A stretch of 63,741 bases of DNA, taken from contig NZ_DAHXOI010000014.1 in assembly GCF_027364955.1 (NCBI RefSeq), positions 1 to 63,741 of the forward strand, given 5' to 3'. This DNA is from Ferrimicrobium sp. Its GTDB lineage: Bacteria; Actinomycetota; Acidimicrobiia; Acidimicrobiales; Acidimicrobiaceae. Below the pieces are notes generated by a model. It had not been told where the DNA came from and ran no database searches. It saw only the letters and a program-made list of their open reading frames with translations. Positions within the stretch are counted from its first letter, which is position 1. Every line of letters starts with the position of its first letter. Shown one piece after another: positions 1 to 63,741 of this stretch. The position numbers and the translations under genes were made by a program.

Positions 1-10
1 CGCTCGTTTC

Positions 11-48
11 AACAACCCCCCTCCTTGCGAGGGGGGTTGTTCTGTTTT
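11..48 (+). terminator. Rho-independent terminator
   Basis: A perfect 13-bp inverted repeat (arms 11-23 and 29-41) with a 5-nt loop is followed by CTGTTTTG. It points rightward, so it probably ends a gene upstream of the window. Confidence 0.75.
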
Positions 49-100
49 GTCCCCTGCCAAGGCTTGGACCCTCCGGGCTCGACCTGCTGTTGTGGGTTCG

Positions 101-111
101 TTGGGAAAATT
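101..111. promoter_or_regulatory. Conserved 11-mer upstream of the MacAB-like operon
   Basis: TTGGGAAAATT at 101-111 occurs again, identically, at 5757-5767 upstream of the ECF sigma operon. Both copies lie in non-coding DNA within 150 nt of the first gene of a membrane-related operon. It may be a shared regulator or sigma-factor element; no function is proven. Confidence 0.3.
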
Positions 112-255
112 CAGGGGAGTCGTCGTGAGGTCGTGGGTTTTTTGTTGGGTGATTGGCAGCTCCTAACGATTCGCTAACAAGGGCTTTACTTTCATTGAGG
201 TTTATGGCCCTACTGTTGCTTCGTGTGAGAGTGTTTCCGGTCAAAGTCATGTTGT

Positions 256-1351
256 TTGTGTGTTGTGAATAGAGGAAGGTTTGCTGGTCTAGCGCTACGT
301 GGAGTCGTCCTTTTGGCGGTATTTGGGGTCGGATATGTTGTCCGTGCTGCATCCTCGCCAGCGTCGCGGGGCCGGTTAGCACGAACTGAGCGGGTGATAA
401 CCGTTACCGATGGTACGGCGTCCCAGGCAATACCTGCATCAGGAACTATTGAACCGGCAACTGAGCGCACAGCTACCTTTGCGACTTCCGGCACCGTCAA
501 TACGGTAAGTGTAGCGATTGGACAATCGGTGAGCGTTGGCCAGGAACTGGCGACCCTGGAGACTGCGCCGCTCGCCGCTGCCGTAGCTCAGGCTCAGGCA
601 CAATTAGCAAGTGCCCAGGCCAAGTTGAGTACCGATGAGGCTGGAGGGGCGATCGCGATCACCGTCAACGCTGATAACGCTGCTGTCAGTGCAGCAAACC
701 TTGCTCTCTCTATTGCCCAGGCAAACCTGGGGGACGCTACGTTAAGAGCTCCGGTAGCGGGAACGGTAGTGGCAGTTACCCTTACTCCTGGCCTACAGGT
801 ATCAGGTACTGTAAATGCTGCAGGTGCTGCCCCGGGGATTACCATCATAAGTTCGAATTCATGGGTAGTCGAGGCGGCAGTCAGTGACGCAAGCATTGCT
901 GGCGTCACCATTGGCGAGCAGGCGATCATTACTCCGCAGGGTTCGACTACAAGCGTATATGGGACCGTTTTGTCTGTCGGCCTCGTCGCGAATGTATCTG
1001 GTGGAGTCGCGTCCTTCCCGGTAACTGTCGCGATAACCGGTTCGCCGTCGGGACTCTATACGGGTCTCCCTGCGAATCTCTCTTTAACTACCCGGGTGCA
1101 GGCGAACGTGATTGAGATTCCCGTTTTAGCTGTACACTCGCTCACATCGCATCCTTATGTCATTGTTGAGACAGGTACAACCAAGGTGCCTACCTCTGTC
1201 ACGTTGGGGTCGGTTATTGGCGCCAACGTTATTGTGTTGCACGGTCTCTCTGTAGGTGCCCGAATCCTCGAGAGAATCCCCTCATTTGCGAAGTCGCTAG
1301 GGGTGCCTGGCGGCAGAGCCGGAGGTGGCAAGCGCGGCGGTAAGGGCGGAG

Positions 1352-1371
<20 letters not shown>
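256..1371 (+). CDS. MacA/HlyD-like ABC-efflux adaptor protein
   Basis: 371 residues. An N-terminal hydrophobic segment (about 10-30) anchors the protein in the membrane. A biotinyl-lipoyl-like hairpin follows (about 55-100, GTVNTVSVAIGQSVSVGQ), then an Ala/Gln-rich coiled coil (about 105-160), the second lipoyl half (LRAPVAGTVVAV) and beta-barrel domains. The C-terminus is a Gly/Arg/Lys-rich tail. This is the order of RND/ABC periplasmic adaptors; in a Gram-positive cell it would sit outside the membrane and work with the next two genes. The start is uncertain: TTG 256 is used here, GTG 265 is possible, and neither has a clear ribosome site. The gene overlaps the ATPase gene by about 20 nt, which supports translational coupling. 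Confidence 0.78.
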
Positions 1372-2055
<684 letters not shown>

Positions 2056-2059
<4 letters not shown>

Positions 2060-3294
2060 CCTGGGGCCAACTCGTACGAAGCGCACTCGAGGCGATCCAG
2101 TGGAACCGTCTGCGCTCCCTCTTGACCGTGCTCGGTATCGTGATCGGCATAGCTGCGGTGATGATGACGGTTGGCCTTGGCGAGGGTGCACAGGCCAAGG
2201 TCAGCTCCAAGATTGCCTCACTCGGAAGTAACCTTCTTACCGTTGCCCCCGGAAGTACCTCTGCTGCTCCCGGTGTGCGCCGAGGCCTCGGAAGTGCATC
2301 CACGCTAACGATGGCAGATGCTGCTGCCCTGTCGTCTCGTGTCGTGGCCCCGGCGGTTGTTGCGGTTGCTCCACTCGTAAGCCAACACGAGACATTAACG
2401 AATGGGGCGATTGACTGGCCAACAACAGTGGATGGAACCACTCCGTCGTGGCTGACCATTCGGTCTCGATCGGTCGAGATCGGCAGATTTATCAACGCAC
2501 AGGACGAAGCGTCAAACGCCGACGTTGTGGTGCTTGGAGCGCTAACCGCCCAAGAACTCTTCAGCTCAGCTAACCCGATTGGTAGAGTAGTTGATGTTGG
2601 TCCGCTGCCGATGACCGTGATCGGCGTGTTGGCACCTGTTGGTTCTGGAACATCGGCGACATCGAACCAAGATGACCTAGCTATTGTGCCGATCTCTACC
2701 GCGCAAGGTTCTTTGTTTGGGACCGCTGCCAACGATTCGGTCCAGTCGATTCTCTTGCAGGCCACCAGTTCATCGACGCTGTCGGCTGCCTATCAGGAGG
2801 CGGACCACGAACTCATGATGCTCCATGGAGTTACCAACCCAGCAAACGCTGACTTTACCATCACCGCAGAACAATCCCTCTTTAGCGCAGCAACCTCGAT
2901 ATCGGCCACATTGACGGCACTTCTCGCTGGGATAGCGACGGTGTCACTGCTGGTTGGCGGGATCGGCGTCATGAATATCATGCTGGTCTCTGTGACCGAA
3001 CGAACGAGAGAGATAGGCCTTCGCAAGGCACTAGGAGCAAAGCCTAGCGATATTCGTCGTCAGTTCTTGGTTGAGGCTTCGGTCCTCGGAGTGTCCGGAG
3101 GTCTTGTTGGAGCTGCACTGGGTTTACTTGGGCAGTTAGTACTGCCGTCGGTCATCTCGAATCCGGTCATTATCCCTCCGATTGTTACGGTCGCTGCCGT
3201 TGCGGTGGCGTTGATCATCAGTCTCCTGTTCGGTGTCTATCCAGCAGCTCGCGCTGCACAGCTCTCTCCGATTGACGCGCTGCGGTCTGAATAA
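2056..3294 (+). CDS. MacB-like ABC transporter permease (FtsX domain)
   Basis: 412 residues. A first membrane segment (about 20-45, LLTVLGIVIGIAAVMMTVGL) is followed by a MacB-type periplasmic core domain (about 50-270). Three C-terminal membrane segments form the FtsX domain, including GGIGVMNIMLVSVTERTREIG, a hallmark of MacB/YknZ permeases. It overlaps the ATPase gene by 4 nt, so one ATPase and one permease gene make a homodimeric type VII ABC exporter. The C-terminal YPAARAAQLSPIDALRSE motif is typical of the family. Substrate cannot be read from the sequence. Confidence 0.88.
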
Positions 3295-3311
3295 CGAGAA
3301 GGGAAAACAGT

Positions 3312-4061
3312 TTGAATCGACGTATTCGTGTGATGGCCAGTGTGCTAGCAGGTGGTGCGATGCTCGCAGCCTGTGGGTCCGCGACTTCGAGCACAAGCTC
3401 CACTGCATCCTCCAAGACCTCTTCTACTCCTACAAAGCATCCACCAAGGATTGCTGCAAGCGGGACCATTGCTGCTGTGTCACCATCAGCCTCGAACATG
3501 CAGGTTCAAGGAACTGCTACCGGTGAAACGACGGTTGGATGGACTTCTGCGACCAAATTCACGCAGACTACCACGATTTCGCCAGCTTCACTTACGGTCG
3601 GATCGTGCGTAGTAGCTATCGAACACACTCCGCGTGGTTCTCGTGTCCCGGTGGTTCGCTCGATAATGGTCGAGACGAACGCTACCAGTTGTGCTGGTTT
3701 ACCGGCGAGTGCAGGCACAACAAAACACCATGGAACACATGCGCGTAAAGGCGCTAAGAGACGCCACCTTCTACGGGGAAGAATTACCCGAGTATCATCG
3801 ACATCTATCACCTTGTCGGTAACCTCAGGTTCCACTTCCCAGACTCTCACCCTCCCACTCAGAGCAACGACTTCTGTCATCGCTCACCAGAGCGCCACGA
3901 GCAGCGATCTCTTCGTCGGCCGATGCGTGGTTGTCGAGGGGTCTACTAGCTCCATTGGGGTGGTAACTGCGCGTCGCATCGGTATCTCTTTGCCGACTAA
4001 CGGATCCTGCAGGATGGTCGGGGGTGGGACGTCTTTGTTGTCAGGGAATACCGGTGCGTAA
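3312..4061 (+). CDS. Predicted lipoprotein of the MacAB-like operon
   Basis: 249 residues with a type II signal peptide: a basic N-terminus, a hydrophobic stretch and the lipobox LAAC with Cys21. A Ser/Thr-rich linker follows. Two similar beta-rich repeats (about 50-115 and 150-240) each resemble the DUF5666 style of small beta domains (GTIAAVSPSASNMQV and GRITRVSSTSITLSV). Such lipoproteins are often encoded with MacAB-like systems, but a role is inferred. TTG 3312 is preceded by GAGAAGGGA. The 3' end overlaps the next gene by 8 nt. Confidence 0.65.
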   Translation: MNRRIRVMASVLAGGAMLAACGSATSSTSSTASSKTSSTPTKHPPRIAASGTIAAVSPSASNMQVQGTATGETTVGWTSATKFTQTTTISPASLTVGSCVVAIEHTPRGSRVPVVRSIMVETNATSCAGLPASAGTTKHHGTHARKGAKRRHLLRGRITRVSSTSITLSVTSGSTSQTLTLPLRATTSVIAHQSATSSDLFVGRCVVVEGSTSSIGVVTARRIGISLPTNGSCRMVGGGTSLLSGNTGA

Positions 4062-5337
4062 TAACTTCCGCCGCCTTCTGAAGGTCGTGGCCGTCGTCGT
4101 AGTGGTTGGCGGAGCGACGGTTGTTTTCATCTCCCGCCCTGCACCACCGGCCTACCAACTCGCCTACGCGAAACCAGAGGCGGTTACTGCAACGATTAGT
4201 GCGGTTGGTGCGCTAGCGCCAACCGCTCAGGCCGTGGTTCCTCCCCCGATGAGCGGAACCATCGCTTCGATTGCAGTTCGGGTCGGTCAGAGAGTGACAG
4301 CTGGCGAGACGTTAGCCACGGTCTCGCCATCTGCACAGGCATCTCGGGCAAGGATCACCGATGCGTCCGCACTAGCCCAGGCCGAAGCTGCACTAGCCCA
4401 GGCCGAGCAGCCCACCTCAGTCCCGACACTAAAGAGTTCCACTAGCAGTTTGAGCGCCCTGCAATCCGATGTTAGCGCCATCCGTAAGACGCTTTTGGAG
4501 CTATGTCCAACGACTCATTCGGCTGCTTGTGGATCCCTCAACACGGAACTGAGTAGGTTGTCCTCTCAGTTAAGCGCCAAGACATCGGATGCTAGCGCTC
4601 CTAGCCCAGAGGCAACCAGCACCTCAAGTGCTATCATCGCAGCTGATCAAGCTATCGTGACAGCCGATCAGAGTGCCCTCTCGTCCGCCTTGCAGGTCCA
4701 ATCGAGTACATTCGTATCGCCCATAGCGGGTACGGTAGCCACACTGTCACTCGCTGTTGGTCAGGTGGTCCGTGCCCAATCTACCTCTACCGCGATCACC
4801 GTAATTCAACCGAGTAGGTCAGAGGCAGTTGTTCCCATTGCCATCGCTACCGCACATCAACTTCATGACGGTGACCAGGCGAGCATCCTTCCTCTAGGAA
4901 GTCGCCATGCAACAAGTGGTCAAGTCACATCCATTGGAACCACTCCGACCACGAATCAAGCGACAGGGGCTACCACTGTCTCCGTTGCCGTTTCAGTCAA
5001 TCATTTGACACTGCCAGTATTTGACGGAGCGCAGGCACTTGTGACCATTGATATTGCGCACAGCGCTGATGTATTAGCCGTGCCTACATCGGCGATCTTC
5101 TACAAGGGTGGACACCCAACGGTGCTCGTGGATAACCCGAAAGGCATAGTTTCCGATACCGTGAGAGTCGGTATCGTAGGCGCCGACTATACGTCTATTC
5201 TTGGAGGTCTTAGCGACGGGGTACCGGTGGTGTTGGCTTCCTTGGATCGGCCATTACCTGTCCCGGTGAAACCAATCGGTGGCTTTGGCAAAGCATTTGG
5301 CCAAGGTGGCGCCAGACGTAAAGTTCCCAGATTGTGA
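4054..5337 (+). CDS. Second HlyD/MacA-like adaptor protein
   Basis: About 427 residues from GTG 4054. One N-terminal membrane segment (about 10-30, VVAVVVVVGGATVVFI) leads to a lipoyl-like half domain (GTIASIAVRVGQRVTAGETL). A long Ala/Ser/Gln-rich helical hairpin (about 90-210), the second lipoyl half (SPIAGTVATLSLAVGQVV) and beta-barrel domains follow, ending in a Gly/Arg/Lys tail like the first adaptor. The start overlaps the stop of the lipoprotein gene (GTGCGTAA), so it is translationally coupled. Having two adaptors for one ATPase/permease pair is unusual; they may form mixed rings or serve different partners. Confidence 0.75.
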   Translation: MRNNFRRLLKVVAVVVVVGGATVVFISRPAPPAYQLAYAKPEAVTATISAVGALAPTAQAVVPPPMSGTIASIAVRVGQRVTAGETLATVSPSAQASRARITDASALAQAEAALAQAEQPTSVPTLKSSTSSLSALQSDVSAIRKTLLELCPTTHSAACGSLNTELSRLSSQLSAKTSDASAPSPEATSTSSAIIAADQAIVTADQSALSSALQVQSSTFVSPIAGTVATLSLAVGQVVRAQSTSTAITVIQPSRSEAVVPIAIATAHQLHDGDQASILPLGSRHATSGQVTSIGTTPTTNQATGATTVSVAVSVNHLTLPVFDGAQALVTIDIAHSADVLAVPTSAIFYKGGHPTVLVDNPKGIVSDTVRVGIVGADYTSILGGLSDGVPVVLASLDRPLPVPVKPIGGFGKAFGQGGARRKVPRL

Positions 5338-5842
5338 ATCGACTCTATCAAAGAAACGGATGCTGGTAGCAGGCCCGAAGACCTGGTGGATGCGTGGTCA
5401 TCACGGCATCGCGCGTGGTCGCTGCGTACATCAGACCGTGCCTGTGGGTGCAAATAGCTATGATAAGCACCGCTACATCAGGTAGCTGTTCGGACAGCTG
5501 GTCGGCGCCAACGGCATCGAGGCGCGAGATACAGGAGTTCACTCGAGCGGCCCACTGGAACGATGCGTCATTCGTTGGTCTTTGTGCATTTTGACCTCAT
5601 GTCTCTCCGACATCTTTTCCTTGGCATGCTTTTGTTGTGGGTAGGTGACGCCTCTGCCAAGATTGATGGGCCTCTCACCAGCACGTCAAGGACGCTACCT
5701 TCTCTTGGCACTACGTGTCGGTAAGTTTTTCCCAGGCCTAGCCCTCGATGACGACCTTGGGAAAATTTGGGAGGTGTGGAGTGCCTGAGGGTTTGTTCCC
5801 ATCTCGTGCAACAGATGAGGTGTCGTCGGGAAAGTATCTAGT
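5338..5842. other. Intergenic region with inverted repeat before the ECF sigma operon
   Basis: No convincing gene is seen: short open frames here lack ribosome sites and family resemblance. An inverted repeat TTTTCCCA/TGGGAAAA has arms at 5727-5734 and 5758-5765. The right arm overlaps the TTGGGAAAATT element shared with position 101. The sigma-factor promoter is expected in the last 100 nt. Confidence 0.4.
5757..5767. promoter_or_regulatory. Second copy of conserved 11-mer TTGGGAAAATT
   Basis: Identical to 101-111 and about 75 nt before the sigma-factor start. It also forms the right arm of the inverted repeat starting at 5727. Candidate operator or promoter element. Confidence 0.3.
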
Positions 5843-6454
5843 ATGGGGTTGCGGCATGCGAAGGGGATCGAGAGCGATGACGGAGTGACTGGGGAAGATC
5901 TCAGGTATGAAATCGTGGTCCGTTCGCTATTAGATCCGATCTATCGGTTTTATCGACGTCGCGTTGGTCCAGATGTGTGCGATGACCTCACCGTTGAAAC
6001 CTTCGCCGTGGTGTTCTCGCGTTTGCCAAGCTATAGCTCTGAACGCGGTGCTCTCCGACCGTGGGTCTTCGGTATCGCGGCCAACGTCTTGCGGCATCAT
6101 TGGAGGGACGAGCAGGCCCGTCTGGCACGCGAGGCGAGGCTGGGAGGCATGGCCATGACGGACACCCGTCCAGAAGACCCAAGCGATGGTTACCTTGAGC
6201 TTGATGCCACGATCGCCCGCGCGCTTTTAGGGCTCAATGATGAAGATCGGCTGGTGCTGTTGCTGTATGCCTGGGAGGAGCTGAGTCCCGGCGAGATCGC
6301 CCAGGCTTTGGCGTTGCCAGCGGGTACGGTTCGTTCACGCCTCTCGCGGGTCCGCGCACGGTTACGCGAGGAACTGATGCGAGATGGGGGTCCGTCGGGG
6401 ACGATAGAGGATGGGCGCACTTCGACGTTGAAGGAGGATGGATGGACGAATTAG
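5843..6454 (+). CDS. ECF-type RNA polymerase sigma factor
   Basis: 203 residues. Sigma region 2 is at about 30-95, including DDLTVETFAVVFSRL and the helix around WVFGIAANVLRHHWR, which matches the -10 recognition helix. Region 4 is at about 125-185 (LNDEDRLVLLLYAWEELSPG, then GTVRSRLSRVRARLRE). No region 3 or extra domain is seen, so it is an extracytoplasmic-function sigma factor. The stop overlaps the next gene by 13 nt, and that gene encodes a membrane protein likely to act as its anti-sigma partner. ATG 5843 has only a weak ribosome site; GTG 5885 is a possible internal start. Confidence 0.85.
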   Translation: MGLRHAKGIESDDGVTGEDLRYEIVVRSLLDPIYRFYRRRVGPDVCDDLTVETFAVVFSRLPSYSSERGALRPWVFGIAANVLRHHWRDEQARLAREARLGGMAMTDTRPEDPSDGYLELDATIARALLGLNDEDRLVLLLYAWEELSPGEIAQALALPAGTVRSRLSRVRARLREELMRDGGPSGTIEDGRTSTLKEDGWTN

Positions 6455-7518
6455 ACCTGTTGCGCGGTTTTCATGCGGATCGAAGTGTGGCCTCCAGGGG
6501 CCTGAGGGATCGAGTCGTGGCGCTTGGTTCGTCCAAGACTCAGATGGGTTCCGAGGGAAACACGCTGGCTTCTATGGCGCCTATCAGCTCAGCAAATCTT
6601 GCCAGCTCCAGCAAGGATGGCATGGATCCATTAGCAGGACAGCAGCAGCGCCGCACTAGGGGGTTGTATCGAAACAAGGTGCTTACCAGTGTTGTGGCGT
6701 TACTCCTGGTAGTCGGAGGGGTGGCCGGGTTTGCGTTGAGCCACACCCAGCAACAAGGAGGTACTGCTCTCGGCGGTGTTGGGGTGATAGAGCTTGCTTA
6801 CCATCGTCTTCTCGCTGTGCGATCCCTACATTTTCAGACTACCGAACAGATTGAAGCTGGGTCGACTCCGGAGACGATTACCACGACCGGGGTAGTAACC
6901 GGAGTCGAGAATGGTCCATCGGGAGTGGCTGAACGTGCGTTGACGACGTCGGCGACGCCACAGGGGAAGACAGCGGTGGAACTTATCCTCGCCCATCGCG
7001 TGCTCTATGTACGACGCGTGGCACCGAGCCCAACAGCACTGAGAACGGCGACATATTTTGGATATCGAGTGAGTTCTTCGGGTCCTCCGGCAACGCTTGG
7101 CGTGCAAAACCCGATCCATGCAGGCCCGGTTACCTTGCTTCGGCGCTTTGCTCAGAGTGGAGTGGTGACGACCTCGCAGTCGGCCAATATCGACGGTCAG
7201 GTGGTGACGCGTTATCAGGCCCGGGTGAAGATAGGAGCAATTTTGAAGGCCGACGCTGGTGAGATTCCGTCCACCCTGCGTTCGGAGATGCAGCTTCTGG
7301 GGAAGGATGCCCCGGTTGCGCTATGGATTAACCGGCACGGCCAACTGCTACGGGAGGTGGTAACCGTCCCCTTCACGGTCAGCGGTTACCAGTTCTACAC
7401 CATCGACACGTTGAACTTTAGTGCGTACAACGTACCAGTTACCGTCACGGCGCCGTCGACTGCACGGGTGACCTTTGAGAGCAGCCTCACCAAGCTCGTG
7501 CAAGCTGTGGAGGGTTAG
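6442..7518 (+). CDS. CU044_5270-like membrane protein, probable anti-sigma partner
   Basis: 358 residues. A cytoplasmic N-terminal part of about 70 residues starts with MDELDLLRGF and precedes one membrane segment (about 74-94, VVALLLVVGGVAGFAL). The rest is a large extracytoplasmic domain. This layout and the position directly after an ECF sigma gene match actinobacterial CU044_5270-family proteins, which accompany sigma factors. No zinc-binding anti-sigma HxxxCxxC motif is present, so any sigma sequestration would be of a different type. The gene overlaps the sigma gene by 13 nt. Function as an anti-sigma factor is inferred from position. Confidence 0.6.
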   Translation: MDELDLLRGFHADRSVASRGLRDRVVALGSSKTQMGSEGNTLASMAPISSANLASSSKDGMDPLAGQQQRRTRGLYRNKVLTSVVALLLVVGGVAGFALSHTQQQGGTALGGVGVIELAYHRLLAVRSLHFQTTEQIEAGSTPETITTTGVVTGVENGPSGVAERALTTSATPQGKTAVELILAHRVLYVRRVAPSPTALRTATYFGYRVSSSGPPATLGVQNPIHAGPVTLLRRFAQSGVVTTSQSANIDGQVVTRYQARVKIGAILKADAGEIPSTLRSEMQLLGKDAPVALWINRHGQLLREVVTVPFTVSGYQFYTIDTLNFSAYNVPVTVTAPSTARVTFESSLTKLVQAVEG

Positions 7519-8175
7519 ATGAGCGATAGGAATGACTCCCACAGGGAGGACGTAGCGGATGCACTCGAGCCAGGCAGTTGCAAAAGTCTGGTCGGATTGG
7601 CTTTTCTGGTTCCAAGCGGCGTGTTGTTTGGTGGGGTTGAGCTCTATACGATCGTGGCCCACAAGCACCTACACTCCCCTGTCCTGGGCATCATAGCAAT
7701 CATATGGTGCGCTTTTGGCGGTACCCTACTTGCAGTGGTTGTCCTGCGGAACCTTTTTCCAGAGCTCGATCGGTCTCGCGATGCACTCCTCGGGTGGTCA
7801 CAGCTGCCTCGCACGAAGCGATACCTCGCTCTGGTCGATCGGGGTGAGCCCGTTGTTCTGTTCGGCGCTTCGGCCGTACACAAGCTGCGGAATCTTAACC
7901 GGATCTCCATGGTCGTGGCAACCCTTGTCGTTGCTGGCTCCACTTATGGATTGATCGTTACCGATTTCGTGCCTGCTTTGGAATCGCGCTCTAAAGGATC
8001 TGATCTGAGCGCACTGGCTCTGATCGGAGTCGTGCTCGTGACCTATGTCGTGAGTCGCCTGATCCGGGGGTGGGTGAACCGTCATGCCACAAGACGGGTC
8101 CGTTCGTGTCACCAGGATGGCTCATCCAGCTTCCCTGGTAACGCAAGGCATCGCACACCGGAAGGGAGAGCATGA
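7519..8175 (+). CDS. Hypothetical four-pass membrane protein
   Basis: 218 residues, not recognised. Hydrophobic segments lie at about 23-45, 52-75, 132-152 and 165-185. Between the second and third is a charged loop of about 55 residues; the C-terminal tail is basic and Ser/Arg-rich. It starts on the nucleotide after the stop of the previous gene, so it belongs to the sigma-factor operon. Its job is unknown. Confidence 0.6.
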   Translation: MSDRNDSHREDVADALEPGSCKSLVGLAFLVPSGVLFGGVELYTIVAHKHLHSPVLGIIAIIWCAFGGTLLAVVVLRNLFPELDRSRDALLGWSQLPRTKRYLALVDRGEPVVLFGASAVHKLRNLNRISMVVATLVVAGSTYGLIVTDFVPALESRSKGSDLSALALIGVVLVTYVVSRLIRGWVNRHATRRVRSCHQDGSSSFPGNARHRTPEGRA

Positions 8176-8468
8176 GGATACAAATGGTAACTAGCAAGGA
8201 GGAAAGTGGGTTGCAAAAAATCGGTGAGCAAAGCTTGACGATCCTAGCAGCCGTCGGGTGTTATGGAGCATATGTGGTAGCCCTCACGGCTGGACTGGGA
8301 GCCTTCCTGCCGACCGCAGCCGCGTTTGTCGTGTCTCTAGTGACTCTAGGGTTGCTCGCCGTGTGCTTCTTCCCCAATAGCCGTCGGTATCATTTAGCCA
8401 TTGACGATAGCGAAGCAGCCGATAGGACCAGCACAACCGACCGCGGAGAACAGGTTCAGGCTGCCTGA
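8172..8468 (+). CDS. Hypothetical small membrane protein
   Basis: 98 residues with two hydrophobic segments (about 20-42 and 46-67) and a polar C-terminal tail. It overlaps the previous stop with an ATGA junction, which makes it the fourth gene of the sigma operon. A purine-rich site (AAGGGAGAGC) precedes ATG 8172. No family recognised. Confidence 0.55.
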   Translation: MRIQMVTSKEESGLQKIGEQSLTILAAVGCYGAYVVALTAGLGAFLPTAAAFVVSLVTLGLLAVCFFPNSRRYHLAIDDSEAADRTSTTDRGEQVQAA

Positions 8469-8919
8469 ACGCTGACGCCTCGTTCGGTCGTAGGGGTGCT
8501 GTCCGACTCGACAAGGACTGACGTAACGGATCGTGCAAGGGTTGCACGAGCGCCCTTTCCTATTGGCAATTGACACTCGCCAAGGGCTCTCGGTCACCAC
8601 CTTCCAAAACCCCCGTCAGTGCTGCTGTGGCCGAAGTTCCTGAGTGTGCGCTAGTGGCTCCAGTGCTTGGAAGGTTGTGAGTTGGGGCAACAGTTGCTTG
8701 AGCGAGAGTGAGACCGACTCTGATTCTGTCCTGATGAGCCGGACTTAGACATCGAGTACACGGTGTCCTTATTCTGAACCAGAGCCGATCTCAAGAAGCG
8801 CGACAAATGCGGTCGAAGCGCTCTGAGCGCAGAACTAACAAGCATCCAATGGCTCCAGCGGATGATGAACGTTTTGGGAGATCTCCAAGGTACCGTGTAG
8901 TCGAAGAAGGAGCCGCGAA
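8469..8919. other. Intergenic region with perfect inverted repeat
   Basis: No gene is supported. TCGTGCAA (8531-8538) and TTGCACGA (8542-8549) form a perfect 8-bp inverted repeat around a 3-nt centre. It lacks a following T-tract, so it looks more like an operator or RNA hairpin than a terminator. Confidence 0.4.
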
Positions 8920-9402
8920 GTGTTCACGAGTAGTCGACATACCCTGCTGTATCATACACTCCTACTAGTACATATCCTCGGCGCGATGACCTTCTTTGCT
9001 GGGGTCGTGCTCGCGGGCCTTGTGTTGGTAAGAGCGCGCCACGCCACAATGGCATCGGGGGTCGCAAGCATTCTCTCTCTCGCACGTATCGGCGTGTTGT
9101 TGGTCGCGATCGGTGCGCTGGTGGCTGGTGCATTTGGCTTGCTCCTCGTTTGGGTCGGTCACTATGGCTTTGGGTCTGGGTGGGTGGTCGCCGCCATCGT
9201 GACCTATGTCGGCGTCGTTGTCTTGGGGGGTTTGGGGGGCGCGATACCAAAGCGAGCAAGATTGCTAGCGACTGAACTGGGCCCGGTAGAGGTATCGCAA
9301 CAGTTGCGAGATCTGCTTTGGGATACCCGGAGCCGTCTCTATAACGATGTTGCCTTTGTGCTGATGCTGGTATTGATCTACCTCATGGTATTCAAGCCTT
9401 GA
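8920..9402 (+). CDS. DUF2269-like integral membrane protein
   Basis: 160 residues with four hydrophobic helices (about 10-35, 50-78, 85-112 and 138-158). The first helix contains LLLVHILGAMTFFAGVVLAG, a pattern common in DUF2269 and related four-helix membrane proteins with a conserved histidine. The GTG start is preceded by GAAGGAG (8906-8912). No partner gene suggests a role; function is unknown. Confidence 0.6.
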   Translation: MFTSSRHTLLYHTLLLVHILGAMTFFAGVVLAGLVLVRARHATMASGVASILSLARIGVLLVAIGALVAGAFGLLLVWVGHYGFGSGWVVAAIVTYVGVVVLGGLGGAIPKRARLLATELGPVEVSQQLRDLLWDTRSRLYNDVAFVLMLVLIYLMVFKP

Positions 9403-9560
9403 TATCGAGACCAGCTCCTTGAGGTTCCGAGGGGGGATGGCGGTCCCCGATGGTGGCATTGCGGGGTTGCTCGCGCCGCTGATGATGGGGATACGCAGGA
9501 GACGCTTGTCGCCAGTAGGGTTTTAGTGAGGTTGTGTGTGCAAACGAAGAGGAGATTGTG

Positions 9561-10559
9561 GTGAGTGACGAAACGATTCGACTAGGTGCGACAGGGTTGA
9601 AGGTCTCCAGGCTATGCCTTGGGACGATGACGTTTGGCCTGCAAAGTGACGAGGAGGAGGCCATCAAGATTTTGGATCGAGCCTTCGAAGGTGGTATCTA
9701 TTTCATTGATACTGCGGATGTCTACCCGCTCGGTGGCGGAGTGCGTTTGGCGGGAACCACAGAAGAGATCGTCGGACGTTGGCTCAAAGGGAAGCGCGAT
9801 AAGGTGATCCTGGCGACAAAGTGTTTTGGAGCAATGGCGAAGGAGCCTTTCCATCAGGGCAACTCGCGCAAGCATATCTTTGATGCGGTGGATGCATCGT
9901 TAAAGCGACTCGGCACTGATTACCTCGATCTCTATCAGTTGCACCGCTACGACCCAGAGACGCCAATCGAAGAGTCACTCGGAGCCCTAGATGACCTGGT
10001 GCGTCTCGGCAAAGTTCGCTATGTAGGTTGTTCGAACTTCCCTGCATTTCGGCTGGCGAAAGCAAATGCAGTGGCCGAGGGCAGGGGCCTTGCGAGATTC
10101 TCTTCGGTCCAACCCCGGTACAACTTGCTGTATCGTATCATCGAGCGCGACCTTGTGGAGCTGGCGGTCGAGGACGGGATCGGCGTCATTCCCTACAATC
10201 CGATCGCCGGTGGACTCCTCTCAGGGAAGCACCGGTCTATCGATGCGCCGACGGAGGGGACACGCTTTAACTCGACGCCAGCGAGCGAACTTTACCGAGA
10301 GCGATACTGGCACGAGGAGATGTTCGCCACGGTAGAAAAGCTCCAGGCCATAGCGGCACGCGAAGACGTCAGCCTCGTCACACTCTCTGTTGCCTGGGTT
10401 ATGCGCCAAAAGGGGATCACGTCACCGATCATTGGTGCCTCAAAGGTCGAGCAACTGACTGATTCTATGGCGGCATTGGAGTATCATCTCTCGGATGCAG
10501 TAGATGCAGAGTTGAAAGCACTGACTGAACAGTATCTGGCCGGGCCGTCATTGGTCTGA
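9561..10559 (+). CDS. Aldo/keto reductase
   Basis: About 332 residues forming the TIM-barrel aldo/keto reductase fold. The N-terminus (LGATGLKVSRLCLGTMTFG) is typical of the YajO/AKR11-13 branch. The catalytic tetrad is visible as Asp and Tyr in FIDTADVY, Lys in LATKCFG and His in YQLHRYD. The NADPH site (ITSPIIGASKVEQL) lies near the C-terminus. It would reduce aldehydes or ketones with NADPH; the substrate is unknown. GTG 9561 is preferred over GTG 9534 because AAGAGGAG sits 7 nt upstream. Confidence 0.88.
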   Translation: MSDETIRLGATGLKVSRLCLGTMTFGLQSDEEEAIKILDRAFEGGIYFIDTADVYPLGGGVRLAGTTEEIVGRWLKGKRDKVILATKCFGAMAKEPFHQGNSRKHIFDAVDASLKRLGTDYLDLYQLHRYDPETPIEESLGALDDLVRLGKVRYVGCSNFPAFRLAKANAVAEGRGLARFSSVQPRYNLLYRIIERDLVELAVEDGIGVIPYNPIAGGLLSGKHRSIDAPTEGTRFNSTPASELYRERYWHEEMFATVEKLQAIAAREDVSLVTLSVAWVMRQKGITSPIIGASKVEQLTDSMAALEYHLSDAVDAELKALTEQYLAGPSLV

Positions 10560-10635
10560 GATCGAGTTGGATCAAGGTTTTAGCGCTGAGGCCAGGCTGG
10601 ACTAGAATGCCCTCAAACGCGGTGCGGAGGTAACG

Positions 10636-11061
10636 ATGGGCGAAATAGGTAAAGTTGTGGGACTTGTGTTGGTTCTCGCGGCGATCGCAGGCCTGGTGGT
10701 GAGCTTTGTGGTGTGGCGCAAGCGGCGGCAGCCGACCGGTCTGATGATCCTCCGATCTGCGTTGCCAGATCGGGAGCGCCAACGGGTGGCTTATGCTCAT
10801 CTTCGAGCGGGCACCCTCCCCGACGATCCAGAGCTCGCCGGGGTCGTCCGGGAGGTCGCCCAAGCGACGGTAAGTCAGTGGGACCCGACAGCGATTTATG
10901 GGACCGTTCTTGTGCTCCTCGCTGGCGAGTACCTGATGAAGCCAGATAGCATCCTGATCCTCTTTGGCGTAGGCTACTTGCTCGTCGCAGCGTGGGGTGT
11001 ACGTTCACGTCGTCAGATGAGAGATCGGGCGCGACTGATCTTGGCCGACACCTGGCAGTGA
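10636..11061 (+). CDS. Hypothetical membrane protein
   Basis: 141 residues, not recognised. One N-terminal membrane helix (about 5-27) ends in a basic stop-transfer sequence (WRKRRQP). A soluble stretch with a DPELAGVVREVA helix comes next. Two close hydrophobic segments follow near 90-122, then a basic tail. A good ribosome site (GGAGG) precedes ATG 10636. It appears to be a single-gene unit. Confidence 0.55.
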   Translation: MGEIGKVVGLVLVLAAIAGLVVSFVVWRKRRQPTGLMILRSALPDRERQRVAYAHLRAGTLPDDPELAGVVREVAQATVSQWDPTAIYGTVLVLLAGEYLMKPDSILILFGVGYLLVAAWGVRSRRQMRDRARLILADTWQ

Positions 11062-11534
11062 GTGTTGCGTACGGACACTGCCACCTGGATTAATGCGTTC
11101 TAGGACAACGGGATCACTAGGTGCTGATCCTTCCGTGTCGGTCCTTTGCCTCTTCTCCTTCTGCATCGTTTCGTAGCAGCCTGGACGTTGCATAGTCGAA
11201 GCAACATCGATGACCCCTGGTGATGTTTATCATTGGGGCGTCAGGTCGTGCGTCGTTCCAGATGCGAGCAGGTAGTGACGACTTGTAAGTGAGCAGAGGT
11301 GTGTGGTCGTATGCTCGCAGAGTTGGCACGGCTCAGGAGTGGTGTAAATCGTCGCCCGCTGTGAACGCTCTTCGCAAAGCGAGTAGTCGTTGGCGAAGGT
11401 TCATCGGGGAACCTTGGTTCACTAAACTGGAGGTACGGTCATCTTGACAACAAGCACGCAATGGCAGCGCAATAGCGCAATGGAGCAAAAGAGCAAAAGA
11501 GTAAAAGAGCAATATAAGAGGAGAGGAGCAGAGC
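11062..11534. other. Intergenic region with purine-rich direct repeats
   Basis: No gene is supported. Just before the next gene, 11465-11530 carries short direct repeats (GCGCAAT twice, then GAGCAAAA-type units) and ends in the ribosome site AGAGGAGAGGAG. The repeats may be slippage products or part of the leader. Confidence 0.4.
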
Positions 11535-12350
11535 ATGACTAAGACCTGGCAAGTGGCCCTGGATGAGGCGCGCGACAATCTTCGATCGGCGATGAAGGAT
11601 CTACGCGGGGTGCGTGAGGATCTTCGCGAGGCAGCGCTCAATGGTGGCGAGGCTGCCATCTTTGGACTTGAGGGATGGTTGCTGCAATCCTCTATCGTCC
11701 CCACGACCCCCTTCATGGATCCAGAGATTTTTCCCTGGACGAAGACCCTGGAGGATGGGTGGAAAGATATACGCGAAGAGCTCGATATGATGTTAGACCG
11801 CAGAGATGACCTGCCGAACTTTCAAGAGATCTCTCGTGATGTCGCCTCGATCTCTGATGATGATCAATGGAAGACCGTCTTCTTCATGGGGTACGGTTAT
11901 CGGTCGCAGGCGAACTGGGAGCGTTGCCCAAAGACGGCAGCTCTCCTCGAACAGGTTCCGGGTCTCACGACCGCCTTCTACTCGATACTGAGTCCGGGCA
12001 AGCACCTCCCCCCTCATCGTGGGCCGTATCGAGGTGTGTTGCGCTACCATCTCGGGCTGAGAATCCCAGAACCGGCGGAGCTCTGTGGTATCGAAGTTGG
12101 CGGTGAGACTCGTCACTGGGAAGAGGGGAAGAGTTTACTTTTTGATGATGGCTATCAACACAGCGCCTGGAACGATACAACCGAACTGCGAGCAGTGCTG
12201 TTCCTGGACATCGTCCGACCCATGTCGGGAGCTGCCAAGGTGGTCAACGATGCGTTGTTAAAGGCGATCGCCCTGTCACCATTTCTTCGCGACGCAAAGA
12301 AGCGACATGAGGCATGGGAGCGACGTTTCGAGGGAAGCATCCGACAATAG
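11535..12350 (+). CDS. Aspartyl/asparaginyl beta-hydroxylase-like dioxygenase
   Basis: 271 residues. The first 50 are charged and helical, probably a coiled coil (ARDNLRSAMKDLRGVREDL). The rest is the Asp/Asn beta-hydroxylase (LpxO-type) jelly-roll of Fe(II)/2-oxoglutarate oxygenases. Likely iron ligands are His in LPPHRGPYRGVLRYH and His in LFDDGYQHSAWND; the RxxLRxH segment would bind 2-oxoglutarate. LpxO-like enzymes hydroxylate lipids, and others modify proteins or small molecules. There is no lipid A context here, so the substrate is open. ATG 11535 follows a strong purine-rich ribosome site. Confidence 0.8.
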   Translation: MTKTWQVALDEARDNLRSAMKDLRGVREDLREAALNGGEAAIFGLEGWLLQSSIVPTTPFMDPEIFPWTKTLEDGWKDIREELDMMLDRRDDLPNFQEISRDVASISDDDQWKTVFFMGYGYRSQANWERCPKTAALLEQVPGLTTAFYSILSPGKHLPPHRGPYRGVLRYHLGLRIPEPAELCGIEVGGETRHWEEGKSLLFDDGYQHSAWNDTTELRAVLFLDIVRPMSGAAKVVNDALLKAIALSPFLRDAKKRHEAWERRFEGSIRQ

Positions 12351-12397
12351 CATCGGTCGCAAGTCACGCTAGGTTTGTGGTCGCTTGATACAGAGTC

Positions 12398-12426
12398 TTG
12401 ACAGTTCGGTGTGCCAGGTCTAGGAT
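12398..12426 (+). promoter_or_regulatory. Sigma-70-type promoter of the glpABC operon
   Basis: TTGACA (12398-12403) and TAGGAT (12421-12426) are separated by exactly 17 nt. Transcription would begin about 12433, leaving a leader of about 150 nt before glpA that contains two hairpins. Confidence 0.65.
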
Positions 12427-12430
12427 GGCA

Positions 12431-12510
12431 GGCAGTCGTTGTTGACTGCTAGACGTGGCGTTTGATGAATGAGAGCCCGACAGCATCTGCTGTCGGGCTT
12501 GTCGTTTTTT
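12431..12510 (+). terminator. Leader hairpin and intrinsic terminator before glpA (probable GlpP target)
   Basis: A small hairpin GCAGTC/GACTGC (about 12432-12449) is followed by a 12-bp stem with arms 12474-12485 and 12488-12499. A T-tract lies at 12505-12510. It lies between a good promoter and glpA and points along the operon, so it should cut off glpABC transcription unless antitermination occurs. GlpP, encoded in the same operon, is the expected antiterminator (known for Firmicutes; inferred here). Confidence 0.65.
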
Positions 12511-12540
12511 GGGCACTGTGGATTTGGGCACTGTGGATTT
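12511..12540. repeat. Tandem 15-bp direct repeat before glpA
   Basis: GGGCACTGTGGATTT occurs twice in tandem (12511-12525 and 12526-12540), with a partial third copy (AGGGCACGGTG) after it. The repeat sits between the leader terminator and the glpA ribosome site. Confidence 0.7.
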
Positions 12541-12585
12541 AGGGCACGGTGTTGCTAGGCATCGCGGAGGTTGGAGGGAACGGAT

Positions 12586-14049
12586 ATGAGGGTAATCGTC
12601 ATCGGAGCGGGGGCCACGGGGCTCGGCGTTGCATGGGATCTCACCCTGCGTGGGATTGAGGTGATTGTCCTGGAGGCGCAGGAGATTGGTGCTGGGACCT
12701 CCGGGCGGTTCCATGGCCTTCTCCATAGCGGCGGCCGTTATCTGGTCACGGACCCATCGGCAGCCAAGGAGTGTTACCAGGAGAACATGTTGTTGCGTGA
12801 CATCGCCAGCGAGGCCGTGGTTACGACCGGAGGTTACTTTGTCAAAAAGTACGGTGACGACGATGTCTTTGAGAGTAATTGGTTGGGTCAAGCTGAGAAG
12901 TTAGGCGTACCGGTGCATCCAGTGTCAGTTGGTGACCTTCGGGCGGAGATGGGGATGTTGACCGAACAGATTGAGCGGTCGTACTGGGTGCCTGATGGTG
13001 TGCTCGAGGGATTCAAGATGCTCGCGATGTTGGTGCAAGCGATCCAGGCGCGCGGGTCGAAGCTCTTCGAGCACACGAAGGCGACCGGGTTACGTCTTCA
13101 GGGTGATCGCGTCAATGGTGTTGCGGTGGAGGAGCGGTCAGGAGGCACTCGGGTCATCGATTGCGATGCGGTCGTCAATACCGCCGGTCCGTGGGCAGGT
13201 TTTGTGGCGCGTGATTGGGGACTCGATATCAGAGTTCAGCCATCGTATGGATTGATGTTGATTTTTGCGAACCGGCGACTCGATAAGGTTGTCAATCGGC
13301 TGAAATCTCCTAGCGATGGTGACATCTTCGTCCCCCACCAGGAAGTGGTGATTCTCGGCACTACGGATGTTGCCCAGCCGTCGCCGGAGGCTCCCCAACC
13401 ACTGCGAAGTGAGGCCGTCAGGCTGATGGAGCTTGGATCTGAGCTTATTCCAGATCTTGGTTCCTGGAGAGTATTGCGTGGTTTTAACGGTGTACGGCCG
13501 CTGTATGAACCCTCGGGTATCGCCGGAGACTCGCGGACGGTATCACGGGATTTTGCGGTGCTCGATCATAGTGAACGAGATGGCCTGCTTGGAGCCTTCT
13601 CTGTACTGGGTGGCAAGTGGACCACTTTTCGCTTGATGGGGGAGGCGCTTGGCAACCAGCTCGCTACGACCCTCAATATCGACTCCCCAAGCCGGAGTCG
13701 CGAGATAGCGATCGACACCAAGGCCCCACCGCCCGCAACGGTCGCCGTCGGTGATCGCGGTGCGCTACTGTGCGAATGTGAACAAGTCTACGAGGCAGAT
13801 ATTGCACAGACAGCACGCTCAGCCATGCAACGACGCTTTGGTACTTGGTTCGCTATGGGGCCTTGCCAGGGCACGTTCTGTGCGCATCGGGTCTTGGGAA
13901 GAGGATCGGAGGAGAACTTTGCCAAAGAGCTCAACACGCTGCGCCGCGAGCGCGAGCACGGTCTTGACGCAGTTGGTTGGGGAGCAAACGCACGGTTGAT
14001 AGCGCTGGAGCAGTCGATTGCGGCCCAATGTCTCGGGGAGGAGCTATGA
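12586..14049 (+). CDS. glpA: Anaerobic-type glycerol-3-phosphate dehydrogenase subunit A
   Basis: 487 residues. The FAD-binding Rossmann motif is GAGATGLGVAWDLTLRG, followed by TSGRFHGLLHSGGRY as in GlpA/GlpD. The C-terminal part (about 395-450) is a BFD-like [2Fe-2S] domain with CECEQV and GPCQGTFC cysteines, which separates GlpA from aerobic GlpD. It oxidises glycerol-3-phosphate to dihydroxyacetone phosphate and passes electrons through GlpB and GlpC to the quinone pool. ATG 12586 is chosen because GGAGGG lies just upstream. The stop overlaps glpB by ATGA. Confidence 0.92.
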   Translation: MRVIVIGAGATGLGVAWDLTLRGIEVIVLEAQEIGAGTSGRFHGLLHSGGRYLVTDPSAAKECYQENMLLRDIASEAVVTTGGYFVKKYGDDDVFESNWLGQAEKLGVPVHPVSVGDLRAEMGMLTEQIERSYWVPDGVLEGFKMLAMLVQAIQARGSKLFEHTKATGLRLQGDRVNGVAVEERSGGTRVIDCDAVVNTAGPWAGFVARDWGLDIRVQPSYGLMLIFANRRLDKVVNRLKSPSDGDIFVPHQEVVILGTTDVAQPSPEAPQPLRSEAVRLMELGSELIPDLGSWRVLRGFNGVRPLYEPSGIAGDSRTVSRDFAVLDHSERDGLLGAFSVLGGKWTTFRLMGEALGNQLATTLNIDSPSRSREIAIDTKAPPPATVAVGDRGALLCECEQVYEADIAQTARSAMQRRFGTWFAMGPCQGTFCAHRVLGRGSEENFAKELNTLRREREHGLDAVGWGANARLIALEQSIAAQCLGEEL

Positions 14050-15173
14050 CCCCCAAGACCGCTCTCGTCGTAGGTCGGGGTCCGGCTGGACTGCTGAGCG
14101 CCAGTTATCTTGTTCAGCGGGGGTATCAGGTGAGCGTTCTTGCCGAGGCGGACGGTTCTCTTGCGATGTGGCCGGGCGATTTTAGCTTTGGCAGAGATGC
14201 CGATTCGTTTCGGAGTTTTCCGATTCAGCGTTCGTTGACGGAGTGGTTGCAGTCCTTTGATGAACTCGTGGCACTTTATCGATCCTTTGGAGTCACGCTT
14301 CGATTGCCCCAACGCGAAGCGATTGCGCATACCGTCACGGCGACCGGCAACCTTCGTCCAACCTTTGCAACGCCAGATTGGCAATACGCGTCAACAGAGC
14401 CAGAGTCGCTGGTCTTTGTGGGGGTTGATGGTCTCGCAGACTCGATCGTCGGAGCACAAGTAGCTACCTACCGGCGAAAGAGCGGCAAGGATGCCTTTGA
14501 CGTACGTCTGTCTCGACCCCCGAGTTGGGATGCGAGTTGGGGGGCTATTCGATTTGCCGTGTACCTCGATAGTGATGCGGGTGCCGATTGGCTGTTGAGG
14601 AGTTTGCAGGCCGTACTGAAGAGTGCACCGGCAGACATTCCAGTAGTGCTGCCCCAGATCGTCGGGTTGGAGCGCACGACCAGCCTGTTAGCGCGGCTGT
14701 CGGATGTATGTGGCCGTAGCGTGGGCGAGTTCCCGCTGCTATCGCCGAGCGTTGGCGGTATCAGGATCAAGGATCGCTGGGAGCGTCAGTTGCGACGTCA
14801 AGGAGTCCGGTTCCTGAGTGGTAGAGTGCAAGAGATTCTGCCCACACCGCGCGCTGTCATGGCCGATGGGAGATGTTTTGCGGCGGACCTTCTCTTGCTA
14901 GCCCATGGTGGGGTGCTGGGTGGTGGCATGCGTGTGACCGTCGATGGCGCGATCGTCGACGAGCTGGTTAATAGGGAAATAGGTAGGATGGACCGACTCG
15001 AGGCGCTGAATGAGCTTGGCCACCAGGATGTTGACTGCCTCGGAGGCGGGCGAGTGCTTGCCGTTGGGAGAGCAATCGGTGTATGGAATCCTAATCGGGA
15101 CCATAACGGAGGAGCGATGCTGCTTGCGACGGTGCGCGCGGCACTTGCGCTCAGTGAGGAGATTGATCAGTGA
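14046..15173 (+). CDS. glpB: Glycerol-3-phosphate dehydrogenase subunit B
   Basis: 375 residues with an N-terminal flavin-binding motif (ALVVGRGPAGLLSASYLVQR). The C-terminal NAD(P)/FAD fold resembles GlpB, the second flavoprotein of the anaerobic dehydrogenase. It is more divergent than GlpA and GlpC, so the call leans on the conserved A-B-C order. The ATG at 14046 overlaps the glpA stop and the gene overlaps glpC by GTGA, so all three subunits are translationally coupled. Confidence 0.85.
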   Translation: MTPKTALVVGRGPAGLLSASYLVQRGYQVSVLAEADGSLAMWPGDFSFGRDADSFRSFPIQRSLTEWLQSFDELVALYRSFGVTLRLPQREAIAHTVTATGNLRPTFATPDWQYASTEPESLVFVGVDGLADSIVGAQVATYRRKSGKDAFDVRLSRPPSWDASWGAIRFAVYLDSDAGADWLLRSLQAVLKSAPADIPVVLPQIVGLERTTSLLARLSDVCGRSVGEFPLLSPSVGGIRIKDRWERQLRRQGVRFLSGRVQEILPTPRAVMADGRCFAADLLLLAHGGVLGGGMRVTVDGAIVDELVNREIGRMDRLEALNELGHQDVDCLGGGRVLAVGRAIGVWNPNRDHNGGAMLLATVRAALALSEEIDQ

Positions 15174-16345
15174 AGCGATTCGAATACGAGGATGCCTGCA
15201 TCAAATGCTCCCTCTGCGTCACCGCCTGTCCTGTCTATCGGGTCGATACACAGTTCCCTGGTCCAAAGGCACTTGGTCCTGACTGGTATCGACGCCATCA
15301 GGCCGGAGAGGTCAAGGCCATGGAGCACGTGAGCGACTGCACCTTCTGCCAGCTCTGCGAAAACGCTTGTCCCGTGGATGTGCCGATCGCCCATCTCATC
15401 GCAGAGCACAAACACGTCGCATCCGAATCGCGGCGGCTTGCGCTGCGTGACTATCTCTTGACCCATCCCCAGTGGTTGGCGATGGCTCCTTCCCTCGTAA
15501 AGGTCCCAAAGCAACTCGGCATACCGCTTGGCATCAGTGCATCGACGCAGTGGCCGGTCCCCTCGCCCATCCAGCGCACCAATCGCCATCGGTATCGTGT
15601 CCGTCGACAACAGGCTTCGCCCCTGCCCCAGGTTGGGATCTTCGTGGATTGTTTTACCCGAGGATTCGACTCAGAGACCTTCGCCGCCGCCAGTGCCGTC
15701 CTTGGAGAGCTCGGCTATGCGACGGTGGCTCTGCCTGCTGCGAGCCATTGCTGTGGCGCAGCTGCCTATGCATCGGGTCTGCTCGGAGAGGCCGAGCGCA
15801 GCGCTCGTCGGACGCATCGTGCAATCCGGAGGGTGTCTGTGGGATTGGAAGCTGTCGTGACCTTAAATGCTACCTGTGACGACACGCTGCGCGTGGAGTG
15901 GCCACGGTATTTTGGATTGCATCTCTCCACGCCGATCGTTCCCTTTGTGGATTTTGTGCTCGACAAGGCGAGTCCTGGCTTTTTTGAGCAGTTGCGGCGA
16001 GGATCTATCGACGAAGTGATCTACACGCACGCAACCTGTCGGTCAAAGGTTGCCCGTGGCGAGGGGTCGCTCTTTGCTCTGATGGAGCGTGCCAGCGACC
16101 ACGAGCCAGAGATCCTCGCGATCAGCTGTTGTGGCGCCGCTGGTTCGTATGCCTTCAAAGCTGAGCACACGAAGGTGGCACGAGCTCTGGGCGGACATGC
16201 GAGAGAGGTAATGGGTGCACCGGGTGTCATCCTCACCGATAGTGGCACCTGCGCGATCCATCTCCAGGAGCTCACAGGGTCCGAGACTCTCCATCCTGCT
16301 CGTTGGCTCCATGCTCAGCTCCAGCGCCAGGCGGTGAAGCAGTGA
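15170..16345 (+). CDS. glpC: Glycerol-3-phosphate dehydrogenase iron-sulfur subunit C
   Basis: 391 residues. Two [4Fe-4S] motifs lie near the N-terminus (CIKCSLCVTACP and CTFCQLCENACP). Two cysteine-rich CCG modules follow (around SHCCGAAAYASG and ISCCGAAGSYAFK). This matches GlpC, which anchors GlpAB to the membrane and donates electrons to quinone. GTG 15170 overlaps the glpB stop, and the stop shares a nucleotide with the start of glpP. Confidence 0.92.
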   Translation: MKRFEYEDACIKCSLCVTACPVYRVDTQFPGPKALGPDWYRRHQAGEVKAMEHVSDCTFCQLCENACPVDVPIAHLIAEHKHVASESRRLALRDYLLTHPQWLAMAPSLVKVPKQLGIPLGISASTQWPVPSPIQRTNRHRYRVRRQQASPLPQVGIFVDCFTRGFDSETFAAASAVLGELGYATVALPAASHCCGAAAYASGLLGEAERSARRTHRAIRRVSVGLEAVVTLNATCDDTLRVEWPRYFGLHLSTPIVPFVDFVLDKASPGFFEQLRRGSIDEVIYTHATCRSKVARGEGSLFALMERASDHEPEILAISCCGAAGSYAFKAEHTKVARALGGHAREVMGAPGVILTDSGTCAIHLQELTGSETLHPARWLHAQLQRQAVKQ

Positions 16346-16932
16346 TGCCGGGCAGTGGGGCGATACAAGCGGACGAGATTCCCAAGGTAATCTTCGCGGC
16401 GCGAGAACCAGCAGACGTTTTGGCGATGTTAGCCGATACGGCACCGAGCTGGGTCTTCTTGCTTGGTGGGAGTGCCGGTGAGGTGTTGGGCGCCTCGAAG
16501 TTACTCGGTGACCGTGGCTTTGCGGTCTTTATCCATGTAGACATGCTGCACGGGATCACCAACGACAGTGAAGGCATACGTCTTCTCGCAAGCTTCGGTC
16601 ATCCAGCCGGCATCATCACCACCCATCCGTCGACGGTGAACGCGGCGAAGAAGGTGGGACTGTTGACGATTGAGCGTATCTTTCTCCTCGATAGCTCCTC
16701 TGTTGAATCGGGACTACGCAACGTCGCCAGAACCAAACCGGATGCGGTCGAGGTACTGCCTGGCGTGTTGCCAGAACAGATTACCCAGGTGGCCGATAGT
16801 ATCGATGTCCCTCTCATCGCAGGTGGCCTGATCACCCATCTCGATCAGGTACGGGCTGCACTGAAGGCTGGCGCCCTTGGTGTATCGACAAGCTCTGGGC
16901 TGTTGTTGAGCCAAGTCCAGGAGCTGAGTTAG
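16345..16932 (+). CDS. glpP: Glycerol-responsive antiterminator GlpP
   Basis: 195 residues covering the whole G3P-antiterminator family (TIM-barrel-like). Family landmarks are VFIHVDMLHGI, GIITTHPSTVNAAKK, TIERIFLLDSSSVESGL, PDAVEVLPGVLP and PLIAGGLITHLDQVRAAL, ending in GVSTSSGLLL. In Bacillus, GlpP binds glycerol-3-phosphate and lets RNA polymerase read through terminators before glpD and glpFK. Here both the glpA and glpF leaders contain terminators, so the same logic is expected. ATG 16345 overlaps the glpC stop; the longer frame from 16303 lies inside glpC. GlpP in an actinobacterium-like genome is unusual. Confidence 0.9.
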   Translation: MPGSGAIQADEIPKVIFAAREPADVLAMLADTAPSWVFLLGGSAGEVLGASKLLGDRGFAVFIHVDMLHGITNDSEGIRLLASFGHPAGIITTHPSTVNAAKKVGLLTIERIFLLDSSSVESGLRNVARTKPDAVEVLPGVLPEQITQVADSIDVPLIAGGLITHLDQVRAALKAGALGVSTSSGLLLSQVQELS

Positions 16933-17018
16933 ACCGGGGCCATGGCTCATGAGTGGACCGGCTAATGGAGTGGATGGGCAGACGTAGTGGACGGGATTTC
17001 TTCGTGGAAGGAAGAACA

Positions 17019-17297
17019 ATGACAGCAAGAACGTATCGCGTGATCGATCCATCAGGTCTTCATGCTCGGCCCGCCGCACGATTGGTGAAGGCGATGCATG
17101 CTGCCGGCGCGCAAGGGACGCTAAGGAAAGGTGACCGGGTCGCTGATGTGTGCAGTATCCTCGAGATTCTCGGACTCGGTATCGACAACGGTGAAGTGAT
17201 CGTCCTTGATGTGAACCCGGAAGGGGAGTCGGTTGTTGCGAGTCTTAGCGACCTTCTCGAACCATTGATCGATCCTACTCCTCACCATGGTACATAA
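17019..17297 (+). CDS. ptsH: Phosphocarrier protein HPr
   Basis: 92 residues, normal HPr length. The phosphorylated histidine lies in PSGLHARPAARLVKA. The region around residue 46 reads VCSILEILGLGI. A serine is present there, but the flanking residues differ from the regulatory Ser46 site, and no HPr kinase is seen. HPr accepts phosphate from EI (encoded at 22123) and passes it to DhaM. ATG 17019 follows GGAAGGAAG. It lies between glpP and the glpF leader. Confidence 0.92.
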   Translation: MTARTYRVIDPSGLHARPAARLVKAMHAAGAQGTLRKGDRVADVCSILEILGLGIDNGEVIVLDVNPEGESVVASLSDLLEPLIDPTPHHGT

Positions 17298-17655
17298 TTA
17301 GAGCGCTTCTAAAACTAGAAATGTCTTGATGAAATCTTGCGGGAAATGGCATACTGAGCTCCTCAGAGGAGAAGGGGTGTTGCTGCATGTCGTTGGTCGT
17401 TGTTGGAGCTGTTACAAGCGATTAGCTTCCTTGCGACGGTGACGTTGAGGTTAAGGGTGGTGTTTGGTGGATGCATTACCAGCCCTCATATCGTCGAACG
17501 AAAGTTTTATTAATTTTGGGTTCGTGTGCATGGTCGCCGCAAATGGTGTACCATCGAGAGTGGGTGAGAGAAACTGAGAACCCAAGTCCGTTATCCGGGC
17601 TTGGGTTTTTTGCTGTTTTCGATCATCCTTGGTTCAACGTGAAGGGGTAAGGTAT
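17298..17655. other. Intergenic leader of the glpFK-dhaKLM-ptsI operon
   Basis: No gene is seen. The right third is an untranslated leader ending in an intrinsic terminator (17579-17610). A clear promoter is not visible; an AT-rich stretch at 17500-17515 is the best place for one. Confidence 0.5.
17579..17616 (+). terminator. Leader terminator before glpF (probable GlpP target)
   Basis: A stem of about 12 bp (17579-17590 with 17596-17607, loop TTATC) runs straight into TTTTTTGCTGTTTT. No gene precedes it in this direction, so it is a leader attenuator rather than an operon end. Like the glpA leader, a GAGAG-containing stretch lies just before the stem (17556-17570). Confidence 0.65.
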
Positions 17656-18585
17656 ATGGCTACGAAAGTGCGCTATGGTAAGACTGGTTGGCGCGCAACG
17701 GCGTGGGGCGAACTGCTCTCAGAGTACTTAGGTACCCTGGTGCTGCTCGCCTTTGGTACGGGATCGGTGGCGGTGGCGGTCGTCGGTCTGACCATGTCAG
17801 GGCGAACTGTCGTGATTTTTCAGGGCGCTGGTGGTTGGATGCTGATCGGCTGGGGCTGGGCAATCGCGGTCGTTATGGGTGTGTATGTCGCGGGCGGGAT
17901 TTCAGGTGCGCATCTCAACCCAGCAGTGACGTTTGCGCAGGCTATCAAGGGGAATCTTCCCTGGAAGAAGGTGGTACCGTATTGGATAGCCCAGGTCCTT
18001 GGGGCTTTTAGTGGTGCGCTGATTGTCTATGCGGACTACTACAAGGCGATCGACCAGTACAACTTGGTCCATCATGTGGTCTCACGCGGTTCAAGTGGCG
18101 GGTTGACCACCTTCTCGATCTTTGCTACCTTCCCGGCCTCCTACTTCCATGGCAGCTGGGTGGGGCCGTTGGTCGATCAGGTCATTGGGACCGCTTTTCT
18201 TCTGCTCTTTATTCTCGCGATTAACGATGCGAAGAACATGGCGCCGATCTCGAATCTCGGGCCTTTTATTGTTGGATTGGCGGTGCTGGCAATCGGTCTC
18301 TCTTTCGGAACTGATGCAGGTTATGCGATCAACCCGGCGCGTGACTTTGGTCCACGCTTGATGACCTGGCTATTTGGATGGGGTAAGAACGCATTCCCGG
18401 GCCCGGGACAGGGGGGCTATTGGTGGATACCCATTCTCGGCCCACTCGTTGGAGCGGCGATTGCGGTTGGTATCTATAAGGCGTTCATTGAATTGACCCT
18501 CGATTATCGGGCGAAGCATCCCGCTGAGGTGGCAGCTACTACAGAAAGTAATGAGATAGAAGAAGGGATGGTAACCAGTGACTAA
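17656..18585 (+). CDS. glpF: Glycerol facilitator (aquaglyceroporin)
   Basis: 309 residues, a MIP-family channel with six membrane helices. Both pore motifs are present: [15 protein letters not shown] after the second helix and [11 protein letters not shown] after the fifth. The Asp after the second NPA motif is typical of glycerol-conducting members. ATG 17656 is preceded by GAAGGGG; the longer frame starts inside the leader. The stop overlaps glpK by 8 nt, so uptake and phosphorylation are coupled. Confidence 0.92.
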
Positions 18586-20071
18586 GTACCTACTCGCTCT
18601 CGATCAGGGCACGACATCATCAAGGGCAATTTTGTTTAACGATGATGGTTTGCCGGTGGCCGTTGGGCAACAGGAGTTTCGCCAGATTTATCCGCAACCC
18701 GGCTGGGTTGAGCACGACCCAGAGGAGATCTGGCAATCGGAGTGGCAGGCTATTCAGAGTTGCATCAAGTCATCGGGGGTCAACGTCGCCGACATCGCAG
18801 CCCTTGGTATCACCAACCAACGCGAGACGACCGTGGTCTGGAACCGTCAGACCGGGCAGGCGGTCTATAACGCTATCGTCTGGCAGTGTCGACGTACAGC
18901 CGGAATGTGTGATCGACTACGGGAGGCGGGCCACACCGACATGGTGCGAGCCAAGACAGGGTTGGTCATCGATGCCTACTTCTCGGGGACGAAGGTGGCG
19001 TGGATTCTCGACAACGTTCCTGGTGCTCGCGAACTCGCCGAGAAGGGCGATCTCGTCTTTGGAACTATCGACTCCTGGCTGATCAACAAGCTCACTCATC
19101 AAAAGCTCCATGTCACCGACTACTCCAATGCCTCGCGGACCATGATTTACAACATCGGTGAGCTCGATTGGGATGATGAGTTGTTGGGGCTGTTGGGGAT
19201 CCCACGCTCCATGTGCCCGACCGTTGTGGACTCCTCCGGGGTCGTCGGCGAGGTCGATGAGAGTTGGTTGGGACGCAAGATCCCGATTGCGGGGATCGCT
19301 GGTGATCAGCAAGCCGCATTGTTTGGGCAGGGATGCTACACGCCAGGGACCGCGAAGAACACCTACGGAACCGGTTCCTTCCTCCTGATGAACACGGGCG
19401 AGGTCCCCGTCTCCTCGGAGAATGGACTGGTCACGACGCTGGCTTGGGGTATTGACCACAAGGTGACCTACGCACTTGAGGGCTCGATCTTTATCACGGG
19501 AGCTGTTGTCCAATGGCTTCGTGATGAACTGGGGTTGATCAAGACCGCCGAGGAGACAGAGGCGCTCGCGCTCTCCGTACCCGACACCGGTGGGGTGTAC
19601 CTCGTGCCAGCCTTCGTGGGTCTTGGGGCTCCATGGTGGGATAGTTATGCACGCGGAACAATCGTTGGACTGACAAGGGGGTCGAATCGCGCGCATATCG
19701 CAAGAGCCGCGCTGGAGTCGATCGCCTACCAGTCGCGTGATGTCCTAGAGGCGATGCGAAGCGACAGCAAGCAGGCGGTCGATGTCCTGCGAGTGGATGG
19801 GGGAGCGATCAACAATAGCTTCCTTGCCCAGTTCCAGGCCGACATTCTCGGTGTGCGTGTCGAGCGACCAAAGGTGACCGAGACGACGGCGATGGGTGCG
19901 GCCTTTTTGGCGGGGCTCGCGGTCGGTGTATGGGATGGCTTTGAGCCCTTGACCCAGGTATGGCAACGCGATGCGCTGTTCTACCCGTCGATGGTCGCCT
20001 CGCGTCGCGATGAGCTCGTCGCCGGCTGGGTCCGTGCAGTCGAGCGGTCCAAGAGTTGGATCGAGCAGTGA
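18578..20071 (+). CDS. glpK: Glycerol kinase
   Basis: 497 residues, full-length FGGY kinase. The N-terminal phosphate loop is [15 protein letters not shown]. The central motif is [12 protein letters not shown], and the second FGGY signature ([24 protein letters not shown]) lies near the C-terminus. Residues of the glycerol pocket ([14 protein letters not shown]) are conserved. It makes glycerol-3-phosphate, the substrate of GlpABC and the ligand of GlpP. The PTS-phosphorylated histidine site known from Firmicutes was not clearly identified. Confidence 0.94.
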
Positions 20072-20081
20072 AGGGCGCGAG

Positions 20082-21086
20082 ATGAAAAAGATCATTGATG
20101 CGGTTGAGACGATTGTTGACCAGGCACTCGATGGGATGGTGGTGGCCTACCCTGAGTACCTCGTGCGGGTGCCAGACACCTCGGTGCTTGCCCGTAAGGT
20201 CCCAAAGGTGACGGGCAAGGTCGGCCTCGTCTCAGGAGGTGGTTCGGGTCATGAGCCCGCCCACGGTGGTTACGTCGGCTATGGCATGCTTGACGCGGCA
20301 GTGGCGGGGGAGGTCTTTACTTCCCCCACTCCTGACCAGGTCTATGCAGGTATCAAGGCCGCTGACCATGGCGCTGGTGTCCTCCTCGTGGTGAAGAACT
20401 ACACCGGTGATGTGATGAACTTCGATATCGCTCGCGAGCTCGCCGATGCGGACGCTATTGCGACAGAGGTCGTGTTGGTCAACGACGATGTAGCGGTGCA
20501 GGATTCCCTCTACACCACCGGGCGTCGCGGGATCGCGGGGACGGTTTTGGTTCACAAGATTGCTGGTGCAGCTGCTGAGGAGGGTGCGGACCTGGCAACA
20601 GTGAAGGCCATAGGTGAAGAGGTGGTCGCCAACGTCGCCTCGATGGGTTTTGCGCTGACCTCGTGTACGGTCCCAGCGAACGGCAAACCGACTTTTGAAC
20701 TTGGAGAAAACGAGATCGAGATGGGTGTCGGGATCCATGGCGAGCCAGGTATCGAGCGCATGCCAATGATGGGTGCCGGGGAGCTCACCGCCTTTCTCTA
20801 TAGTCGCCTTGTGGAGGAGCTCGGGCTGGACGCCGGTGAGCGCGTCGCTGCTCTGGTCAACTCCATGGGGGCCACTCCCGGTATCGAGCTGGCCATCATG
20901 GCTGGGCATCTCGCGAAGCTCGCAGAAGGATCCCAACTCTCCCTCGAGAGGGTCCTAATGGGGGAGTTCATGACCTCATTGGAGATGGCGGGAGCCTCGC
21001 TGACGCTGCTGCGTCTCGACGATACACGGGCGAGAAGGTTGGGAGCGGCCTGTGATACCCCAGCACTGAGAGTCGTGAAGCACTAG
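20082..21086 (+). CDS. dhaK: PTS-dependent dihydroxyacetone kinase, substrate subunit DhaK
   Basis: 334 residues. The N-terminal SGGGSGHEPAHGGYVGYGM holds the histidine that binds dihydroxyacetone covalently as a hemiaminal. VVKNYTGDVMNFD and GRRGIAGTVLVHKIAGAAAE are also family blocks. It lacks the ATP-binding C-terminal domain of ATP-dependent kinases, so it needs DhaL and DhaM, which follow directly. ATG 20082 lies 10 nt after the glpK stop. Confidence 0.93.
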   Translation: MKKIIDAVETIVDQALDGMVVAYPEYLVRVPDTSVLARKVPKVTGKVGLVSGGGSGHEPAHGGYVGYGMLDAAVAGEVFTSPTPDQVYAGIKAADHGAGVLLVVKNYTGDVMNFDIARELADADAIATEVVLVNDDVAVQDSLYTTGRRGIAGTVLVHKIAGAAAEEGADLATVKAIGEEVVANVASMGFALTSCTVPANGKPTFELGENEIEMGVGIHGEPGIERMPMMGAGELTAFLYSRLVEELGLDAGERVAALVNSMGATPGIELAIMAGHLAKLAEGSQLSLERVLMGEFMTSLEMAGASLTLLRLDDTRARRLGAACDTPALRVVKH

Positions 21087-21087
21087 T

Positions 21088-21726
21088 ATGCCCTCTATGC
21101 AGCAGGAGGACTTTCGTGAGCTCTGGCAGCGCTTTGGTGAACTGATCCATGCCAACAGAGCGCTGCTCAATGAGCTCGATGCGGCTATCGGTGATGCTGA
21201 CCATGGCTCCAATATGGATCGTGGGTTAGCCAAGGCTGTCGAGGTACTCAACGCTGCCCCCGAGGGTAGTCTCCGCGCTGATGCGAAGGCCATTGGCATG
21301 ACACTCATGAGCACGGTCGGAGGGGCATCAGGGGCGCTTTGGGGGTCGGGGATGTTGAAGTTTGCTGCGGCGTTGCCTGATGCCCCTGAGGTTAGCTGGG
21401 CCGATTTTGTAGGTGCCATTGGTGCCTTTGTTGAGGCACTCGCACAACGAGGGAAGGCGGTCGTGGGGGACAAAACCATGATGGACGTATTTCTTCCCGC
21501 CCTCGCTGAACTCCAGGCCAAGGGATCCGATGGAGAACCGGTGAGCTCTTTGGTGGTGGCGCTGGCGCACCAGGCTAGAGCGTGGTCGGATGCTACCTTG
21601 GACGTAGTGGCCAAACGTGGCCGTGCGGCCTATCTTGGCGAGCGCAGCGTCGGTCACATCGACCCAGGTTCCGTTTCAGCCGCCCTCTGGTTTGAGGCAC
21701 TCGCTCGGGTCATGGGGCCACAATGA
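21088..21726 (+). CDS. dhaL: Dihydroxyacetone kinase, ADP-binding subunit DhaL
   Basis: 212 residues. AAIGDADHGSNMDRG carries the Asp residues that hold the two magnesium ions and ADP. GKAVVGDKTMMDVFLPA and the final GHIDPGSVSAALWFEAL are typical. DhaL keeps ADP bound as a cofactor that DhaM rephosphorylates, then passes the phosphate to DhaK-bound dihydroxyacetone. It starts 1 nt after dhaK ends and overlaps dhaM by ATGA. Confidence 0.93.
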   Translation: MPSMQQEDFRELWQRFGELIHANRALLNELDAAIGDADHGSNMDRGLAKAVEVLNAAPEGSLRADAKAIGMTLMSTVGGASGALWGSGMLKFAAALPDAPEVSWADFVGAIGAFVEALAQRGKAVVGDKTMMDVFLPALAELQAKGSDGEPVSSLVVALAHQARAWSDATLDVVAKRGRAAYLGERSVGHIDPGSVSAALWFEALARVMGPQ

Positions 21727-22133
21727 CGATGTCCACCGGGCTGATCATCGTCTCTCACTCCAAGCGCCTTGCCCTCGGCGTGGTCGACTTGGTCCGGGCA
21801 TTGGCCGGCGATGAACTGGCGATGGTTGCTGTTGGAGGTGAGGAGGCACCCGAGTCCGAGGGGCTCGGGGTAAACGCAGCGATGGTCTTGGCGGGACTCT
21901 CGGAGCTAGACGGTGTTGATGCGATTGGCATGATCGGCGACGTTGGCTCCTCCTTCCTGGCGACAAGCGCTGCGATTGAGCTGGAGCGGCTCGAGGAGCG
22001 GGTGCACATGATTGACTGTCCGATGGTCGAAGGTGCCATCGCGTGTGCGATGACCCTATCGATGGGCGGTTCCCTTGACGAGGGTATCGCGGCGGCGGAG
22101 CACGCCTGGGAGGTTCGCAAGGTTGGATCCTGA
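21723..22133 (+). CDS. dhaM: Dihydroxyacetone kinase phosphoryl donor DhaM (EIIA-Man type)
   Basis: 136 residues, only the EIIA-Man domain. The phosphorylated histidine is in LIIVSHSKRLALGV. The HPr and EI domains fused to DhaM in enterobacteria are absent; they are separate genes here (ptsH at 17019, ptsI at 22123). It moves phosphate from HPr to DhaL-ADP. It overlaps dhaL by 4 nt and the probable ptsI start lies inside its 3' end. Confidence 0.92.
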   Translation: MTMSTGLIIVSHSKRLALGVVDLVRALAGDELAMVAVGGEEAPESEGLGVNAAMVLAGLSELDGVDAIGMIGDVGSSFLATSAAIELERLEERVHMIDCPMVEGAIACAMTLSMGGSLDEGIAAAEHAWEVRKVGS

Positions 22134-23931
22134 GGGCACAGCGCCGGCCGAGGCCCAGGGCGGTCGCGCGGCTCGCCCCGACGAGCGTGTGTGGGAGGGC
22201 TTTGGGATCGGAAGCCATACCGTGGTAGGACGGGTGCGGCACCGCTGGGGGTCAGCCGCGCTACCCGATGCTCATGAGGTGAGGGGAAGTACCCAAGATG
22301 AAGTTCGTGGCCGTAGGGCCGGTGAGCAGGGCTACGAATTTACCAGTAGCGAGGAGCTTCGCCATTACCTTGAGGCGGAACTGACCAAGGCGGCAGGGGA
22401 GCTCGAAAGTTTGGCCGAGGACGCACCTCCCCAAGTCGGTGAGATCCTGGAGGCCCAGGCCATGATGGCCCAAGATCCGACACTCGTCGATCGCTTGTTG
22501 GTGCCGTTGTTGCCAGCAGAGCAGGCTGATTCGGCTAGCGACGTGGCCCCAATCTCCATTGATCGGCGAGCATTGCAGACTGCCTTCGAGGCGGTTGCCG
22601 CTGAACTACGCGCCGTAGGTGGATACATCGGCGAACGGGCTGACGATATCACCGAGATCGGTACTCGGGTTGGCGATCAGCTCTTTGGGGAAGCTAGTGG
22701 TAATCGCTCCTCGCCAATCGATGCCGATAGCATCTTGGTCCTTGAGCAACTGAGTGCAGCTGAGGCGGCGAAACTCGACCCAACGGCGCTACGAGGTGTG
22801 ATCGTGGCAACCGGAGGGCCCACGGGGCACGCAGCGCTCATCCTTCGCTCTCTCGGTATTGTGGCCGTCGTCGGTTGCCGAGGAGCATCCGAACTCCCCC
22901 AGGGTTCTATGGCCCTCCTCAACCCCCTCACTGGCCAGGTCTCGATGACCAGTGGGACCTCCGGGCATCTTGGGCGCGTAACCGACTCGTTAGCGCCTCG
23001 GCGTGATCGGCGACGAAGTCACCGTTCGGTGCTGGCGACAGGTGCGGTGCACCTTCTCGCTAATGTTGGTTCACCAGGAGACGCACTTGAGGCTCGCAAA
23101 CAGGGGGCGGACGGCATCGGTTTGGTACGTACCGAGTTTTTGTTTGAGGGGCAGGCGCAGGAGCCAAGCGTTGACCAGCAGATCGATGTCTATCGATCCA
23201 TTCTGGATCCATTTGTTCACTCGACGAGGCCCGTCATCTTCCGCACGCTTGATGTAGGTTCTGATAAACCTTTACCATTTATCACCCTTCCCCAGGAGGA
23301 CAACCCCGCGCTTGGGGTGCGTGGTTTCCGTCTCGTCACCCAGGTTCCGGGAGTGCTCGAACGACAAATGGAGGCTCTAGCACGGGCAGAGGCGATGGTG
23401 CCCGGCGTCGAGATGCGGGTGATGGCGCCTATGGTGAGCGCGCTGAGTGAGGTACGCTCCTTTGTCGGGATGGCGCGCTCCGCCGGCTTGGGCTCTGTGG
23501 GGGTCATGATCGAAGTCCCGGCGCTCGCTTTGGGTTTTGCCCGGGTCGCGCCGTTGGTGGATTTCGCCTCTATCGGGACCAATGACTTGCTCCAATATCT
23601 GATGGGGGCCGATCGCAATGGACCCGCACTCGGCGCGCTCCTCGATCCCTGGAATCCGGTTGCGCTTGGTCTCGTCGAGTCGGTGGCGCGTGCAGGGACG
23701 CGGGCGCAGGTCGGTATCTCGGTGTGTGGTGAGGCGGCGAGTGATCCGTTACTCGCCATCGTCTTGGTCGGTCTTGGTGTCTCGAGCCTTTCGATGACGC
23801 CGGTGGCGCTGGCTGGGGTGCGAGCGGTGTTGGATGGCCTCTCGATGACCAGGGCACGGGCGCTTGCCCGCCTGGCGCTCTCCCAGGAGGACGCCAGTAT
23901 GGCTCGAAGCATCATCGTCGGGGCCCAATAG
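22123..23931 (+). CDS. ptsI: PTS enzyme I (PEP-protein phosphotransferase)
   Basis: About 602 residues, close to the usual 570-580. The N-terminal EI core starts near GFGIGSHTVVGRV. The phosphohistidine loop reads ATGGPTGHAALILRSLG; the histidine is kept but the neighbouring Arg and Ser of the usual GGRTSH are Pro and Gly. The PEP-binding barrel has GADGIGLVRTEFLF, FRTLDVGSDKP, VMIEVPAL and the catalytic Cys in ISVCGEAA. TTG 22123 (GGGAGG upstream) is used; GTG 22189 would remove an unusual Ala/Arg-rich extension. It is the energy input for DhaKLM. Confidence 0.9.
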   Translation: MDPEGTAPAEAQGGRAARPDERVWEGFGIGSHTVVGRVRHRWGSAALPDAHEVRGSTQDEVRGRRAGEQGYEFTSSEELRHYLEAELTKAAGELESLAEDAPPQVGEILEAQAMMAQDPTLVDRLLVPLLPAEQADSASDVAPISIDRRALQTAFEAVAAELRAVGGYIGERADDITEIGTRVGDQLFGEASGNRSSPIDADSILVLEQLSAAEAAKLDPTALRGVIVATGGPTGHAALILRSLGIVAVVGCRGASELPQGSMALLNPLTGQVSMTSGTSGHLGRVTDSLAPRRDRRRSHRSVLATGAVHLLANVGSPGDALEARKQGADGIGLVRTEFLFEGQAQEPSVDQQIDVYRSILDPFVHSTRPVIFRTLDVGSDKPLPFITLPQEDNPALGVRGFRLVTQVPGVLERQMEALARAEAMVPGVEMRVMAPMVSALSEVRSFVGMARSAGLGSVGVMIEVPALALGFARVAPLVDFASIGTNDLLQYLMGADRNGPALGALLDPWNPVALGLVESVARAGTRAQVGISVCGEAASDPLLAIVLVGLGVSSLSMTPVALAGVRAVLDGLSMTRARALARLALSQEDASMARSIIVGAQ

Positions 23932-24314
23932 GGCATGCTCCGAACCCCGAGAGGGGTCAGGAGGCCCGGGGCCGCATGGACGACCAGAAGAAGACCCCCA
24001 TCTCCGATCATTGATCTGCGACACGGTCGAGGTCGAACCACGTATCTGCCGGAACTGCTTGCCGAGCGGGATGCGAACGCGGCCTGGGTCACTTCGCGTG
24101 CGTCAAGAGCTACGCACACGGGTAGAACGTGCACACCGTCGGATATCCGTAGTATAGTTGCATAGTACAAGCGATCGGAGTTCGAGGTGGTGGGAGCGGT
24201 GAAACTTCGTCACTTCTCACCAGTCAACGTTGACCAGAAGGTGTGGCCACGATGGTCTCTACTCCTAGTCGGAGATAGTCGGAGGTGAGGGTATGCGAGA
24301 GAAGGAGGATGGCG
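23932..24314. other. Intergenic region with 12-bp perfect palindrome
   Basis: No gene is supported. GTCAACGTTGAC at 24223-24234 is a perfect palindrome about 80 nt before the ABC-exporter start, a plausible operator. Confidence 0.4.
24223..24234. promoter_or_regulatory. Palindromic candidate operator of the ABC exporter
   Basis: A 12-bp perfect palindrome (GTCAACGTTGAC) upstream of the DrrA-like gene. Dyads of this type are bound by dimeric repressors; no regulator gene is adjacent. Confidence 0.35.
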
Positions 24315-25346
24315 ATGATGTCGGCGGAGCTTGGTCCTAGCATACGGCCACCGCTGAACCAGACAGGGCGGCCAACGGCCGTAGCGGTGCAAGGTCTGGT
24401 CAAGCGCTATGGGTCATTGGAAGCGGTGCGTGGTATTGATTTCGAGGTGGCCGGGGGAGAGATCTTTGGATTCCTCGGCCCCAATGGCGCCGGCAAGTCG
24501 ACTACCATCAAGATTCTCTGTACGCTTGCTCAACCGACTGAGGGTACCGCGCAGGTGGCAGGACACGATGTGGTGCGAGCGAGGGAATTGGTCCGACGCA
24601 ACATCGGACTGGTCTTTCAGGATACGACGCTTGATACCTATTTGACCGCTGAGCAGAACCTGCGCTTTCATGCGGAGCTCTATGCAGTGCCCAAGCAGTT
24701 TGTCGAGTCACGCCTGCAACAGGTGCTCGAGATGGTTGGACTCTGGGAGCGTCGTGGGAGCCTCGTGAGCACGTACTCAGGAGGCATGCAGCGTCGCCTC
24801 GAGATCGCTCGCGGTCTGCTACACGCGCCCAAGGTCCTCTTTCTTGATGAACCGACCGTCGGCCTGGATCCCCAGACGCGTTCTTCGATCTGGGAGTACA
24901 TCATGGAGCTCAAGCAGCGAGAGGACATCACCATCTTCTTGACGACGCACTATATGGATGAAGCAGAGAACTGTGATCGGATTGCGATCATCGACCACGG
25001 CCAAATCCAGGCGATCGATACGCCCGAGAACCTGAAGGCCAGTGTTGGCAAGGACCGAGTGCAGATTGCAACGACCGATGATGTGGCTGCAATCGCCGCA
25101 CTCGCATCGCAATTTGGAGTTGCTGCAGGGATGCATGATGGATTGGTTACCTTTGCGGTCGCCGCTGGTGAGGAGTTCGTTCCTCGACTCTTTAGTGAGC
25201 TCGGCGTCGGGATTCGTTCGGTCAGCGTCGCGCGTCCCTCTCTTGACGATGTCTTCATGTCCTATACCGGTCGGACCATCAGGGATACAGAGGCGACAAG
25301 CAGCGATTCGATGCGGGCGTTTCGACAGCGTTTTCGAGGGAGGTAG
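24315..25346 (+). CDS. DrrA-like ABC exporter ATPase
   Basis: About 343 residues. Walker A is GPNGAGKST, the signature is YSGGMQRRLEIARGL and Walker B is VLFLDEPTVGLDPQ. The C-terminal third (about 235-330) matches the regulatory tail of DrrA/CcmA-type ATPases, including RPSLDDVFMSYTGR. It drives the ABC-2 permease encoded 3 nt downstream, forming a drug or lipid exporter. ATG 24315 lies 6 nt after GAAGGAGG, which decides the start over the upstream frame. Confidence 0.9.
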   Translation: MMSAELGPSIRPPLNQTGRPTAVAVQGLVKRYGSLEAVRGIDFEVAGGEIFGFLGPNGAGKSTTIKILCTLAQPTEGTAQVAGHDVVRARELVRRNIGLVFQDTTLDTYLTAEQNLRFHAELYAVPKQFVESRLQQVLEMVGLWERRGSLVSTYSGGMQRRLEIARGLLHAPKVLFLDEPTVGLDPQTRSSIWEYIMELKQREDITIFLTTHYMDEAENCDRIAIIDHGQIQAIDTPENLKASVGKDRVQIATTDDVAAIAALASQFGVAAGMHDGLVTFAVAAGEEFVPRLFSELGVGIRSVSVARPSLDDVFMSYTGRTIRDTEATSSDSMRAFRQRFRGR

Positions 25347-25348
25347 CG

Positions 25349-26230
25349 ATGCAAACTTCAACGGTGACAGCCCGCGAGGCTGCGGCGATTCGTGTCGCAG
25401 TCCCAGCGGGTGGACTCAGTCAAGATCTTCGAGCAGTCAGTATCGTATGGCGCCGCGAGTTGATTCGCTTCTGGAGGGACAAACTCCGGATGGTGACCTC
25501 GTTGATCCAGCCGATCCTCTTCCTTTTTGTACTGGGTACGGGACTCTCTGCCCTTGCCAAGCACGGGATGCCTCCTGGAGTCAATCTTCGCACTTTTCTC
25601 TATCCAGGGGTTTTGGCGATGTCTGCCCTCTTTACCGCCCTCTTCTCGGCTGGCTCTATCGTGTGGGATCGAGAGTTTGGCTTCCTCCGGGAAATGCTGG
25701 TCGCACCGGTGAGCCGTGGTGCGATCGTATTCGGCAAGTGCCTTGGCGGGACCACGGTAGCGACGCTCCAGGGACTCATCATTTTGATCCTCGCGGGATT
25801 CGCAGGGGTGCCCTATCGTCCGACGCTCCTACTGGCACTGATTGGAGAGCTACTGCTGCTCTCCTTTACCCTCACCGCCTTTGGCGTGATGATGGCGGCA
25901 CGGATCCAGCAGTTCCAAGCCTTTATGGCGGTGACGCAGATGTTAGTGATGCCGCTGTTCTTCCTCTCCGGTGCGCTCTATCCGCTCGGCGGTCTACCGA
26001 CATGGCTGACGGTGTTGACCAGGATCGATCCGCTGACCTATATCGTAGGCCCGATGCGCAGTGTCGTTTTTAACTCGCTCAGTATGAGCCAAGCGGCACG
26101 CCACTTCCTGAGTCCAGGTGTCACCTGGGATGGATGGTTGGTACCGGTTGGGCTCTCGCTGGCGATTGTGGCTGTGATGGGGGTGGCGATGGCACTCATC
26201 GGGGTCGTTGAGTTTCGAAAAAATGATTAA
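25349..26230 (+). CDS. DrrB-like ABC-2 exporter permease
   Basis: 293 residues with six membrane helices from about residue 50. The ABC-2 signature surrounds WDREFGFLREMLVAPVSRGAIVFGK and the later MPLFFLSGALYPLGGLPTWL. The N-terminal 35 residues are soluble. It pairs with the preceding ATPase (2-nt gap). Close relatives export antibiotics or complex lipids in actinobacteria; the substrate here is unknown. Its stop overlaps the convergent gene's stop by 4 nt. Confidence 0.9.
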   Translation: MQTSTVTAREAAAIRVAVPAGGLSQDLRAVSIVWRRELIRFWRDKLRMVTSLIQPILFLFVLGTGLSALAKHGMPPGVNLRTFLYPGVLAMSALFTALFSAGSIVWDREFGFLREMLVAPVSRGAIVFGKCLGGTTVATLQGLIILILAGFAGVPYRPTLLLALIGELLLLSFTLTAFGVMMAARIQQFQAFMAVTQMLVMPLFFLSGALYPLGGLPTWLTVLTRIDPLTYIVGPMRSVVFNSLSMSQAARHFLSPGVTWDGWLVPVGLSLAIVAVMGVAMALIGVVEFRKND

Positions 26231-26892
26231 CCACGTGGGCTGGGATCGTTGCTCTTTGCGAGGATGTCACGGGTGTGGGTGAGGAGCTCTAAGACGTAGC
26301 CAAAGAAGAGCAAGATCCCTGCGACAACCGCCGTCGCGAAGATCTCGCCGCCTAGCGTCAGTATGACGACCCAGGGCGAGGGACGGAGGATCGCGCTTGC
26401 CGTGGCGAACAGACTGATGCTGACGATGATGACGAGGACGCCGAGGATGCCGATCGGTATGGTTGCGTATTTGAAGAACTCCGCGAGGTCGAGTGGGCCA
26501 ATGCGGTCGAACAAGGTTGGAGACGGGTCTGATACGCTTGGAGTAGGTGTCGTTGCTACGCCCGCTCGACGCTTGTCATACTCTCGCGGTGTCTGATCGC
26601 GGAAGACACCGAGGAGAAGGTCTTTGGCCTGTACCTGGCGATCTGAGCGATCTTCAATGTCAATCTCCAGGTAGATCTCGGCGGCATCTTCACCGACCGG
26701 TAGGACCGTGATACGGTACGGGAGTTGGGCGGAGGAGAGTCCGGTCTTGAGGCTACGACCCTCTATTCTGAGTTCCCCACGGTCGACCGCGACCGGATCG
26801 GTGTAGGAGTAGGCGACCTCGATGACGGCATCAAAGATGGTGTCAGCGTTATCAGGTGCCGGTATAGTTGTCGAGATGGTCTCCATCTCCAT
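26227..26892 (-). CDS. Hypothetical membrane protein with two C-terminal helices
   Basis: About 221 residues from ATG 26892. The N-terminal 125 residues are soluble, acidic and beta-rich (IEVAYSYTDPVAVDRGEL). A Pro/Thr/Ser linker leads to two membrane helices (about 150-172 and 182-205) and a short polar tail. No family is recognised. The start is uncertain because no good ribosome site precedes it; a longer frame runs upstream through the 14-bp repeats but looks non-coding. Confidence 0.55.
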   Translation of the reverse strand: MEMETISTTIPAPDNADTIFDAVIEVAYSYTDPVAVDRGELRIEGRSLKTGLSSAQLPYRITVLPVGEDAAEIYLEIDIEDRSDRQVQAKDLLLGVFRDQTPREYDKRRAGVATTPTPSVSDPSPTLFDRIGPLDLAEFFKYATIPIGILGVLVIIVSISLFATASAILRPSPWVVILTLGGEIFATAVVAGILLFFGYVLELLTHTRDILAKSNDPSPRG

Positions 26893-26929
26893 CAGGCTAT
26901 CACTGTGGATTGAACAAAACGCTACATAT

Positions 26930-26971
26930 CGTAGAGATAAAGCCGTAGAGATAACGTCGTAGAGATAAAGC
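26930..26971. repeat. Three 14-bp-spaced direct repeats upstream of a leftward gene
   Basis: CGTAGAGATAA occurs at 26930-26940, 26944-26954 and 26958-26968, exactly 14 nt apart. The array sits 40-80 nt before the start of the leftward membrane-protein gene, where regulator binding sites are expected. Confidence 0.75.
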
Positions 26972-27131
26972 CCCAGCGATACAACGGTTGAGTACCAGGT
27001 TGGCAAGGGGAACACAACAAGGTTGTCGTTGGTCGGTAAACGCACCTGGTTTGCCATCGAGCAGATGAGCGGATGTCGGGTGCCGGCTTGTACGTGCCGA
27101 TTTCGTGCAGGGGTGCTGATAGCTTGGAACG

Positions 27132-28145
27132 ATGAGGCGCCGGTGGCAGGCTTGGCAGATGAGGTTCGGCGTCGTCGCGTTGTGTTCGACTCTCGCGATC
27201 TGGGCACAGCCTCGCCTGCACGATCAGACACTGGCGAGATCAGTAAGGGCCTCCTACCCTGCGGTGGCGTTCGTCGACCGTGGGTATTTGCGACCCTCAA
27301 CTGAACTGGGATCCTATCAGCAGCTCTGGTATGCGCCACTTCCACTAACGCCAATGGTGTCTGGCAACCAGGTACTACCCTGGGACCCGCAGGGTGACGA
27401 GGGGGCTGGTGGTAGTGCCGTCTTTTCCACGACGTTGACCCCTCAGCTGGATGCCCCTCCGATCGCGATCGCATGGATTAACCAGCAGCAGGCGAGCGCG
27501 CAGATCTATGCGGGTACGACCCAACCGGGGGGTACATGGCCCTACCAGGCTCCCGTTGCACCATCGCGATACGCGACCCTTTTGGCGGCCTTCGAAGGGG
27601 GATTCCAATTCACCCACGGTGGCGGTGGATTTTATCAGGGTGGCCGTTACGGTGCACCGCTGCAAAACGGAGACGCATCCTTGGTGGAGTATGACAATGG
27701 CACTATGGCAATCGGTGCATGGGGAACCGAGATAGGTATGACCTCATCAGTCGAGGCCGTCCGCCAGAACCTGACCCTCTTGGTTGATCATGGCCAGGTT
27801 ACTCCCCAGGCGAGCATCGCTCCACTTGTCAACTGGGGTTATTCACTTGGCAACCTTGTCAACACCTGGCGTAGTGGCATTGGTATCACCGCCAACAACA
27901 ACCTCGTCTGGGTTGGCGGTCCTGGTCTTTCGCCAGCGGAGTTGGGCGCCGTGCTGGTGCACGCGGGAGCGGTCGAAGGGATGCAGCTCGATATCAACCC
28001 CGATTGGGTGAATTTTGCCACCTACACCGACCCTGGTCCAAATGGGATTGTCGGCACCAACCTCCTCTCCGCTATGATTTTCCCTCCCGTGCACTATCTT
28101 GGCCCATTCTGGCGAGACTTCGTTGCGGTCTTCTTGCGTAGCTAA
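27132..28145 (+). CDS. Phosphodiester-glycosidase-like (NAGPA/DUF2233) secreted protein
   Basis: 337 residues with an N-terminal signal or anchor (about 8-26, MRFGVVALCSTLAIWA). The body has NAGPA-family features: LLAAFEGGFQFTHGGGGFY (usual form AFNGGF), then DASLVEYDNGTMAIGAWG, RQNLTLLVDHG and a late EGMQLDINPDWVNF. The family includes N-acetylglucosamine-1-phosphodiester glycosidase and bacterial exopolysaccharide proteins; this one is presumably extracytoplasmic. Its own enzyme activity is not proven. ATG 27132 has only a weak ribosome site. Confidence 0.65.
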   Translation: MRRRWQAWQMRFGVVALCSTLAIWAQPRLHDQTLARSVRASYPAVAFVDRGYLRPSTELGSYQQLWYAPLPLTPMVSGNQVLPWDPQGDEGAGGSAVFSTTLTPQLDAPPIAIAWINQQQASAQIYAGTTQPGGTWPYQAPVAPSRYATLLAAFEGGFQFTHGGGGFYQGGRYGAPLQNGDASLVEYDNGTMAIGAWGTEIGMTSSVEAVRQNLTLLVDHGQVTPQASIAPLVNWGYSLGNLVNTWRSGIGITANNNLVWVGGPGLSPAELGAVLVHAGAVEGMQLDINPDWVNFATYTDPGPNGIVGTNLLSAMIFPPVHYLGPFWRDFVAVFLRS

Positions 28146-28712
28146 CGACGAGTTGCAGTCGTCACTTCCCTCGGGCACGCATTGACTGAACTACTGGCAA
28201 ACCGGAGCTCGGGTGAAGGAGTACCGCAGCGCACGGGCGAGCGCGGAGAGGGCTGGCCGGGGCGCGTGCTGGTTGGTTGATTCGCAATGGTCGGCCCGAG
28301 CACCCTCTCGATGTCAGGGTGTTGCGCATGAACCAAAGGTGTCAATAGGTGAGACGTCCCTGATGTGCGACGATGCCAGGCTCGATTGTGCCTGGGAGAT
28401 CCACCGGGCCCTGTGATGAGGGCGATGGAGTCAGTGGAGGAGCGAGGTGATATCGCCACCCAAGTCCACTCATCTGGAGTGCATGCAGGCTACAGCCCAT
28501 CTCTGGTTGGGATAAGAAGGTGGTCAGTGTGATTATGGACAGTGAGATTTTGAACAGGGTGATTTTGGACCGTCTGTTCTAGCGTTGATCCCGATCCTAC
28601 GACCGAGATCGCCGGTGGATCGGGTCTCGGGAGTTGATCGACTCCTAGGTGCAAGGACTCGATGGTATCCCGTCTCGATACTTCGGTGTCGCTTGGTGAG
28701 CCTGAGGTATGG
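28146..28712. other. Intergenic region with degenerate repeats
   Basis: No gene is supported. At about 28526-28575 three degenerate copies of a GTGATTnTGGACAG-like unit occur. The region lies between two convergent genes. Confidence 0.35.
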
Positions 28713-29711
28713 TTATCGTTTGGGAGGCGCAACTGCGGCTTGGTCGGCGAAGAACGGTGCGAAAAACGGATCGTCATCGAAGGGCAGCCTCGTCTGCAGA
28801 TTTGCGTTCGCCATCAACCAGTCGATCTCGGCTTTGATGGTGCTGGCGTAGTCGCCGATCGGCTGGTAACCGAGTTCATGGGCGCGTTTGGTGTCGAGAA
28901 CAATCGGGTAGTTGGTATCCCACGGGTGAAGACGGTGGCCAGGTGCACTCACTGGTTGTTCGTCAAAGGTTACGCCGAGCAATCCGCCCACAATCCGAGC
29001 GATCTCGATGCCAGACGGTGCATCGGGGTCAGCGATATTGACGATCTGGTTTCCTGGAAGATGAGCCAGTGCAGCTATCAGGGCTGCGATATTGCTAGCG
29101 GCGCTCGGGTGGTCGATACCGGCGCGGCTGGGGTCGTAGAAGAGGGTGAGACGCCGCTCGATGGCACGTCGTACAAAGACCCATTCCCTTGGGCGTCGTG
29201 CATGCGCACCGTGAATTTTGGACGGACGTAGAATGGCGACTGATGCTCCAGAATTGAGCAGCGTCTCCTCAGCTGCGACTTTGTTTGCGCCATATCCCTC
29301 CTGTGTGTTGGGGTCGAGGTCGTTGGGTCTGAGTGTTGCGCACGTCTCATCGATGGGACCCGCAAAATCTGGAGGCTCGTCGGAGTTGGAGTGGCGGCCG
29401 TACCGATCGACATAGACAGCCTTGGAGGAGATCATGATGGTCTTCGTGATATGAGAGAGATAGGGAAGGAGCATTGTTGCATCGGCAGCCTGGTAACAGA
29501 GGCAATCGATGAGGAGATCAGCGCCACCCGATAGAACTCTTCGCAACTGGTAGGGGTCATGCCGATTCGCCGTGGTAGTGATGAGATGTTCTGCGTTCCA
29601 CGAAGGGGGAGTGCGACTGGTCAGGGTGACGTCCCAGCCATTGGCCCTCAAGTACTGGCTCGCGGCATGGCCAACGGCTCCAGTTCCTCCTAAGATGATG
29701 GCGCTTGGCAT
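28713..29711 (-). CDS. NAD-dependent epimerase/dehydratase (extended SDR)
   Basis: 332 residues. The N-terminal Rossmann motif is ILGGTGAVGHAASQYL. The catalytic Tyr and Lys are in EGYGANKVAAEE, and the serine is in MISSKAVY. RPSKIHG follows, as in sugar-nucleotide epimerase relatives. The C-terminal part is the substrate lid. It is closer to the NAD-dependent epimerase group than to classical short dehydrogenases; substrate unknown. It is a single gene on the minus strand with no operon partner. Confidence 0.82.
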   Translation of the reverse strand: MPSAIILGGTGAVGHAASQYLRANGWDVTLTSRTPPSWNAEHLITTTANRHDPYQLRRVLSGGADLLIDCLCYQAADATMLLPYLSHITKTIMISSKAVYVDRYGRHSNSDEPPDFAGPIDETCATLRPNDLDPNTQEGYGANKVAAEETLLNSGASVAILRPSKIHGAHARRPREWVFVRRAIERRLTLFYDPSRAGIDHPSAASNIAALIAALAHLPGNQIVNIADPDAPSGIEIARIVGGLLGVTFDEQPVSAPGHRLHPWDTNYPIVLDTKRAHELGYQPIGDYASTIKAEIDWLMANANLQTRLPFDDDPFFAPFFADQAAVAPPKR

Positions 29712-30209
29712 GAGTTTTCAGCTTAGCGACGTGTCGAGCGGGACGCTCATCGGGCACAACGCGGCCTTAGTTCGCGGTCACAGTGTGTCTCTGTCGGAAC
29801 GAAAATCATGAGCTTGCTCGCTCCTTAACCGATTGATGGTTGCAGCTGAGCGCAGTCACGCAGCAACGGGCCCTTCTGCGCGTAGAATGCCGACGGCATC
29901 TGGGCAACTCGCCGATAGGCAAGGCTCGATCCGGGTTGAGAGAGGTGCAGTTGTGGTGATGGGATACGAGGTTGTCGTTGACAACCCCACTTGCGCCGAG
30001 CTTGCGTGAGTCATCGTGCGGTCGATCTGTCAATATTGCTGGGCGAACGACGGGGCTCTGGACGGTCGGCTAACCTGGCCCCAAGAGAGCCAGTCCATGA
30101 CTGCGCCCGAATGCCTGGCTATGAGTCATCTGGCGAGATGCGATAGCACGGCGTTGGTCGATCGACCCTTCGTGGAAGTGATGATCGAAGTCGTTATACT
30201 CCAACAGGT
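29712..30209. other. Intergenic region before the ArsR-rhodanese gene
   Basis: No gene is supported. GGTTGTC/GACAACC at 29970-29986 is a perfect inverted repeat with a 3-nt centre. Near 30196-30211 a partial dyad ATAC-N8-GTAT overlaps the start of the ArsR-rhodanese gene and resembles the left half of the operator at 32289. Confidence 0.35.
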
Positions 30210-30956
30210 ATGCACGAGGGCGATGCTTCCACCAACACACCAGGTTCAAGGGCTGCCAAGACGGCGCTCTTTGATGCACTGGCAGAGATTGCTAAGGCGA
30301 TGTCGACGGGACGGCGTGTCGAACTTATTGATCTGTTGGCCCAGGGTGAACGTTCGGTTGACGCCCTCGCAGCAGAGATCGGGCAGAGTCTGGCGAATAC
30401 CTCTCATCATCTTCGTTCTCTCGCCCAGGCTGGACTCGTTCTCTCCCGAAGAGAGGGGACCTATGTCTATTATCGTTTGGCCAGCGTCGAGGTCGAGGAG
30501 CTGTGGTTGGCTCTACGTAGGACTGCCGAAGCCCGACTCGCTGACATGCCACGTCTCGTCACCGCTTATGTCGGGCCATCCGACGATTCTCAGGTTGTGG
30601 AACATGCCGAACTACTGAATCGATTACAGCACGGTTCGGTCACTCTCCTCGACGTTCGACCTGAGGCGGAGTATCGTGCAGGGCATATTCCAGGCGCGCG
30701 TTCGCTTCCTTATCGGGAGCTCTCGGAGGAGCTCCGCGACCTTCCGAGTGATGGCGAGATCATCGCCTATTGCCGTGGTCCCTATTGCGTGTTTGCGCCT
30801 GATGTCGTTCGATTGCTGCGAAGCAGGGGCATCCTCGCAAAGCGTTTGCGGGATGGCTTTCCTGAGTGGCGCCGAGCTGGCCTTCCTGTCGCCTTCGGCT
30901 CCGAAACCGGCATGATCCCTTTGGACGATGAACACACCAGCAAGGACCAACCTTAG
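30210..30956 (+). CDS. ArsR-family regulator fused to rhodanese domain
   Basis: 248 residues. An ArsR winged helix (about 20-105) contains VDALAAEIGQSLANTSHHL and GTYVYYRLAS. A rhodanese domain (about 125-230) follows with LLDVRPEAEYRAGHIPGA and the active loop YCRGPYC, in which two cysteines flank RGP. Such fusions sense or transfer sulfane sulfur and repress sulfur-oxidation genes, as BigR-like proteins do. The stop lies only a few bases before the insertion-sequence end, so the original C-terminus may have been altered. The likely target is the MBL-rhodanese gene beyond the insertion. Confidence 0.88.
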   Translation: MHEGDASTNTPGSRAAKTALFDALAEIAKAMSTGRRVELIDLLAQGERSVDALAAEIGQSLANTSHHLRSLAQAGLVLSRREGTYVYYRLASVEVEELWLALRRTAEARLADMPRLVTAYVGPSDDSQVVEHAELLNRLQHGSVTLLDVRPEAEYRAGHIPGARSLPYRELSEELRDLPSDGEIIAYCRGPYCVFAPDVVRLLRSRGILAKRLRDGFPEWRRAGLPVAFGSETGMIPLDDEHTSKDQP

Positions 30957-30960
30957 GAAT

Positions 30961-32243
30961 CATAAAATAATTACTTGCACTATTACCACAGAAGAGCTAG
31001 ACTCGTCTGATGGATGCAGATGCGTTGATCACCGCTCGTTACAAGGCTCTCGAAGGGTTCTGCGATGAACGTCAAAGGCGACTGTTCGCAGCGGCGGAGG
31101 CCAAAGTGCTCGGTCATGGTGGAGTAAAGCGTGTCGCTGAGGCTACTGGGGTGGCTCGAGGATCTATCTTGGCTGGCATTAAGGAGCTGAACTCAGCTCC
31201 ACCTGTAGTCATCGATTCAACCAGACGCGTGAGGCGAGCAGGTGCGGGACGCAAGAAGCTAGTGGAGATCGATCCCCTGGTGGTAGAGGATCTGGAGCGG
31301 TTGGTGGAGCCTGTCACGAGGGGTGATCCCCAGTCACCACTGCGCTGGACCTGTAAGAGTTTGATGCAACTGTCACGCGAGTTAGGAGAGCAAGGTCATA
31401 AGATCTCTCATGTCTCAGTTGGGGTTTTACTCAAGGATCTTGGATACAGTCTCCAGGGCAACCGTAAGACCCTAGAGGGTGGGGGTCATCCAGACCGCAA
31501 CGCTCAGTTCGAATACATCAACCACAAGACAGACACCGCACTGTCGAGTGGACAACCGGTGATCTCAGTGGATACAAAGAAGAAGGAGTTGGTAGGCCAC
31601 TACAAGAACAATGGCAAGGAGTGGCGACCAAAAGGAGAGCCAGAGCTTGTCGAGGTACACGACTTTGTGGACCACGAACTAGGAAGAGCCAATCCATACG
31701 GTGTCTATGATCTCGCATCTAACACCGGCTGGGTCAGTGTAGGTACCGATCACGATACATCAAGCTTTGCAGTTGAGACGATTCGCCGCTGGTGGTTCGC
31801 TATGGGCCAGGCCACCTATCCTGGTGCAAAGGAGCTCATGATCATGGCCGACGGGGGTGGGAGTAACGGCTCACGAGTACGTCTGTGGAAGCTAGAGCTC
31901 CAACAACTCGCCGATGAGCTAGATCTGACCATCCGGGTGAGCCACTTTCCACCAGGTACTTCCAAGTGGAACAAGATCGAGCATCGCATGTTCTCTTTCA
32001 TCACCTTGAACTGGCGCGGCCAACCATTGGTGAGCCACGAGGTCATAGTCAATTTGATAGCCGCAACCACAACGAGCAAAGGACTTAAGATCCGCGCCCA
32101 AATCGATTCTGGTCAATATCAAACGGGCAGGAAGGTCACCGATGCAGAGTTCGCTACCATCCAGATTGCCCGCGATGACTTTCATGGTGAATGGAACTAC
32201 GTCATCTCACCGAGGACATGAGTGACCATGTTATTTATTTATG
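30961..32243 (+). mobile_element. ISAzo13-family insertion sequence
   Basis: About 1.28 kb holding one transposase gene. Imperfect terminal inverted repeats begin CATAAA (left, from 30961) and, on the opposite strand, CATAAATAAATAAC (right, ending about 32243). Similarity may extend up to 8 bp further out on each side, so the exact ends are uncertain. CCTTA occurs near both ends, but a clean target duplication was not established. It separates the ArsR-rhodanese gene from the MBL-rhodanese gene. Confidence 0.7.
31010..32221 (+). CDS. ISAzo13-family transposase
   Basis: 403 residues, full length and uninterrupted, so possibly active. An N-terminal helix-turn-helix (about 30-60, GGVKRVAEATGVARGSI) is followed by a DDE catalytic core. 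Likely acidic residues are in VISVDTKKKELVG, MIMADGGGSNG and the later SKWNKIEHRMFSF. FPPGTSKWNKIEHR is a hallmark of this family. Confidence 0.88.
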   Translation: MDADALITARYKALEGFCDERQRRLFAAAEAKVLGHGGVKRVAEATGVARGSILAGIKELNSAPPVVIDSTRRVRRAGAGRKKLVEIDPLVVEDLERLVEPVTRGDPQSPLRWTCKSLMQLSRELGEQGHKISHVSVGVLLKDLGYSLQGNRKTLEGGGHPDRNAQFEYINHKTDTALSSGQPVISVDTKKKELVGHYKNNGKEWRPKGEPELVEVHDFVDHELGRANPYGVYDLASNTGWVSVGTDHDTSSFAVETIRRWWFAMGQATYPGAKELMIMADGGGSNGSRVRLWKLELQQLADELDLTIRVSHFPPGTSKWNKIEHRMFSFITLNWRGQPLVSHEVIVNLIAATTTSKGLKIRAQIDSGQYQTGRKVTDAEFATIQIARDDFHGEWNYVISPRT

Positions 32244-32288
32244 GCGCCTTAGCGTTGATTGCAGAAATGGTGGCTCCTGACAGGTAGG

Positions 32289-32312
32289 ATACTCAAATAT
32301 ACAATTGAGTAT
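32289..32312. promoter_or_regulatory. Palindromic operator of the MBL-rhodanese operon
   Basis: ATACTCAA (32289-32296) and TTGAGTAT (32305-32312) form a perfect 8-bp dyad around an AT-rich 8-nt centre. The size and composition fit ArsR/BigR operators. It ends right before ATG 32313, which argues that translation begins at GTG 32331. Confidence 0.6.
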
Positions 32313-32330
32313 ATGAACAGGGAGGTCCAA

Positions 32331-33722
32331 GTGGATGTTTCGATCGTTCCGGTCCGCAGCGCTGAGTTAGGAAATACCAGCTATCTTCTGGTTTCTGACC
32401 GGGAGAAAGTGGCTGTTGTCATTGATCCTGTTCGCGATATTGGTCAGTATCTCGATATCGTGGCGAGCGCAGAACTGGAGCTGACGTGGTCGCTTGAGAC
32501 ACATGTCCACAACGATTTTGTCTCAGGCTCACGCGAGTTTGCCTCTACCGTTGGATCGAAGATCGGGGCGAGCTCTGATGCGGGTCTGCGTTATCACTAC
32601 GAACATCTCAGCGACGGAGATGAAATTGGCTTGGGTTCGTGGCGACTCCGTGTTCTCGCGACGCCTGGTCATACTCCTGAACACGTGGCCTATCTCTTGC
32701 TCAATGCGATGGGACAGCCAGAAGCTTTGTTCTCCGGCGGAGCACTCATGGTTGGAACGGCAGCACGAACTGATCTCTTTGGTCCTGCGCTCTCATGGAG
32801 ATTTGCCCACGACTTGGAGCGTTCCCTCAAGGAGAAAATACTTCAACTGCCTGATGAGGTGGTGGTCTACCCTACCCACGGTGGTGGTTCGTTCTGTGCA
32901 GTGGGCGCCGGCGATGCGACCATGACGACTATTGGTGCAGAGCGCGTAACAAATCCACTTGCAACAGCTCGTAGCTCCCGTCAGTTCGTTACCCGTTCGC
33001 TCACCGCGGGGACATACCCGACCTATTATGCGAGGATGCGGAACCTGAACCAAATCGGTGCTCCACTGCTCGGGCTGTCCCTTATCCATCCGCCCGAACT
33101 CGATCTCGCATCACTGGACCACTGGCTGGCTCAAGGCGCGTTGTTGCTTGACATTCGAACCGCCCAGGACTTCAGATCCTCGCATATTCCTGGGAGTATC
33201 GCTACCGGTGCCGATGGGAATATTTCGGGGTGGGTCGGTTGGTTGGTCGGTCCAGAGAAGCCACTCGTTCTCGTAGCCGATGCGGGCAGCCGGGGCGCCG
33301 GGGAGATTCAGGAGGCGGTGAGCCAACTTGTGCGCATTGGATACGACCGGATTGTGGGATATCTTGGTGGTGGGCTTGACGCCTGGCAGACGGCAGGGCG
33401 CAAGATTGTGGGTTATGATACACTCAGCGCAGCAATGCTGGCGGAACGCCTTGATGCAGACGAACTCTTGCCCGTTGTAGACGTGCGTGAGGCGGCTGAA
33501 TGGCATGCTGGTCACATCCCCGGGAGTGTGAGTCTTCCGCTCCACGATATTCTGACTCAGGAATCTGGACTCGTCAAAGGCATTCAGGTAGCGGTTCATT
33601 GTGGCCATGATTACCGCGCAACACTAGGTGCAAGTCTTTTGGAACAAGTCGGCTATTCTCAGCTGAGCGTAGTGATCGACGGCTGGGAGGGGTGGTCTGC
33701 CCTCGAGGAGGTGCCGCGGTGA
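32331..33722 (+). CDS. MBL-fold hydrolase with two rhodanese domains (persulfide dioxygenase-like)
   Basis: About 463 residues. The N-terminal metallo-beta-lactamase domain (about 1-235) has THVHNDFVSG, ATPGHTPEHVAYLL and a late VVYPTHGGGSFC. The second metal-site motif ends in Phe where classical MBL proteins have His. Two rhodanese domains follow: the first (about 255-360) has no cysteine in its active loop (VADAGSRG) and looks inactive, while the second has VHCGHDYRA. Related proteins oxidise glutathione or other low-molecular-weight persulfides to sulfite. GTG 32331 is preferred because GGGAGG (32320-32325) lies 5 nt upstream. It overlaps the MFS gene. Confidence 0.85.
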   Translation: MDVSIVPVRSAELGNTSYLLVSDREKVAVVIDPVRDIGQYLDIVASAELELTWSLETHVHNDFVSGSREFASTVGSKIGASSDAGLRYHYEHLSDGDEIGLGSWRLRVLATPGHTPEHVAYLLLNAMGQPEALFSGGALMVGTAARTDLFGPALSWRFAHDLERSLKEKILQLPDEVVVYPTHGGGSFCAVGAGDATMTTIGAERVTNPLATARSSRQFVTRSLTAGTYPTYYARMRNLNQIGAPLLGLSLIHPPELDLASLDHWLAQGALLLDIRTAQDFRSSHIPGSIATGADGNISGWVGWLVGPEKPLVLVADAGSRGAGEIQEAVSQLVRIGYDRIVGYLGGGLDAWQTAGRKIVGYDTLSAAMLAERLDADELLPVVDVREAAEWHAGHIPGSVSLPLHDILTQESGLVKGIQVAVHCGHDYRATLGASLLEQVGYSQLSVVIDGWEGWSALEEVPR

Positions 33723-35065
33723 CCCAGACGGGCCAACCAAGGGACGATTCTCCAGCAGGAGAGGGACGGGTGCATCATAAGCTCGGGCTCCGTGAGAACT
33801 GGTGGCAGTTCTCACTCTTTACGATCATCACCCTGTTGATTGGGATGACGATTGGGGTGGAGCGAGTCGCCCTGCCTCCGTTGGCCCAGCATGCTTTTGG
33901 AGTTACCTCGGTGCTCTATATCGTCAGCTTCATCGCTGCCTTTGGGCTCGTCAAGTCGGTGATGAATCTTGTAGCGGGTCGGCTTTCGGATCGTCGAGGA
34001 CGCAAGGGTATATTGCTCGCTGGCTGGGCTTTTGCGATTCCCTATGCGCTCATCATCATCTTTGCAACGGCATGGTGGCAGGTGATTATCGCAAATCTTT
34101 TCCTAGGGGTGAACCAGGCACTAACCTGGACGATGTCGGTGACCGCCAAAATTGATCTCGTCGGCCCGGTGAATCGAGGACTCGCCGTGGGTATCGATGA
34201 ATCGGCCGGCTATGTGGGGGTGGGGGTTGGTGGTTTCTTAGCTGGTCTCCTCGTAACCAGCTATGGGTTGCGTCCCACTCCGTATCTACTTGTTTTGGGC
34301 GTGGTGGTCATTGGGGTTCTGGTCACTCTTGGACCAGCAAAGGAGACGCTGCCTTTTGCCCACTCGGAGTCGATGGGTTCTGGTCCAGATGCAAAAGTTC
34401 ATCCAGCACAGCCAGCACCAAAGTTGACGCGCCTTGGTGTGTACATGAGTTGGCATGATCGTTCTATGCTGGCAGTCTGTCAGGCGGGCTTTATCAACAA
34501 GTTTGCTGATAGTCTCGTGGCAGCCTTTTTCCCACTTTTTCTGTTGCGCCGAGGTGTCTCCGTGGCCGAGGTGGGACTGCTTGTGGGGATCTACGCCTGG
34601 GTATGGGGGTTTGGACAAGTCGCAAGCGGTGCCTTGGCTGATAGAATCGGTCGCAAGTTCCCTATCACTGTAGGCACCTTTTTGATCTCCGGTGGGCTCG
34701 CCGTCTTTGTCGGCGCCAGCAGCCATGCCCTTTGGTATCTCGCCGTCATACTGATGGGTGCTGGGATGGCGCTGGTGTATCCAAATCTCATTACTACGGT
34801 GGGAGATACGGCAGATCCAAAATGGCGCGGAGGTGCCCTTGGGGTGTATCGCCTTTGGCGTGACGGGGGATACGCAGTTGGACCACTTGTTTTAGGTGGG
34901 GTAGCTGTATTCGCGGGAGTATCTGTTGCGATCTGGGTTGGAACTGTGCTGGTAGGGCTCTCGGGGTTGATCCTGTTGCTGTTATTCAAGGAGACCGACC
35001 CAAAACGACGTAAGCATGAACCTGCGTGGAGAACGCATCCAGAGTGGGTCGCGCCAAGAGCATAG
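33719..35065 (+). CDS. MFS transporter
   Basis: About 448 residues with twelve predicted membrane helices. The loop between helices 2 and 3 is GRLSDRRGRKG and its C-terminal counterpart is GALADRIGRKF, both classical MFS signatures. A central loop holds a Ser/Pro-rich stretch. It overlaps the MBL-rhodanese stop by 4 nt, so it is co-translated with a persulfide-oxidising enzyme. Export of sulfite or a related product is a reasonable guess but not shown. Confidence 0.85.
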   Translation: MTQTGQPRDDSPAGEGRVHHKLGLRENWWQFSLFTIITLLIGMTIGVERVALPPLAQHAFGVTSVLYIVSFIAAFGLVKSVMNLVAGRLSDRRGRKGILLAGWAFAIPYALIIIFATAWWQVIIANLFLGVNQALTWTMSVTAKIDLVGPVNRGLAVGIDESAGYVGVGVGGFLAGLLVTSYGLRPTPYLLVLGVVVIGVLVTLGPAKETLPFAHSESMGSGPDAKVHPAQPAPKLTRLGVYMSWHDRSMLAVCQAGFINKFADSLVAAFFPLFLLRRGVSVAEVGLLVGIYAWVWGFGQVASGALADRIGRKFPITVGTFLISGGLAVFVGASSHALWYLAVILMGAGMALVYPNLITTVGDTADPKWRGGALGVYRLWRDGGYAVGPLVLGGVAVFAGVSVAIWVGTVLVGLSGLILLLLFKETDPKRRKHEPAWRTHPEWVAPRA

Positions 35066-35074
35066 GAGCGTTCG

Positions 35075-35503
35075 ATGATGCGGATGACCATTAGACAGCG
35101 CCTTTGGTATCACGGATCCACAATTGTGGACCTATACCAATGCATTCGACGGCGTTCTTGGCTCGGGTTTATCATAGTCTGTCTAGCATGTTCTTGCGCC
35201 CTTAGTTCTTGTGGAATAGCAAAGGACACTATCATTGGTCGCTGGACCGGTGAATTCTATGACCGAACAGTAGGCGTCCCTGTGGTCATGGTTCTGCGGC
35301 AAGGTCATTCGGGGGAAATCCTGGGTAAGGTCACGTCACTTGCTGGTCTTTCCTATGCTATTCATGGCACCTTCCAGGATACATCAATGCGACTGATCTT
35401 TCCCCATAATGAAGTATTTGACGCTGTTGTGCATGGCGGTATCTGGAAAGGATCAACAGTATTCCAGGGTCATCGTTGGCATTTCGCGTTCAGTCGCTCG
35501 TGA
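35075..35503 (+). CDS. Small predicted lipoprotein
   Basis: 142 residues. After a basic N-terminus, a hydrophobic stretch (about 28-45, WLGFIIVCLACSCALSSCG) ends in a lipobox-like LSSC. A small beta-rich domain follows, beginning TIIGRWTGEFYDRT. ATAGGAG lies upstream of ATG 35075, and the gene begins 9 nt after the MFS stop, so it is probably its operon partner. Not recognised. Confidence 0.55.
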   Translation: MMRMTIRQRLWYHGSTIVDLYQCIRRRSWLGFIIVCLACSCALSSCGIAKDTIIGRWTGEFYDRTVGVPVVMVLRQGHSGEILGKVTSLAGLSYAIHGTFQDTSMRLIFPHNEVFDAVVHGGIWKGSTVFQGHRWHFAFSRS

Positions 35504-35785
35504 AGTTTTGTTGATGGATGCTTATCCCAAGGTTATGCCTATCGTGGGGTGATGGGATCGACGGATTCGTCTCCATCAACTTATGGCGCACAGGATGGTC
35601 GGTAACAGGCTTGGGGAGGCGGTTGGTTCCTTGGGCAAGATGAGAACGGATTCCTTGTGTGGTTCTACAATGCATGAGGAGCATTCAATTGTCCGAACCT
35701 GTTGTTTTGCTTTGGTCGAGGGCGTGATGAACGCATCGCTGACGCTGGCTACGCCCTCGCGTGATCGCATGAAAGGATCTGCCCG

Positions 35786-36079
35786 TTACGAGGCCTTTCC
35801 CCCAAGTTCAGGTGCTGAGTTCCCCATCTCGGCGAGCACTTCTTCCGGGGTGATAGCACCTGAAACCCGCACTCGGAGCAGTCCTGGTTCTTCAACCAGT
35901 TCGACCCCGGTAATTTTAGAGACAAAGGTCGTGTCGCAGCTGCACTGGCCGATGTTGCAGGACGCTACAAAGATGTCGAGGACATCCCTAGGAGTGTCAA
36001 GCGGGAGCAGTAGGTCAACGCCCTTGGGTGTAGTGATGGCACTTGGTTCGGTAATTGCCGTAGAACTGGTATTGGTCAT
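35786..36079 (-). CDS. Hypothetical protein with CX4CXC motif
   Basis: 97 residues, not recognised. The central VASCNIGQCSCDTTFVSK has three clustered cysteines (C-x4-C-x-C), which could bind metal or a persulfide. RVRVSGAITPEEVLAEMGN near the end is helix-rich. It sits in the accessory stretch rich in sulfur and thiol regulators (ArsR, PadR, DsrE). The ribosome site is weak. The composition looks coding, but function is unknown. Confidence 0.5.
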   Translation of the reverse strand: MTNTSSTAITEPSAITTPKGVDLLLPLDTPRDVLDIFVASCNIGQCSCDTTFVSKITGVELVEEPGLLRVRVSGAITPEEVLAEMGNSAPELGGKAS

Positions 36080-36413
36080 TGTTGATTACTCATTTCTTCA
36101 GTGTAGAAGCGCGAATATTAATTGCATTGCGGCTGCTTATTAGTAGTGCGATGGTTCATCTTGGCCAGTGTGGAGGTCATCGGTGTGTTGATTGCGTATA
36201 TTCATATCTACCAGAGTGATTAATGTCGTAGCACGTATCTCCTTTCCTTGACTGATACGAGGTCGATCATAGAACTGAACGGACTTCTTTGTGTACTGCG
36301 CGCATCTGTTTGTATAATAGCATATTGGGTTGTATACGGATGCTATATTGTCTTCTATTGGCCGCCTTAGGTCTCCTATTGCGATGTCGGCGCCGTCGGT
36401 TAACCGTTGATTA

Positions 36414-36692
36414 TCACATGGGATAATCGGGCGCAGGGCGAATGAGGGTTTCCAGACGCGTTGTGTATACTCCGATGCTGAGTGATGCATTGGCGAACTG
36501 TTGACGTGGGGTGATGCATGGGTCGAGCGTTTCGGCGGAGATGCGATCTGTTGTTGTATCGCGATCTCTGGTAGGTTGGCCCAGTCTACATGAAGAAGGC
36601 ATAGCGCATGAGGTTCCTTTCAAGACCAAGAAAATGATTATGGCGAGTATTGCGGGCATGACGAAAATTAGTGGCCATGGGCCAATGTGCAT
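36414..36692 (-). CDS. Possible SHOCT-like small membrane protein
   Basis: About 92 residues. An N-terminal membrane helix (about 7-27, PLIFVMPAILAIIIFLVLKG) is followed by a linker. The C-terminal segment around QQFANASLSIGVYTTRLETL resembles the SHOCT helical hairpin pattern. There is no clear ribosome site and other frames overlap, so this could be a decayed gene. Confidence 0.3.
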   Translation of the reverse strand: MHIGPWPLIFVMPAILAIIIFLVLKGTSCAMPSSCRLGQPTRDRDTTTDRISAETLDPCITPRQQFANASLSIGVYTTRLETLIRPAPDYPM

Positions 36693-37010
36693 AGTTGGGC
36701 CATTGGATAGTCGCAGTCTTGTGCGACGTGTTCGATCGTTGTTTCGCATGGAGGCAGTTGAAGTGCCCATTTGGAGTATCGAGAAGCGGATGGTTGATAC
36801 GACTAATGGCTTCGGATCCGATTAATGGCAACACTGCACCCGCTGGTACCGCGATCGGTTGTGATGTTTTGTTTGGGTAACCAATATGATGCTCCTTGCC
36901 TGAACTGGGTCGGTGATGATTGCGTGCCAATAGGTCGATGGCGATCCGCGCTAGTGACGAAGCGATCGAAACTTGCCCGATTGTTCCTTCGGCATGGCGA
37001 CGGTGGATGC
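36693..37010. other. Intergenic, no supported feature
   Basis: Short open frames on both strands lack ribosome sites and recognisable motifs. Nothing else is seen. Confidence 0.3.
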
Positions 37011-37358
37011 TCATTGACGAACTGTATCGTTGAGCAGGGAGCCAAGGGCGCGTAGCGTAGGTTGTAACTCCTCGCTTGCAGCGCAGTAGTAGATAGAAGT
37101 TCCTCGGCGCTCGGGACGCACCAGGCCCCGGTCGCGTAAAACACGCAGGTGGTGTGAGACGGTGGGTTGGCGGAGTCCAGTGGACTGAGCGATCATTCCT
37201 ACCGGCATGCAGGCAGTGCCTAGCGACGATAGTATGCGGAGGCGGGTAGGGTCGCCGAGTGCTTGGCATAGCTCCGCTAAGGCGATGGTTTGGTCTCTCG
37301 CTAAGGGCATTCCGAGTTCGACGCTTCGTGGTTCAACTGATTGTTCGATGAGCTCCAT
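37011..37358 (-). CDS. ArsR-family metalloregulator
   Basis: 115 residues, a complete winged-helix ArsR protein. LAELCQALGDPTRLRIL is followed by the recognition region GLRQPTVSHHLRVLRDRG and the wing RRGTSIYYCAAS. A cysteine is present in GTACMPVG and another in the wing (YYC). A classical CVC metal site is absent. It acts as a dimeric repressor, probably of its own promoter, because an AT-rich dyad lies just upstream. Confidence 0.88.
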   Translation of the reverse strand: MELIEQSVEPRSVELGMPLARDQTIALAELCQALGDPTRLRILSSLGTACMPVGMIAQSTGLRQPTVSHHLRVLRDRGLVRPERRGTSIYYCAASEELQPTLRALGSLLNDTVRQ

Positions 37359-37369
37359 TACTATCAGTA

Positions 37370-37401
37370 TATATAGAAATCGAAATATACCGATGTATAG
37401 A
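37370..37401. promoter_or_regulatory. AT-rich dyad upstream of the ArsR gene
   Basis: The stretch from about 37370 contains TATATAGAAATCGAAATATA, whose ends TATAT and ATATA form an imperfect dyad. This is typical for ArsR operators. It lies between the divergent ArsR and PadR genes and could control both. Confidence 0.45.
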
Positions 37402-37470
37402 GGGAACGATGTGTGTTGGATTCCTGTTCGAGAGGGTCTGAGCTAGCTCCAGACTGGATATAGTGGAATT

Positions 37471-38061
37471 ATGTGCAGGAGCTGTGGTTGCTTTGATTCT
37501 GGGAGTCGTAGAGAGGCGAGGGGCGCTCCAATCCAAGGGTTGCTTGAGGCAGCGGTTCTAGTGGCCTGTTTGGAGGCACCGTGTTATGGCTATGGTATCG
37601 CCAGTTGGCTCGCAGAGGAGGGTCTCGTCACTGGGACGGTGAGTCGCGGTCGACTGTATGAGACCCTTGCTCACCTCACGCGCATCGGGGCCTTGTCCGT
37701 CACCGATGAAGTAAGCGAGCGAGGTCCTGACCGTCGGCGTTACGAACTGACCGCGATAGGGAGAGATCGGCTGAGGAGTTGGAATAACAGTTTGACGCAC
37801 ACCGGTGCAACGCTCGCTCGGTTGCTCGCCAAAATGGCCGCTCTTGATGTCGTCGGCAAATCACATGTCGGGCGCTCACAGCTCGACACCCAAGAGAGGA
37901 AAGGGGGTGAAATTATGTCCTGCAAATGCAATTGTGGAGGGTCTGGGCCCTCCACCTCCGAGACCGCATCGTCGGTTGTGGTAAACGAGCCGGTTGCTGT
38001 CAGAACCGTTGAGGAGCGGCTTGCTACTATTGAGAACCTACTCGGTAAGCTCGTCAACTAG
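37471..38061 (+). CDS. PadR-like regulator with cysteine-rich N- and C-termini
   Basis: 196 residues. The N-terminus MCRSCGC carries three cysteines. A PadR winged helix (about 25-100) is recognised by YGYGIASWLAEEG, GRLYETLAHLTRIGAL and DRRRYELTAIGRDRL. The C-terminal part contains MSCKCNCGG and a final short helix (VEERLATIENLLGKL). A strong ribosome site and ATG (37915) lie inside this frame, so a 48-residue cysteine-rich protein may also be made alone. The cysteines suggest metal or thiol sensing; that is inferred. Confidence 0.7.
   Translation: MCRSCGCFDSGSRREARGAPIQGLLEAAVLVACLEAPCYGYGIASWLAEEGLVTGTVSRGRLYETLAHLTRIGALSVTDEVSERGPDRRRYELTAIGRDRLRSWNNSLTHTGATLARLLAKMAALDVVGKSHVGRSQLDTQERKGGEIMSCKCNCGGSGPSTSETASSVVVNEPVAVRTVEERLATIENLLGKLVN
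37915..38061 (+). CDS. Possible nested cysteine-rich 48-residue protein
   Basis: In the same frame as the PadR gene, ATG 37915 is preceded by AGGAAAGGGGGTGA, a much better ribosome site than the PadR start has. The product begins MSCKCNCGG, has a Ser/Thr-rich middle and ends with a short amphipathic helix. It may be a small metal-binding partner made in excess, or the PadR frame may really end in a separate gene with the stop lost. Not resolvable here. Confidence 0.4.
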   Translation: MSCKCNCGGSGPSTSETASSVVVNEPVAVRTVEERLATIENLLGKLVN

Positions 38062-38272
38062 TTCGTCTGGTGCTACCATCGAGGACTTCCTGGTGGTAGC
38101 ACCAGCTCGACCTTTTGTCCCAGACAGCAGGAGAAACCGGCCCGGAAAGAAGCGAAGCGCGTATCCGGTGGGATCATGATGGGGGGATCTTTCGGGAGCA
38201 GCCGTCCGGTGGATCCTCTGGCCGCCTATGCATCACCCGCGACAGAGTCCTGGGAGTTGTCCTTGTGAAGTG

Positions 38273-38614
38273 CTAGACGCCGACGACCTGGTAGCCGCTC
38301 TCAACCAGTTCGATCATAATGTTGCCTGCCGGTTCCAGGGCAATCCCTCGGCCAGTGAGGACTTTTTCGTCGAGACCCATCTGGGTGACGTTGGCGGGGC
38401 AGGCCTGTACTGGTACCTCTGACTCCCGCAGATCACTCAGAACTTCGACGACGGCGGGGATCGAGGATTCTCCGAGCGCAACGCCGGGCCCGAAGAGATA
38501 GACGCGAACGTCTTGACCACGATTGGCCCGCAGCCGTTGAGCGAGTCGAAGTCCAGACATCGCCTTGTCGACTTGATCTGGTCCAGCAGTGATCCAAAAT
38601 GCTATTTTTGCCAT
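38273..38614 (-). CDS. DsrE-family sulfur-relay protein
   Basis: 113 residues in a DsrE/YchN-like fold. MAKIAFWITAGPDQVDKAM opens the first strand and the candidate acceptor cysteine is in VPVQACPANVTQMG. The rest (IALEPAGNIMIELVESGYQVV) fits the family. DsrE proteins carry persulfide sulfur; several others occur in the sHdr operon. It is a single minus-strand gene near the PadR regulator. Confidence 0.8.
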   Translation of the reverse strand: MAKIAFWITAGPDQVDKAMSGLRLAQRLRANRGQDVRVYLFGPGVALGESSIPAVVEVLSDLRESEVPVQACPANVTQMGLDEKVLTGRGIALEPAGNIMIELVESGYQVVGV

Positions 38615-38746
38615 GCGGTCAGTCTACCTCCCCGGGTATCGTTGTGGTGTAGGGAGTCGTTGTAGGGCTTCGGCTGCTCTGGCACGTCTGGCCGTTGGCC
38701 GGAAGGGGAGTGGGTGTCTCCGATGATCAATCAAGGTTCCCTTCGT

Positions 38747-38768
38747 CACCTGACGTTCTCGTCAGGTG
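38747..38768. repeat. Perfect hairpin near the DsrE gene
   Basis: CACCTGACG (38747-38755) and CGTCAGGTG (38760-38768) form a 9-bp stem with a TTCT loop. No T-tract follows on either strand, so it is not an obvious terminator. Confidence 0.5.
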
Positions 38769-38837
38769 AGCTCCGCTTGCCGGGAAGCTGATACTGGTGC
38801 GACACCCAAAATGTGAGGAATAAATACCGCTCAATGT

Positions 38838-38878
38838 TGCTATACTTAATGACGAAGAAGTAGTAGGAATTAGTCCTA
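38838..38878 (+). promoter_or_regulatory. Promoter and candidate operator of the 51-residue peptide gene
   Basis: TATACT (38841-38846) with TGC directly before it forms an extended -10 element; a consensus -35 is not seen. Just downstream, TAGGA/TCCTA (38864-38868 and 38874-38878) form a 5-bp dyad with a 5-nt centre, placed to act as an operator in the leader. Confidence 0.45.
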
Positions 38879-38898
38879 AGGAAATGGAGGATTGAACA

Positions 38899-39054
38899 AT
38901 GAGGTTCACTGAGTTTAATCTAGGTCATCGCATGACTCGCCGAGGGTCGATGCAGCTTGAGAGTGTCGGTCAGAGCGTGAGTGGTCAGAGTGCTCGACGC
39001 TCGGAGGTGCTCTCAACGTACTTGATGTCGGAGCGTAACGCAAAGGGTTGCTGA
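38899..39054 (+). CDS. 51-residue peptide ending in Gly-Cys
   Basis: A short frame with a good ribosome site (GGAGG, 8 nt before ATG 38899). It has its own extended -10 promoter and a very strong terminator 50 nt downstream, so it is a complete transcription unit. The product is basic and polar, rich in Arg, Ser and Met, without membrane segments. It starts MRFTEFNLGHRMTRR and ends SERNAKGC, with one cysteine as the last residue. This could be a modified-peptide precursor, a persulfide carrier peptide or a regulatory leader. Not recognised. Confidence 0.55.
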   Translation: MRFTEFNLGHRMTRRGSMQLESVGQSVSGQSARRSEVLSTYLMSERNAKGC

Positions 39055-39105
39055 GCAGGTACTATTTGGAACTGGGCAGCTAGCACCCAGGGTAAAGACC
39101 GAGAT

Positions 39106-39146
39106 AGAGCCAGACGACGTGGAAACGTCGTCTGGCTCTCTTTTTT
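39106..39146 (+). terminator. Strong intrinsic terminator after the small peptide gene
   Basis: A perfect 15-bp stem (39106-39120 with 39125-39139) capped by a GGAA tetraloop is followed by CTTTTTT. It is the strongest terminator in the window. Confidence 0.92.
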
Positions 39147-40279
39147 GGTTCGAGCTGTCGTTGGAATCAGGTGTGGAGTTCTCATTGGAGTCGCTACAGG
39201 GCAGCAAAAGTACTATCGTGTTGGTGGATAAGTCAGATCGCAAATAGTGATAGACGCGACTATCGAGTTTCATGATAGGGGTAATCGGTTCTTGTGATAA
39301 TAGGGACTTGAAACTCTGTTAATTGACGAAACAAGCGGACGTACTTTCAGTTCAGCTGCTCTCTCAGTTGCCACAGAGCCGCTAGATGGGGTCCTCCTCA
39401 CGTTCTTGGGCAAAAGATTGTCCTGCGGAACAGGTCGTTGTGTCGAGGGCCTAGCGGAGATGGCTGGTGACATATTGGATCTTTCCTGGATCACGGTCGG
39501 ATCTCGTCGCTGTGTGTTGGCGATCGTTGGCTTTGTTCGCATGGTGATGGAATCGGAGGCGAGGTTCTCTCCCGGTGCGGTTATCATCTGCCATATTGCC
39601 GTAGTCGGCCACTGCTGTGACAGCGTTGGCCCAGTCCGCGGTTGATGTCACTTGCCAACAACGTCGCTCATGACCGCGAATGTGGGTTCGTTCCTCTGGC
39701 GCTGGGGGTACGCTCGCATCATATCTGCGAAAAAGAGGGTCCGAGCGATGCGGCACCCAACACGATCGTGTGTCATGAGCGCACCGAGATAGCTTGGGGA
39801 TCATCGTGCCGAGTAGGTCGCCGATATGGACCTACCCGGAGTCCGCGTAGGTATCCAGGCGACGATCGGGTGGATACAGCACGAGTCCGCCCAGCGCCAG
39901 AGAGCGGCACACGTCACTGACGGACTAGGTGGCACCTCATGCGATTCCCGGGTTCTTGCGCCCTGTGCTGGTGTTGCCCTTGCTCGAGCAGCTCGTGAGG
40001 AATGGTGGATTTCCTGTGTGCCAAGTGGGATGCAAGCCCATCGGGTGCCACGACCGGACTGGAGGCAGCTCCTAATGCTTCAACCAAAATCGCCCTTCCC
40101 GCACAGCGACGCTCGGCTAACCGGTGTCGGTGCGGTGACGTTCGGGATTTGGTACCATCAGGTGGTAGAGAGAGGCACGGCGCCGGCGACGTCCATGTGG
40201 AGGTGTGGTCAGGTTTGCCAGGATTGGTGGGCGTGAGGGCCTTGTGAGGAGAGACTGGTGATGACGATAAGGGGCACCG
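39147..40279. other. Gene-poor region of 1.1 kb
   Basis: Short open frames occur on both strands. None has a combination of ribosome site, coding composition and recognisable motif. It looks like decayed or non-coding accessory DNA. Confidence 0.4.
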
Positions 40280-40603
40280 ATGGGCGAGTCGCTGATGCGT
40301 GACGCTCCCAAACTGGTACGTGATGGAGTGCCTGCGATCATTGATGCAAGTGGCAAGCACGCAGTTACTCGGGTTCTAGGTGAGTCAGAGATGACGTTGG
40401 CGCTACGGCACAAGCTACAAGAGGAGACAAGTGAGTACCTTGATGACCCCTGCCTTGAGGAGCTCGGTGACATACTTGAGGTGATACATGCACTCCTAGG
40501 ATCGCATCATGCCACGTGGGATCAGCTTGAAGCAGTACGGATCGCCAAACGTAGCACGCACGGTGGTTTTGAGGAGCGAGTACTCCTGATCGACGTCCAA
40601 TGA
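40280..40603 (+). CDS. MazG-like all-alpha NTP pyrophosphohydrolase
   Basis: 107 residues. KLVRDGVPAIIDASGK opens the protein, then LRHKLQEETSEYLDD and LEELGDILEVIHALLG give the EExxE...ExxD metal-binding pattern of MazG/COG4997 pyrophosphatases. Such small enzymes clear non-canonical nucleotides. ATG 40280 follows AAGGGGCACC; ATG 40295 is an alternative. It is a single gene. Confidence 0.8.
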   Translation: MGESLMRDAPKLVRDGVPAIIDASGKHAVTRVLGESEMTLALRHKLQEETSEYLDDPCLEELGDILEVIHALLGSHHATWDQLEAVRIAKRSTHGGFEERVLLIDVQ

Positions 40604-40826
40604 TGACCTGGGTGGATCTAGGCACACGTGACTCTGATGCCTGGCGTGCGTGCGAGTTGTCGTTCGCCCCTCCCTCTACTGGGATTGCGATGGGCGTGGC
40701 ACCTGTTCCGTGACTGATGTGGTGTTGGGCGACCATGTGTCCAACGGCGAGGTAGGGGATGATCAGGTCCACTAGCGAGCTCGCAATCTTGTCGCTCGCT
40801 CCTTGATGCAGATCTCTTGTAGGCAT
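40365..40826 (-). CDS. Doubtful minus-strand open frame
   Basis: The start at 40826 is preceded by a good AAGGAGT ribosome site, and the first 60 codons contain a plausible hydrophobic stretch (SSLVDLIIPYLAVGHMVA). The second half lies opposite the pyrophosphohydrolase gene and is unlikely to code. It may be a small gene with a lost stop or a decayed gene. Confidence 0.2.
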   Translation of the reverse strand: MPTRDLHQGASDKIASSLVDLIIPYLAVGHMVAQHHISHGTGATPIAIPVEGGANDNSHARQASESRVPRSTQVIIGRRSGVLAPQNHRACYVWRSVLLQADPTWHDAILGVHVSPQVCHRAPQGRGHQGTHLSPLVACAVAPTSSLTHLEPE

Positions 40827-41049
40827 GTCGCAGCACTCCTTCCGAGCGCAACAGGATGGCAACCTACTCGGGCGCCATCCTCTTCGGGTGAAAGAAGCAC
40901 CGCTGATCTCGCTATCGAACCGACTGATTCGTCATCGCAGTGTTTTTGGTGCTGAGACAACGCTTCATTGAGCTGAAACATCGGTGTAACAACGGATGAG
41001 TAGGATCGGCGCAAACCTCAATGCAGTGTTGGGGGAAAGGGGAGCAATT
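40827..41049. other. Intergenic, leader of the APC permease gene
   Basis: No gene is seen. A purine-rich ribosome site (GGGGAAAGGGGAG) precedes the permease start. Confidence 0.4.
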
Positions 41050-42600
41050 ATGTCACCGGATCTAGGTCCACCAGGTACGTCACCGGAGTTCAAGCGGTCA
41101 CTGTCGTTGACGGGGGTAACCGTTAATGGGATGGCCCTTATCGCTCCAGGAGCATTTCTGTGGACAACTTTTCAAGAGCAAGCTGCTCAGACCAACCATG
41201 GAGCTGCCACCGGGTCCGCGATGTGGACCGGGTTACTCTTCGCATTCGTATTGGCGATGTTCACCGCCTGGAGTTACTCGCAACTTGCCAAGATCTACCC
41301 GAATGCGGGCACAGGATCGACGTACTACTTCGCAGAGGCTGCCTTCCTCGACAAGAAATCAGAGCTGCATCGCCGGCTGGCACGTCCGGCCAAACTCGCT
41401 TTTGGCTGGATAAGTCATCTGTACTATTGGATCTACCCCGGAATCATGATCGCCTTTATCGCCACCATTGTTGGCTACATCTGGTCCGACCTTGATCATG
41501 GAAGCCAACTAGGTTGGCCCGTTCTTTCGTTGATCGCTATCGTATCGTCGGCTTTGGTAGGCTATGTAGCCTATCGTGGCATCACTGGCTCGACCATGGT
41601 GGCCCTTGGGATCAACGTGGTGCAGATCGTGACACTGGTCGCCATTAGCGCGATTTTCATCGTCTACCGCATCAGCTACCCCCATGCTGGGTACGTTCAG
41701 CCGAATGCTGGAGGGGTGCTACTGCCTCACGATTTTATCAACCTCCTCTATCAGTCAACCATCGCTATTCTGTTGTTGGTTGGTTTCGAGTCCATCACCT
41801 CACTTGGGGCAGAGGCCATGAAGCCCGAACGGGATATCCAACGAGGTGTACTGATCGCCCTGGCGATTCAGGGAGGTTTCTGTTACCTGCTTGAGTACTT
41901 TTCGAGTGATTTTGTGCTTGGCAAGGCGACCATGGCGGGCGTGCATGGAGCACCGTACGCAGCGGCTGGGAATGACTCTGCGCCGATTGGCACACTGGTG
42001 ACCAATGTTGTGGATCGACTCTTTGGCGGTGGAGGAGAGGCGGTCGCGCTGGTGGTGGCCTTTACAGTGTTGCTTGCACTTCTCGGCACGACCTTGGCCT
42101 GCATGAATACGGCGGTGCGCCTCTCGTACTCCATGGCAAGAGATAAGGAACTCCCATCGTTGCTGGGTATCCTCCATGGCAAGTTCGCCACGCCGGCGGC
42201 AGGTGTTTGGATCCTTGCTGGCGTCTCAGCTTTGATCGGGATCTATGGGGTCCACACGGTTGATAACCTCACCCAGATCACGCTGGCCTCGAATATCGGT
42301 ACCTTCCTGGTCTATGGGATCACCTGCGCGATCACGTTGGTAGCGTTCGCGTCTCGTCACGATAAGCACCTTGTCAAGCACAGGATCGTTCCTGGCCTCG
42401 GGCTGTTGATGAATGTTGTCGAGTTAGCCGGTGTGGTCTACCTTGCGATTGCTGGTGGTGGAAGCGGAGCGACCGACGCGATCAAGGCCATCATTATCGT
42501 AGGGGTATGGATGGCTGCCGGCTTTCTTTGGGTGCTGGTGAACCCGATGCGCACCCATGCCAAGAGCATCCATGAGGAGCGGCTGCGATCAGCGGTGTAA
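41050..42600 (+). CDS. APC-family amino acid or amine permease
   Basis: About 516 residues with twelve or more membrane helices. The APC signature of the first helix is seen in SLTGVTVNGMALIAPGAFLW, and the later ILLLVGFESITSLGAEAMKPERDIQRG is the conserved helix 6 to loop region. Substrate is unknown; putrescine, other amines or amino acids are typical. The glutamine-synthetase-like gene downstream fits amine uptake. ATG 41050 is chosen for its strong ribosome site over a longer frame. Confidence 0.87.
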   Translation: MSPDLGPPGTSPEFKRSLSLTGVTVNGMALIAPGAFLWTTFQEQAAQTNHGAATGSAMWTGLLFAFVLAMFTAWSYSQLAKIYPNAGTGSTYYFAEAAFLDKKSELHRRLARPAKLAFGWISHLYYWIYPGIMIAFIATIVGYIWSDLDHGSQLGWPVLSLIAIVSSALVGYVAYRGITGSTMVALGINVVQIVTLVAISAIFIVYRISYPHAGYVQPNAGGVLLPHDFINLLYQSTIAILLLVGFESITSLGAEAMKPERDIQRGVLIALAIQGGFCYLLEYFSSDFVLGKATMAGVHGAPYAAAGNDSAPIGTLVTNVVDRLFGGGGEAVALVVAFTVLLALLGTTLACMNTAVRLSYSMARDKELPSLLGILHGKFATPAAGVWILAGVSALIGIYGVHTVDNLTQITLASNIGTFLVYGITCAITLVAFASRHDKHLVKHRIVPGLGLLMNVVELAGVVYLAIAGGGSGATDAIKAIIIVGVWMAAGFLWVLVNPMRTHAKSIHEERLRSAV

Positions 42601-42758
42601 AGGAGTCGGTCGAATGTGGGGCGGTATCTACCGCCATGGCAGTAGTCGGTCAAGTCACCCGATGGGCGGCTTGACCGACGATAATGATGAGTGACGGAGT
42701 ATGGTGCCGATGGTGGCGCTTCGGTTGACTCGTTGATGGTCACGAGTTGAGGAGTCGT

Positions 42759-43637
42759 ATGGCTCAGATGTCGGATTGGTCTGGGGAACCGCGTCTGCGG
42801 GGCAATGGTCTGTTGCGTGCATCGGGTGCTGGTGCAGGGTTAACTTGGAGCCTGCGATCGGATCGCGGTCTCGTACGTGAGGCGAATGAGGATTATGCCG
42901 CTGCAGTGGAGGACCAGGAGATGGTTGGCGGTATCTTGTTTCTCGTGGCGGATGGTCTCGGTGGACACGATGCCGGTGAGGTGGCAAGCCGGCTCGCGGT
43001 CGAGACGGCGGTAGCTACTTGGCGCGCGTCATCGGATAAGTCGATCAAGAACCGGCTTCGCAACGCTTTCCGACTCGCGAATCAAGCAGTCCTCGATGAG
43101 GCGCTGCGTTGTCGTCACAACGGCATGGCCACCACCCTGACAGCACTGGCCATCTCGTCAGATACCGCCCTTGTGGCACATGTCGGCGACTCACGGTGCT
43201 ATCTCATCCGAGGACGCAAAGTCGAACAACTTACGAGCGATCATTCCCAGGTAGGAGAGATGATGCGACGGGGGCTGATCTCTCCAGCTGAAGCCGCGAG
43301 CCACCCTGCGCGTTCGGTGCTCACACGGTGCCTAGGCAGAGAGCTCGCTATCTCCCCCGATGTCACCCAACGGCAACTGGTCAAAGGAGACGTGTTGGTC
43401 CTCTGTTCGGACGGTCTGTGGGATCTCATCTCACCTCAGGAGATGGTTCAGGCGCTCTATGACGAGGTCGGTGATCCGATGGTCCAGGTTGCGAATGTGG
43501 TTGAGGAATTGAACAAGTTGGCCATCTATCGTGGGGCACCCGATAACGTAACGATCATGATTATTCGGGTACATGAGCGACAGGGCCCGAGCCAGCTCAC
43601 CAGTTCATCGAGCCGCTGGTTCAGGAGATCGCCTTGA
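42759..43637 (+). CDS. PP2C-type protein phosphatase
   Basis: About 292 residues, a complete PPM/PP2C domain. The metal-binding motifs are VADGLGGHDAGEVAS, the central GMATTLTALAI and HVGDSRCYL, and the C-terminal VLCSDGLWDLI and APDNVTIMI. An N-terminal WSLRSDRGLVREANEDY is typical of bacterial Stp-like enzymes. It dephosphorylates Ser/Thr and is paired by a 4-nt overlap with the kinase gene. ATG 42759 is preceded by GAGGAG. Confidence 0.92.
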   Translation: MAQMSDWSGEPRLRGNGLLRASGAGAGLTWSLRSDRGLVREANEDYAAAVEDQEMVGGILFLVADGLGGHDAGEVASRLAVETAVATWRASSDKSIKNRLRNAFRLANQAVLDEALRCRHNGMATTLTALAISSDTALVAHVGDSRCYLIRGRKVEQLTSDHSQVGEMMRRGLISPAEAASHPARSVLTRCLGRELAISPDVTQRQLVKGDVLVLCSDGLWDLISPQEMVQALYDEVGDPMVQVANVVEELNKLAIYRGAPDNVTIMIIRVHERQGPSQLTSSSSRWFRRSP

Positions 43638-44617
43638 CTGGGCACCAGGCGGGAGATTCGATCGATGGTTTTGTGCTGAAGGAGCCACTTGGTGAAGGTG
43701 CGTATGCGACTGTTTGGCTCGCCATCGATCAACGGGGGGACCGGGAAGTGGTGGTGAAGTTCCCGAATCCTGAGCTCTTGGCCGACCCTCAGCTTTATGC
43801 GCGATTCACCCGGGAGCGTACCCTGGCCCTCTCGCTTGAGCATCCAAATGTTCAGCGGGCGTTGCCGGTGCCCCAGCATCCGAGTGAACCGTATCTGTTG
43901 CATGAGTACCGAGCGGGTCAAACCCTTCGCGAGTGGATGGCCCAACGAGAACGGGTACCGCTCGAGGAGGCGATTGACATTGGTCGCCAGATCGCGCTCG
44001 GCCTCGCCTATCTGCATGCACATGGGGTGGTGCATCGCGATCTCAAACCAGAGAATCTGATTATCTCCGCCGATCACTCCGTTGCGATCAGCGACTTTGG
44101 CAGCGCGGTGAGCCTTGGGGCGCGCCGGCTTACCTGGAGACACTTTTCGATGGCCCAGGGCACCCCTGATTACATGAGTCCTGAACAGATACGGGGCCAG
44201 CGTGGTGATGCCCGTAGTGATCTCTACAGCTGGGGGATCATCCTCTATGAACTGCTTACCGGCGTGGTCCCCTTTGAGGGCGACAGCTGGTTGGTGGTGA
44301 TGGCCGGGCATCTTCAGGGAGATCCATTGCCGCTTCGAGAACGTGATCCAGGGATCCCTCCCGAGGTCGAAGGAGTAGTGATGCATAGCTTTCGCCGCTA
44401 CCCAGAACACCGGTATCAGCGCGTCGACGAGCTCCTTCGTGATCTGAACGAACCCGCAACGATCGACTCAGCGGTCTTTGATTTCTCAGTGGAGGCTCCC
44501 ATGGGAGAGGTACAACCGACGACCACACGAAGTTATCTCCGTCGGGCTGGGCTGGTTGCTGTAGGGTTTGTGAGCGCCATCATTGCGGTGGTCGTGATCG
44601 CGCTGGTGGTCAGGTAG
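43634..44617 (+). CDS. Serine/threonine protein kinase with C-terminal membrane anchor
   Basis: 327 residues. The glycine-rich loop is LGEGAYATVW, the catalytic Lys is in VVVKFPN, the catalytic loop is HRDLKPENLI and the DFG is SDFGSAV. The activation-segment end is GTPDYMSPEQI. A single C-terminal helix (about 303-324) anchors it with the kinase domain inside the cell and no external sensor domain. The TTG start overlaps the phosphatase stop (TTGA), so the opposing enzymes are made together. Confidence 0.92.
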   Translation: MTGHQAGDSIDGFVLKEPLGEGAYATVWLAIDQRGDREVVVKFPNPELLADPQLYARFTRERTLALSLEHPNVQRALPVPQHPSEPYLLHEYRAGQTLREWMAQRERVPLEEAIDIGRQIALGLAYLHAHGVVHRDLKPENLIISADHSVAISDFGSAVSLGARRLTWRHFSMAQGTPDYMSPEQIRGQRGDARSDLYSWGIILYELLTGVVPFEGDSWLVVMAGHLQGDPLPLRERDPGIPPEVEGVVMHSFRRYPEHRYQRVDELLRDLNEPATIDSAVFDFSVEAPMGEVQPTTTRSYLRRAGLVAVGFVSAIIAVVVIALVVR

Positions 44618-44636
44618 AAGAGAGAGGGGATCGTCG

Positions 44637-45878
44637 TTGAGTCAGAACCTAGGAGTCGGTGGTGATTTCGCCTGGGTGAAGTTGGTCTTCACTGATCTCA
44701 GTGGAACGGCCCGTGCAGTGCAGATCCCTGGTGCAACCTTCGATCGAGCGATCAGTGAGGGAGTGCGAGTCGATGGTTCGGCGCTCGAGGGACGCAACCG
44801 ACTCATCGAGACCGATCTGGTGCTCAAACCAGACCCAACGACCTTGTTGCCGAGCGGGCAGGGTTCGGGTCGCGTCATCTGTGACCTCTTTGACGACGAG
44901 GGTAACCCGTGGCCACTTGATCCCCGCCATGCCCTCCGTCAGATGGTGGTCACGACTTCCATCGCCTCAGGTAACTGGGAGGGCGCAGCGGAACTCGAGT
45001 GGTACCTCCTACGCCCAGACTTTACACCGGTCGATGGTGAAGGCTATTTTTCGTATGCGCGTGGAGAAGGGGAACGACTGCTTGCCAAGACGGCGGAACA
45101 GCTCCTCTCGCTCAATGTTCCCCTCAGCGCTGCCCACCATGAGGCAGGACCAGGTCAGTATGAGGTGAATCTCACCGGCGCGACCCCGCTCGCACTCGCG
45201 GATACCTTAATGAGTGCGCGAACCATCATCGCCGATCTGGCGTACGCCGAGGGCCTCATTGCAACTTTTATGGCACGACCACTGAACGAGTTGCCGGGGT
45301 CTGGTATGCATATTCACCAGGTGCTACCCGGCGGAGATCCCTCCGATGCGTTGCGGGTTGAGCAGATTATCGGCGGAGTCCTGAATCACGCGAGTGCACT
45401 CTGTGCCTTTGGTGCTCCAACCATCAATTCGTACCGGCGTCTGCACCGGGGCGCTGAGGCGCCAAGTCACGCGACGTGGGCCCAGGCGAGCCGGTCGGCC
45501 TTGGTGCGGCTGAGCCGTAAGAGCGAAGGGTTCGTCTCGATTGAGTACCGTGGCTCGGACGCATCGGCGAATCCCTATCTGGTAATCGCCGCGCTGCTCG
45601 CTGCCGCTGAGATCGGGGTCGCCGGGCAGGCGAAGCTGCCGGCCCCATTGGAGGAGAGCGTCGAAGGTGTTGGCCTCGCCCAGGTCGAGACAGCACCAAC
45701 GCAGTTACCACGCAGCTTAGAACAGGCGATTCGCGAACTCGCCGCCGATGATCAGCTGGTCGATTGTTTTGACGACCGTCTGATCAACCGCTATAGCGAG
45801 GATCTGATGGCCGAGGTGGAGGCGTCGCAGGGATACGTCAGTGACTGGGAGCAACAACGCTATCTCGGTAGCCGCTAG
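44637..45878 (+). CDS. Glutamine-synthetase-family ligase
   Basis: 413 residues, shorter than classical GlnA. GPGQYEVNLTG, GSGMHIHQVLPGG, NSYRRLHRG and SIEYRGSDASANPYL are catalytic-core motifs, including the ATP and glutamate sites. The N-terminus (WVKLVFTDLSGTARAVQIPG) is typical. The neighbours (APC permease, PP2C, kinase) suggest a gamma-glutamyl-amine or polyamine ligase rather than housekeeping glutamine synthetase. The Tyr adenylylation site was not seen. TTG 44637 has GAGAGGGG upstream. Confidence 0.82.
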   Translation: MSQNLGVGGDFAWVKLVFTDLSGTARAVQIPGATFDRAISEGVRVDGSALEGRNRLIETDLVLKPDPTTLLPSGQGSGRVICDLFDDEGNPWPLDPRHALRQMVVTTSIASGNWEGAAELEWYLLRPDFTPVDGEGYFSYARGEGERLLAKTAEQLLSLNVPLSAAHHEAGPGQYEVNLTGATPLALADTLMSARTIIADLAYAEGLIATFMARPLNELPGSGMHIHQVLPGGDPSDALRVEQIIGGVLNHASALCAFGAPTINSYRRLHRGAEAPSHATWAQASRSALVRLSRKSEGFVSIEYRGSDASANPYLVIAALLAAAEIGVAGQAKLPAPLEESVEGVGLAQVETAPTQLPRSLEQAIRELAADDQLVDCFDDRLINRYSEDLMAEVEASQGYVSDWEQQRYLGSR

Positions 45879-45962
45879 CGTCATGTTTCTGGGGTGTAAC
45901 AGCTCGGTAAAGCTCTTGGTGTAGTGCGGACATTGCCGTCGAAGAAGGGGTAAGTTACTCGC

Positions 45963-46196
45963 ATGACACCAGCACATGCTCGGCCAGATACGCCAGGGGC
46001 GACCTATGAGGTCGGAAGGCGCAATGCCTCTCCGTTGCTGCTCGTGGGGCTCGCGCTGATGTGGATGGTGGCCGGTGCTGTCTGTGGACTCTATCTCCAT
46101 GCGAGTTGGAGCCTGATCCCAGTGGTGGTCGCAGTTGGGATCGGAGTGCTCTATTTGCGGGCTGCCGCCGGAGCCTATCTGCGCCACGACCGATAG
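45963..46196 (+). CDS. Small two-pass membrane protein
   Basis: 77 residues with two hydrophobic helices (about 25-45 and 49-68) and a basic end. A purine-rich site (AGAAGGGG) lies before ATG 45963. It is probably the last gene of the kinase/ligase unit. Not recognised. Confidence 0.5.
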   Translation: MTPAHARPDTPGATYEVGRRNASPLLLVGLALMWMVAGAVCGLYLHASWSLIPVVVAVGIGVLYLRAAAGAYLRHDR

Positions 46197-46535
46197 CGAG
46201 ATAACGATAGCGAGATAACGGTGTCGCTTGACTTGCAGTACAGGTCGTACTTGTGGACTTGGTTCATGCGATGATCCGGGCCGTTCTATCCGCTGGTGCT
46301 CTGAGACTTTGGCCAGCTATCCGGTGTGGATAGACGGACCGATGTACCACTTGACGGGCGAAGTAGTCGGGATCGACTGTCGGCGATGAGGTGCCAAGGG
46401 ACGCTGGCGCTGAGGTGGTTGAGGTGCGCTAGCGTGTCGGGTCCTGGCGACCAACCGGATGCCAGTTCGCCAGCTTCGTAGACAACCGTGTTGTCCGATG
46501 ACACTGTCTGGGTCGTTTGGTAGTACCGTGAACGT

Positions 46536-46595
46536 TAGTGCCGGCGAGCCTAGTGCCGGCGAGCCTAGTGCCGGCGAGCCTAGTGCGGGCGATTC
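46536..46595. repeat. Four 15-bp tandem repeats
   Basis: TAGTGCCGGCGAGCC is repeated exactly three times (46536-46580), followed by one diverged copy to 46595. The 15-nt period keeps reading frame; in one frame it would encode a five-residue SPALG-type repeat. No gene is evident. Confidence 0.85.
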
Positions 46596-47342
46596 TAGCA
46601 TCATCGCCCGTCAACCATTAGTTGGAGGTAGTGGATAGGGGTGATCACGCAATCGTCGACCCATTGGACACCGTGGCAGTCTGAAGCGCTCTACCCGGGA
46701 GCTGGAACCTTAGTTGTCCTGTGCGAAGAGCGCTGAGATCGATCCACCGTCCATACGTGTGGCTACGCCCATGGTATCAGGGGCTTTCAGCGGATGATCA
46801 CCCAAAATGCTTGCCCCACAAACGTCGTCCCTTGCCGAGGATTCGGCCAGAGATCAACGTGATCTCAGAAGCGTGATTGTTGGATCCATTCGGTGTCGAG
46901 GCTATGTCCCTGGTTGACTCGGAGCGGGGCCATGACGAGCACTGATGCCGAGTCGCTTATACGGATGGTGACGTTCTACTTCTGAGCAGGTGCTCTTCGG
47001 AATCTCCAGTGTGGGTCCGATGGACATGATTGGTTCGTGCCCGCCTGAGTAGCGAACATTTTGCAGCCGATTGATGCAGCGTGAGGGTTCGGCAGGGTAA
47101 GGAGTACCTCACCATAGCGCTCGCTGGGTACCGGCGTACGATGCAAGACGGTGGCCAAACCATGCCCCAACAGTATCGCTATCGCCAAGAAGACACGCAG
47201 TGCGATCCATGATCTCTTGGGGTTGTTGGGCGCGAACAGGTGGCGAAAGCCAAGACGCCCGGGACGACGCGAATGAGCGTTACCCGGATCAAGGGCGCCG
47301 GAAACGCGAAATGCCAGAAAAGTTTTTGAAATTCACACAAAC

Positions 47343-47366
47343 GTCACTGCACTGTGATATTGTGAC
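47343..47366. promoter_or_regulatory. Candidate operator upstream of the sHdr operon
   Basis: GTCAC (47343-47347) and GTGAC (47362-47366) form a dyad around TGTGATAT/TGTGAC half-repeats, about 110 nt before tusA. It is a weak candidate for the ArsR-type regulator at 59500. Confidence 0.3.
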
Positions 47367-47474
47367 GAGATTAGGTGTAGACGTGCGTGAATGCGCATGT
47401 TCTCATCAGTATGGCGTGGTCTGATCCTAGGGGAGATCGGATACGTAGTACGAGGTGTGCCAAGAGGGGGGCGT

Positions 47475-47711
47475 ATGGTTGAGAATCCGGCTGAGATTTT
47501 GGATTGCACAGGACTGCAGTGCCCGTTGCCCGTGATAAAAACGTCACAGGCCATTAAAAAGCTGCAACCAGGCGAGGTGCTTGAGCTTCTCGCGACTGAT
47601 CCTGGGGTGGAGCCGGACATGAATGCGTGGACATCCAGGACAGGTAATGAGCTGTTGGGGATCACCAAAGAAGGCGATGTATTTCATGTCCTACTGAAAC
47701 GTGGCGGCTAA
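47475..47711 (+). CDS. tusA: TusA-family sulfur carrier
   Basis: 78 residues, full length. The persulfide-carrying cysteine is in DCTGLQCPLPVIKT, the CPxP signature of TusA. The last residues GDVFHVLLKRGG complete the ferredoxin-like fold. In sulfur oxidisers TusA takes sulfane sulfur from rhodaneses or DsrE and delivers it to the sHdr complex, which is encoded directly downstream. ATG 47475 follows AGAGGGGG. Confidence 0.93.
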   Translation: MVENPAEILDCTGLQCPLPVIKTSQAIKKLQPGEVLELLATDPGVEPDMNAWTSRTGNELLGITKEGDVFHVLLKRGG

Positions 47712-47787
47712 ACCTTAGTCCTTTTCAAATTCGGTTATCGGTAGCTTTGAGTGTTTGTGTCGCACGATCAATGAGGGGGGAGTAAAG

Positions 47788-48171
47788 ATGTGGACCGGTG
47801 AGTTCGAGGGGAAAGTGCTCTATGTGCAGACGCACGGTGAGGACGATCCTGGTCGTTGTGCTACCCCATTCTTCTTGGCAGCGTCCGCTGCTGCGATGGA
47901 GGTGGAGGTGGGGATCTACTTCACGATGTACGGTCCTCAGCTCCTCAAGAAGACGGTAGTTGACAAGATTGGTCCAAAAGGTGATCGAGGCCAACGCCTC
48001 TCCTACTTTGTGAAACAGGCAACGGATCTCGGCGTACGTCTTTGGGTCTGTCAGCCCTCACTCGATCTGAATGATCTCGTGATTGAGGATTTGATCGATG
48101 GGGTGGAGATGATCGGTGGTGCCGCGTTCAATGATCTTGCCATGAATGCGGATGCGGTGGTGTCGTTCTAA
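47788..48171 (+). CDS. DsrE-family sulfur carrier
   Basis: 127 residues. KVLYVQTHGEDDPGRCATPF opens the DsrE-like fold and VRLWVCQPSLDLND carries the candidate acceptor cysteine. It is placed between tusA and shdrC1 and overlaps the latter by 1 nt, so it is a part of the sulfur-delivery chain. GGGGGGAG precedes ATG 47788. Confidence 0.82.
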   Translation: MWTGEFEGKVLYVQTHGEDDPGRCATPFFLAASAAAMEVEVGIYFTMYGPQLLKKTVVDKIGPKGDRGQRLSYFVKQATDLGVRLWVCQPSLDLNDLVIEDLIDGVEMIGGAAFNDLAMNADAVVSF

Positions 48172-48890
48172 TGCCAGCGACGACCCTCGACCCCTACATG
48201 AAGAGAGATCATGTAGCCGGTCATATGGATGTCGAGCGCGAGGAGAAGGAGCGGCTCATCGGGCAGGTCATGGCCGATTCACGCTTTGGGGACTACCTCT
48301 ATGGTTGCTATGAGTGTGGAATCTGCGTGGCCGCCTGTCCTTCTGCGCGTTTCTACGACTTCTCACCACGCAGGATTGCCCAAGCGGCAGCCCGACGTGA
48401 TATTGACCTGATGTTCCAGCAGATGCAGGAGGACATCTGGGAATGTTCACAGTGTTTTTCTTGTCTGCGATGCCCTAGGGGCAATAACCCAGGGGGGGTC
48501 ATAACTATTATGCGTGAAGTTGCGGTCAAGGAAGGTCTCCATTCGGCGAAGGATGCTCTCGCTGGGTACTCCCGAATCATTTACAAGATCATGTCGACAG
48601 GAACCCAAGTCTCTCCCGACATGCTCCAACCTGATGCATTTCCCGACTGGGGCCCTGAAGTCAAAGATGTCTCAGAGAACCTCGATCTGTGGCGCAGGAT
48701 GCTCCCTCCTGAGACGATGCACACCACAACGACCGGCTGGAAGGTGGCTGATCGAACGTTGGTAGAGCTCTACGTCATCTGGCTAGAGACTGGGGCATTG
48801 GACATGATTGCACAGGTAGATCAAGGAATTCATATGATTCTTGAGGAAATTATGGAAGAGAAGTTAGAGGAGGAGGGGATAGAGATATGA
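48171..48890 (+). CDS. shdrC1: sHdr subunit C1 (iron-sulfur protein)
   Basis: 239 residues. Two [4Fe-4S] motifs lie near the N-terminus: CYECGICVAACPSARF (about 43-58) and CSQCFSCLRCPRGNNPGG (about 90-107), the second with the sHdrC1-type CxxCxxCxxCPRGNNP spacing. The helical C-terminus (LVELYVIWLETGALDMIAQV) is typical. It passes electrons within the sulfur-oxidising heterodisulfide-reductase-like complex. It overlaps shdrB1 by ATGA. Confidence 0.9.
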   Translation: MPATTLDPYMKRDHVAGHMDVEREEKERLIGQVMADSRFGDYLYGCYECGICVAACPSARFYDFSPRRIAQAAARRDIDLMFQQMQEDIWECSQCFSCLRCPRGNNPGGVITIMREVAVKEGLHSAKDALAGYSRIIYKIMSTGTQVSPDMLQPDAFPDWGPEVKDVSENLDLWRRMLPPETMHTTTTGWKVADRTLVELYVIWLETGALDMIAQVDQGIHMILEEIMEEKLEEEGIEI

Positions 48891-50077
48891 GTGATGGTGC
48901 GGTCTCAGTAATTCTTGGTAAGAAAGAGAAGTTTGAACGGGCTCCAGATCGGCGTTCTGAGGATTTTCATGAGCGGCTCTTCGAGTTGGAGGCGGAGGGA
49001 GAGCTTGTCGTACAGAGGATTACCGGCGATTTTGTAGAGGTGCCCACGAAGTATGGGGTCATCAAGAAAATTCAGAAGGCAAACCTCTGGCACCACAAGT
49101 CGTGTGGCCAATGCGGTCACATTCCCGGCTACTCTACCTCGATCTTTTGGTTGATGCGTAAGCTCGGCTACGACTATATCGACCCGGAAGATCAAACCTC
49201 CTGTACCGCATGGAACTACTATGCGTCGGCGACGTCGAACCAGGCGGCGCAGGCAGCAGTAGCGGTGAGGAATTTTGCGGCGGCCTATGAGACGGGGAAC
49301 TTCCCGCTCATCCATTGTGGGACCTCGTACGGGCACTATAAGGAGGTTCGGGCGGAGCTGCTCCACGATGGGGCGCTCCGTCAGCAGGTGACCAAGGTGC
49401 TCCATCGGCTTGGCAAGCAGTTGGTGTTGCCAGAGGAGATCATTCATTATTCGGAGTGGCTCTATGCGGTGCGTGATGAGATCAGTGCTCGGGCGGTACG
49501 AGATGTCTCTGGCATCGCGGTAACGGTTCATCCGGCATGTCATTACTACAAACTTGTCGAAGGCGATGCGATCTTCGATCCAGATGTCTATCACGGTCAG
49601 CGAACCGCTGCGGTGAGTGGACTTGTTCTAGCGCTGGGTGCTGATCTACGGAGTTACTCCACCTTCTTCGATTGTTGTGGGTTTGGCTTTCGTCATATCC
49701 TCGTGCAGCGCGACTTCACCCGCTCCTTTGCAACGTTGAGGAAGATCGAAGTGATGAAGGAGGAGGCCGACCCTGATGTGGTCCTGACGCACGACACCGG
49801 TTGCGTGACGGCGCTGGACAAGAGCCAGTTTGCGGCACAGGCTCATGAGCGCAACGTCGGCGTCCCGGTGATGAGTGAGGCCCAATTCGCTGCGCTAGCG
49901 ATGGGTGCGCACCCGTTCAAAGTGGCGCAGTTGCATTGGCACTCGACCAACTATCGGCCATTGCTGGAGAAGATGGGCATTGACTGGGAGGCGGCTTGGG
50001 CTGAGTTTCAAGAGGATGCCAAGCGGCTAAAGAGTGGGGGACAAGAGTTTCTCACCTGGGCAGATGTTGACGCATAG
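48887..50077 (+). CDS. shdrB1: sHdr subunit B1 (catalytic CCG-type subunit)
   Basis: 396 residues. An N-terminal region with SCGQCGHIPGYST and DQTSCTAWNYYA is followed by CCG-type cysteines in HPACHYYKL and STFFDCCGFGFRH. HdrB proteins hold a non-cubane double iron-sulfur site that splits disulfides. In sHdr it is thought to oxidise sulfur bound to lipoate or thiols. The gene starts inside the shdrC1 stop and precedes shdrA by 17 nt. Confidence 0.9.
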   Translation: MSDGAVSVILGKKEKFERAPDRRSEDFHERLFELEAEGELVVQRITGDFVEVPTKYGVIKKIQKANLWHHKSCGQCGHIPGYSTSIFWLMRKLGYDYIDPEDQTSCTAWNYYASATSNQAAQAAVAVRNFAAAYETGNFPLIHCGTSYGHYKEVRAELLHDGALRQQVTKVLHRLGKQLVLPEEIIHYSEWLYAVRDEISARAVRDVSGIAVTVHPACHYYKLVEGDAIFDPDVYHGQRTAAVSGLVLALGADLRSYSTFFDCCGFGFRHILVQRDFTRSFATLRKIEVMKEEADPDVVLTHDTGCVTALDKSQFAAQAHERNVGVPVMSEAQFAALAMGAHPFKVAQLHWHSTNYRPLLEKMGIDWEAAWAEFQEDAKRLKSGGQEFLTWADVDA

Positions 50078-50094
50078 AGAGCGGGCAGGAGAAT

Positions 50095-51141
50095 ATGCAA
50101 GAACGATTGGTCGTCATAGGTGGTGGTCCAGCGGGGATCTCGGCAGCGATCGCCGCGGCCGAGCTGGGAGCACCAGTGACCGTCATAGAAAAAAATGCGT
50201 ATCTTGGTGGACGTCCGATTGAGGAGAACTATGCGTCACTGACGCCGTACCTTGAGAGCGCAGAGGAGGTGATGGGCAGGCTCATCGATCAACTGACCTC
50301 CTTCGAGAATGTCGAGATTCGCACGAGCTCCAAGGTGGTCGGGGCATCGCGAGATCATGCTCCCTTTGAGCTCGACGTCCTCACGGGTAGTGCGACCTCT
50401 AAGATTCAAGCTGGTTCCGTCGTCATCGCCACTGGGTTCACCCATTTTGATCCCGGCCGTGAGACACAGCTCTATGGCTACTACGAGTTCCCCGACGTCA
50501 TTGCACTCCAGGATCTTGAGGCGATGTTGAAGGAGGGTTCGGTGACGCGACCCTCCAATGGAGAGACTCCGCAACGGATCTGTTTTGTCCAGTGCGTAGG
50601 TTCGCGTGATCGACAGATTGGGAACGAGTACTGTTCAAAGGTCTGCTGCGGCGTCGCCTCAAAGGAGGCTACGGAGATCAAGTTGTTGATTCCCTCGGCT
50701 GAGGTCTTTATCTTCTACATCGACATGCGCATGTATGGGTATTGGGAAAACCAGATCTACTGGCCTGCCCAAGAAAAGCATCACGTTCAGTATGTGAAGG
50801 GAATCATCACTGAGGTGCTCCCCAAGGATGGCAAGCTACTTGTGAGAGGCGAGGATACCACGATGGGCCGCCCAATGGAGGTTCTGATGGATCTTGTCGT
50901 GCTCTCCGTCGGCATGGAGGCCTCCCCAGGAACGCGTCAGATGGCAGCACTCCTTGGCGTTAAGCAGAATAAGTACGGGTTCATTGAGGCGGCGCACTCT
51001 CCACTTGACACAGTGTCAACGTCGGTAGCTGGGATCTATGCGGTGGGGGCCGCCCTCGGGCCGAGTGATTTAGAAGATTGCGCCTCCAGTGGTGGTTTGG
51101 CGGCCGCGAAGGCGGTTCGAGACCTCCATGCCTTGGCCTAG
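50095..51141 (+). CDS. shdrA: sHdr subunit A (FAD protein)
   Basis: 348 residues, the short sHdrA form. FAD-binding is shown by VIGGGPAGISAAIAAAELG and the family GGRPIEENYASLTPYL. FVQCVGSRDR and YCSKVCCGVASKEA carry cysteines for an iron-sulfur site, and GIYAVGAALGPSDLEDC closes the FAD site. It lacks the N-terminal domains of methanogen HdrA. It transfers electrons between HdrB-type sites and the rest of the complex. Confidence 0.92.
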   Translation: MQERLVVIGGGPAGISAAIAAAELGAPVTVIEKNAYLGGRPIEENYASLTPYLESAEEVMGRLIDQLTSFENVEIRTSSKVVGASRDHAPFELDVLTGSATSKIQAGSVVIATGFTHFDPGRETQLYGYYEFPDVIALQDLEAMLKEGSVTRPSNGETPQRICFVQCVGSRDRQIGNEYCSKVCCGVASKEATEIKLLIPSAEVFIFYIDMRMYGYWENQIYWPAQEKHHVQYVKGIITEVLPKDGKLLVRGEDTTMGRPMEVLMDLVVLSVGMEASPGTRQMAALLGVKQNKYGFIEAAHSPLDTVSTSVAGIYAVGAALGPSDLEDCASSGGLAAAKAVRDLHALA

Positions 51142-51151
51142 GCGGTACTAG

Positions 51152-51898
51152 ATGATGACCCAGACCCAACTGGCCGATCTCGAGGCCGCACAGGAGTTTT
51201 CGACGGCGATTTCATACCAGGTAGCGAAGTCCACCCAAGTGGTATTGGTGGAGAAGTTGACCCAACGCAGGCAGACAGCGGTTGGCCTGATCGATCGGCT
51301 GGAAGAGGGTCGAGAGATCCTCTCGCAATTGTGCGGATTGATCTTTGGCGTGCGCCGTCATCGTAGGGAACTCCTTGCCCAAGCGGACCTTGAGGTGCTC
51401 ATCGAGGGAGTGATACTCGCCAAGAACGGGGAAGACCCGCTCGTGGTCTTTGACACGATTGTTGGGTGTGGTTACGAGGACCAGGGACTTCTGCGAGATT
51501 TGGCCTCTGAAGTGCTCCATATCGTCGACCCGTGGGCGCATCCGCTGTGGCGTCGGTGGGTCCTCGATCCGGATCAGGAGACGGGTGCGCTTGCGCTTCT
51601 AGTCGAGGATCCAATTGCGTTATACGGGATCGATGATGCCACGACGTACGCGCAGGTACGATTCGCCTTCGATTATCTCAGCCAAACCCTGAGTGCGGCC
51701 TCCCTCCTGCCGGTATCGGCCGAACAGAGTCCTTACGGTCTTGATGTCTTCCTTGCCGGCGTCTATGGGGTGTATTCATCCACGGTGATCAAGATGCGTA
51801 TGACCAAGGAGTTCAACAGCCTCCTTCCTGATCTGGGGGAGTTTATGGGACGTATTCTCGGGGTGAAGGGAGAGGTTGATGCCAATAGGGGGCAATAA
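51152..51898 (+). CDS. shdrH: sHdr-cluster conserved protein H
   Basis: 248 residues, entirely helical in appearance and without iron-sulfur cysteines. It matches the position and size of the conserved hypothetical protein between shdrA and shdrB3 in type II clusters. Its role is unknown; a structural subunit is the usual suggestion. The 3' end overlaps shdrB3 by 20 nt. Confidence 0.75.
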   Translation: MMTQTQLADLEAAQEFSTAISYQVAKSTQVVLVEKLTQRRQTAVGLIDRLEEGREILSQLCGLIFGVRRHRRELLAQADLEVLIEGVILAKNGEDPLVVFDTIVGCGYEDQGLLRDLASEVLHIVDPWAHPLWRRWVLDPDQETGALALLVEDPIALYGIDDATTYAQVRFAFDYLSQTLSAASLLPVSAEQSPYGLDVFLAGVYGVYSSTVIKMRMTKEFNSLLPDLGEFMGRILGVKGEVDANRGQ

Positions 51899-53186
51899 GC
51901 AACCTGCCGGAGTGTCCGAATTAGACGAAGCGATTGTCACGTCGTCACTCTCTGGAAGAGAGTGGGACGTTTCAGGTTCTTCGTCAAGGATGCTCCATTC
52001 GCGGGTACTGACCGACTACAGCGCGGCTGGCTTTGCAAAGATTGCTGCGCTCGAGGGTGGTAACTCTCTCGAATACTGCTTTGGCTGTGGTAAGTGTGTT
52101 CCGGTTTGTCCGGTCGACCTGGTATCGGAGTATGGTCCCCGCAAGATTCACCGGGCCGTCCAAACGGGCTTTGATCTTTTCAAATCTGATGAGCTTTGGA
52201 AGTGTACCACCTGCGGCAACTGCCTTCGTGTCTGCCCCAAAGAGGTCAACATGATCGAGGTCATGCCGGCCGTACGTGAGGTCGCGATGGTCGAGGGGAC
52301 CATCCCAGACGAACTCCAACAGGTGATGGAGAAGACGTTCCGTTATGGAAATGCGCTAGGTGAAAATCCGCGTCGACGACACGCCTGGACCAAGGGTGCT
52401 GGAGTCGAGGTACGCGTGTTGGCGAATGACCCAAGTCCCGTTGACGTGTTGTTCTATGTGGAGGACTACTGGAGCTATCATCCCAGGGGCCAACAGGCCG
52501 CGCAAGCCTTTGCACGCATCATGAGCAGCCTGAATGTCGACTTTGCGATCTTAGGCGCTGAGGAGAAGACGTTGGGTGACTCGCAGCGACTGGCTGGCGA
52601 GAAGGGTCTCTTTGAGTCCTTGATGGAGGAGGTGGTCGATGTGCTAGCGAAGTATCAGTTCAATCGCATCGTCACCCCAGATCCACATGGGTTCAATGCG
52701 TTGAAGAAGATCTATCCAAAGTATGGACACACCTTCGAGGCCTTTCACTACTCGCAGCTGTTGGCTCCCCTGCTTGACCAGATTGACTTTGCGGGAAGTC
52801 TTGATGCCACCGTTACCTTCCATGATCCGTGTTATCTAGGACGGCACAATGGGGAGTATGAGGCCCCGCGCAAGATCATCGAGGCGATACCAGGCGTCAA
52901 ACTACTCGAGATGGGAAGGTGCCGGGAGAACTCGTACTGCTGTGGCGGAGGAGGAGGTGGCATGTGGCTCGATGGGTTCAATTCCAATCAGCTCTCGGAG
53001 CGACTCTCCGAACGACGAGTGAGGGAGGCGGCGGCGACCGGTGCCGACATTCTTGCGGTCGCATGTCCCTATGAGGTATCGAGATTCGAGGATGCGGCAA
53101 AGTCGACGGGAAATGAGGGACTACGGGTGATGGATATCGCCGAGATGGTGGATATCGCGATGCGAGGAGAGGATTGGAGGAGTTGA
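51879..53186 (+). CDS. shdrB3: sHdr B3-type fused iron-sulfur and CCG protein
   Basis: About 435 residues. Two [4Fe-4S] motifs (CFGCGKCVPVCP and CTTCGNCLRVCP, about 65-120) are followed by a CCG-type C-terminal half. There, FHDPCYLGRHNGEYE and CRENSYCCGGGGGGMW are the signatures. It is a fusion of HdrC and HdrB functions, the hallmark of type II sHdr clusters (type I has separate C2 and B2). It probably links the sHdr core to the EtfBA/EMO branch. It ends 1 nt before etfB. Confidence 0.9.
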   Translation: MPIGGNKQPAGVSELDEAIVTSSLSGREWDVSGSSSRMLHSRVLTDYSAAGFAKIAALEGGNSLEYCFGCGKCVPVCPVDLVSEYGPRKIHRAVQTGFDLFKSDELWKCTTCGNCLRVCPKEVNMIEVMPAVREVAMVEGTIPDELQQVMEKTFRYGNALGENPRRRHAWTKGAGVEVRVLANDPSPVDVLFYVEDYWSYHPRGQQAAQAFARIMSSLNVDFAILGAEEKTLGDSQRLAGEKGLFESLMEEVVDVLAKYQFNRIVTPDPHGFNALKKIYPKYGHTFEAFHYSQLLAPLLDQIDFAGSLDATVTFHDPCYLGRHNGEYEAPRKIIEAIPGVKLLEMGRCRENSYCCGGGGGGMWLDGFNSNQLSERLSERRVREAAATGADILAVACPYEVSRFEDAAKSTGNEGLRVMDIAEMVDIAMRGEDWRS

Positions 53187-53187
53187 T

Positions 53188-53958
53188 ATGCGAATCGTTG
53201 TTGCTATGCGGCAGTTGGCGGACCTTGTCGAGGAGCTAGAGGTCAGTGATGACGGAACCGATATCGATCGTGAGTTCGTCAAGTTCATCTCCAATGAGTG
53301 GGATGAGGCTGCCCTGGAGGAGGCGCTGACGTTGAAGGATGAGTTGGGGGCGACGGTGACCGTCGTTGCCCTCGATGAACCAGACGTTGACCAAACGCTA
53401 TATGCGGCGTTGGCCAAGGGGGCTGATCGAGTGGTTAAGTTAACCGGGCATGACCCAGATACCTGGGTACGCTCGCGCGAACGTGCTCAACGTCTTGCCT
53501 CCTTCCTCACTGGCGAGTCGTTTGATCTCGTACTCACCGGGGTGCAGGCTGCCGATGACTTAGATGGTCAACTTGCAGGTATCCTTGGGTCATTGCTGGA
53601 GCTTCCTCACGCAGCGGTGGTGGTCGGTGTCGAGGGGTCTGACTCCAAGGTCAGGGTGACCCAGGAGCTAGGAGGCGGACTCCTGGGGGTGAGCGAACTC
53701 GATCTACCAGCGGTGCTTGGCATCCAGGCGGCGAAGCAGGCGCCAAGGTATGCGCCCATCTCAAGGATTCGCCAGGCGATGCAGACGGGCGAGATCGGTG
53801 AGCACGAGGTCGAACTCAGTGATTCGGCAGTCCAGGTCAAGGTTCGTCGGCTCTATCCGCCTGAGTCGACTGGAGCTGGCGCGACCATGCTCAAGGGTTC
53901 CCCGAAGGAAGTGGCGGCAGAGATTATTGAGATCATCAAGTCCAAGGGTCTTGTGTAG
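53188..53958 (+). CDS. etfB: Electron-transfer flavoprotein subunit beta
   Basis: 256 residues. It begins MRIVVAMRQLADL and has the EtfB fold with FDLVLTGVQAADDLDGQLAG and a late GAGATMLKGSPKEVAAEI. The AMP site region is present. In type II sHdr clusters EtfBA probably takes electrons from the sHdr complex to EMO. It is next to etfA with a 25-nt gap. Confidence 0.92.
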   Translation: MRIVVAMRQLADLVEELEVSDDGTDIDREFVKFISNEWDEAALEEALTLKDELGATVTVVALDEPDVDQTLYAALAKGADRVVKLTGHDPDTWVRSRERAQRLASFLTGESFDLVLTGVQAADDLDGQLAGILGSLLELPHAAVVVGVEGSDSKVRVTQELGGGLLGVSELDLPAVLGIQAAKQAPRYAPISRIRQAMQTGEIGEHEVELSDSAVQVKVRRLYPPESTGAGATMLKGSPKEVAAEIIEIIKSKGLV

Positions 53959-53983
53959 CCCGGAGGCATGAAAGGAAGTTCCG

Positions 53984-54943
53984 ATGTCGGTTGATGTGTT
54001 GGTGATAGCTGAGGCGGTGGCGGGGGAAGTCCTGGATGTCACCTATGAGCTGTTAGGAAAGGGTCGGGAACTCAGCGATGGTTTCTCGGGTGAGCTTGGA
54101 GCCGTGCTGATCGGTGAACCATCTCCCCAGGATCTTTTCGGAGCGGCTGATGTGCTCTATTCAATGAGCGGCATGGAGGCCGGTTACTGTGCGCCTCAGT
54201 GGGAGATGGCGCTTGGGGAGGTCCTCCGCAGCGCCGATCCGAAGGTGGTTTTGGTCAGCACCGGTACGGTGGGGATCGACTTGGCCGGCGCCCTAGCGAC
54301 GCAATTTGGTGGTGTACTCGCCTCGTATGTCATCGATGCGGTGATGGAGGAGGGGTCGCTGGTGGTGACCTCGCAGCTCTACGGCGGCAAGTTGTTGTCA
54401 GAGGTGGAGATCGACAGCTTTCCAGCTGTGCTCTCGGTCCTCCCCGGGTCATTTGTCTCCGATGCTGGGCGAGTGGCAGGTGAGCCAAGGCGCGAAGTCA
54501 TTGATGTCGGTGGGTCAGTATCGAGCGCGAAAGGTGTTGCGATTGAGCTTCGCGAGCCCGACAGCAGTGGTGTGGACATCACCGCTGCGCCGCTCCTCGT
54601 GTCGGTCGGTCGGGGTATTGGATCGAAGGAGAATGTCGAACTGGTGGCAGAGTTGGCTGAAGCGATGAAGGCACCACTCTCCGCCTCGAGGCCGGTGATT
54701 GACCAGGGTTGGTTGCCAAAGCCGCATCAGGTCGGTAAGTCAGGCAAGAAGGTCAAGCCGACGGTCTATCTCGCCTTCGGCATCTCAGGGGCGCCCGAAC
54801 ACCTTGAGGGGATGCGTAGTGCCGATGTGATCATCGCCTGCAACACCGACGCAAAAGCACCGATCTTTGAGGTTGCCCACTACGGCACTACGTTGGATCT
54901 CTTCGACCTCGTTCCGGAATTGACTGATCAAGTCGGAGGCTGA
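53984..54943 (+). CDS. etfA: Electron-transfer flavoprotein subunit alpha
   Basis: 319 residues. The C-terminal FAD-binding region is intact: GRGIGSKENVELV, SRPVIDQGWLP, VGKSGKKVKPTVYLAFGISG and CNTDAKAPIFEVAHYGT. It forms the FAD-binding half of the heterodimer with EtfB. There is no acyl-CoA dehydrogenase gene nearby, so a fatty-acid role is unlikely. Confidence 0.93.
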   Translation: MSVDVLVIAEAVAGEVLDVTYELLGKGRELSDGFSGELGAVLIGEPSPQDLFGAADVLYSMSGMEAGYCAPQWEMALGEVLRSADPKVVLVSTGTVGIDLAGALATQFGGVLASYVIDAVMEEGSLVVTSQLYGGKLLSEVEIDSFPAVLSVLPGSFVSDAGRVAGEPRREVIDVGGSVSSAKGVAIELREPDSSGVDITAAPLLVSVGRGIGSKENVELVAELAEAMKAPLSASRPVIDQGWLPKPHQVGKSGKKVKPTVYLAFGISGAPEHLEGMRSADVIIACNTDAKAPIFEVAHYGTTLDLFDLVPELTDQVGG

Positions 54944-54945
54944 GG

Positions 54946-57111
54946 GTGCTTGTTGGGGTCATAGAGACGAGGAAGATCTTCGGGGGGGAGACCGAGACGG
55001 CGAAGATGGTGTTCTATCTTCTTGCCGTTATCGTCCTAGCGATCTTCTTTACCGGCTTCTTTAAGCGAGTCATCGAGTATAACCACGGAAGACGCTCAGC
55101 CGCATTCTCCTGGTTGCGAAAACGTGATGCCAGCGACATCCCGGAGGTGTCAGAGCGCCCGAAGTTTGCGAGTTCCTTGGTGACGATCGCGGCCAACAAG
55201 ACGGTCACCAAGTCCAAAAAAAAGGTTGGAGTGAGCCATCTCCTGCTCTTTTGGGGATTCATTGGGCTCTTTCTCGCGACCTCGATTCTTAGCCTCGACT
55301 ATGACATCCTTGGCAATGCTTCACGCTTCATCACCGGACATACCTACAGCTTCTTTCAGGGTCCGTTCTATCTAGGCTACAATGCGGTCTTTGACCTGGC
55401 TGGGCTGGCGGCGCTGGTGGGAACCATTCTGCTGGCCTATCGGCGCTGGTTTTCGCGCGAGATTGCGCTCGACTACACGCGGGCACAACGTCCAGAGGGG
55501 GGGTACTCCAGGGCCAAGATCGTGCTTGGTGATCAGGTCTTTGTTGTGGGTCTCCTTCTGATCCTTATCACGGGGATCCTGATTCAGGGACTGCGCATTG
55601 ATGGCGAGGGGTTTCCGAGTTTCGAGCGCTGGACGTGGCTCGGTTATCTCGTTGGTAAGGGGCTGGTCTCGCTCGGTGTCGGCTCGGCCGGTGCTCGAGC
55701 GATTCATGCCTGGCTGTGGTGGGTTCATGTCGGCATGGCTCTTGCATTTGTTGCCTATATTCCGTGGTCAAAGGCGTGGCATATGTTGGCATCCCCGACC
55801 AATCTCGCCGTCAGGGATCTCGCAACGACGAGGCGGATTCCCACTCCACCAGAGGGTAAGACTGGCTATGACTCTATCGATGACTTTACCCCGCGAGAGC
55901 TATTGGGCTTTGATTCGTGCACCAAGTGCGGACGCTGTCACGCTGTCTGTCCTGCGCGAACGGCTGGTGCCCCACTCTCACCCCGTGACTTTATTCTGGA
56001 CCTGCGCCAGTGGGTAGACCGCAGTCGGCACGTCCCTCTTCTCCTCGATACCGAAACTCGCCCCGTGGCGTCGGGACCGCTGCTGACTGATGGAGCACTC
56101 GCAGGTGATGTGATCGTGGACAAAACACTCTGGTCATGTACCACGTGTATGGCTTGTGTCGAGATCTGCCCAGTTGGTATCGAACACGTGCCAACCATCG
56201 TACAACTCAGACGCTCATTGGTTGATCGAGGAGAGATGGAGCCCACCCTCCAGTCGGCGTTGCAAAATATTGCAACGCAGGGTAACTCCTTTGGTAAGAG
56301 TGCCCGCATGCGCGCGCGCTGGACCAAGGGATTGGACTTTCCTATTGTCGATGCACGTAAGGAGCATGTGGAGTATCTGTGGTTCTTGGGCGATTTTGCC
56401 TCCTTTGATGAGCGCCTGATGAGTATCTCGCAGACGCTCGCCAAAGTGCTCAACGCCAGTGGGGTCTCGTTTGGGATTCTCTTCGATGATGAGCGTAACG
56501 CCGGCAACGATGTACGTCGGGTAGGCGAGGAAGGTCTCTTTGAGATGCTCGTTGAACAGAATATGGCGGCCTTCTCCAAGGCTTCGTTTGATAAGATCTT
56601 TACGACGGATCCTCATACGTTCAACACACTTCGCAATGAGTATCCGTCCTTTGGGCTCGACAAACCGGTACTGCACTACTCTGAGTTACTCGCCATCCTC
56701 ATGTTCACCGAGGAGGTTGCTCCGCGCAGCTTAGGACGCAGGGTGACCTATCACGATCCCTGTTATCTGGGTCGGTACAATCGGATTTTTGACACACCGA
56801 GGGCGGTGATCGCTGGACTGGGCTGTGAACTCGTTGAGATGCCACGACATGGAGCAAACTCCTTCTGTTGTGGAGCCGGCGGTGGAAGAATCTGGATGGA
56901 CGACTCCTATCTGGAGGAACGGCCGTCGGTGAACCGAATCAAGGAGGCGCAAGGCCTTGGGGTTGACTACTTCGTCGTAGCCTGCCCAAAGGATTACGCG
57001 ATGTTCTCTGATGCGGTCAAGACGGTAGGGATTGAGGACTCCCTGAAGGTGATCGACATCGTTGAACTCTTCGCCGAGGCAACCGAGGCGACCGAACTGG
57101 TCGACGTCTGA
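54946..57111 (+). CDS. emo: ETF:menaquinone oxidoreductase (EMO/EtfD-like)
   Basis: 721 residues. The N-terminal half (about 20-285) has five or so membrane helices of the nitrate-reductase gamma type that would hold b-hemes. Then come two [4Fe-4S] motifs (CTKCGRCHAVCP and CTTCMACVEICP). A CCG-type half with YHDPCYLGRYNRIFD and NSFCCGAGGGRIW follows. This architecture is that of EMO and mycobacterial EtfD, which accept electrons from EtfBA and reduce menaquinone. GTG 54946 follows GGAGG. It overlaps the zinc-finger gene by 1 nt. Confidence 0.9.
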   Translation: MLVGVIETRKIFGGETETAKMVFYLLAVIVLAIFFTGFFKRVIEYNHGRRSAAFSWLRKRDASDIPEVSERPKFASSLVTIAANKTVTKSKKKVGVSHLLLFWGFIGLFLATSILSLDYDILGNASRFITGHTYSFFQGPFYLGYNAVFDLAGLAALVGTILLAYRRWFSREIALDYTRAQRPEGGYSRAKIVLGDQVFVVGLLLILITGILIQGLRIDGEGFPSFERWTWLGYLVGKGLVSLGVGSAGARAIHAWLWWVHVGMALAFVAYIPWSKAWHMLASPTNLAVRDLATTRRIPTPPEGKTGYDSIDDFTPRELLGFDSCTKCGRCHAVCPARTAGAPLSPRDFILDLRQWVDRSRHVPLLLDTETRPVASGPLLTDGALAGDVIVDKTLWSCTTCMACVEICPVGIEHVPTIVQLRRSLVDRGEMEPTLQSALQNIATQGNSFGKSARMRARWTKGLDFPIVDARKEHVEYLWFLGDFASFDERLMSISQTLAKVLNASGVSFGILFDDERNAGNDVRRVGEEGLFEMLVEQNMAAFSKASFDKIFTTDPHTFNTLRNEYPSFGLDKPVLHYSELLAILMFTEEVAPRSLGRRVTYHDPCYLGRYNRIFDTPRAVIAGLGCELVEMPRHGANSFCCGAGGGRIWMDDSYLEERPSVNRIKEAQGLGVDYFVVACPKDYAMFSDAVKTVGIEDSLKVIDIVELFAEATEATELVDV

Positions 57112-57416
57112 TGGAGTGCCCGACCTGTGACGCCGCAAATCTCGGATACGAGAGTCTGCATCGGCATCTGATTGCGCGTCATCCAGATCTTATTGCCATC
57201 GTGGCAAAAGGAAGTCGGCCCTCGTACCGGGTCAACTGTCCACTCTGTGAGGAGGCCTATGTCCAAGCGATCAAGCGTGGGCATCCCGAGGATGGTTTTA
57301 TTGAGGAGTACGAAGCAGATATCAGGTTGGTGGGGATGGATATCCTCGTGCAACATCTGATTGGCGAACATCCCAGTGAAGTTGGTTATCATCGAGAAGA
57401 GGAGAGAGATGAGTAA
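57111..57416 (+). CDS. Double zinc-finger-like protein in the sHdr operon
   Basis: 101 residues. The N-terminus has CPTC followed 12 residues later by HLIARH, a C-x2-C-x12-H-x4-H arrangement as in C2H2 fingers. The second half has CPLC and, after a longer insert, QHLIGEH (H-x4-H). It lies between emo and lbpA with 1-nt and 8-nt overlaps, so it is co-translated. No known sHdr component of this kind comes to mind; it may be an assembly factor, a small nucleic-acid binder or a lipoate/sulfur chaperone. Zinc binding is inferred from the spacing. Confidence 0.7.
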   Translation: MECPTCDAANLGYESLHRHLIARHPDLIAIVAKGSRPSYRVNCPLCEEAYVQAIKRGHPEDGFIEEYEADIRLVGMDILVQHLIGEHPSEVGYHREEERDE

Positions 57417-57849
57417 AGAAAACGGATGCGAGCTTCCAGAGGATCTGTACTATCTGATCGAGAAGCATGTCTGGGCACGCCCCGATGGTGATGAGGTGGT
57501 GATTGGACTCACCGATGTGGCGCAGAATCTTGCGAAGACGATTATCTCAGTCTCACTGAAGGCTGCGGGTAAACCAGTGAAGAAGGGTCGCAGTCTCGCC
57601 ACTGTCGAGAGTGGAAAGTGGGTTGGCCCCGTGCCCTGTCCAGTGGAGGGTGAGGTGCTCGCGGTCAATGAACGCTTGGTAGGGACTCCTGGACTCTTGA
57701 ACTCGGATCCTTATGGCGAGGGTTGGGTAGCGAGAGTAGCGCCGAGCAATTGGGAGAGCGACCTCGCTGAACTTGCGACGGGCATGGAGGGGGTACAACA
57801 ATATAAGGCGTTCCTCGATGACCAAGGAATTGTGTGTAGCGACGGCTAG
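57409..57849 (+). CDS. lbpA: Lipoate-binding protein LbpA (first copy)
   Basis: 146 residues, GcvH-like. The lipoylated lysine is expected in VESGKWVGPVPCPVEGEV (GcvH usual ESVK). It has single cysteines near both termini (ENGCELP and GIVCSDG) and one next to the lysine motif. LbpA carries lipoate as the sulfur-bearing arm for sHdr, distinct from glycine cleavage; no other gcv gene is near. ATG 57409 follows GAAGAGGAGAG and overlaps the zinc-finger stop. Confidence 0.92.
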   Translation: MSKENGCELPEDLYYLIEKHVWARPDGDEVVIGLTDVAQNLAKTIISVSLKAAGKPVKKGRSLATVESGKWVGPVPCPVEGEVLAVNERLVGTPGLLNSDPYGEGWVARVAPSNWESDLAELATGMEGVQQYKAFLDDQGIVCSDG

Positions 57850-57851
57850 CG

Positions 57852-58298
57852 ATGGAGACGTGGGCCGGGTGCGCTTTCCCTACTGATCGATACTATGACC
57901 TCGATGCTGATGTCTGGGTGAAGGTCGAGGGAGGACTAGCGCGCGTGGGGATGACTGACGTTGCCCAGACTCGAATGGGTAGGTTGGTGCAGTTGAGTTG
58001 GAAGCCGGTGGGACGGAACGTGGCGCGTGGGCGCCCACTGACGGTATTGGAAAGTGCAAAGTGGGTGGGCCCCTTGATCTCACCGTTGACCGGAGTGATC
58101 CGGGAGAACAATCGGATCGCCTTTGACGCCGATGTCGCAGTTGCTAACAGAGACCCCTATGAGGTTGGCTGGCTGTACCTTATCGAGTACTCCAATGATC
58201 AGGAGTTGGAAGGGTTGGCGGATGGCCCGAAGGCGTTCGATCACTATCGCGAGGTGATCGAACGGGAAGGAATTCAGTGCTTTCGATGTGCTGAGTAG
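57852..58298 (+). CDS. lbpA: Lipoate-binding protein LbpA (second copy)
   Basis: 148 residues, about a third identical to the preceding copy by eye. The lysine motif is VLESAKWVGPLISPLTGVI. Termini again carry cysteines (WAGCAFP and GIQCFRCAE). Two adjacent LbpA genes suggest paralogs with separate partners, for example sHdrB1 and sHdrB3. It starts 2 nt after the first copy. Confidence 0.92.
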   Translation: METWAGCAFPTDRYYDLDADVWVKVEGGLARVGMTDVAQTRMGRLVQLSWKPVGRNVARGRPLTVLESAKWVGPLISPLTGVIRENNRIAFDADVAVANRDPYEVGWLYLIEYSNDQELEGLADGPKAFDHYREVIEREGIQCFRCAE

Positions 58299-58319
58299 AA
58301 AGGAAGAGGGGGGATAACT

Positions 58320-58808
58320 GTGTCAAATGATGAGTCCAAGAAGATGGCGATGATCTGCTGGAGCAATGACCTGGATCGGGTGTGGCCGGTGTTAATACTG
58401 GCGACGACGGCTGCGGCCTCGGGACTCGAGGTGGATGTGTTTTTCACCTTCTGGGGCCTGCGGGTGCTCCAGAAGAACAGCATCAGAGTGACGGGCAGCA
58501 ACTGGATGCAAAAGGCGGAGTCGCTCGTGGATGCGGGCGGGACCGATCGGCTGCGGTTGGGCAAGATCAACTTTGCTGGTGTCGGTACCAAGATGATCAA
58601 GACTCTCGCAACCGACCACAAGGTCGCTTCGCCAACGGAGCTACTTGAGATGGCACTCGATCTTGAGGTTCGATTGCACCCATGCCAGATGACCATGGAT
58701 CTTTACGGGCTGAGCAAGGATGATTTCATCGACGGAATTCAACCCCCGATCGGTGCGGCAAGTTTTATTAACATGGCGGCTGAGGCTGATATCAGTATGT
58801 TCATATGA
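58320..58808 (+). CDS. DsrE3A-like sulfur carrier
   Basis: 162 residues of the DsrE/DsrF/DrsH-like family (larger than DsrE). KMAMICWSNDLDRVWPVLIL opens the fold and VRLHPCQMTMDLYGL carries the conserved acceptor cysteine. VDVFFTFWGLRVLQKNS is typical of DsrE3A, which moves thiosulfate or persulfide sulfur to TusA and sHdr. The GTG start follows GAAGAGGGG. Confidence 0.85.
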   Translation: MSNDESKKMAMICWSNDLDRVWPVLILATTAAASGLEVDVFFTFWGLRVLQKNSIRVTGSNWMQKAESLVDAGGTDRLRLGKINFAGVGTKMIKTLATDHKVASPTELLEMALDLEVRLHPCQMTMDLYGLSKDDFIDGIQPPIGAASFINMAAEADISMFI

Positions 58809-58827
58809 GGCAGAAATTGACCCCGTC

Positions 58828-59475
58828 GTGTTGATCTATGCGGATGCTAGCGATGCTGTCGCTCGAGCGAGTGTCGAGCGTGCTGCGCGACAGAGCAATA
58901 TCGAGCTAACATCAGACCCTGGCATTGCAGAGGTTCTCCTTCTTCCATTGTCGGAGGAGGCCGATCTGGTGAGCATCACCGAGGTACGTTCACAGAACCC
59001 GCGTGCAACCCTTATCGCACATACCATGGTCCAGAAGCAGGATCTTTGGGCAGCTGCCGAACGAGCTGGAGCAGACAGAATCGAGAACTCTGGTGGACTG
59101 GGAGTCTTACTCCGGCGGCTGGTGAAGGAGTTTGAGTCGGGTTCTCAACGTCCGCGGATGGTCCCGTTATGCTCGGTCGGAGATGTAGCGGGTCGTCTGG
59201 GAATCCTCGCCTGCGTCCAACACGAGCTCGGTGAGTTGATTCTGATCAAGGACCAGGGCAAGCCGGTCTGTTTGGTGGGACCGTGTCCTCACGCTGCCGG
59301 CTCCTTGGCGAGTGCGTTGATCGAGGATGGGGTCATGACCTGCCCGGAACACGGGAGCCAGTTTTCCATCGACACAGGGGAGCGAACGAGAGGGCCAGCC
59401 GATGAGGGGCTCCAGCAGTTGCGCGTAGTGGAGGAGGATGGGAAGTACTGGGTCGTCGCAGCACCTGGCGTCTAG
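58828..59475 (+). CDS. Rieske protein with receiver-like N-terminal domain
   Basis: About 215 residues from GTG 58828 (start uncertain). The first 100 residues read as an alpha/beta domain like a response-regulator receiver (VLIYADASDAVARASVERAA), but no clear phosphorylated Asp is seen. The C-terminal 90 residues are a Rieske [2Fe-2S] domain with CPHAAGSLA and CPEHGSQF. Such soluble Rieske domains usually act as ferredoxins. Closing the sHdr operon, it may deliver electrons or sense redox state. The fusion is not a known sHdr component. Confidence 0.72.
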   Translation: MLIYADASDAVARASVERAARQSNIELTSDPGIAEVLLLPLSEEADLVSITEVRSQNPRATLIAHTMVQKQDLWAAAERAGADRIENSGGLGVLLRRLVKEFESGSQRPRMVPLCSVGDVAGRLGILACVQHELGELILIKDQGKPVCLVGPCPHAAGSLASALIEDGVMTCPEHGSQFSIDTGERTRGPADEGLQQLRVVEEDGKYWVVAAPGV

Positions 59476-59499
59476 CTTTGTGTGCCGTGGAGAACGGAC

Positions 59500-59874
59500 C
59501 TAGGCGAGTCGAGCTACCTTGGCTGTGGGCAATGGCTCCTCATCGGTGGCGATGAGTCGCTGTTTTCGGTCGATCTCGTCATGCATCACCTCTCGGAGTG
59601 TCGTGATCGCGGTGAGGATCTGTGGATGGGAGAGAGAGTAGGTCACGGAGGTGCCGTCTCGGGTCGCGTTGACGAGGCCACGATCCCTGAGGACGGTCAG
59701 ATGCTGGGAGATGTTGGTCTGTGGTGAACCTATCTCCTCCACGAGGTTCGAAACGGTGCGCGGTCGCTCCCCGAGGAGGGTGAGGATCAGAAGCCGCTTG
59801 GGATCATTCAGCGCCTTGCACATGATCGAAACAAGGAGTTCGTACTCGTCTTTCAGTTCCTCTTTGCTAGTCAT
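59500..59874 (-). CDS. ArsR-family regulator, probable sHdr regulator
   Basis: 124 residues. VSIMCKALNDPKRLLILTLL, then the recognition helix GSPQTNISQHLTVLRDRG and the wing DGTSVTYSLSHP show a complete ArsR protein. Only one cysteine is present (Cys near residue 19), fewer than the paired cysteines reported for sHdrR-type thiol sensors. It faces the operon and ends 24 nt after the Rieske gene. Control of the sHdr genes is inferred. Confidence 0.82.
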   Translation of the reverse strand: MTSKEELKDEYELLVSIMCKALNDPKRLLILTLLGERPRTVSNLVEEIGSPQTNISQHLTVLRDRGLVNATRDGTSVTYSLSHPQILTAITTLREVMHDEIDRKQRLIATDEEPLPTAKVARLA

Positions 59875-60064
59875 AAAACTAGGCTAGCTGCATTCGGGTA
59901 TTCACGATGCCCTTTGAAGTGGTCTCGGGATTATGGGTCAGCTTTTCCGACGTAATGGGCACCCTGGTGAGTCGCCCAAGCCAAGCAAAGGGGTGATCAT
60001 CTGGTCGATTGCTTAGAGGGCTATCTATCCATCTCCGTCGTTAGAGCAGTGCTGGCAAGCGATG
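59875..60064. other. Short intergenic region
   Basis: No supported feature apart from the leaders of flanking genes. Confidence 0.3.
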
Positions 60065-61153
60065 TTAGCGCGTCAGCTCTGTCATGATTCTCTCGAGTGG
60101 TTGCTTGAGGTCATCCGATGAGATACCAGGTGCATCCTCAATGATTTCGTTATAGAGGTGGTTCCATCTGTCACCGAGGAGTAGGTCAAGCTGTTCCCCG
60201 ATGATCGCGGTTGCCAGTTTGAGGGGTGCATCAAGAGGATAGACCGTGAAGTCACCCTCCAGTGATGCATCGAGAATCTCTCGTCCGTCGAGGAACAGCA
60301 CCCATCTGATGAGACCTCCAGCAGCCTTATAGACAGCGTGGTGCATCGTGACATCGTTTTTGATGGTGAGCCCGGCGATTCGGCGACCTCCACCACCATT
60401 GGTCCAGTTCTCATCCGACATCGTCCGTTCGGTGGCGATGAGCTGGGTATGCTCATCCACCGTTAGGTACTCGGTCGGCAGGATCGGGCGCTCGAGGAGA
60501 TTCGATACCTTTGTCAGGTAGGTCTCAAGTACTCGTTCTGGTTCTGGGGGGAGTTCGAGCTCGCGGGTGATGCATGTGACGTACTCTTGGAGGTTTTGGT
60601 AGAGCTTGTCGCGCATCTTTTCGGTATCAACGTGCAGGACAGAGGCCATAGTGTTGAGATCGATGTCGAACATGAAGCTCGAGACCAGCACCTCAGCGTT
60701 GCCGATACGAGCAGCACCGCAGCCGCCAATCTTATGACCGTTGACTTGGATGTCGTTAATGGGACGCATCTGCGCTGGGATACCAAGCTCTTGGTACGTT
60801 GCAACAATTGGTTCAATGAAGAGTTGGTAGCGCGCCTCAATCGAGCGCGGGAGTGAGTTCGGTGAGAAAATCCATTGCACAAAGACTTGGTTCGCATCTA
60901 AGTAGACGGCTCCGCCTCCGACTTGGCGCCGAATCACTTCGAGCCCGAGGTCGGCAACTCTTGTGAGATCGAGTTCGTGTTGTGCATCCTGATGATAGCC
61001 AATACAGATGTAGGGTTTAGCTGGTTGGACGAGGCAGATCGTGTCGGGCGTATCTGGTGTATAGGCCTCCGCAATCGCATGGTAGATAGCTTGTGAGTGA
61101 AGTGGGGAGACTGAAAACGCGCGAATGATGCGAATTGGAGTAGTATCAATCAT
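60065..61153 (-). CDS. lplA: Lipoate-protein ligase A-like enzyme
   Basis: About 362 residues. The core has RRQVGGGAVYLDANQ, NDIQVNGHKIGGCGAARIG and VLVSSFMFDID, the lipoate/ATP and lysine-acceptor motifs of LplA. A long C-terminal domain follows (about 255-362), as in full-length LplA. With LbpA encoded nearby, it is the likely lipoylating enzyme of the sHdr system. ATG 61153 is chosen, with no clear ribosome site. Whether it can handle octanoate is unknown. Confidence 0.88.
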   Translation of the reverse strand: MIDTTPIRIIRAFSVSPLHSQAIYHAIAEAYTPDTPDTICLVQPAKPYICIGYHQDAQHELDLTRVADLGLEVIRRQVGGGAVYLDANQVFVQWIFSPNSLPRSIEARYQLFIEPIVATYQELGIPAQMRPINDIQVNGHKIGGCGAARIGNAEVLVSSFMFDIDLNTMASVLHVDTEKMRDKLYQNLQEYVTCITRELELPPEPERVLETYLTKVSNLLERPILPTEYLTVDEHTQLIATERTMSDENWTNGGGGRRIAGLTIKNDVTMHHAVYKAAGGLIRWVLFLDGREILDASLEGDFTVYPLDAPLKLATAIIGEQLDLLLGDRWNHLYNEIIEDAPGISSDDLKQPLERIMTELTR

Positions 61154-61363
61154 CGATAGAAGTCTAGTGACAAATTCGTCATCGAAGCCCGCGATATTGT
61201 GCCGCACAGTCTCGACTGTTTAGTATTCTGCTGGGTGCTCATTGTGATAACTACAGCCACGGTTCTAGGGCCGATGCACAGGGTTCCTCCAATTCAGCAG
61301 GATTGCTGGAATCGAGGGACCCCTATGGTATGCAAGAATACTTGTGGGTGGGTTATGGCCCTA

Positions 61364-62656
61364 TTATGAAGGAACTGGTTCCGACAGATTAGGTAGATGA
61401 TCCATCAGCATATGAGTGCTTGGAATGCCAAAGCTTGGTGGGCGTCCTCCAGTGCGGAAGTACATCTCTTTGAAGGCGAGTTTCATCCCATACGAGGCAT
61501 GACCAAGGTTGAAGACGCTCGTCTTTCCTCCGAACCACACGTTGGAGTAGATGTAGAAACCCTTGTGATCGCCGGTGTCACCGAAGCAAAGGATCTCCGG
61601 ACGGTACTCCTTTCCTGGTTTTGGAGCTTTTGGTCCACCCACTTCGATAGCGATCTGGCGTGCTACGATCTCCGCTTGCTGGTGGCCGATACTTCCGAGT
61701 TTTGGCACGGTAATGGCTGCAGCATCACCTATCGCAAAGATCTCAGGGTGGAGCGGATTACGCATCCACTTGTCGGTATGGACAAAGCCAAGCTCATCGG
61801 TTATAGGGAGTTCTCGGAGGAATTCGTGAGGTATCCAGTCGGGGATAACGATTTTGATTTCAGCCTCTACGCTGGTCCCGTTCGTAAATTCGATGCCATC
61901 GGCTGTTATCTCTTGAATGTCTTTGGTCTGGTTCACATACCCCATGCCCATGTCACTGGCCATCTTGAGGAACGGCCGAACGATCGGAGCGCCGGCATCG
62001 TCTGCGATCATCTCACCGGGAGTAAATAGGGTAATTTTGTGACCATCGCCAAGTTTCTTCTCATCCAACCAGTTTGCCATGGTGAGGGCGAGCTCGAGTG
62101 GTGGACCCTCGCATGCCGCTTCAGCTGTGGGTAGCCAGTCTGGCCTGTTCTCCTGACCCTGATGGAAGCGGGCTGAGCCAATCGCAATTGGTCCGCCCTT
62201 GTAGTTATTGAGCTTGCGACGCAGTTTATTGCCATAATAGGTACTCGATACTGTATCGCCAAACTCACCGAATCCGGCGATCTTGTCGTAGGCTAAGCGG
62301 CTTCCTAGCGCTATTACTAGGTAGTCGTACGCGACGGTTTCGGTCGCTGATCCAAGACGATCGTTCGGCACGACGTGGACAACCTTGGCATCGGGATCGA
62401 TGGCGGTCACTTCGGCATTTAAGAAGACGTTGCCATCCTTGGAGTGGATCTTCGGTGTGTCCATCAACATGCTATCGAGTGGATCTCGATCCGCAAATAC
62501 CTCCATTTGGATGTTGGGTACAAAAGTCAAGTAGGGATTCCGGTCGATGACGACGAGATCGACGGATTCACCGGCATGGTGACGCAGAAAACGTGCGGCC
62601 GTCAAGCCTGCAAAACTGCTACCGAGCACCACGACTGTTGGTTTGGCATGATTCAT
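61364..62656 (-). CDS. Sulfide:quinone oxidoreductase-like flavoprotein
   Basis: About 430 residues from ATG 62656 (GGGAGG upstream). The FAD motif is VVVLGSSFAGLTAARFLR, later VIALGSRLAYDKI and EIFAIGDAAAI. Two cysteines sit where SQR redox cysteines are expected: TAEAACEGPPLEL and ILCFGDTGDH. SQR oxidises sulfide to polysulfide or persulfide and reduces quinone, which would feed sulfur to TusA/sHdr. The class (I-VI) cannot be told from sequence reading, and other FCC-like flavoproteins share the fold. Confidence 0.8.
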   Translation of the reverse strand: MNHAKPTVVVLGSSFAGLTAARFLRHHAGESVDLVVIDRNPYLTFVPNIQMEVFADRDPLDSMLMDTPKIHSKDGNVFLNAEVTAIDPDAKVVHVVPNDRLGSATETVAYDYLVIALGSRLAYDKIAGFGEFGDTVSSTYYGNKLRRKLNNYKGGPIAIGSARFHQGQENRPDWLPTAEAACEGPPLELALTMANWLDEKKLGDGHKITLFTPGEMIADDAGAPIVRPFLKMASDMGMGYVNQTKDIQEITADGIEFTNGTSVEAEIKIVIPDWIPHEFLRELPITDELGFVHTDKWMRNPLHPEIFAIGDAAAITVPKLGSIGHQQAEIVARQIAIEVGGPKAPKPGKEYRPEILCFGDTGDHKGFYIYSNVWFGGKTSVFNLGHASYGMKLAFKEMYFRTGGRPPSFGIPSTHMLMDHLPNLSEPVPS

Positions 62657-63393
62657 CTTCGGGGCCTCCCTCGATATGGTCCTACCGCACACCGACGGAC
62701 CATTAGGGCAATACCACTGCTCTCCACCAAGCATAGTTGGGTTCAAGATTCGTCACGTGTCCGTCTCGTTACGATGGATTAGTTTTACCAAACCTCTGGG
62801 TAGAAATATGCTTCAGCTGTTGGCGTCTGGGACTTGTGTCTAGTGGTACGGTGAGTTGTTGCCTGGTCTAAGCAACGTGGTTTCGCGATCGGGTAGAGGT
62901 GCTAGGAGCGGTGGCAATGGCGAGGTCTGCTCAGTAGCTTCCCTTGCTCTGTTCGGATGCTTGCTAGTATCCCTATTCAGTATTGCCTCGCGGCAGGGGA
63001 ATTTGCCTCTTCGTCCCCAGCTAACCCAGTTGGTATCCGCTCTGGGAGGGGATTAGTGATGCAGGATAAAGTAGCTCAATAGGGGAGTCGCGAGGAATCG
63101 GGCAAGATCACCGGGCGCCCGATCCTCTATAGATCCAACTCCGCAAGCTGCCCCGACGCGCGTGTTTGCAGTTGAGTAAGCACTCGAAATTGGTAGTTTC
63201 TCGCAGCGACGTGTTTGCAGAGAGGGTGCTCTCACCACGATGTCTACCTTGGGTGGATTTCACAGAATATCGTACAAGAGTTCATTTGCGAGCCGGAGCG
63301 AGAGCCGATCGGGTACGGCATGAGGGGTTTCCTTAACGGCCCGTATAATCTGTGCCAATAGTGCCGACTAAGCAAAGCACCCCAGCGGCTACC
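62657..63393. other. Intergenic region of about 740 bp
   Basis: No clear gene. CGTGTTTGCAG occurs twice between 63159 and 63221. A short frame at 62856-63056 encodes a possible membrane helix but lacks a ribosome site. Confidence 0.35.
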
Positions 63394-63663
63394 TTAAGGG
63401 GTCTCGATCGAACCCTCGGGCTTGTGATCAAAGAGGTTGAGGCCACCTCGCTCTGGGTCTCGCACGCCGGGGATAAAGACCATCAAACCCACGGTGGCGG
63501 CGAGCGCCCCAAAGACCACGATGCTCACCTGGGTGCCCCATAAGCTTGCGGCAACCCCCGCAGCCAAAAAACCAAGTGGCGCGAGGGCAAAGGACAAAAC
63601 GGCGTCGACCGAGAACGCTCGTCCGAGCATGCCCGGCTCGATGAGGGTCTGCATGAGCGGGGA
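63394..63663 (-). pseudogene. 3' fragment of an MFS exporter gene
   Basis: About 90 codons encode the last two to three helices of an MFS protein; QTLIEPGMLGRAFSVDAVLS matches the conserved segment before helix 10-11 of EntS/MFS_3 exporters. A TAA stop precedes the first codons in frame and the upstream DNA does not encode the remaining 300 residues, so it is a truncated remnant. Confidence 0.6.
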
Positions 63664-63741
63664 CCACAGTTAGCGATTTCATGGTAGTCCATTCCATCGC
63701 CTCGCAAGACCGCTAAGCGGCTTGCTCCGGGGCACCTGCAA

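Follow-up and report, generated by a model that had tools for sequence, protein, structure and literature searches.

The window, by which is meant the whole 63,741-nucleotide stretch that was analysed, carries fifteen same-strand genes at positions 47475-59475 (+ strand). Open reading frames together with HMM families bore out the co-directional order given in the first-pass annotation, including its remark that at most junctions the genes overlap or lie less than 30 nt apart (13 of 14; the sole larger gap, 76 nt, separates tusA from dsrE). The fifteen genes are probably one operon, and the recurrence of the same gene order in relatives (see below) indicates more than chance. A promoter and terminator scan returned signals at shuffle level only and does not support one transcript for the cluster, and the window gave no Rfam or tRNA match. 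The features are as follows:

47475..47711, + strand: tusA, sulfur carrier (PF01206, 2.5e-22; an in-frame ATG of ORF 47391-47711 was taken as the start)
47788..48171, + strand: first dsrE-family sulfurtransferase (PF02635/PF13686; same place in relatives)
48171..48890, + strand: shdrC1, HdrC-like, two 4Fe-4S motifs (PF13183)
48887..50077, + strand: shdrB1, HdrB-like, proposed catalytic CCG subunit (PF02754; 8 Cys invariant in 83/83 rows)
50095..51141, + strand: shdrA, HdrA-like flavoprotein (best solved match 6tjr)
51152..51898, + strand: shdrH, named by position (homologue in 15/60 relatives, including its own genome)
51879..53186, + strand: shdrB3, fused C2-B2 type, 4Fe-4S and CCG domains (one CCG site, CPYE replacing CPxC)
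53188..53958, + strand: etfB (PF01012)
53984..54943, + strand: etfA (PF00766, PF01012)
54946..57111, + strand: emo, predicted membrane heme/Fe-S ETF:quinone oxidoreductase-like protein without D1 ligands (EtfD 9ojn match 3e-74, ligand mapping, tree)
57111..57416, + strand: small protein with two C2H2-type zinc sites, a conserved type II partner outside Bacillota on sequence evidence (model pLDDT 85)
57409..57849, + strand: first lbpA, GcvH fold (PF01597; lipoyl Lys70, Cys7, Cys143)
57852..58298, + strand: second lbpA, GcvH fold (PF01597; lipoyl Lys70, Cys7, Cys143)
58320..58808, + strand: second dsrE-family sulfurtransferase (PF13686, 6.4e-45)
58828..59475, + strand: predicted receiver-like fold fused to a Rieske [2Fe-2S] domain (PF00355; model and fold search)
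60065..61207, - strand: lipoate-protein-ligase-like gene, convergent, candidate LbpA ligase (PF21948, 1.5e-37)
61364-62746, - strand: type III SQR-like gene, just outside the cluster

The Rieske gene of the first-pass annotation is present, with a start near 58828 preferable to the listed ORF start at 58720, which overlaps dsrE by 89 nt. The second dsrE, described there as DsrE3A-like, belongs to the DsrE family, and its subtype is not settled, as the nearest NCBIfam model (DsrE2) scores 104.8 against a cut-off of 210 bits. No Pfam or NCBIfam family matched the gene between A and B3 (sHdrH).

The source is an Acidimicrobiaceae bacterium, a relative of acid-loving iron oxidisers, in keeping with the Acidimicrobiia genome initially thought likely; its nearest named relatives are Ferrithrix thermotolerans DSM 19514 (L072; NCBI family Acidimicrobiaceae) and the putative Acidimicrobium ferrooxidans type strain (G080), both of which possess all 15 genes (L-numbered loci, here and below, are the best 80 of 346 loci from a contig scan). 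Of the 16 regions examined in relatives, eight (G399, G396, G398, G400, G405, G407, G417, and G080) repeat the order of the fifteen genes with etfB directly after B3; the G396 contig stops within the last gene. G409 also has all 15 genes, together with a lipoate-assembly insert, the Rieske gene of G001 lies apart from the rest of its cluster, and the remaining six regions end early and are incomplete.

Type II sHdr has been defined as shdrC1B1AHB3 and etfAB in one cluster (PMC11582611), and comparison of gene order places the C1-B1-A-H-B3 core with etfBA within this published definition, with the names C1, B1, and H resting on position and domain and 6tjr being the sole type I protein compared. 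PMC11582611 also lists a lack of SoxT among the traits of type II genomes. sHdrB3 combines two 4Fe-4S motifs and a CCG domain in a single 435-aa chain, as befits a C2-B2 fusion. Of the two marks of type II named in the first-pass annotation, the B3 fusion stands, the definition resting on B3 and etfAB, while EMO lies outside it. Clusters of this kind have been in print as the Sulfobacillus 'Hdr cluster II' in 2014 (PMC4378227), as 'Group III' of Actinobacteria/Firmicutes in 2018 (PMC6067878), and under the type I/II division in 2024 (PMC11582611); as the definition applies and the kind is already published, the cluster belongs to an already described type of machinery, of which it is a further example. 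PMC6067878 holds a single mention of Acidimicrobium ferrooxidans, outside the main text, so the cluster of that species may already be listed there.

The described clusters share the C1-B1-A-H-B3 core and etfAB with that of the window. The lbpA copies of 'Group III' number two or three, in keeping with the two of the window (PMC6067878), and in the Sulfobacillus cluster etfAB is likewise accompanied by a long protein with six helices and two CCG domains, the likely equivalent of EMO (PMC4378227). Compared to the Bacillota loci surveyed, the window has an additional zinc-site gene and receiver-like/Rieske gene and a different gene order, and, unlike in many Actinomycetota, etfB follows B3 without an intervening lipoate-assembly block. 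The 19-gene cluster of Thermomicrobium roseum, set beside it by description (PMC6776052), shares hdrABC, etfAB, tusA, dsrE, and lbpA, but belongs to another phylum and has three lbpA rather than two. The type I sHdr of Hyphomicrobium denitrificans has sHdrC1, B1, A, H, and LbpA in common with the window, but has separate C2 and B2 and a definition without etfAB, where the window has a fused B3 and etfAB.

A methanogen-like placement, which the first-pass annotation had named as evidence against its reading, is not what the scores indicate: sHdrA aligns over 336 residues with the solved chain 6tjr, which we take to come from H. denitrificans, at 248.6 bits, compared to partial alignments of methanogen HdrA reaching 190.3 bits at best (the trees contained no methanogen rows). 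A methanogen-type Hdr was rejected on this best match and on length, sHdrA having 348 aa and HdrA 643-671 aa. In a tree of A, B1, and B3, the window falls in an Actinomycetota type II group, with Ferrithrix nearby.

The EMO protein (721 aa, Fe-S and CCG domains by HMM) shares heme ligands, cubane-cluster cysteines, and most D2 ligands with EtfD of Mycobacterium smegmatis (9ojn, PMC13083937); its His98 and His279 correspond in the alignment to the EtfD heme ligands His78 and His241 and are invariant in 42/42 rows. EtfD has D1 ligands and Cys712, whereas the window EMO has Asp483, Asn518, Asp555, and Thr558 at EtfD Cys503, 538, 581, and 584, and Asp683 at Cys712. The D1 ligands are replaced in 38/38 rows of the window's EMO type and kept in 4/4 EtfD-like copies. 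FadF and DgcB are likewise without D1 cysteines, and ETF electrons have been proposed to enter their D2 directly (PMC13083937); likened to this pattern by description, with the sequences unaligned, EMO keeps the heme ligands and D2 except for the Cys712 to Asp683 replacement.

Phylogenetically, the window EMO clusters with cluster-linked EMOs, and the second paralogue of the genome, an EtfD-like, two-CCG copy on contig C23, falls outside this group. The same EMO subfamily also turns up in G073, next to etfBA and a flavoenzyme of OYE-like type, where the 19.9 kb examined contain no sHdr gene, which rules out treating EMO or its CPKD motif as unique to sHdr. This neighbourhood would suit a role for EtfBA-EMO in fatty-acid or other dehydrogenase metabolism, as a mere neighbour of sHdr, but we consider such a role extremely improbable, as etfBA-emo sits with the sHdr core in loci from Actinomycetota, Chloroflexota, Bacillota, and Gemmatimonadota and the genome has its separate EtfD-like paralogue. 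A fatty-acid EMO was rejected on the same paralogue and its position in the tree, and the fatty-acid ETF placement, also named beforehand as contrary evidence, is absent. The originally proposed exit of electrons via EtfBA to a heme/iron-sulfur quinone reductase is supported, at the level of sequence, by the match of EMO heme ligands and cubane cysteines to EtfD and by the tree. Bifurcation occurs in HdrA-type flavoproteins and in some Etf families, which leaves a small chance that sHdrA electrons reach a second acceptor besides menaquinone, through bifurcation or confurcation at Etf or the sHdrA flavin; against this, the fifteen genes include no hydrogenase or separate small 4Fe-4S ferredoxin, and a membrane quinone-reductase-like gene directly follows etfA.

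A conserved lysine and one N-terminal and one C-terminal cysteine are given as traits of LbpA in PMC6067878, and both copies in the window possess them (Lys70, Cys7, and Cys143). A LipS1 query from the same family had no match in the window's genome (G000), while matching 13/40 family genomes, two only as a fragment or weak partial match; among the 15 type II genomes of the family, ten have a full LipS1, four have none (G000, G396, G399, and G407), and G398 has a weak partial match. The window's genome has a LipB-LipA fusion and the lipoate-ligase-like gene next to the cluster, and a gene scoring high with the same ligase profile follows lbpA in the Chloroflexota loci L102 and L201. Judging by these genes, lipoylation may occur via the nearby LplA-like gene and the LipB-LipA fusion. 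It is very unlikely that LbpA goes unlipoylated in this lineage, with the cluster inactive or lipoate-independent. The absent or weak LipS1 would fit such a state, as would the account in PMC10332631 that the canonical machineries of E. coli and B. subtilis do not modify LbpA of sulfur oxidisers; yet the lipoyl lysine is kept in both copies, the fusion and the adjoining ligase-like gene are at hand, and LipS1/S2 is reported for 74.3% of sHdr bacteria, so that a quarter are without it.

The zinc-site gene is found in 4/396 genomes of the phylum, exactly the four with a strong sHdrB3, and occurs in the Actinomycetota, Chloroflexota, and Gemmatimonadota and in 0/13 Bacillota. As far as such distributions indicate, its product is a conserved partner of type II outside the Bacillota. 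A chance neighbour was ruled out by the co-occurrence with type II. A PDB fold search with the zinc-site model gave no match at E <= 0.001, and the protein was not found in the plasmid collection. The last gene, according to its structural model, is a fusion of a receiver-like fold and a Rieske domain, whose C-x-H and C-P-x-H residues do not vary across 10 rows. Several occurrences count against a reading of tight partnership, namely G203, where the receiver-like/Rieske family is present and no strong B3 was found (84% complete; match near a contig end), G025, where B3 and the zinc-site protein are present and the receiver-like/Rieske family was not found, L085, which has the cluster without the zinc-site gene, and 6/27 non-Bacillota type II genomes with no zinc-site match. 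Open-licence PubMed Central held nothing on a Rieske or zinc-finger gene with sHdr; other literature may report them.

Collectively, it is likely that this type II sHdr-LbpA cluster oxidises sulfane sulfur and passes electrons via EtfBA and EMO to menaquinone. From gene content, order, conservation, ligand residues, and trees, all directly established, we infer what is oxidised and to what product, which way the electrons flow, and what the zinc-site and receiver-like/Rieske proteins do. In the cytoplasm, TusA and the DsrE proteins would carry sulfane sulfur to lipoylated LbpA and the sHdr core, where C1-B1-A-H-B3 would oxidise it to sulfite, the reaction taking place at a non-cubane Fe-S site of B1. 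Sulfite formation is put forward by analogy with type I, for which mutants and sulfite formation in H. denitrificans are on record; no report of sulfite formation by type II, or of activity with purified parts or mutants, was found in the texts consulted. Electrons would pass from the core to EtfBA and on to membrane EMO, and, as EMO is without D1 ligands, should enter the D2 site directly, continuing through D3, D4, and heme b to menaquinone. The zinc-site protein may have a role in assembly or coupling of the Etf/EMO-LbpA part, and the Rieske protein could act in redox transfer or redox sensing in connection with the cluster.

The type strains of Ferrithrix thermotolerans and Acidimicrobium ferrooxidans are tabulated as negative for S0 oxidation (PMC8790237 Table 5), which counts against this reading, as Ferrithrix and the putative Acidimicrobium type strain (G080) carry the intact cluster. 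The cluster might instead catalyse an oxidation other than that of elemental or sulfane sulfur to sulfite, for example turning thiols of the cell or its surroundings into disulfides or acting on organosulfur compounds, and might serve chiefly in survival; for T. roseum, PMC6776052 gives a 45-fold average rise of its 19-gene, three-lbpA cluster in persistence and proposes thiol oxidation. Such a substrate seems rather unlikely, though worth keeping in view, because Sulfobacillus species with such clusters (L127, L128, L141, and L144) are tabulated as S0 positive (PMC8790237 Table 5), S0 tests leave the use of thiosulfate, tetrathionate, or sulfide possible, and TusA together with two DsrE genes suggests that sulfane sulfur is trafficked. 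Further, the introduction of PMC11697166 describes the Acidimicrobiaceae as capable of oxidising or reducing compounds of iron and sulfur, and the references of that paper include a 2011 title on autotrophic, sulfur-oxidizing actinobacteria.

The described kind of machinery leaves two things to account for, the two conserved helper genes and the presence of the cluster in close relatives tabulated as S0-negative. A tentative view, possible though short of probable, is that outside the Bacillota type II is a distinct, larger machine with the two-zinc-site protein and, in many members, the receiver-like/Rieske protein as working parts, and that the Acidimicrobiaceae iron oxidisers perform an oxidation of sulfur compounds or thiols missed by S0 tests. 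The cluster offers concrete handles in the Fe-S content of EMO, the lipoylation of LbpA without LipS1, and the role of the zinc-site protein. If Acidimicrobiaceae iron oxidisers tabulated as S0-negative do oxidise reduced sulfur compounds, this would have a bearing on the chemistry of acid mine drainage.

The fifteen co-directional genes named in the first-pass annotation were all present as described on the + strand, starting with tusA at 47475 and finishing with the Rieske gene at 59475, and its statement that most junctions overlap or span <30 nt holds for 13 of the 14, the exception being tusA-dsrE (76 nt). Family scans agreed with its gene names, apart from that of the second DsrE ('DsrE3A-like'), for which the nearest NCBIfam model is DsrE2, at a score well under cut-off. 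The gene between A and B3 had no match in Pfam or NCBIfam and is called sHdrH by position. As promoter- and terminator-like sites were no commoner than in shuffled sequence, it is from the gene spacing and conservation that we infer a single operon of fifteen genes.

The cluster is a further example of an already described type. This follows from published descriptions, in which type II is defined as shdrC1B1AHB3 plus etfAB within one cluster (PMC11582611), a 'Group III' of Actinobacteria and Firmicutes carries etfBA and two or three lbpA (PMC6067878), cluster II of Sulfobacillus has etfAB and a six-helix protein bearing two CCG domains (PMC4378227), and the cluster of Thermomicrobium roseum comprises 19 genes (PMC6776052). 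The earlier observation and main interpretation are upheld, for a system that was itself already known.

sHdrH was present in 15 of 60 related genomes (including the window's own). Among 16 regions examined in relatives, six of which are truncated at a contig end or at the edge of the retrieved sequence, eight possess all 15 genes in the same order with B3 directly before etfB (genomes G399, G396, G398, G400, G405, G407, G417, and G080), with a contig end falling within the last gene in G396. The genome G409 has all fifteen genes and an insert between B3 and etfB encoding a third LbpA-like protein, a pair of lipoate-ligase-like proteins, and two radical-SAM proteins that come closest to LipS1 (221 of 230 bits) and LipS2 (196.3 of 270 bits), both under the NCBIfam cut-offs. 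A similar insert occurs in G001, which shares only the phylum with the window and has its Rieske gene upstream on the opposite strand. Scanning genome contigs with B1 yielded 346 confirmed relatives, the best 80 of which were retained as named loci. Of these 80, 50 are from Actinomycetota, 14 from Bacillota, 13 from Chloroflexota, and one each from Gemmatimonadota and Rokuibacteriota; one has no rank. Outside the Acidimicrobiia, type II core genes are present in Gordonia rhizosphera (L129) and Amycolatopsis acididurans (L097). At another locus (L088, 1600-7000), a second Hdr-like set, made up of one B3-like frame (516 bits) and two A-like ones, lies upstream of the type II cluster.

The zinc-site protein encoded between emo and lbpA has eight predicted zinc-binding positions (C3, C6, H19, H24, C43, C46, H82, and H87), all retained in 17 of 18 aligned rows; the remaining row, from locus L123, lacks C6. 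Pfam zf-Di19 matches 16 of the 18 rows at E <= 0.01, with the window's match below cut-off. Across 396 phylum genomes the protein was found in four, and these same four are the only ones having a strong sHdrB3 (at least 635 bits; next B3 match, 267 bits). It occurs in 21 of 40 type II genomes that we chose from the best-80 named set (Bacillota, 0/13; others, 21/27), though distant forms may have been missed, because the profile derives largely from members of the window's family. Where the EMO-LbpA junction was available, the gene was present at 17 of 18 loci outside the Bacillota and at none of five within. The predicted structure is fairly confident (pLDDT 85), and a PDB fold search with it returned no match at E <= 0.001.

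Quick trees, with SH-aLRT as the only support, were built for A+B1+B3 (70 rows: the window and 69 of the best-80 named loci having all three proteins long enough) and for EMO (42 rows, excluding duplicates, low scores, and rows with <560 matched residues). In the former, the window pairs with locus L066, then L067 and L068, in a starred group of ten rows, Ferrithrix among them. In the latter, the check proposed earlier placed the window's EMO with cluster-linked EMOs and not with the four EtfD-like copies, which, including the window genome's own, form one starred group beside EMO row L082. The EMOs of genomes G073 and G208 also fall in the cluster-linked group, the latter on a long branch. 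In G073 (L214, 9713-16810), the EMO, of the same subtype, has an OYE-like flavoenzyme and etfBA as neighbours, and the retrieved sequence contains no sHdr gene; this set is possibly a dimethylglycine-type (DgcAB-like) module.

Cofactor ligands of EtfD were taken from a cryo-EM study (PMC13083937). In a HMMER alignment to 9ojn, EMO His98 and His279 correspond to the EtfD heme ligands His78 and His241 and are invariant (42/42 rows). At the four D1 cysteine positions, all four EtfD-like rows have Cys. In the 38 EMO rows of the window's type (two, G073 and G208, from genomes without strong B3), the first and third of these positions are Asp, the second is Asn in 36 rows and Thr or Ser in one each, and the fourth is Ser or Thr. 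At D2, EMO retains His583 and Cys637, 672, 673, and 709 (one of 38 rows gapped at the last three), and Cys712 is replaced by Asp in all 37 rows having a letter there. The pattern in sHdrB3 is similar: all 78 rows have the four Cys and carry Glu where EtfD has Cys712, and 77 have the His. B1 has eight invariant cysteines (83/83 rows) and, aligned to HdrB, places Cys306 at the second bridging cysteine (Cys234) and Ser147 at the first (Cys81). Judged from these sequences, only the CCG site of B1 would be able to perform sulfur chemistry, with those of B3 and EMO serving as electron wires; B1 is also the proposed catalytic subunit in PMC11582611.

The Rieske ligand residues of the last gene product are invariant in the 10 rows aligned. 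Its predicted model (pLDDT 77, pTM 0.53) matches both Rieske ferredoxins and response-regulator receivers (e.g., 2qxy, TM 0.72 by target). On alignment, the window's protein seems to lack the Asp that accepts phosphate in receivers. Matches covering most of its length occurred in four of the 396 phylum genomes (G080, G001, G203, and the window's own, G000) and in 13 of the 40 named type II genomes (including two Chloroflexota but no Bacillota), making it a frequent but not strict companion of the type II cluster.

In the window's genome, searches gave three matches to the GcvH family (the two LbpA and one elsewhere) and three to the lipoate-transferase family (the gene adjacent to the cluster, a LipB-LipA fusion, and a third gene). 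The fusion is a single 589-aa frame (L207, 1300-3066) adjoining a lipoyl-domain acyltransferase-like frame. A LipS1 query found no match in the window's genome and matched 13 of 40 family genomes, G419 by a fragment only and G398 by a weak partial match only. Full LipS1 was present in 10 of the 15 type II genomes found by sHdrH, those without it being G000, G396, G398, G399, and G407. LbpA of sulfur oxidizers is reportedly unmodified by the canonical Escherichia coli and Bacillus subtilis machineries (PMC10332631).

Several further genes surround the cluster in the window:
30210-30956, fusion of an ArsR-type regulator with a rhodanese domain
31010-32221, transposase, between the ArsR-rhodanese and metallo-beta-lactamase genes
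32259-33722, metallo-beta-lactamase protein that also carries rhodanese domains
42747-45878, consecutive genes for a PP2C phosphatase, a Ser/Thr kinase, and a glutamine-synthetase-like protein, shortly upstream of the cluster
61364-62746 (- strand), protein resembling type III sulfide:quinone reductase but scoring under the NCBIfam cut-off, adjoining the lipoate-ligase-like gene

The genes at 30210-33722, ~14 kb upstream of the cluster, possibly represent a persulfide-sensing or -handling set.

The introduction of PMC11697166 describes Acidimicrobiaceae as able to oxidize or reduce iron and sulfur compounds. Ferrithrix thermotolerans DSM 19514 (L072) possesses all fifteen genes, whereas Table 5 of PMC8790237 lists the type strains of F. 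thermotolerans and Acidimicrobium ferrooxidans as negative for S0 oxidation and Sulfobacillus species as positive. The value of the finding lies in the conserved zinc-site partner, an EMO without the D1 ligands, and this discrepancy between the genes present and the physiology tabulated.
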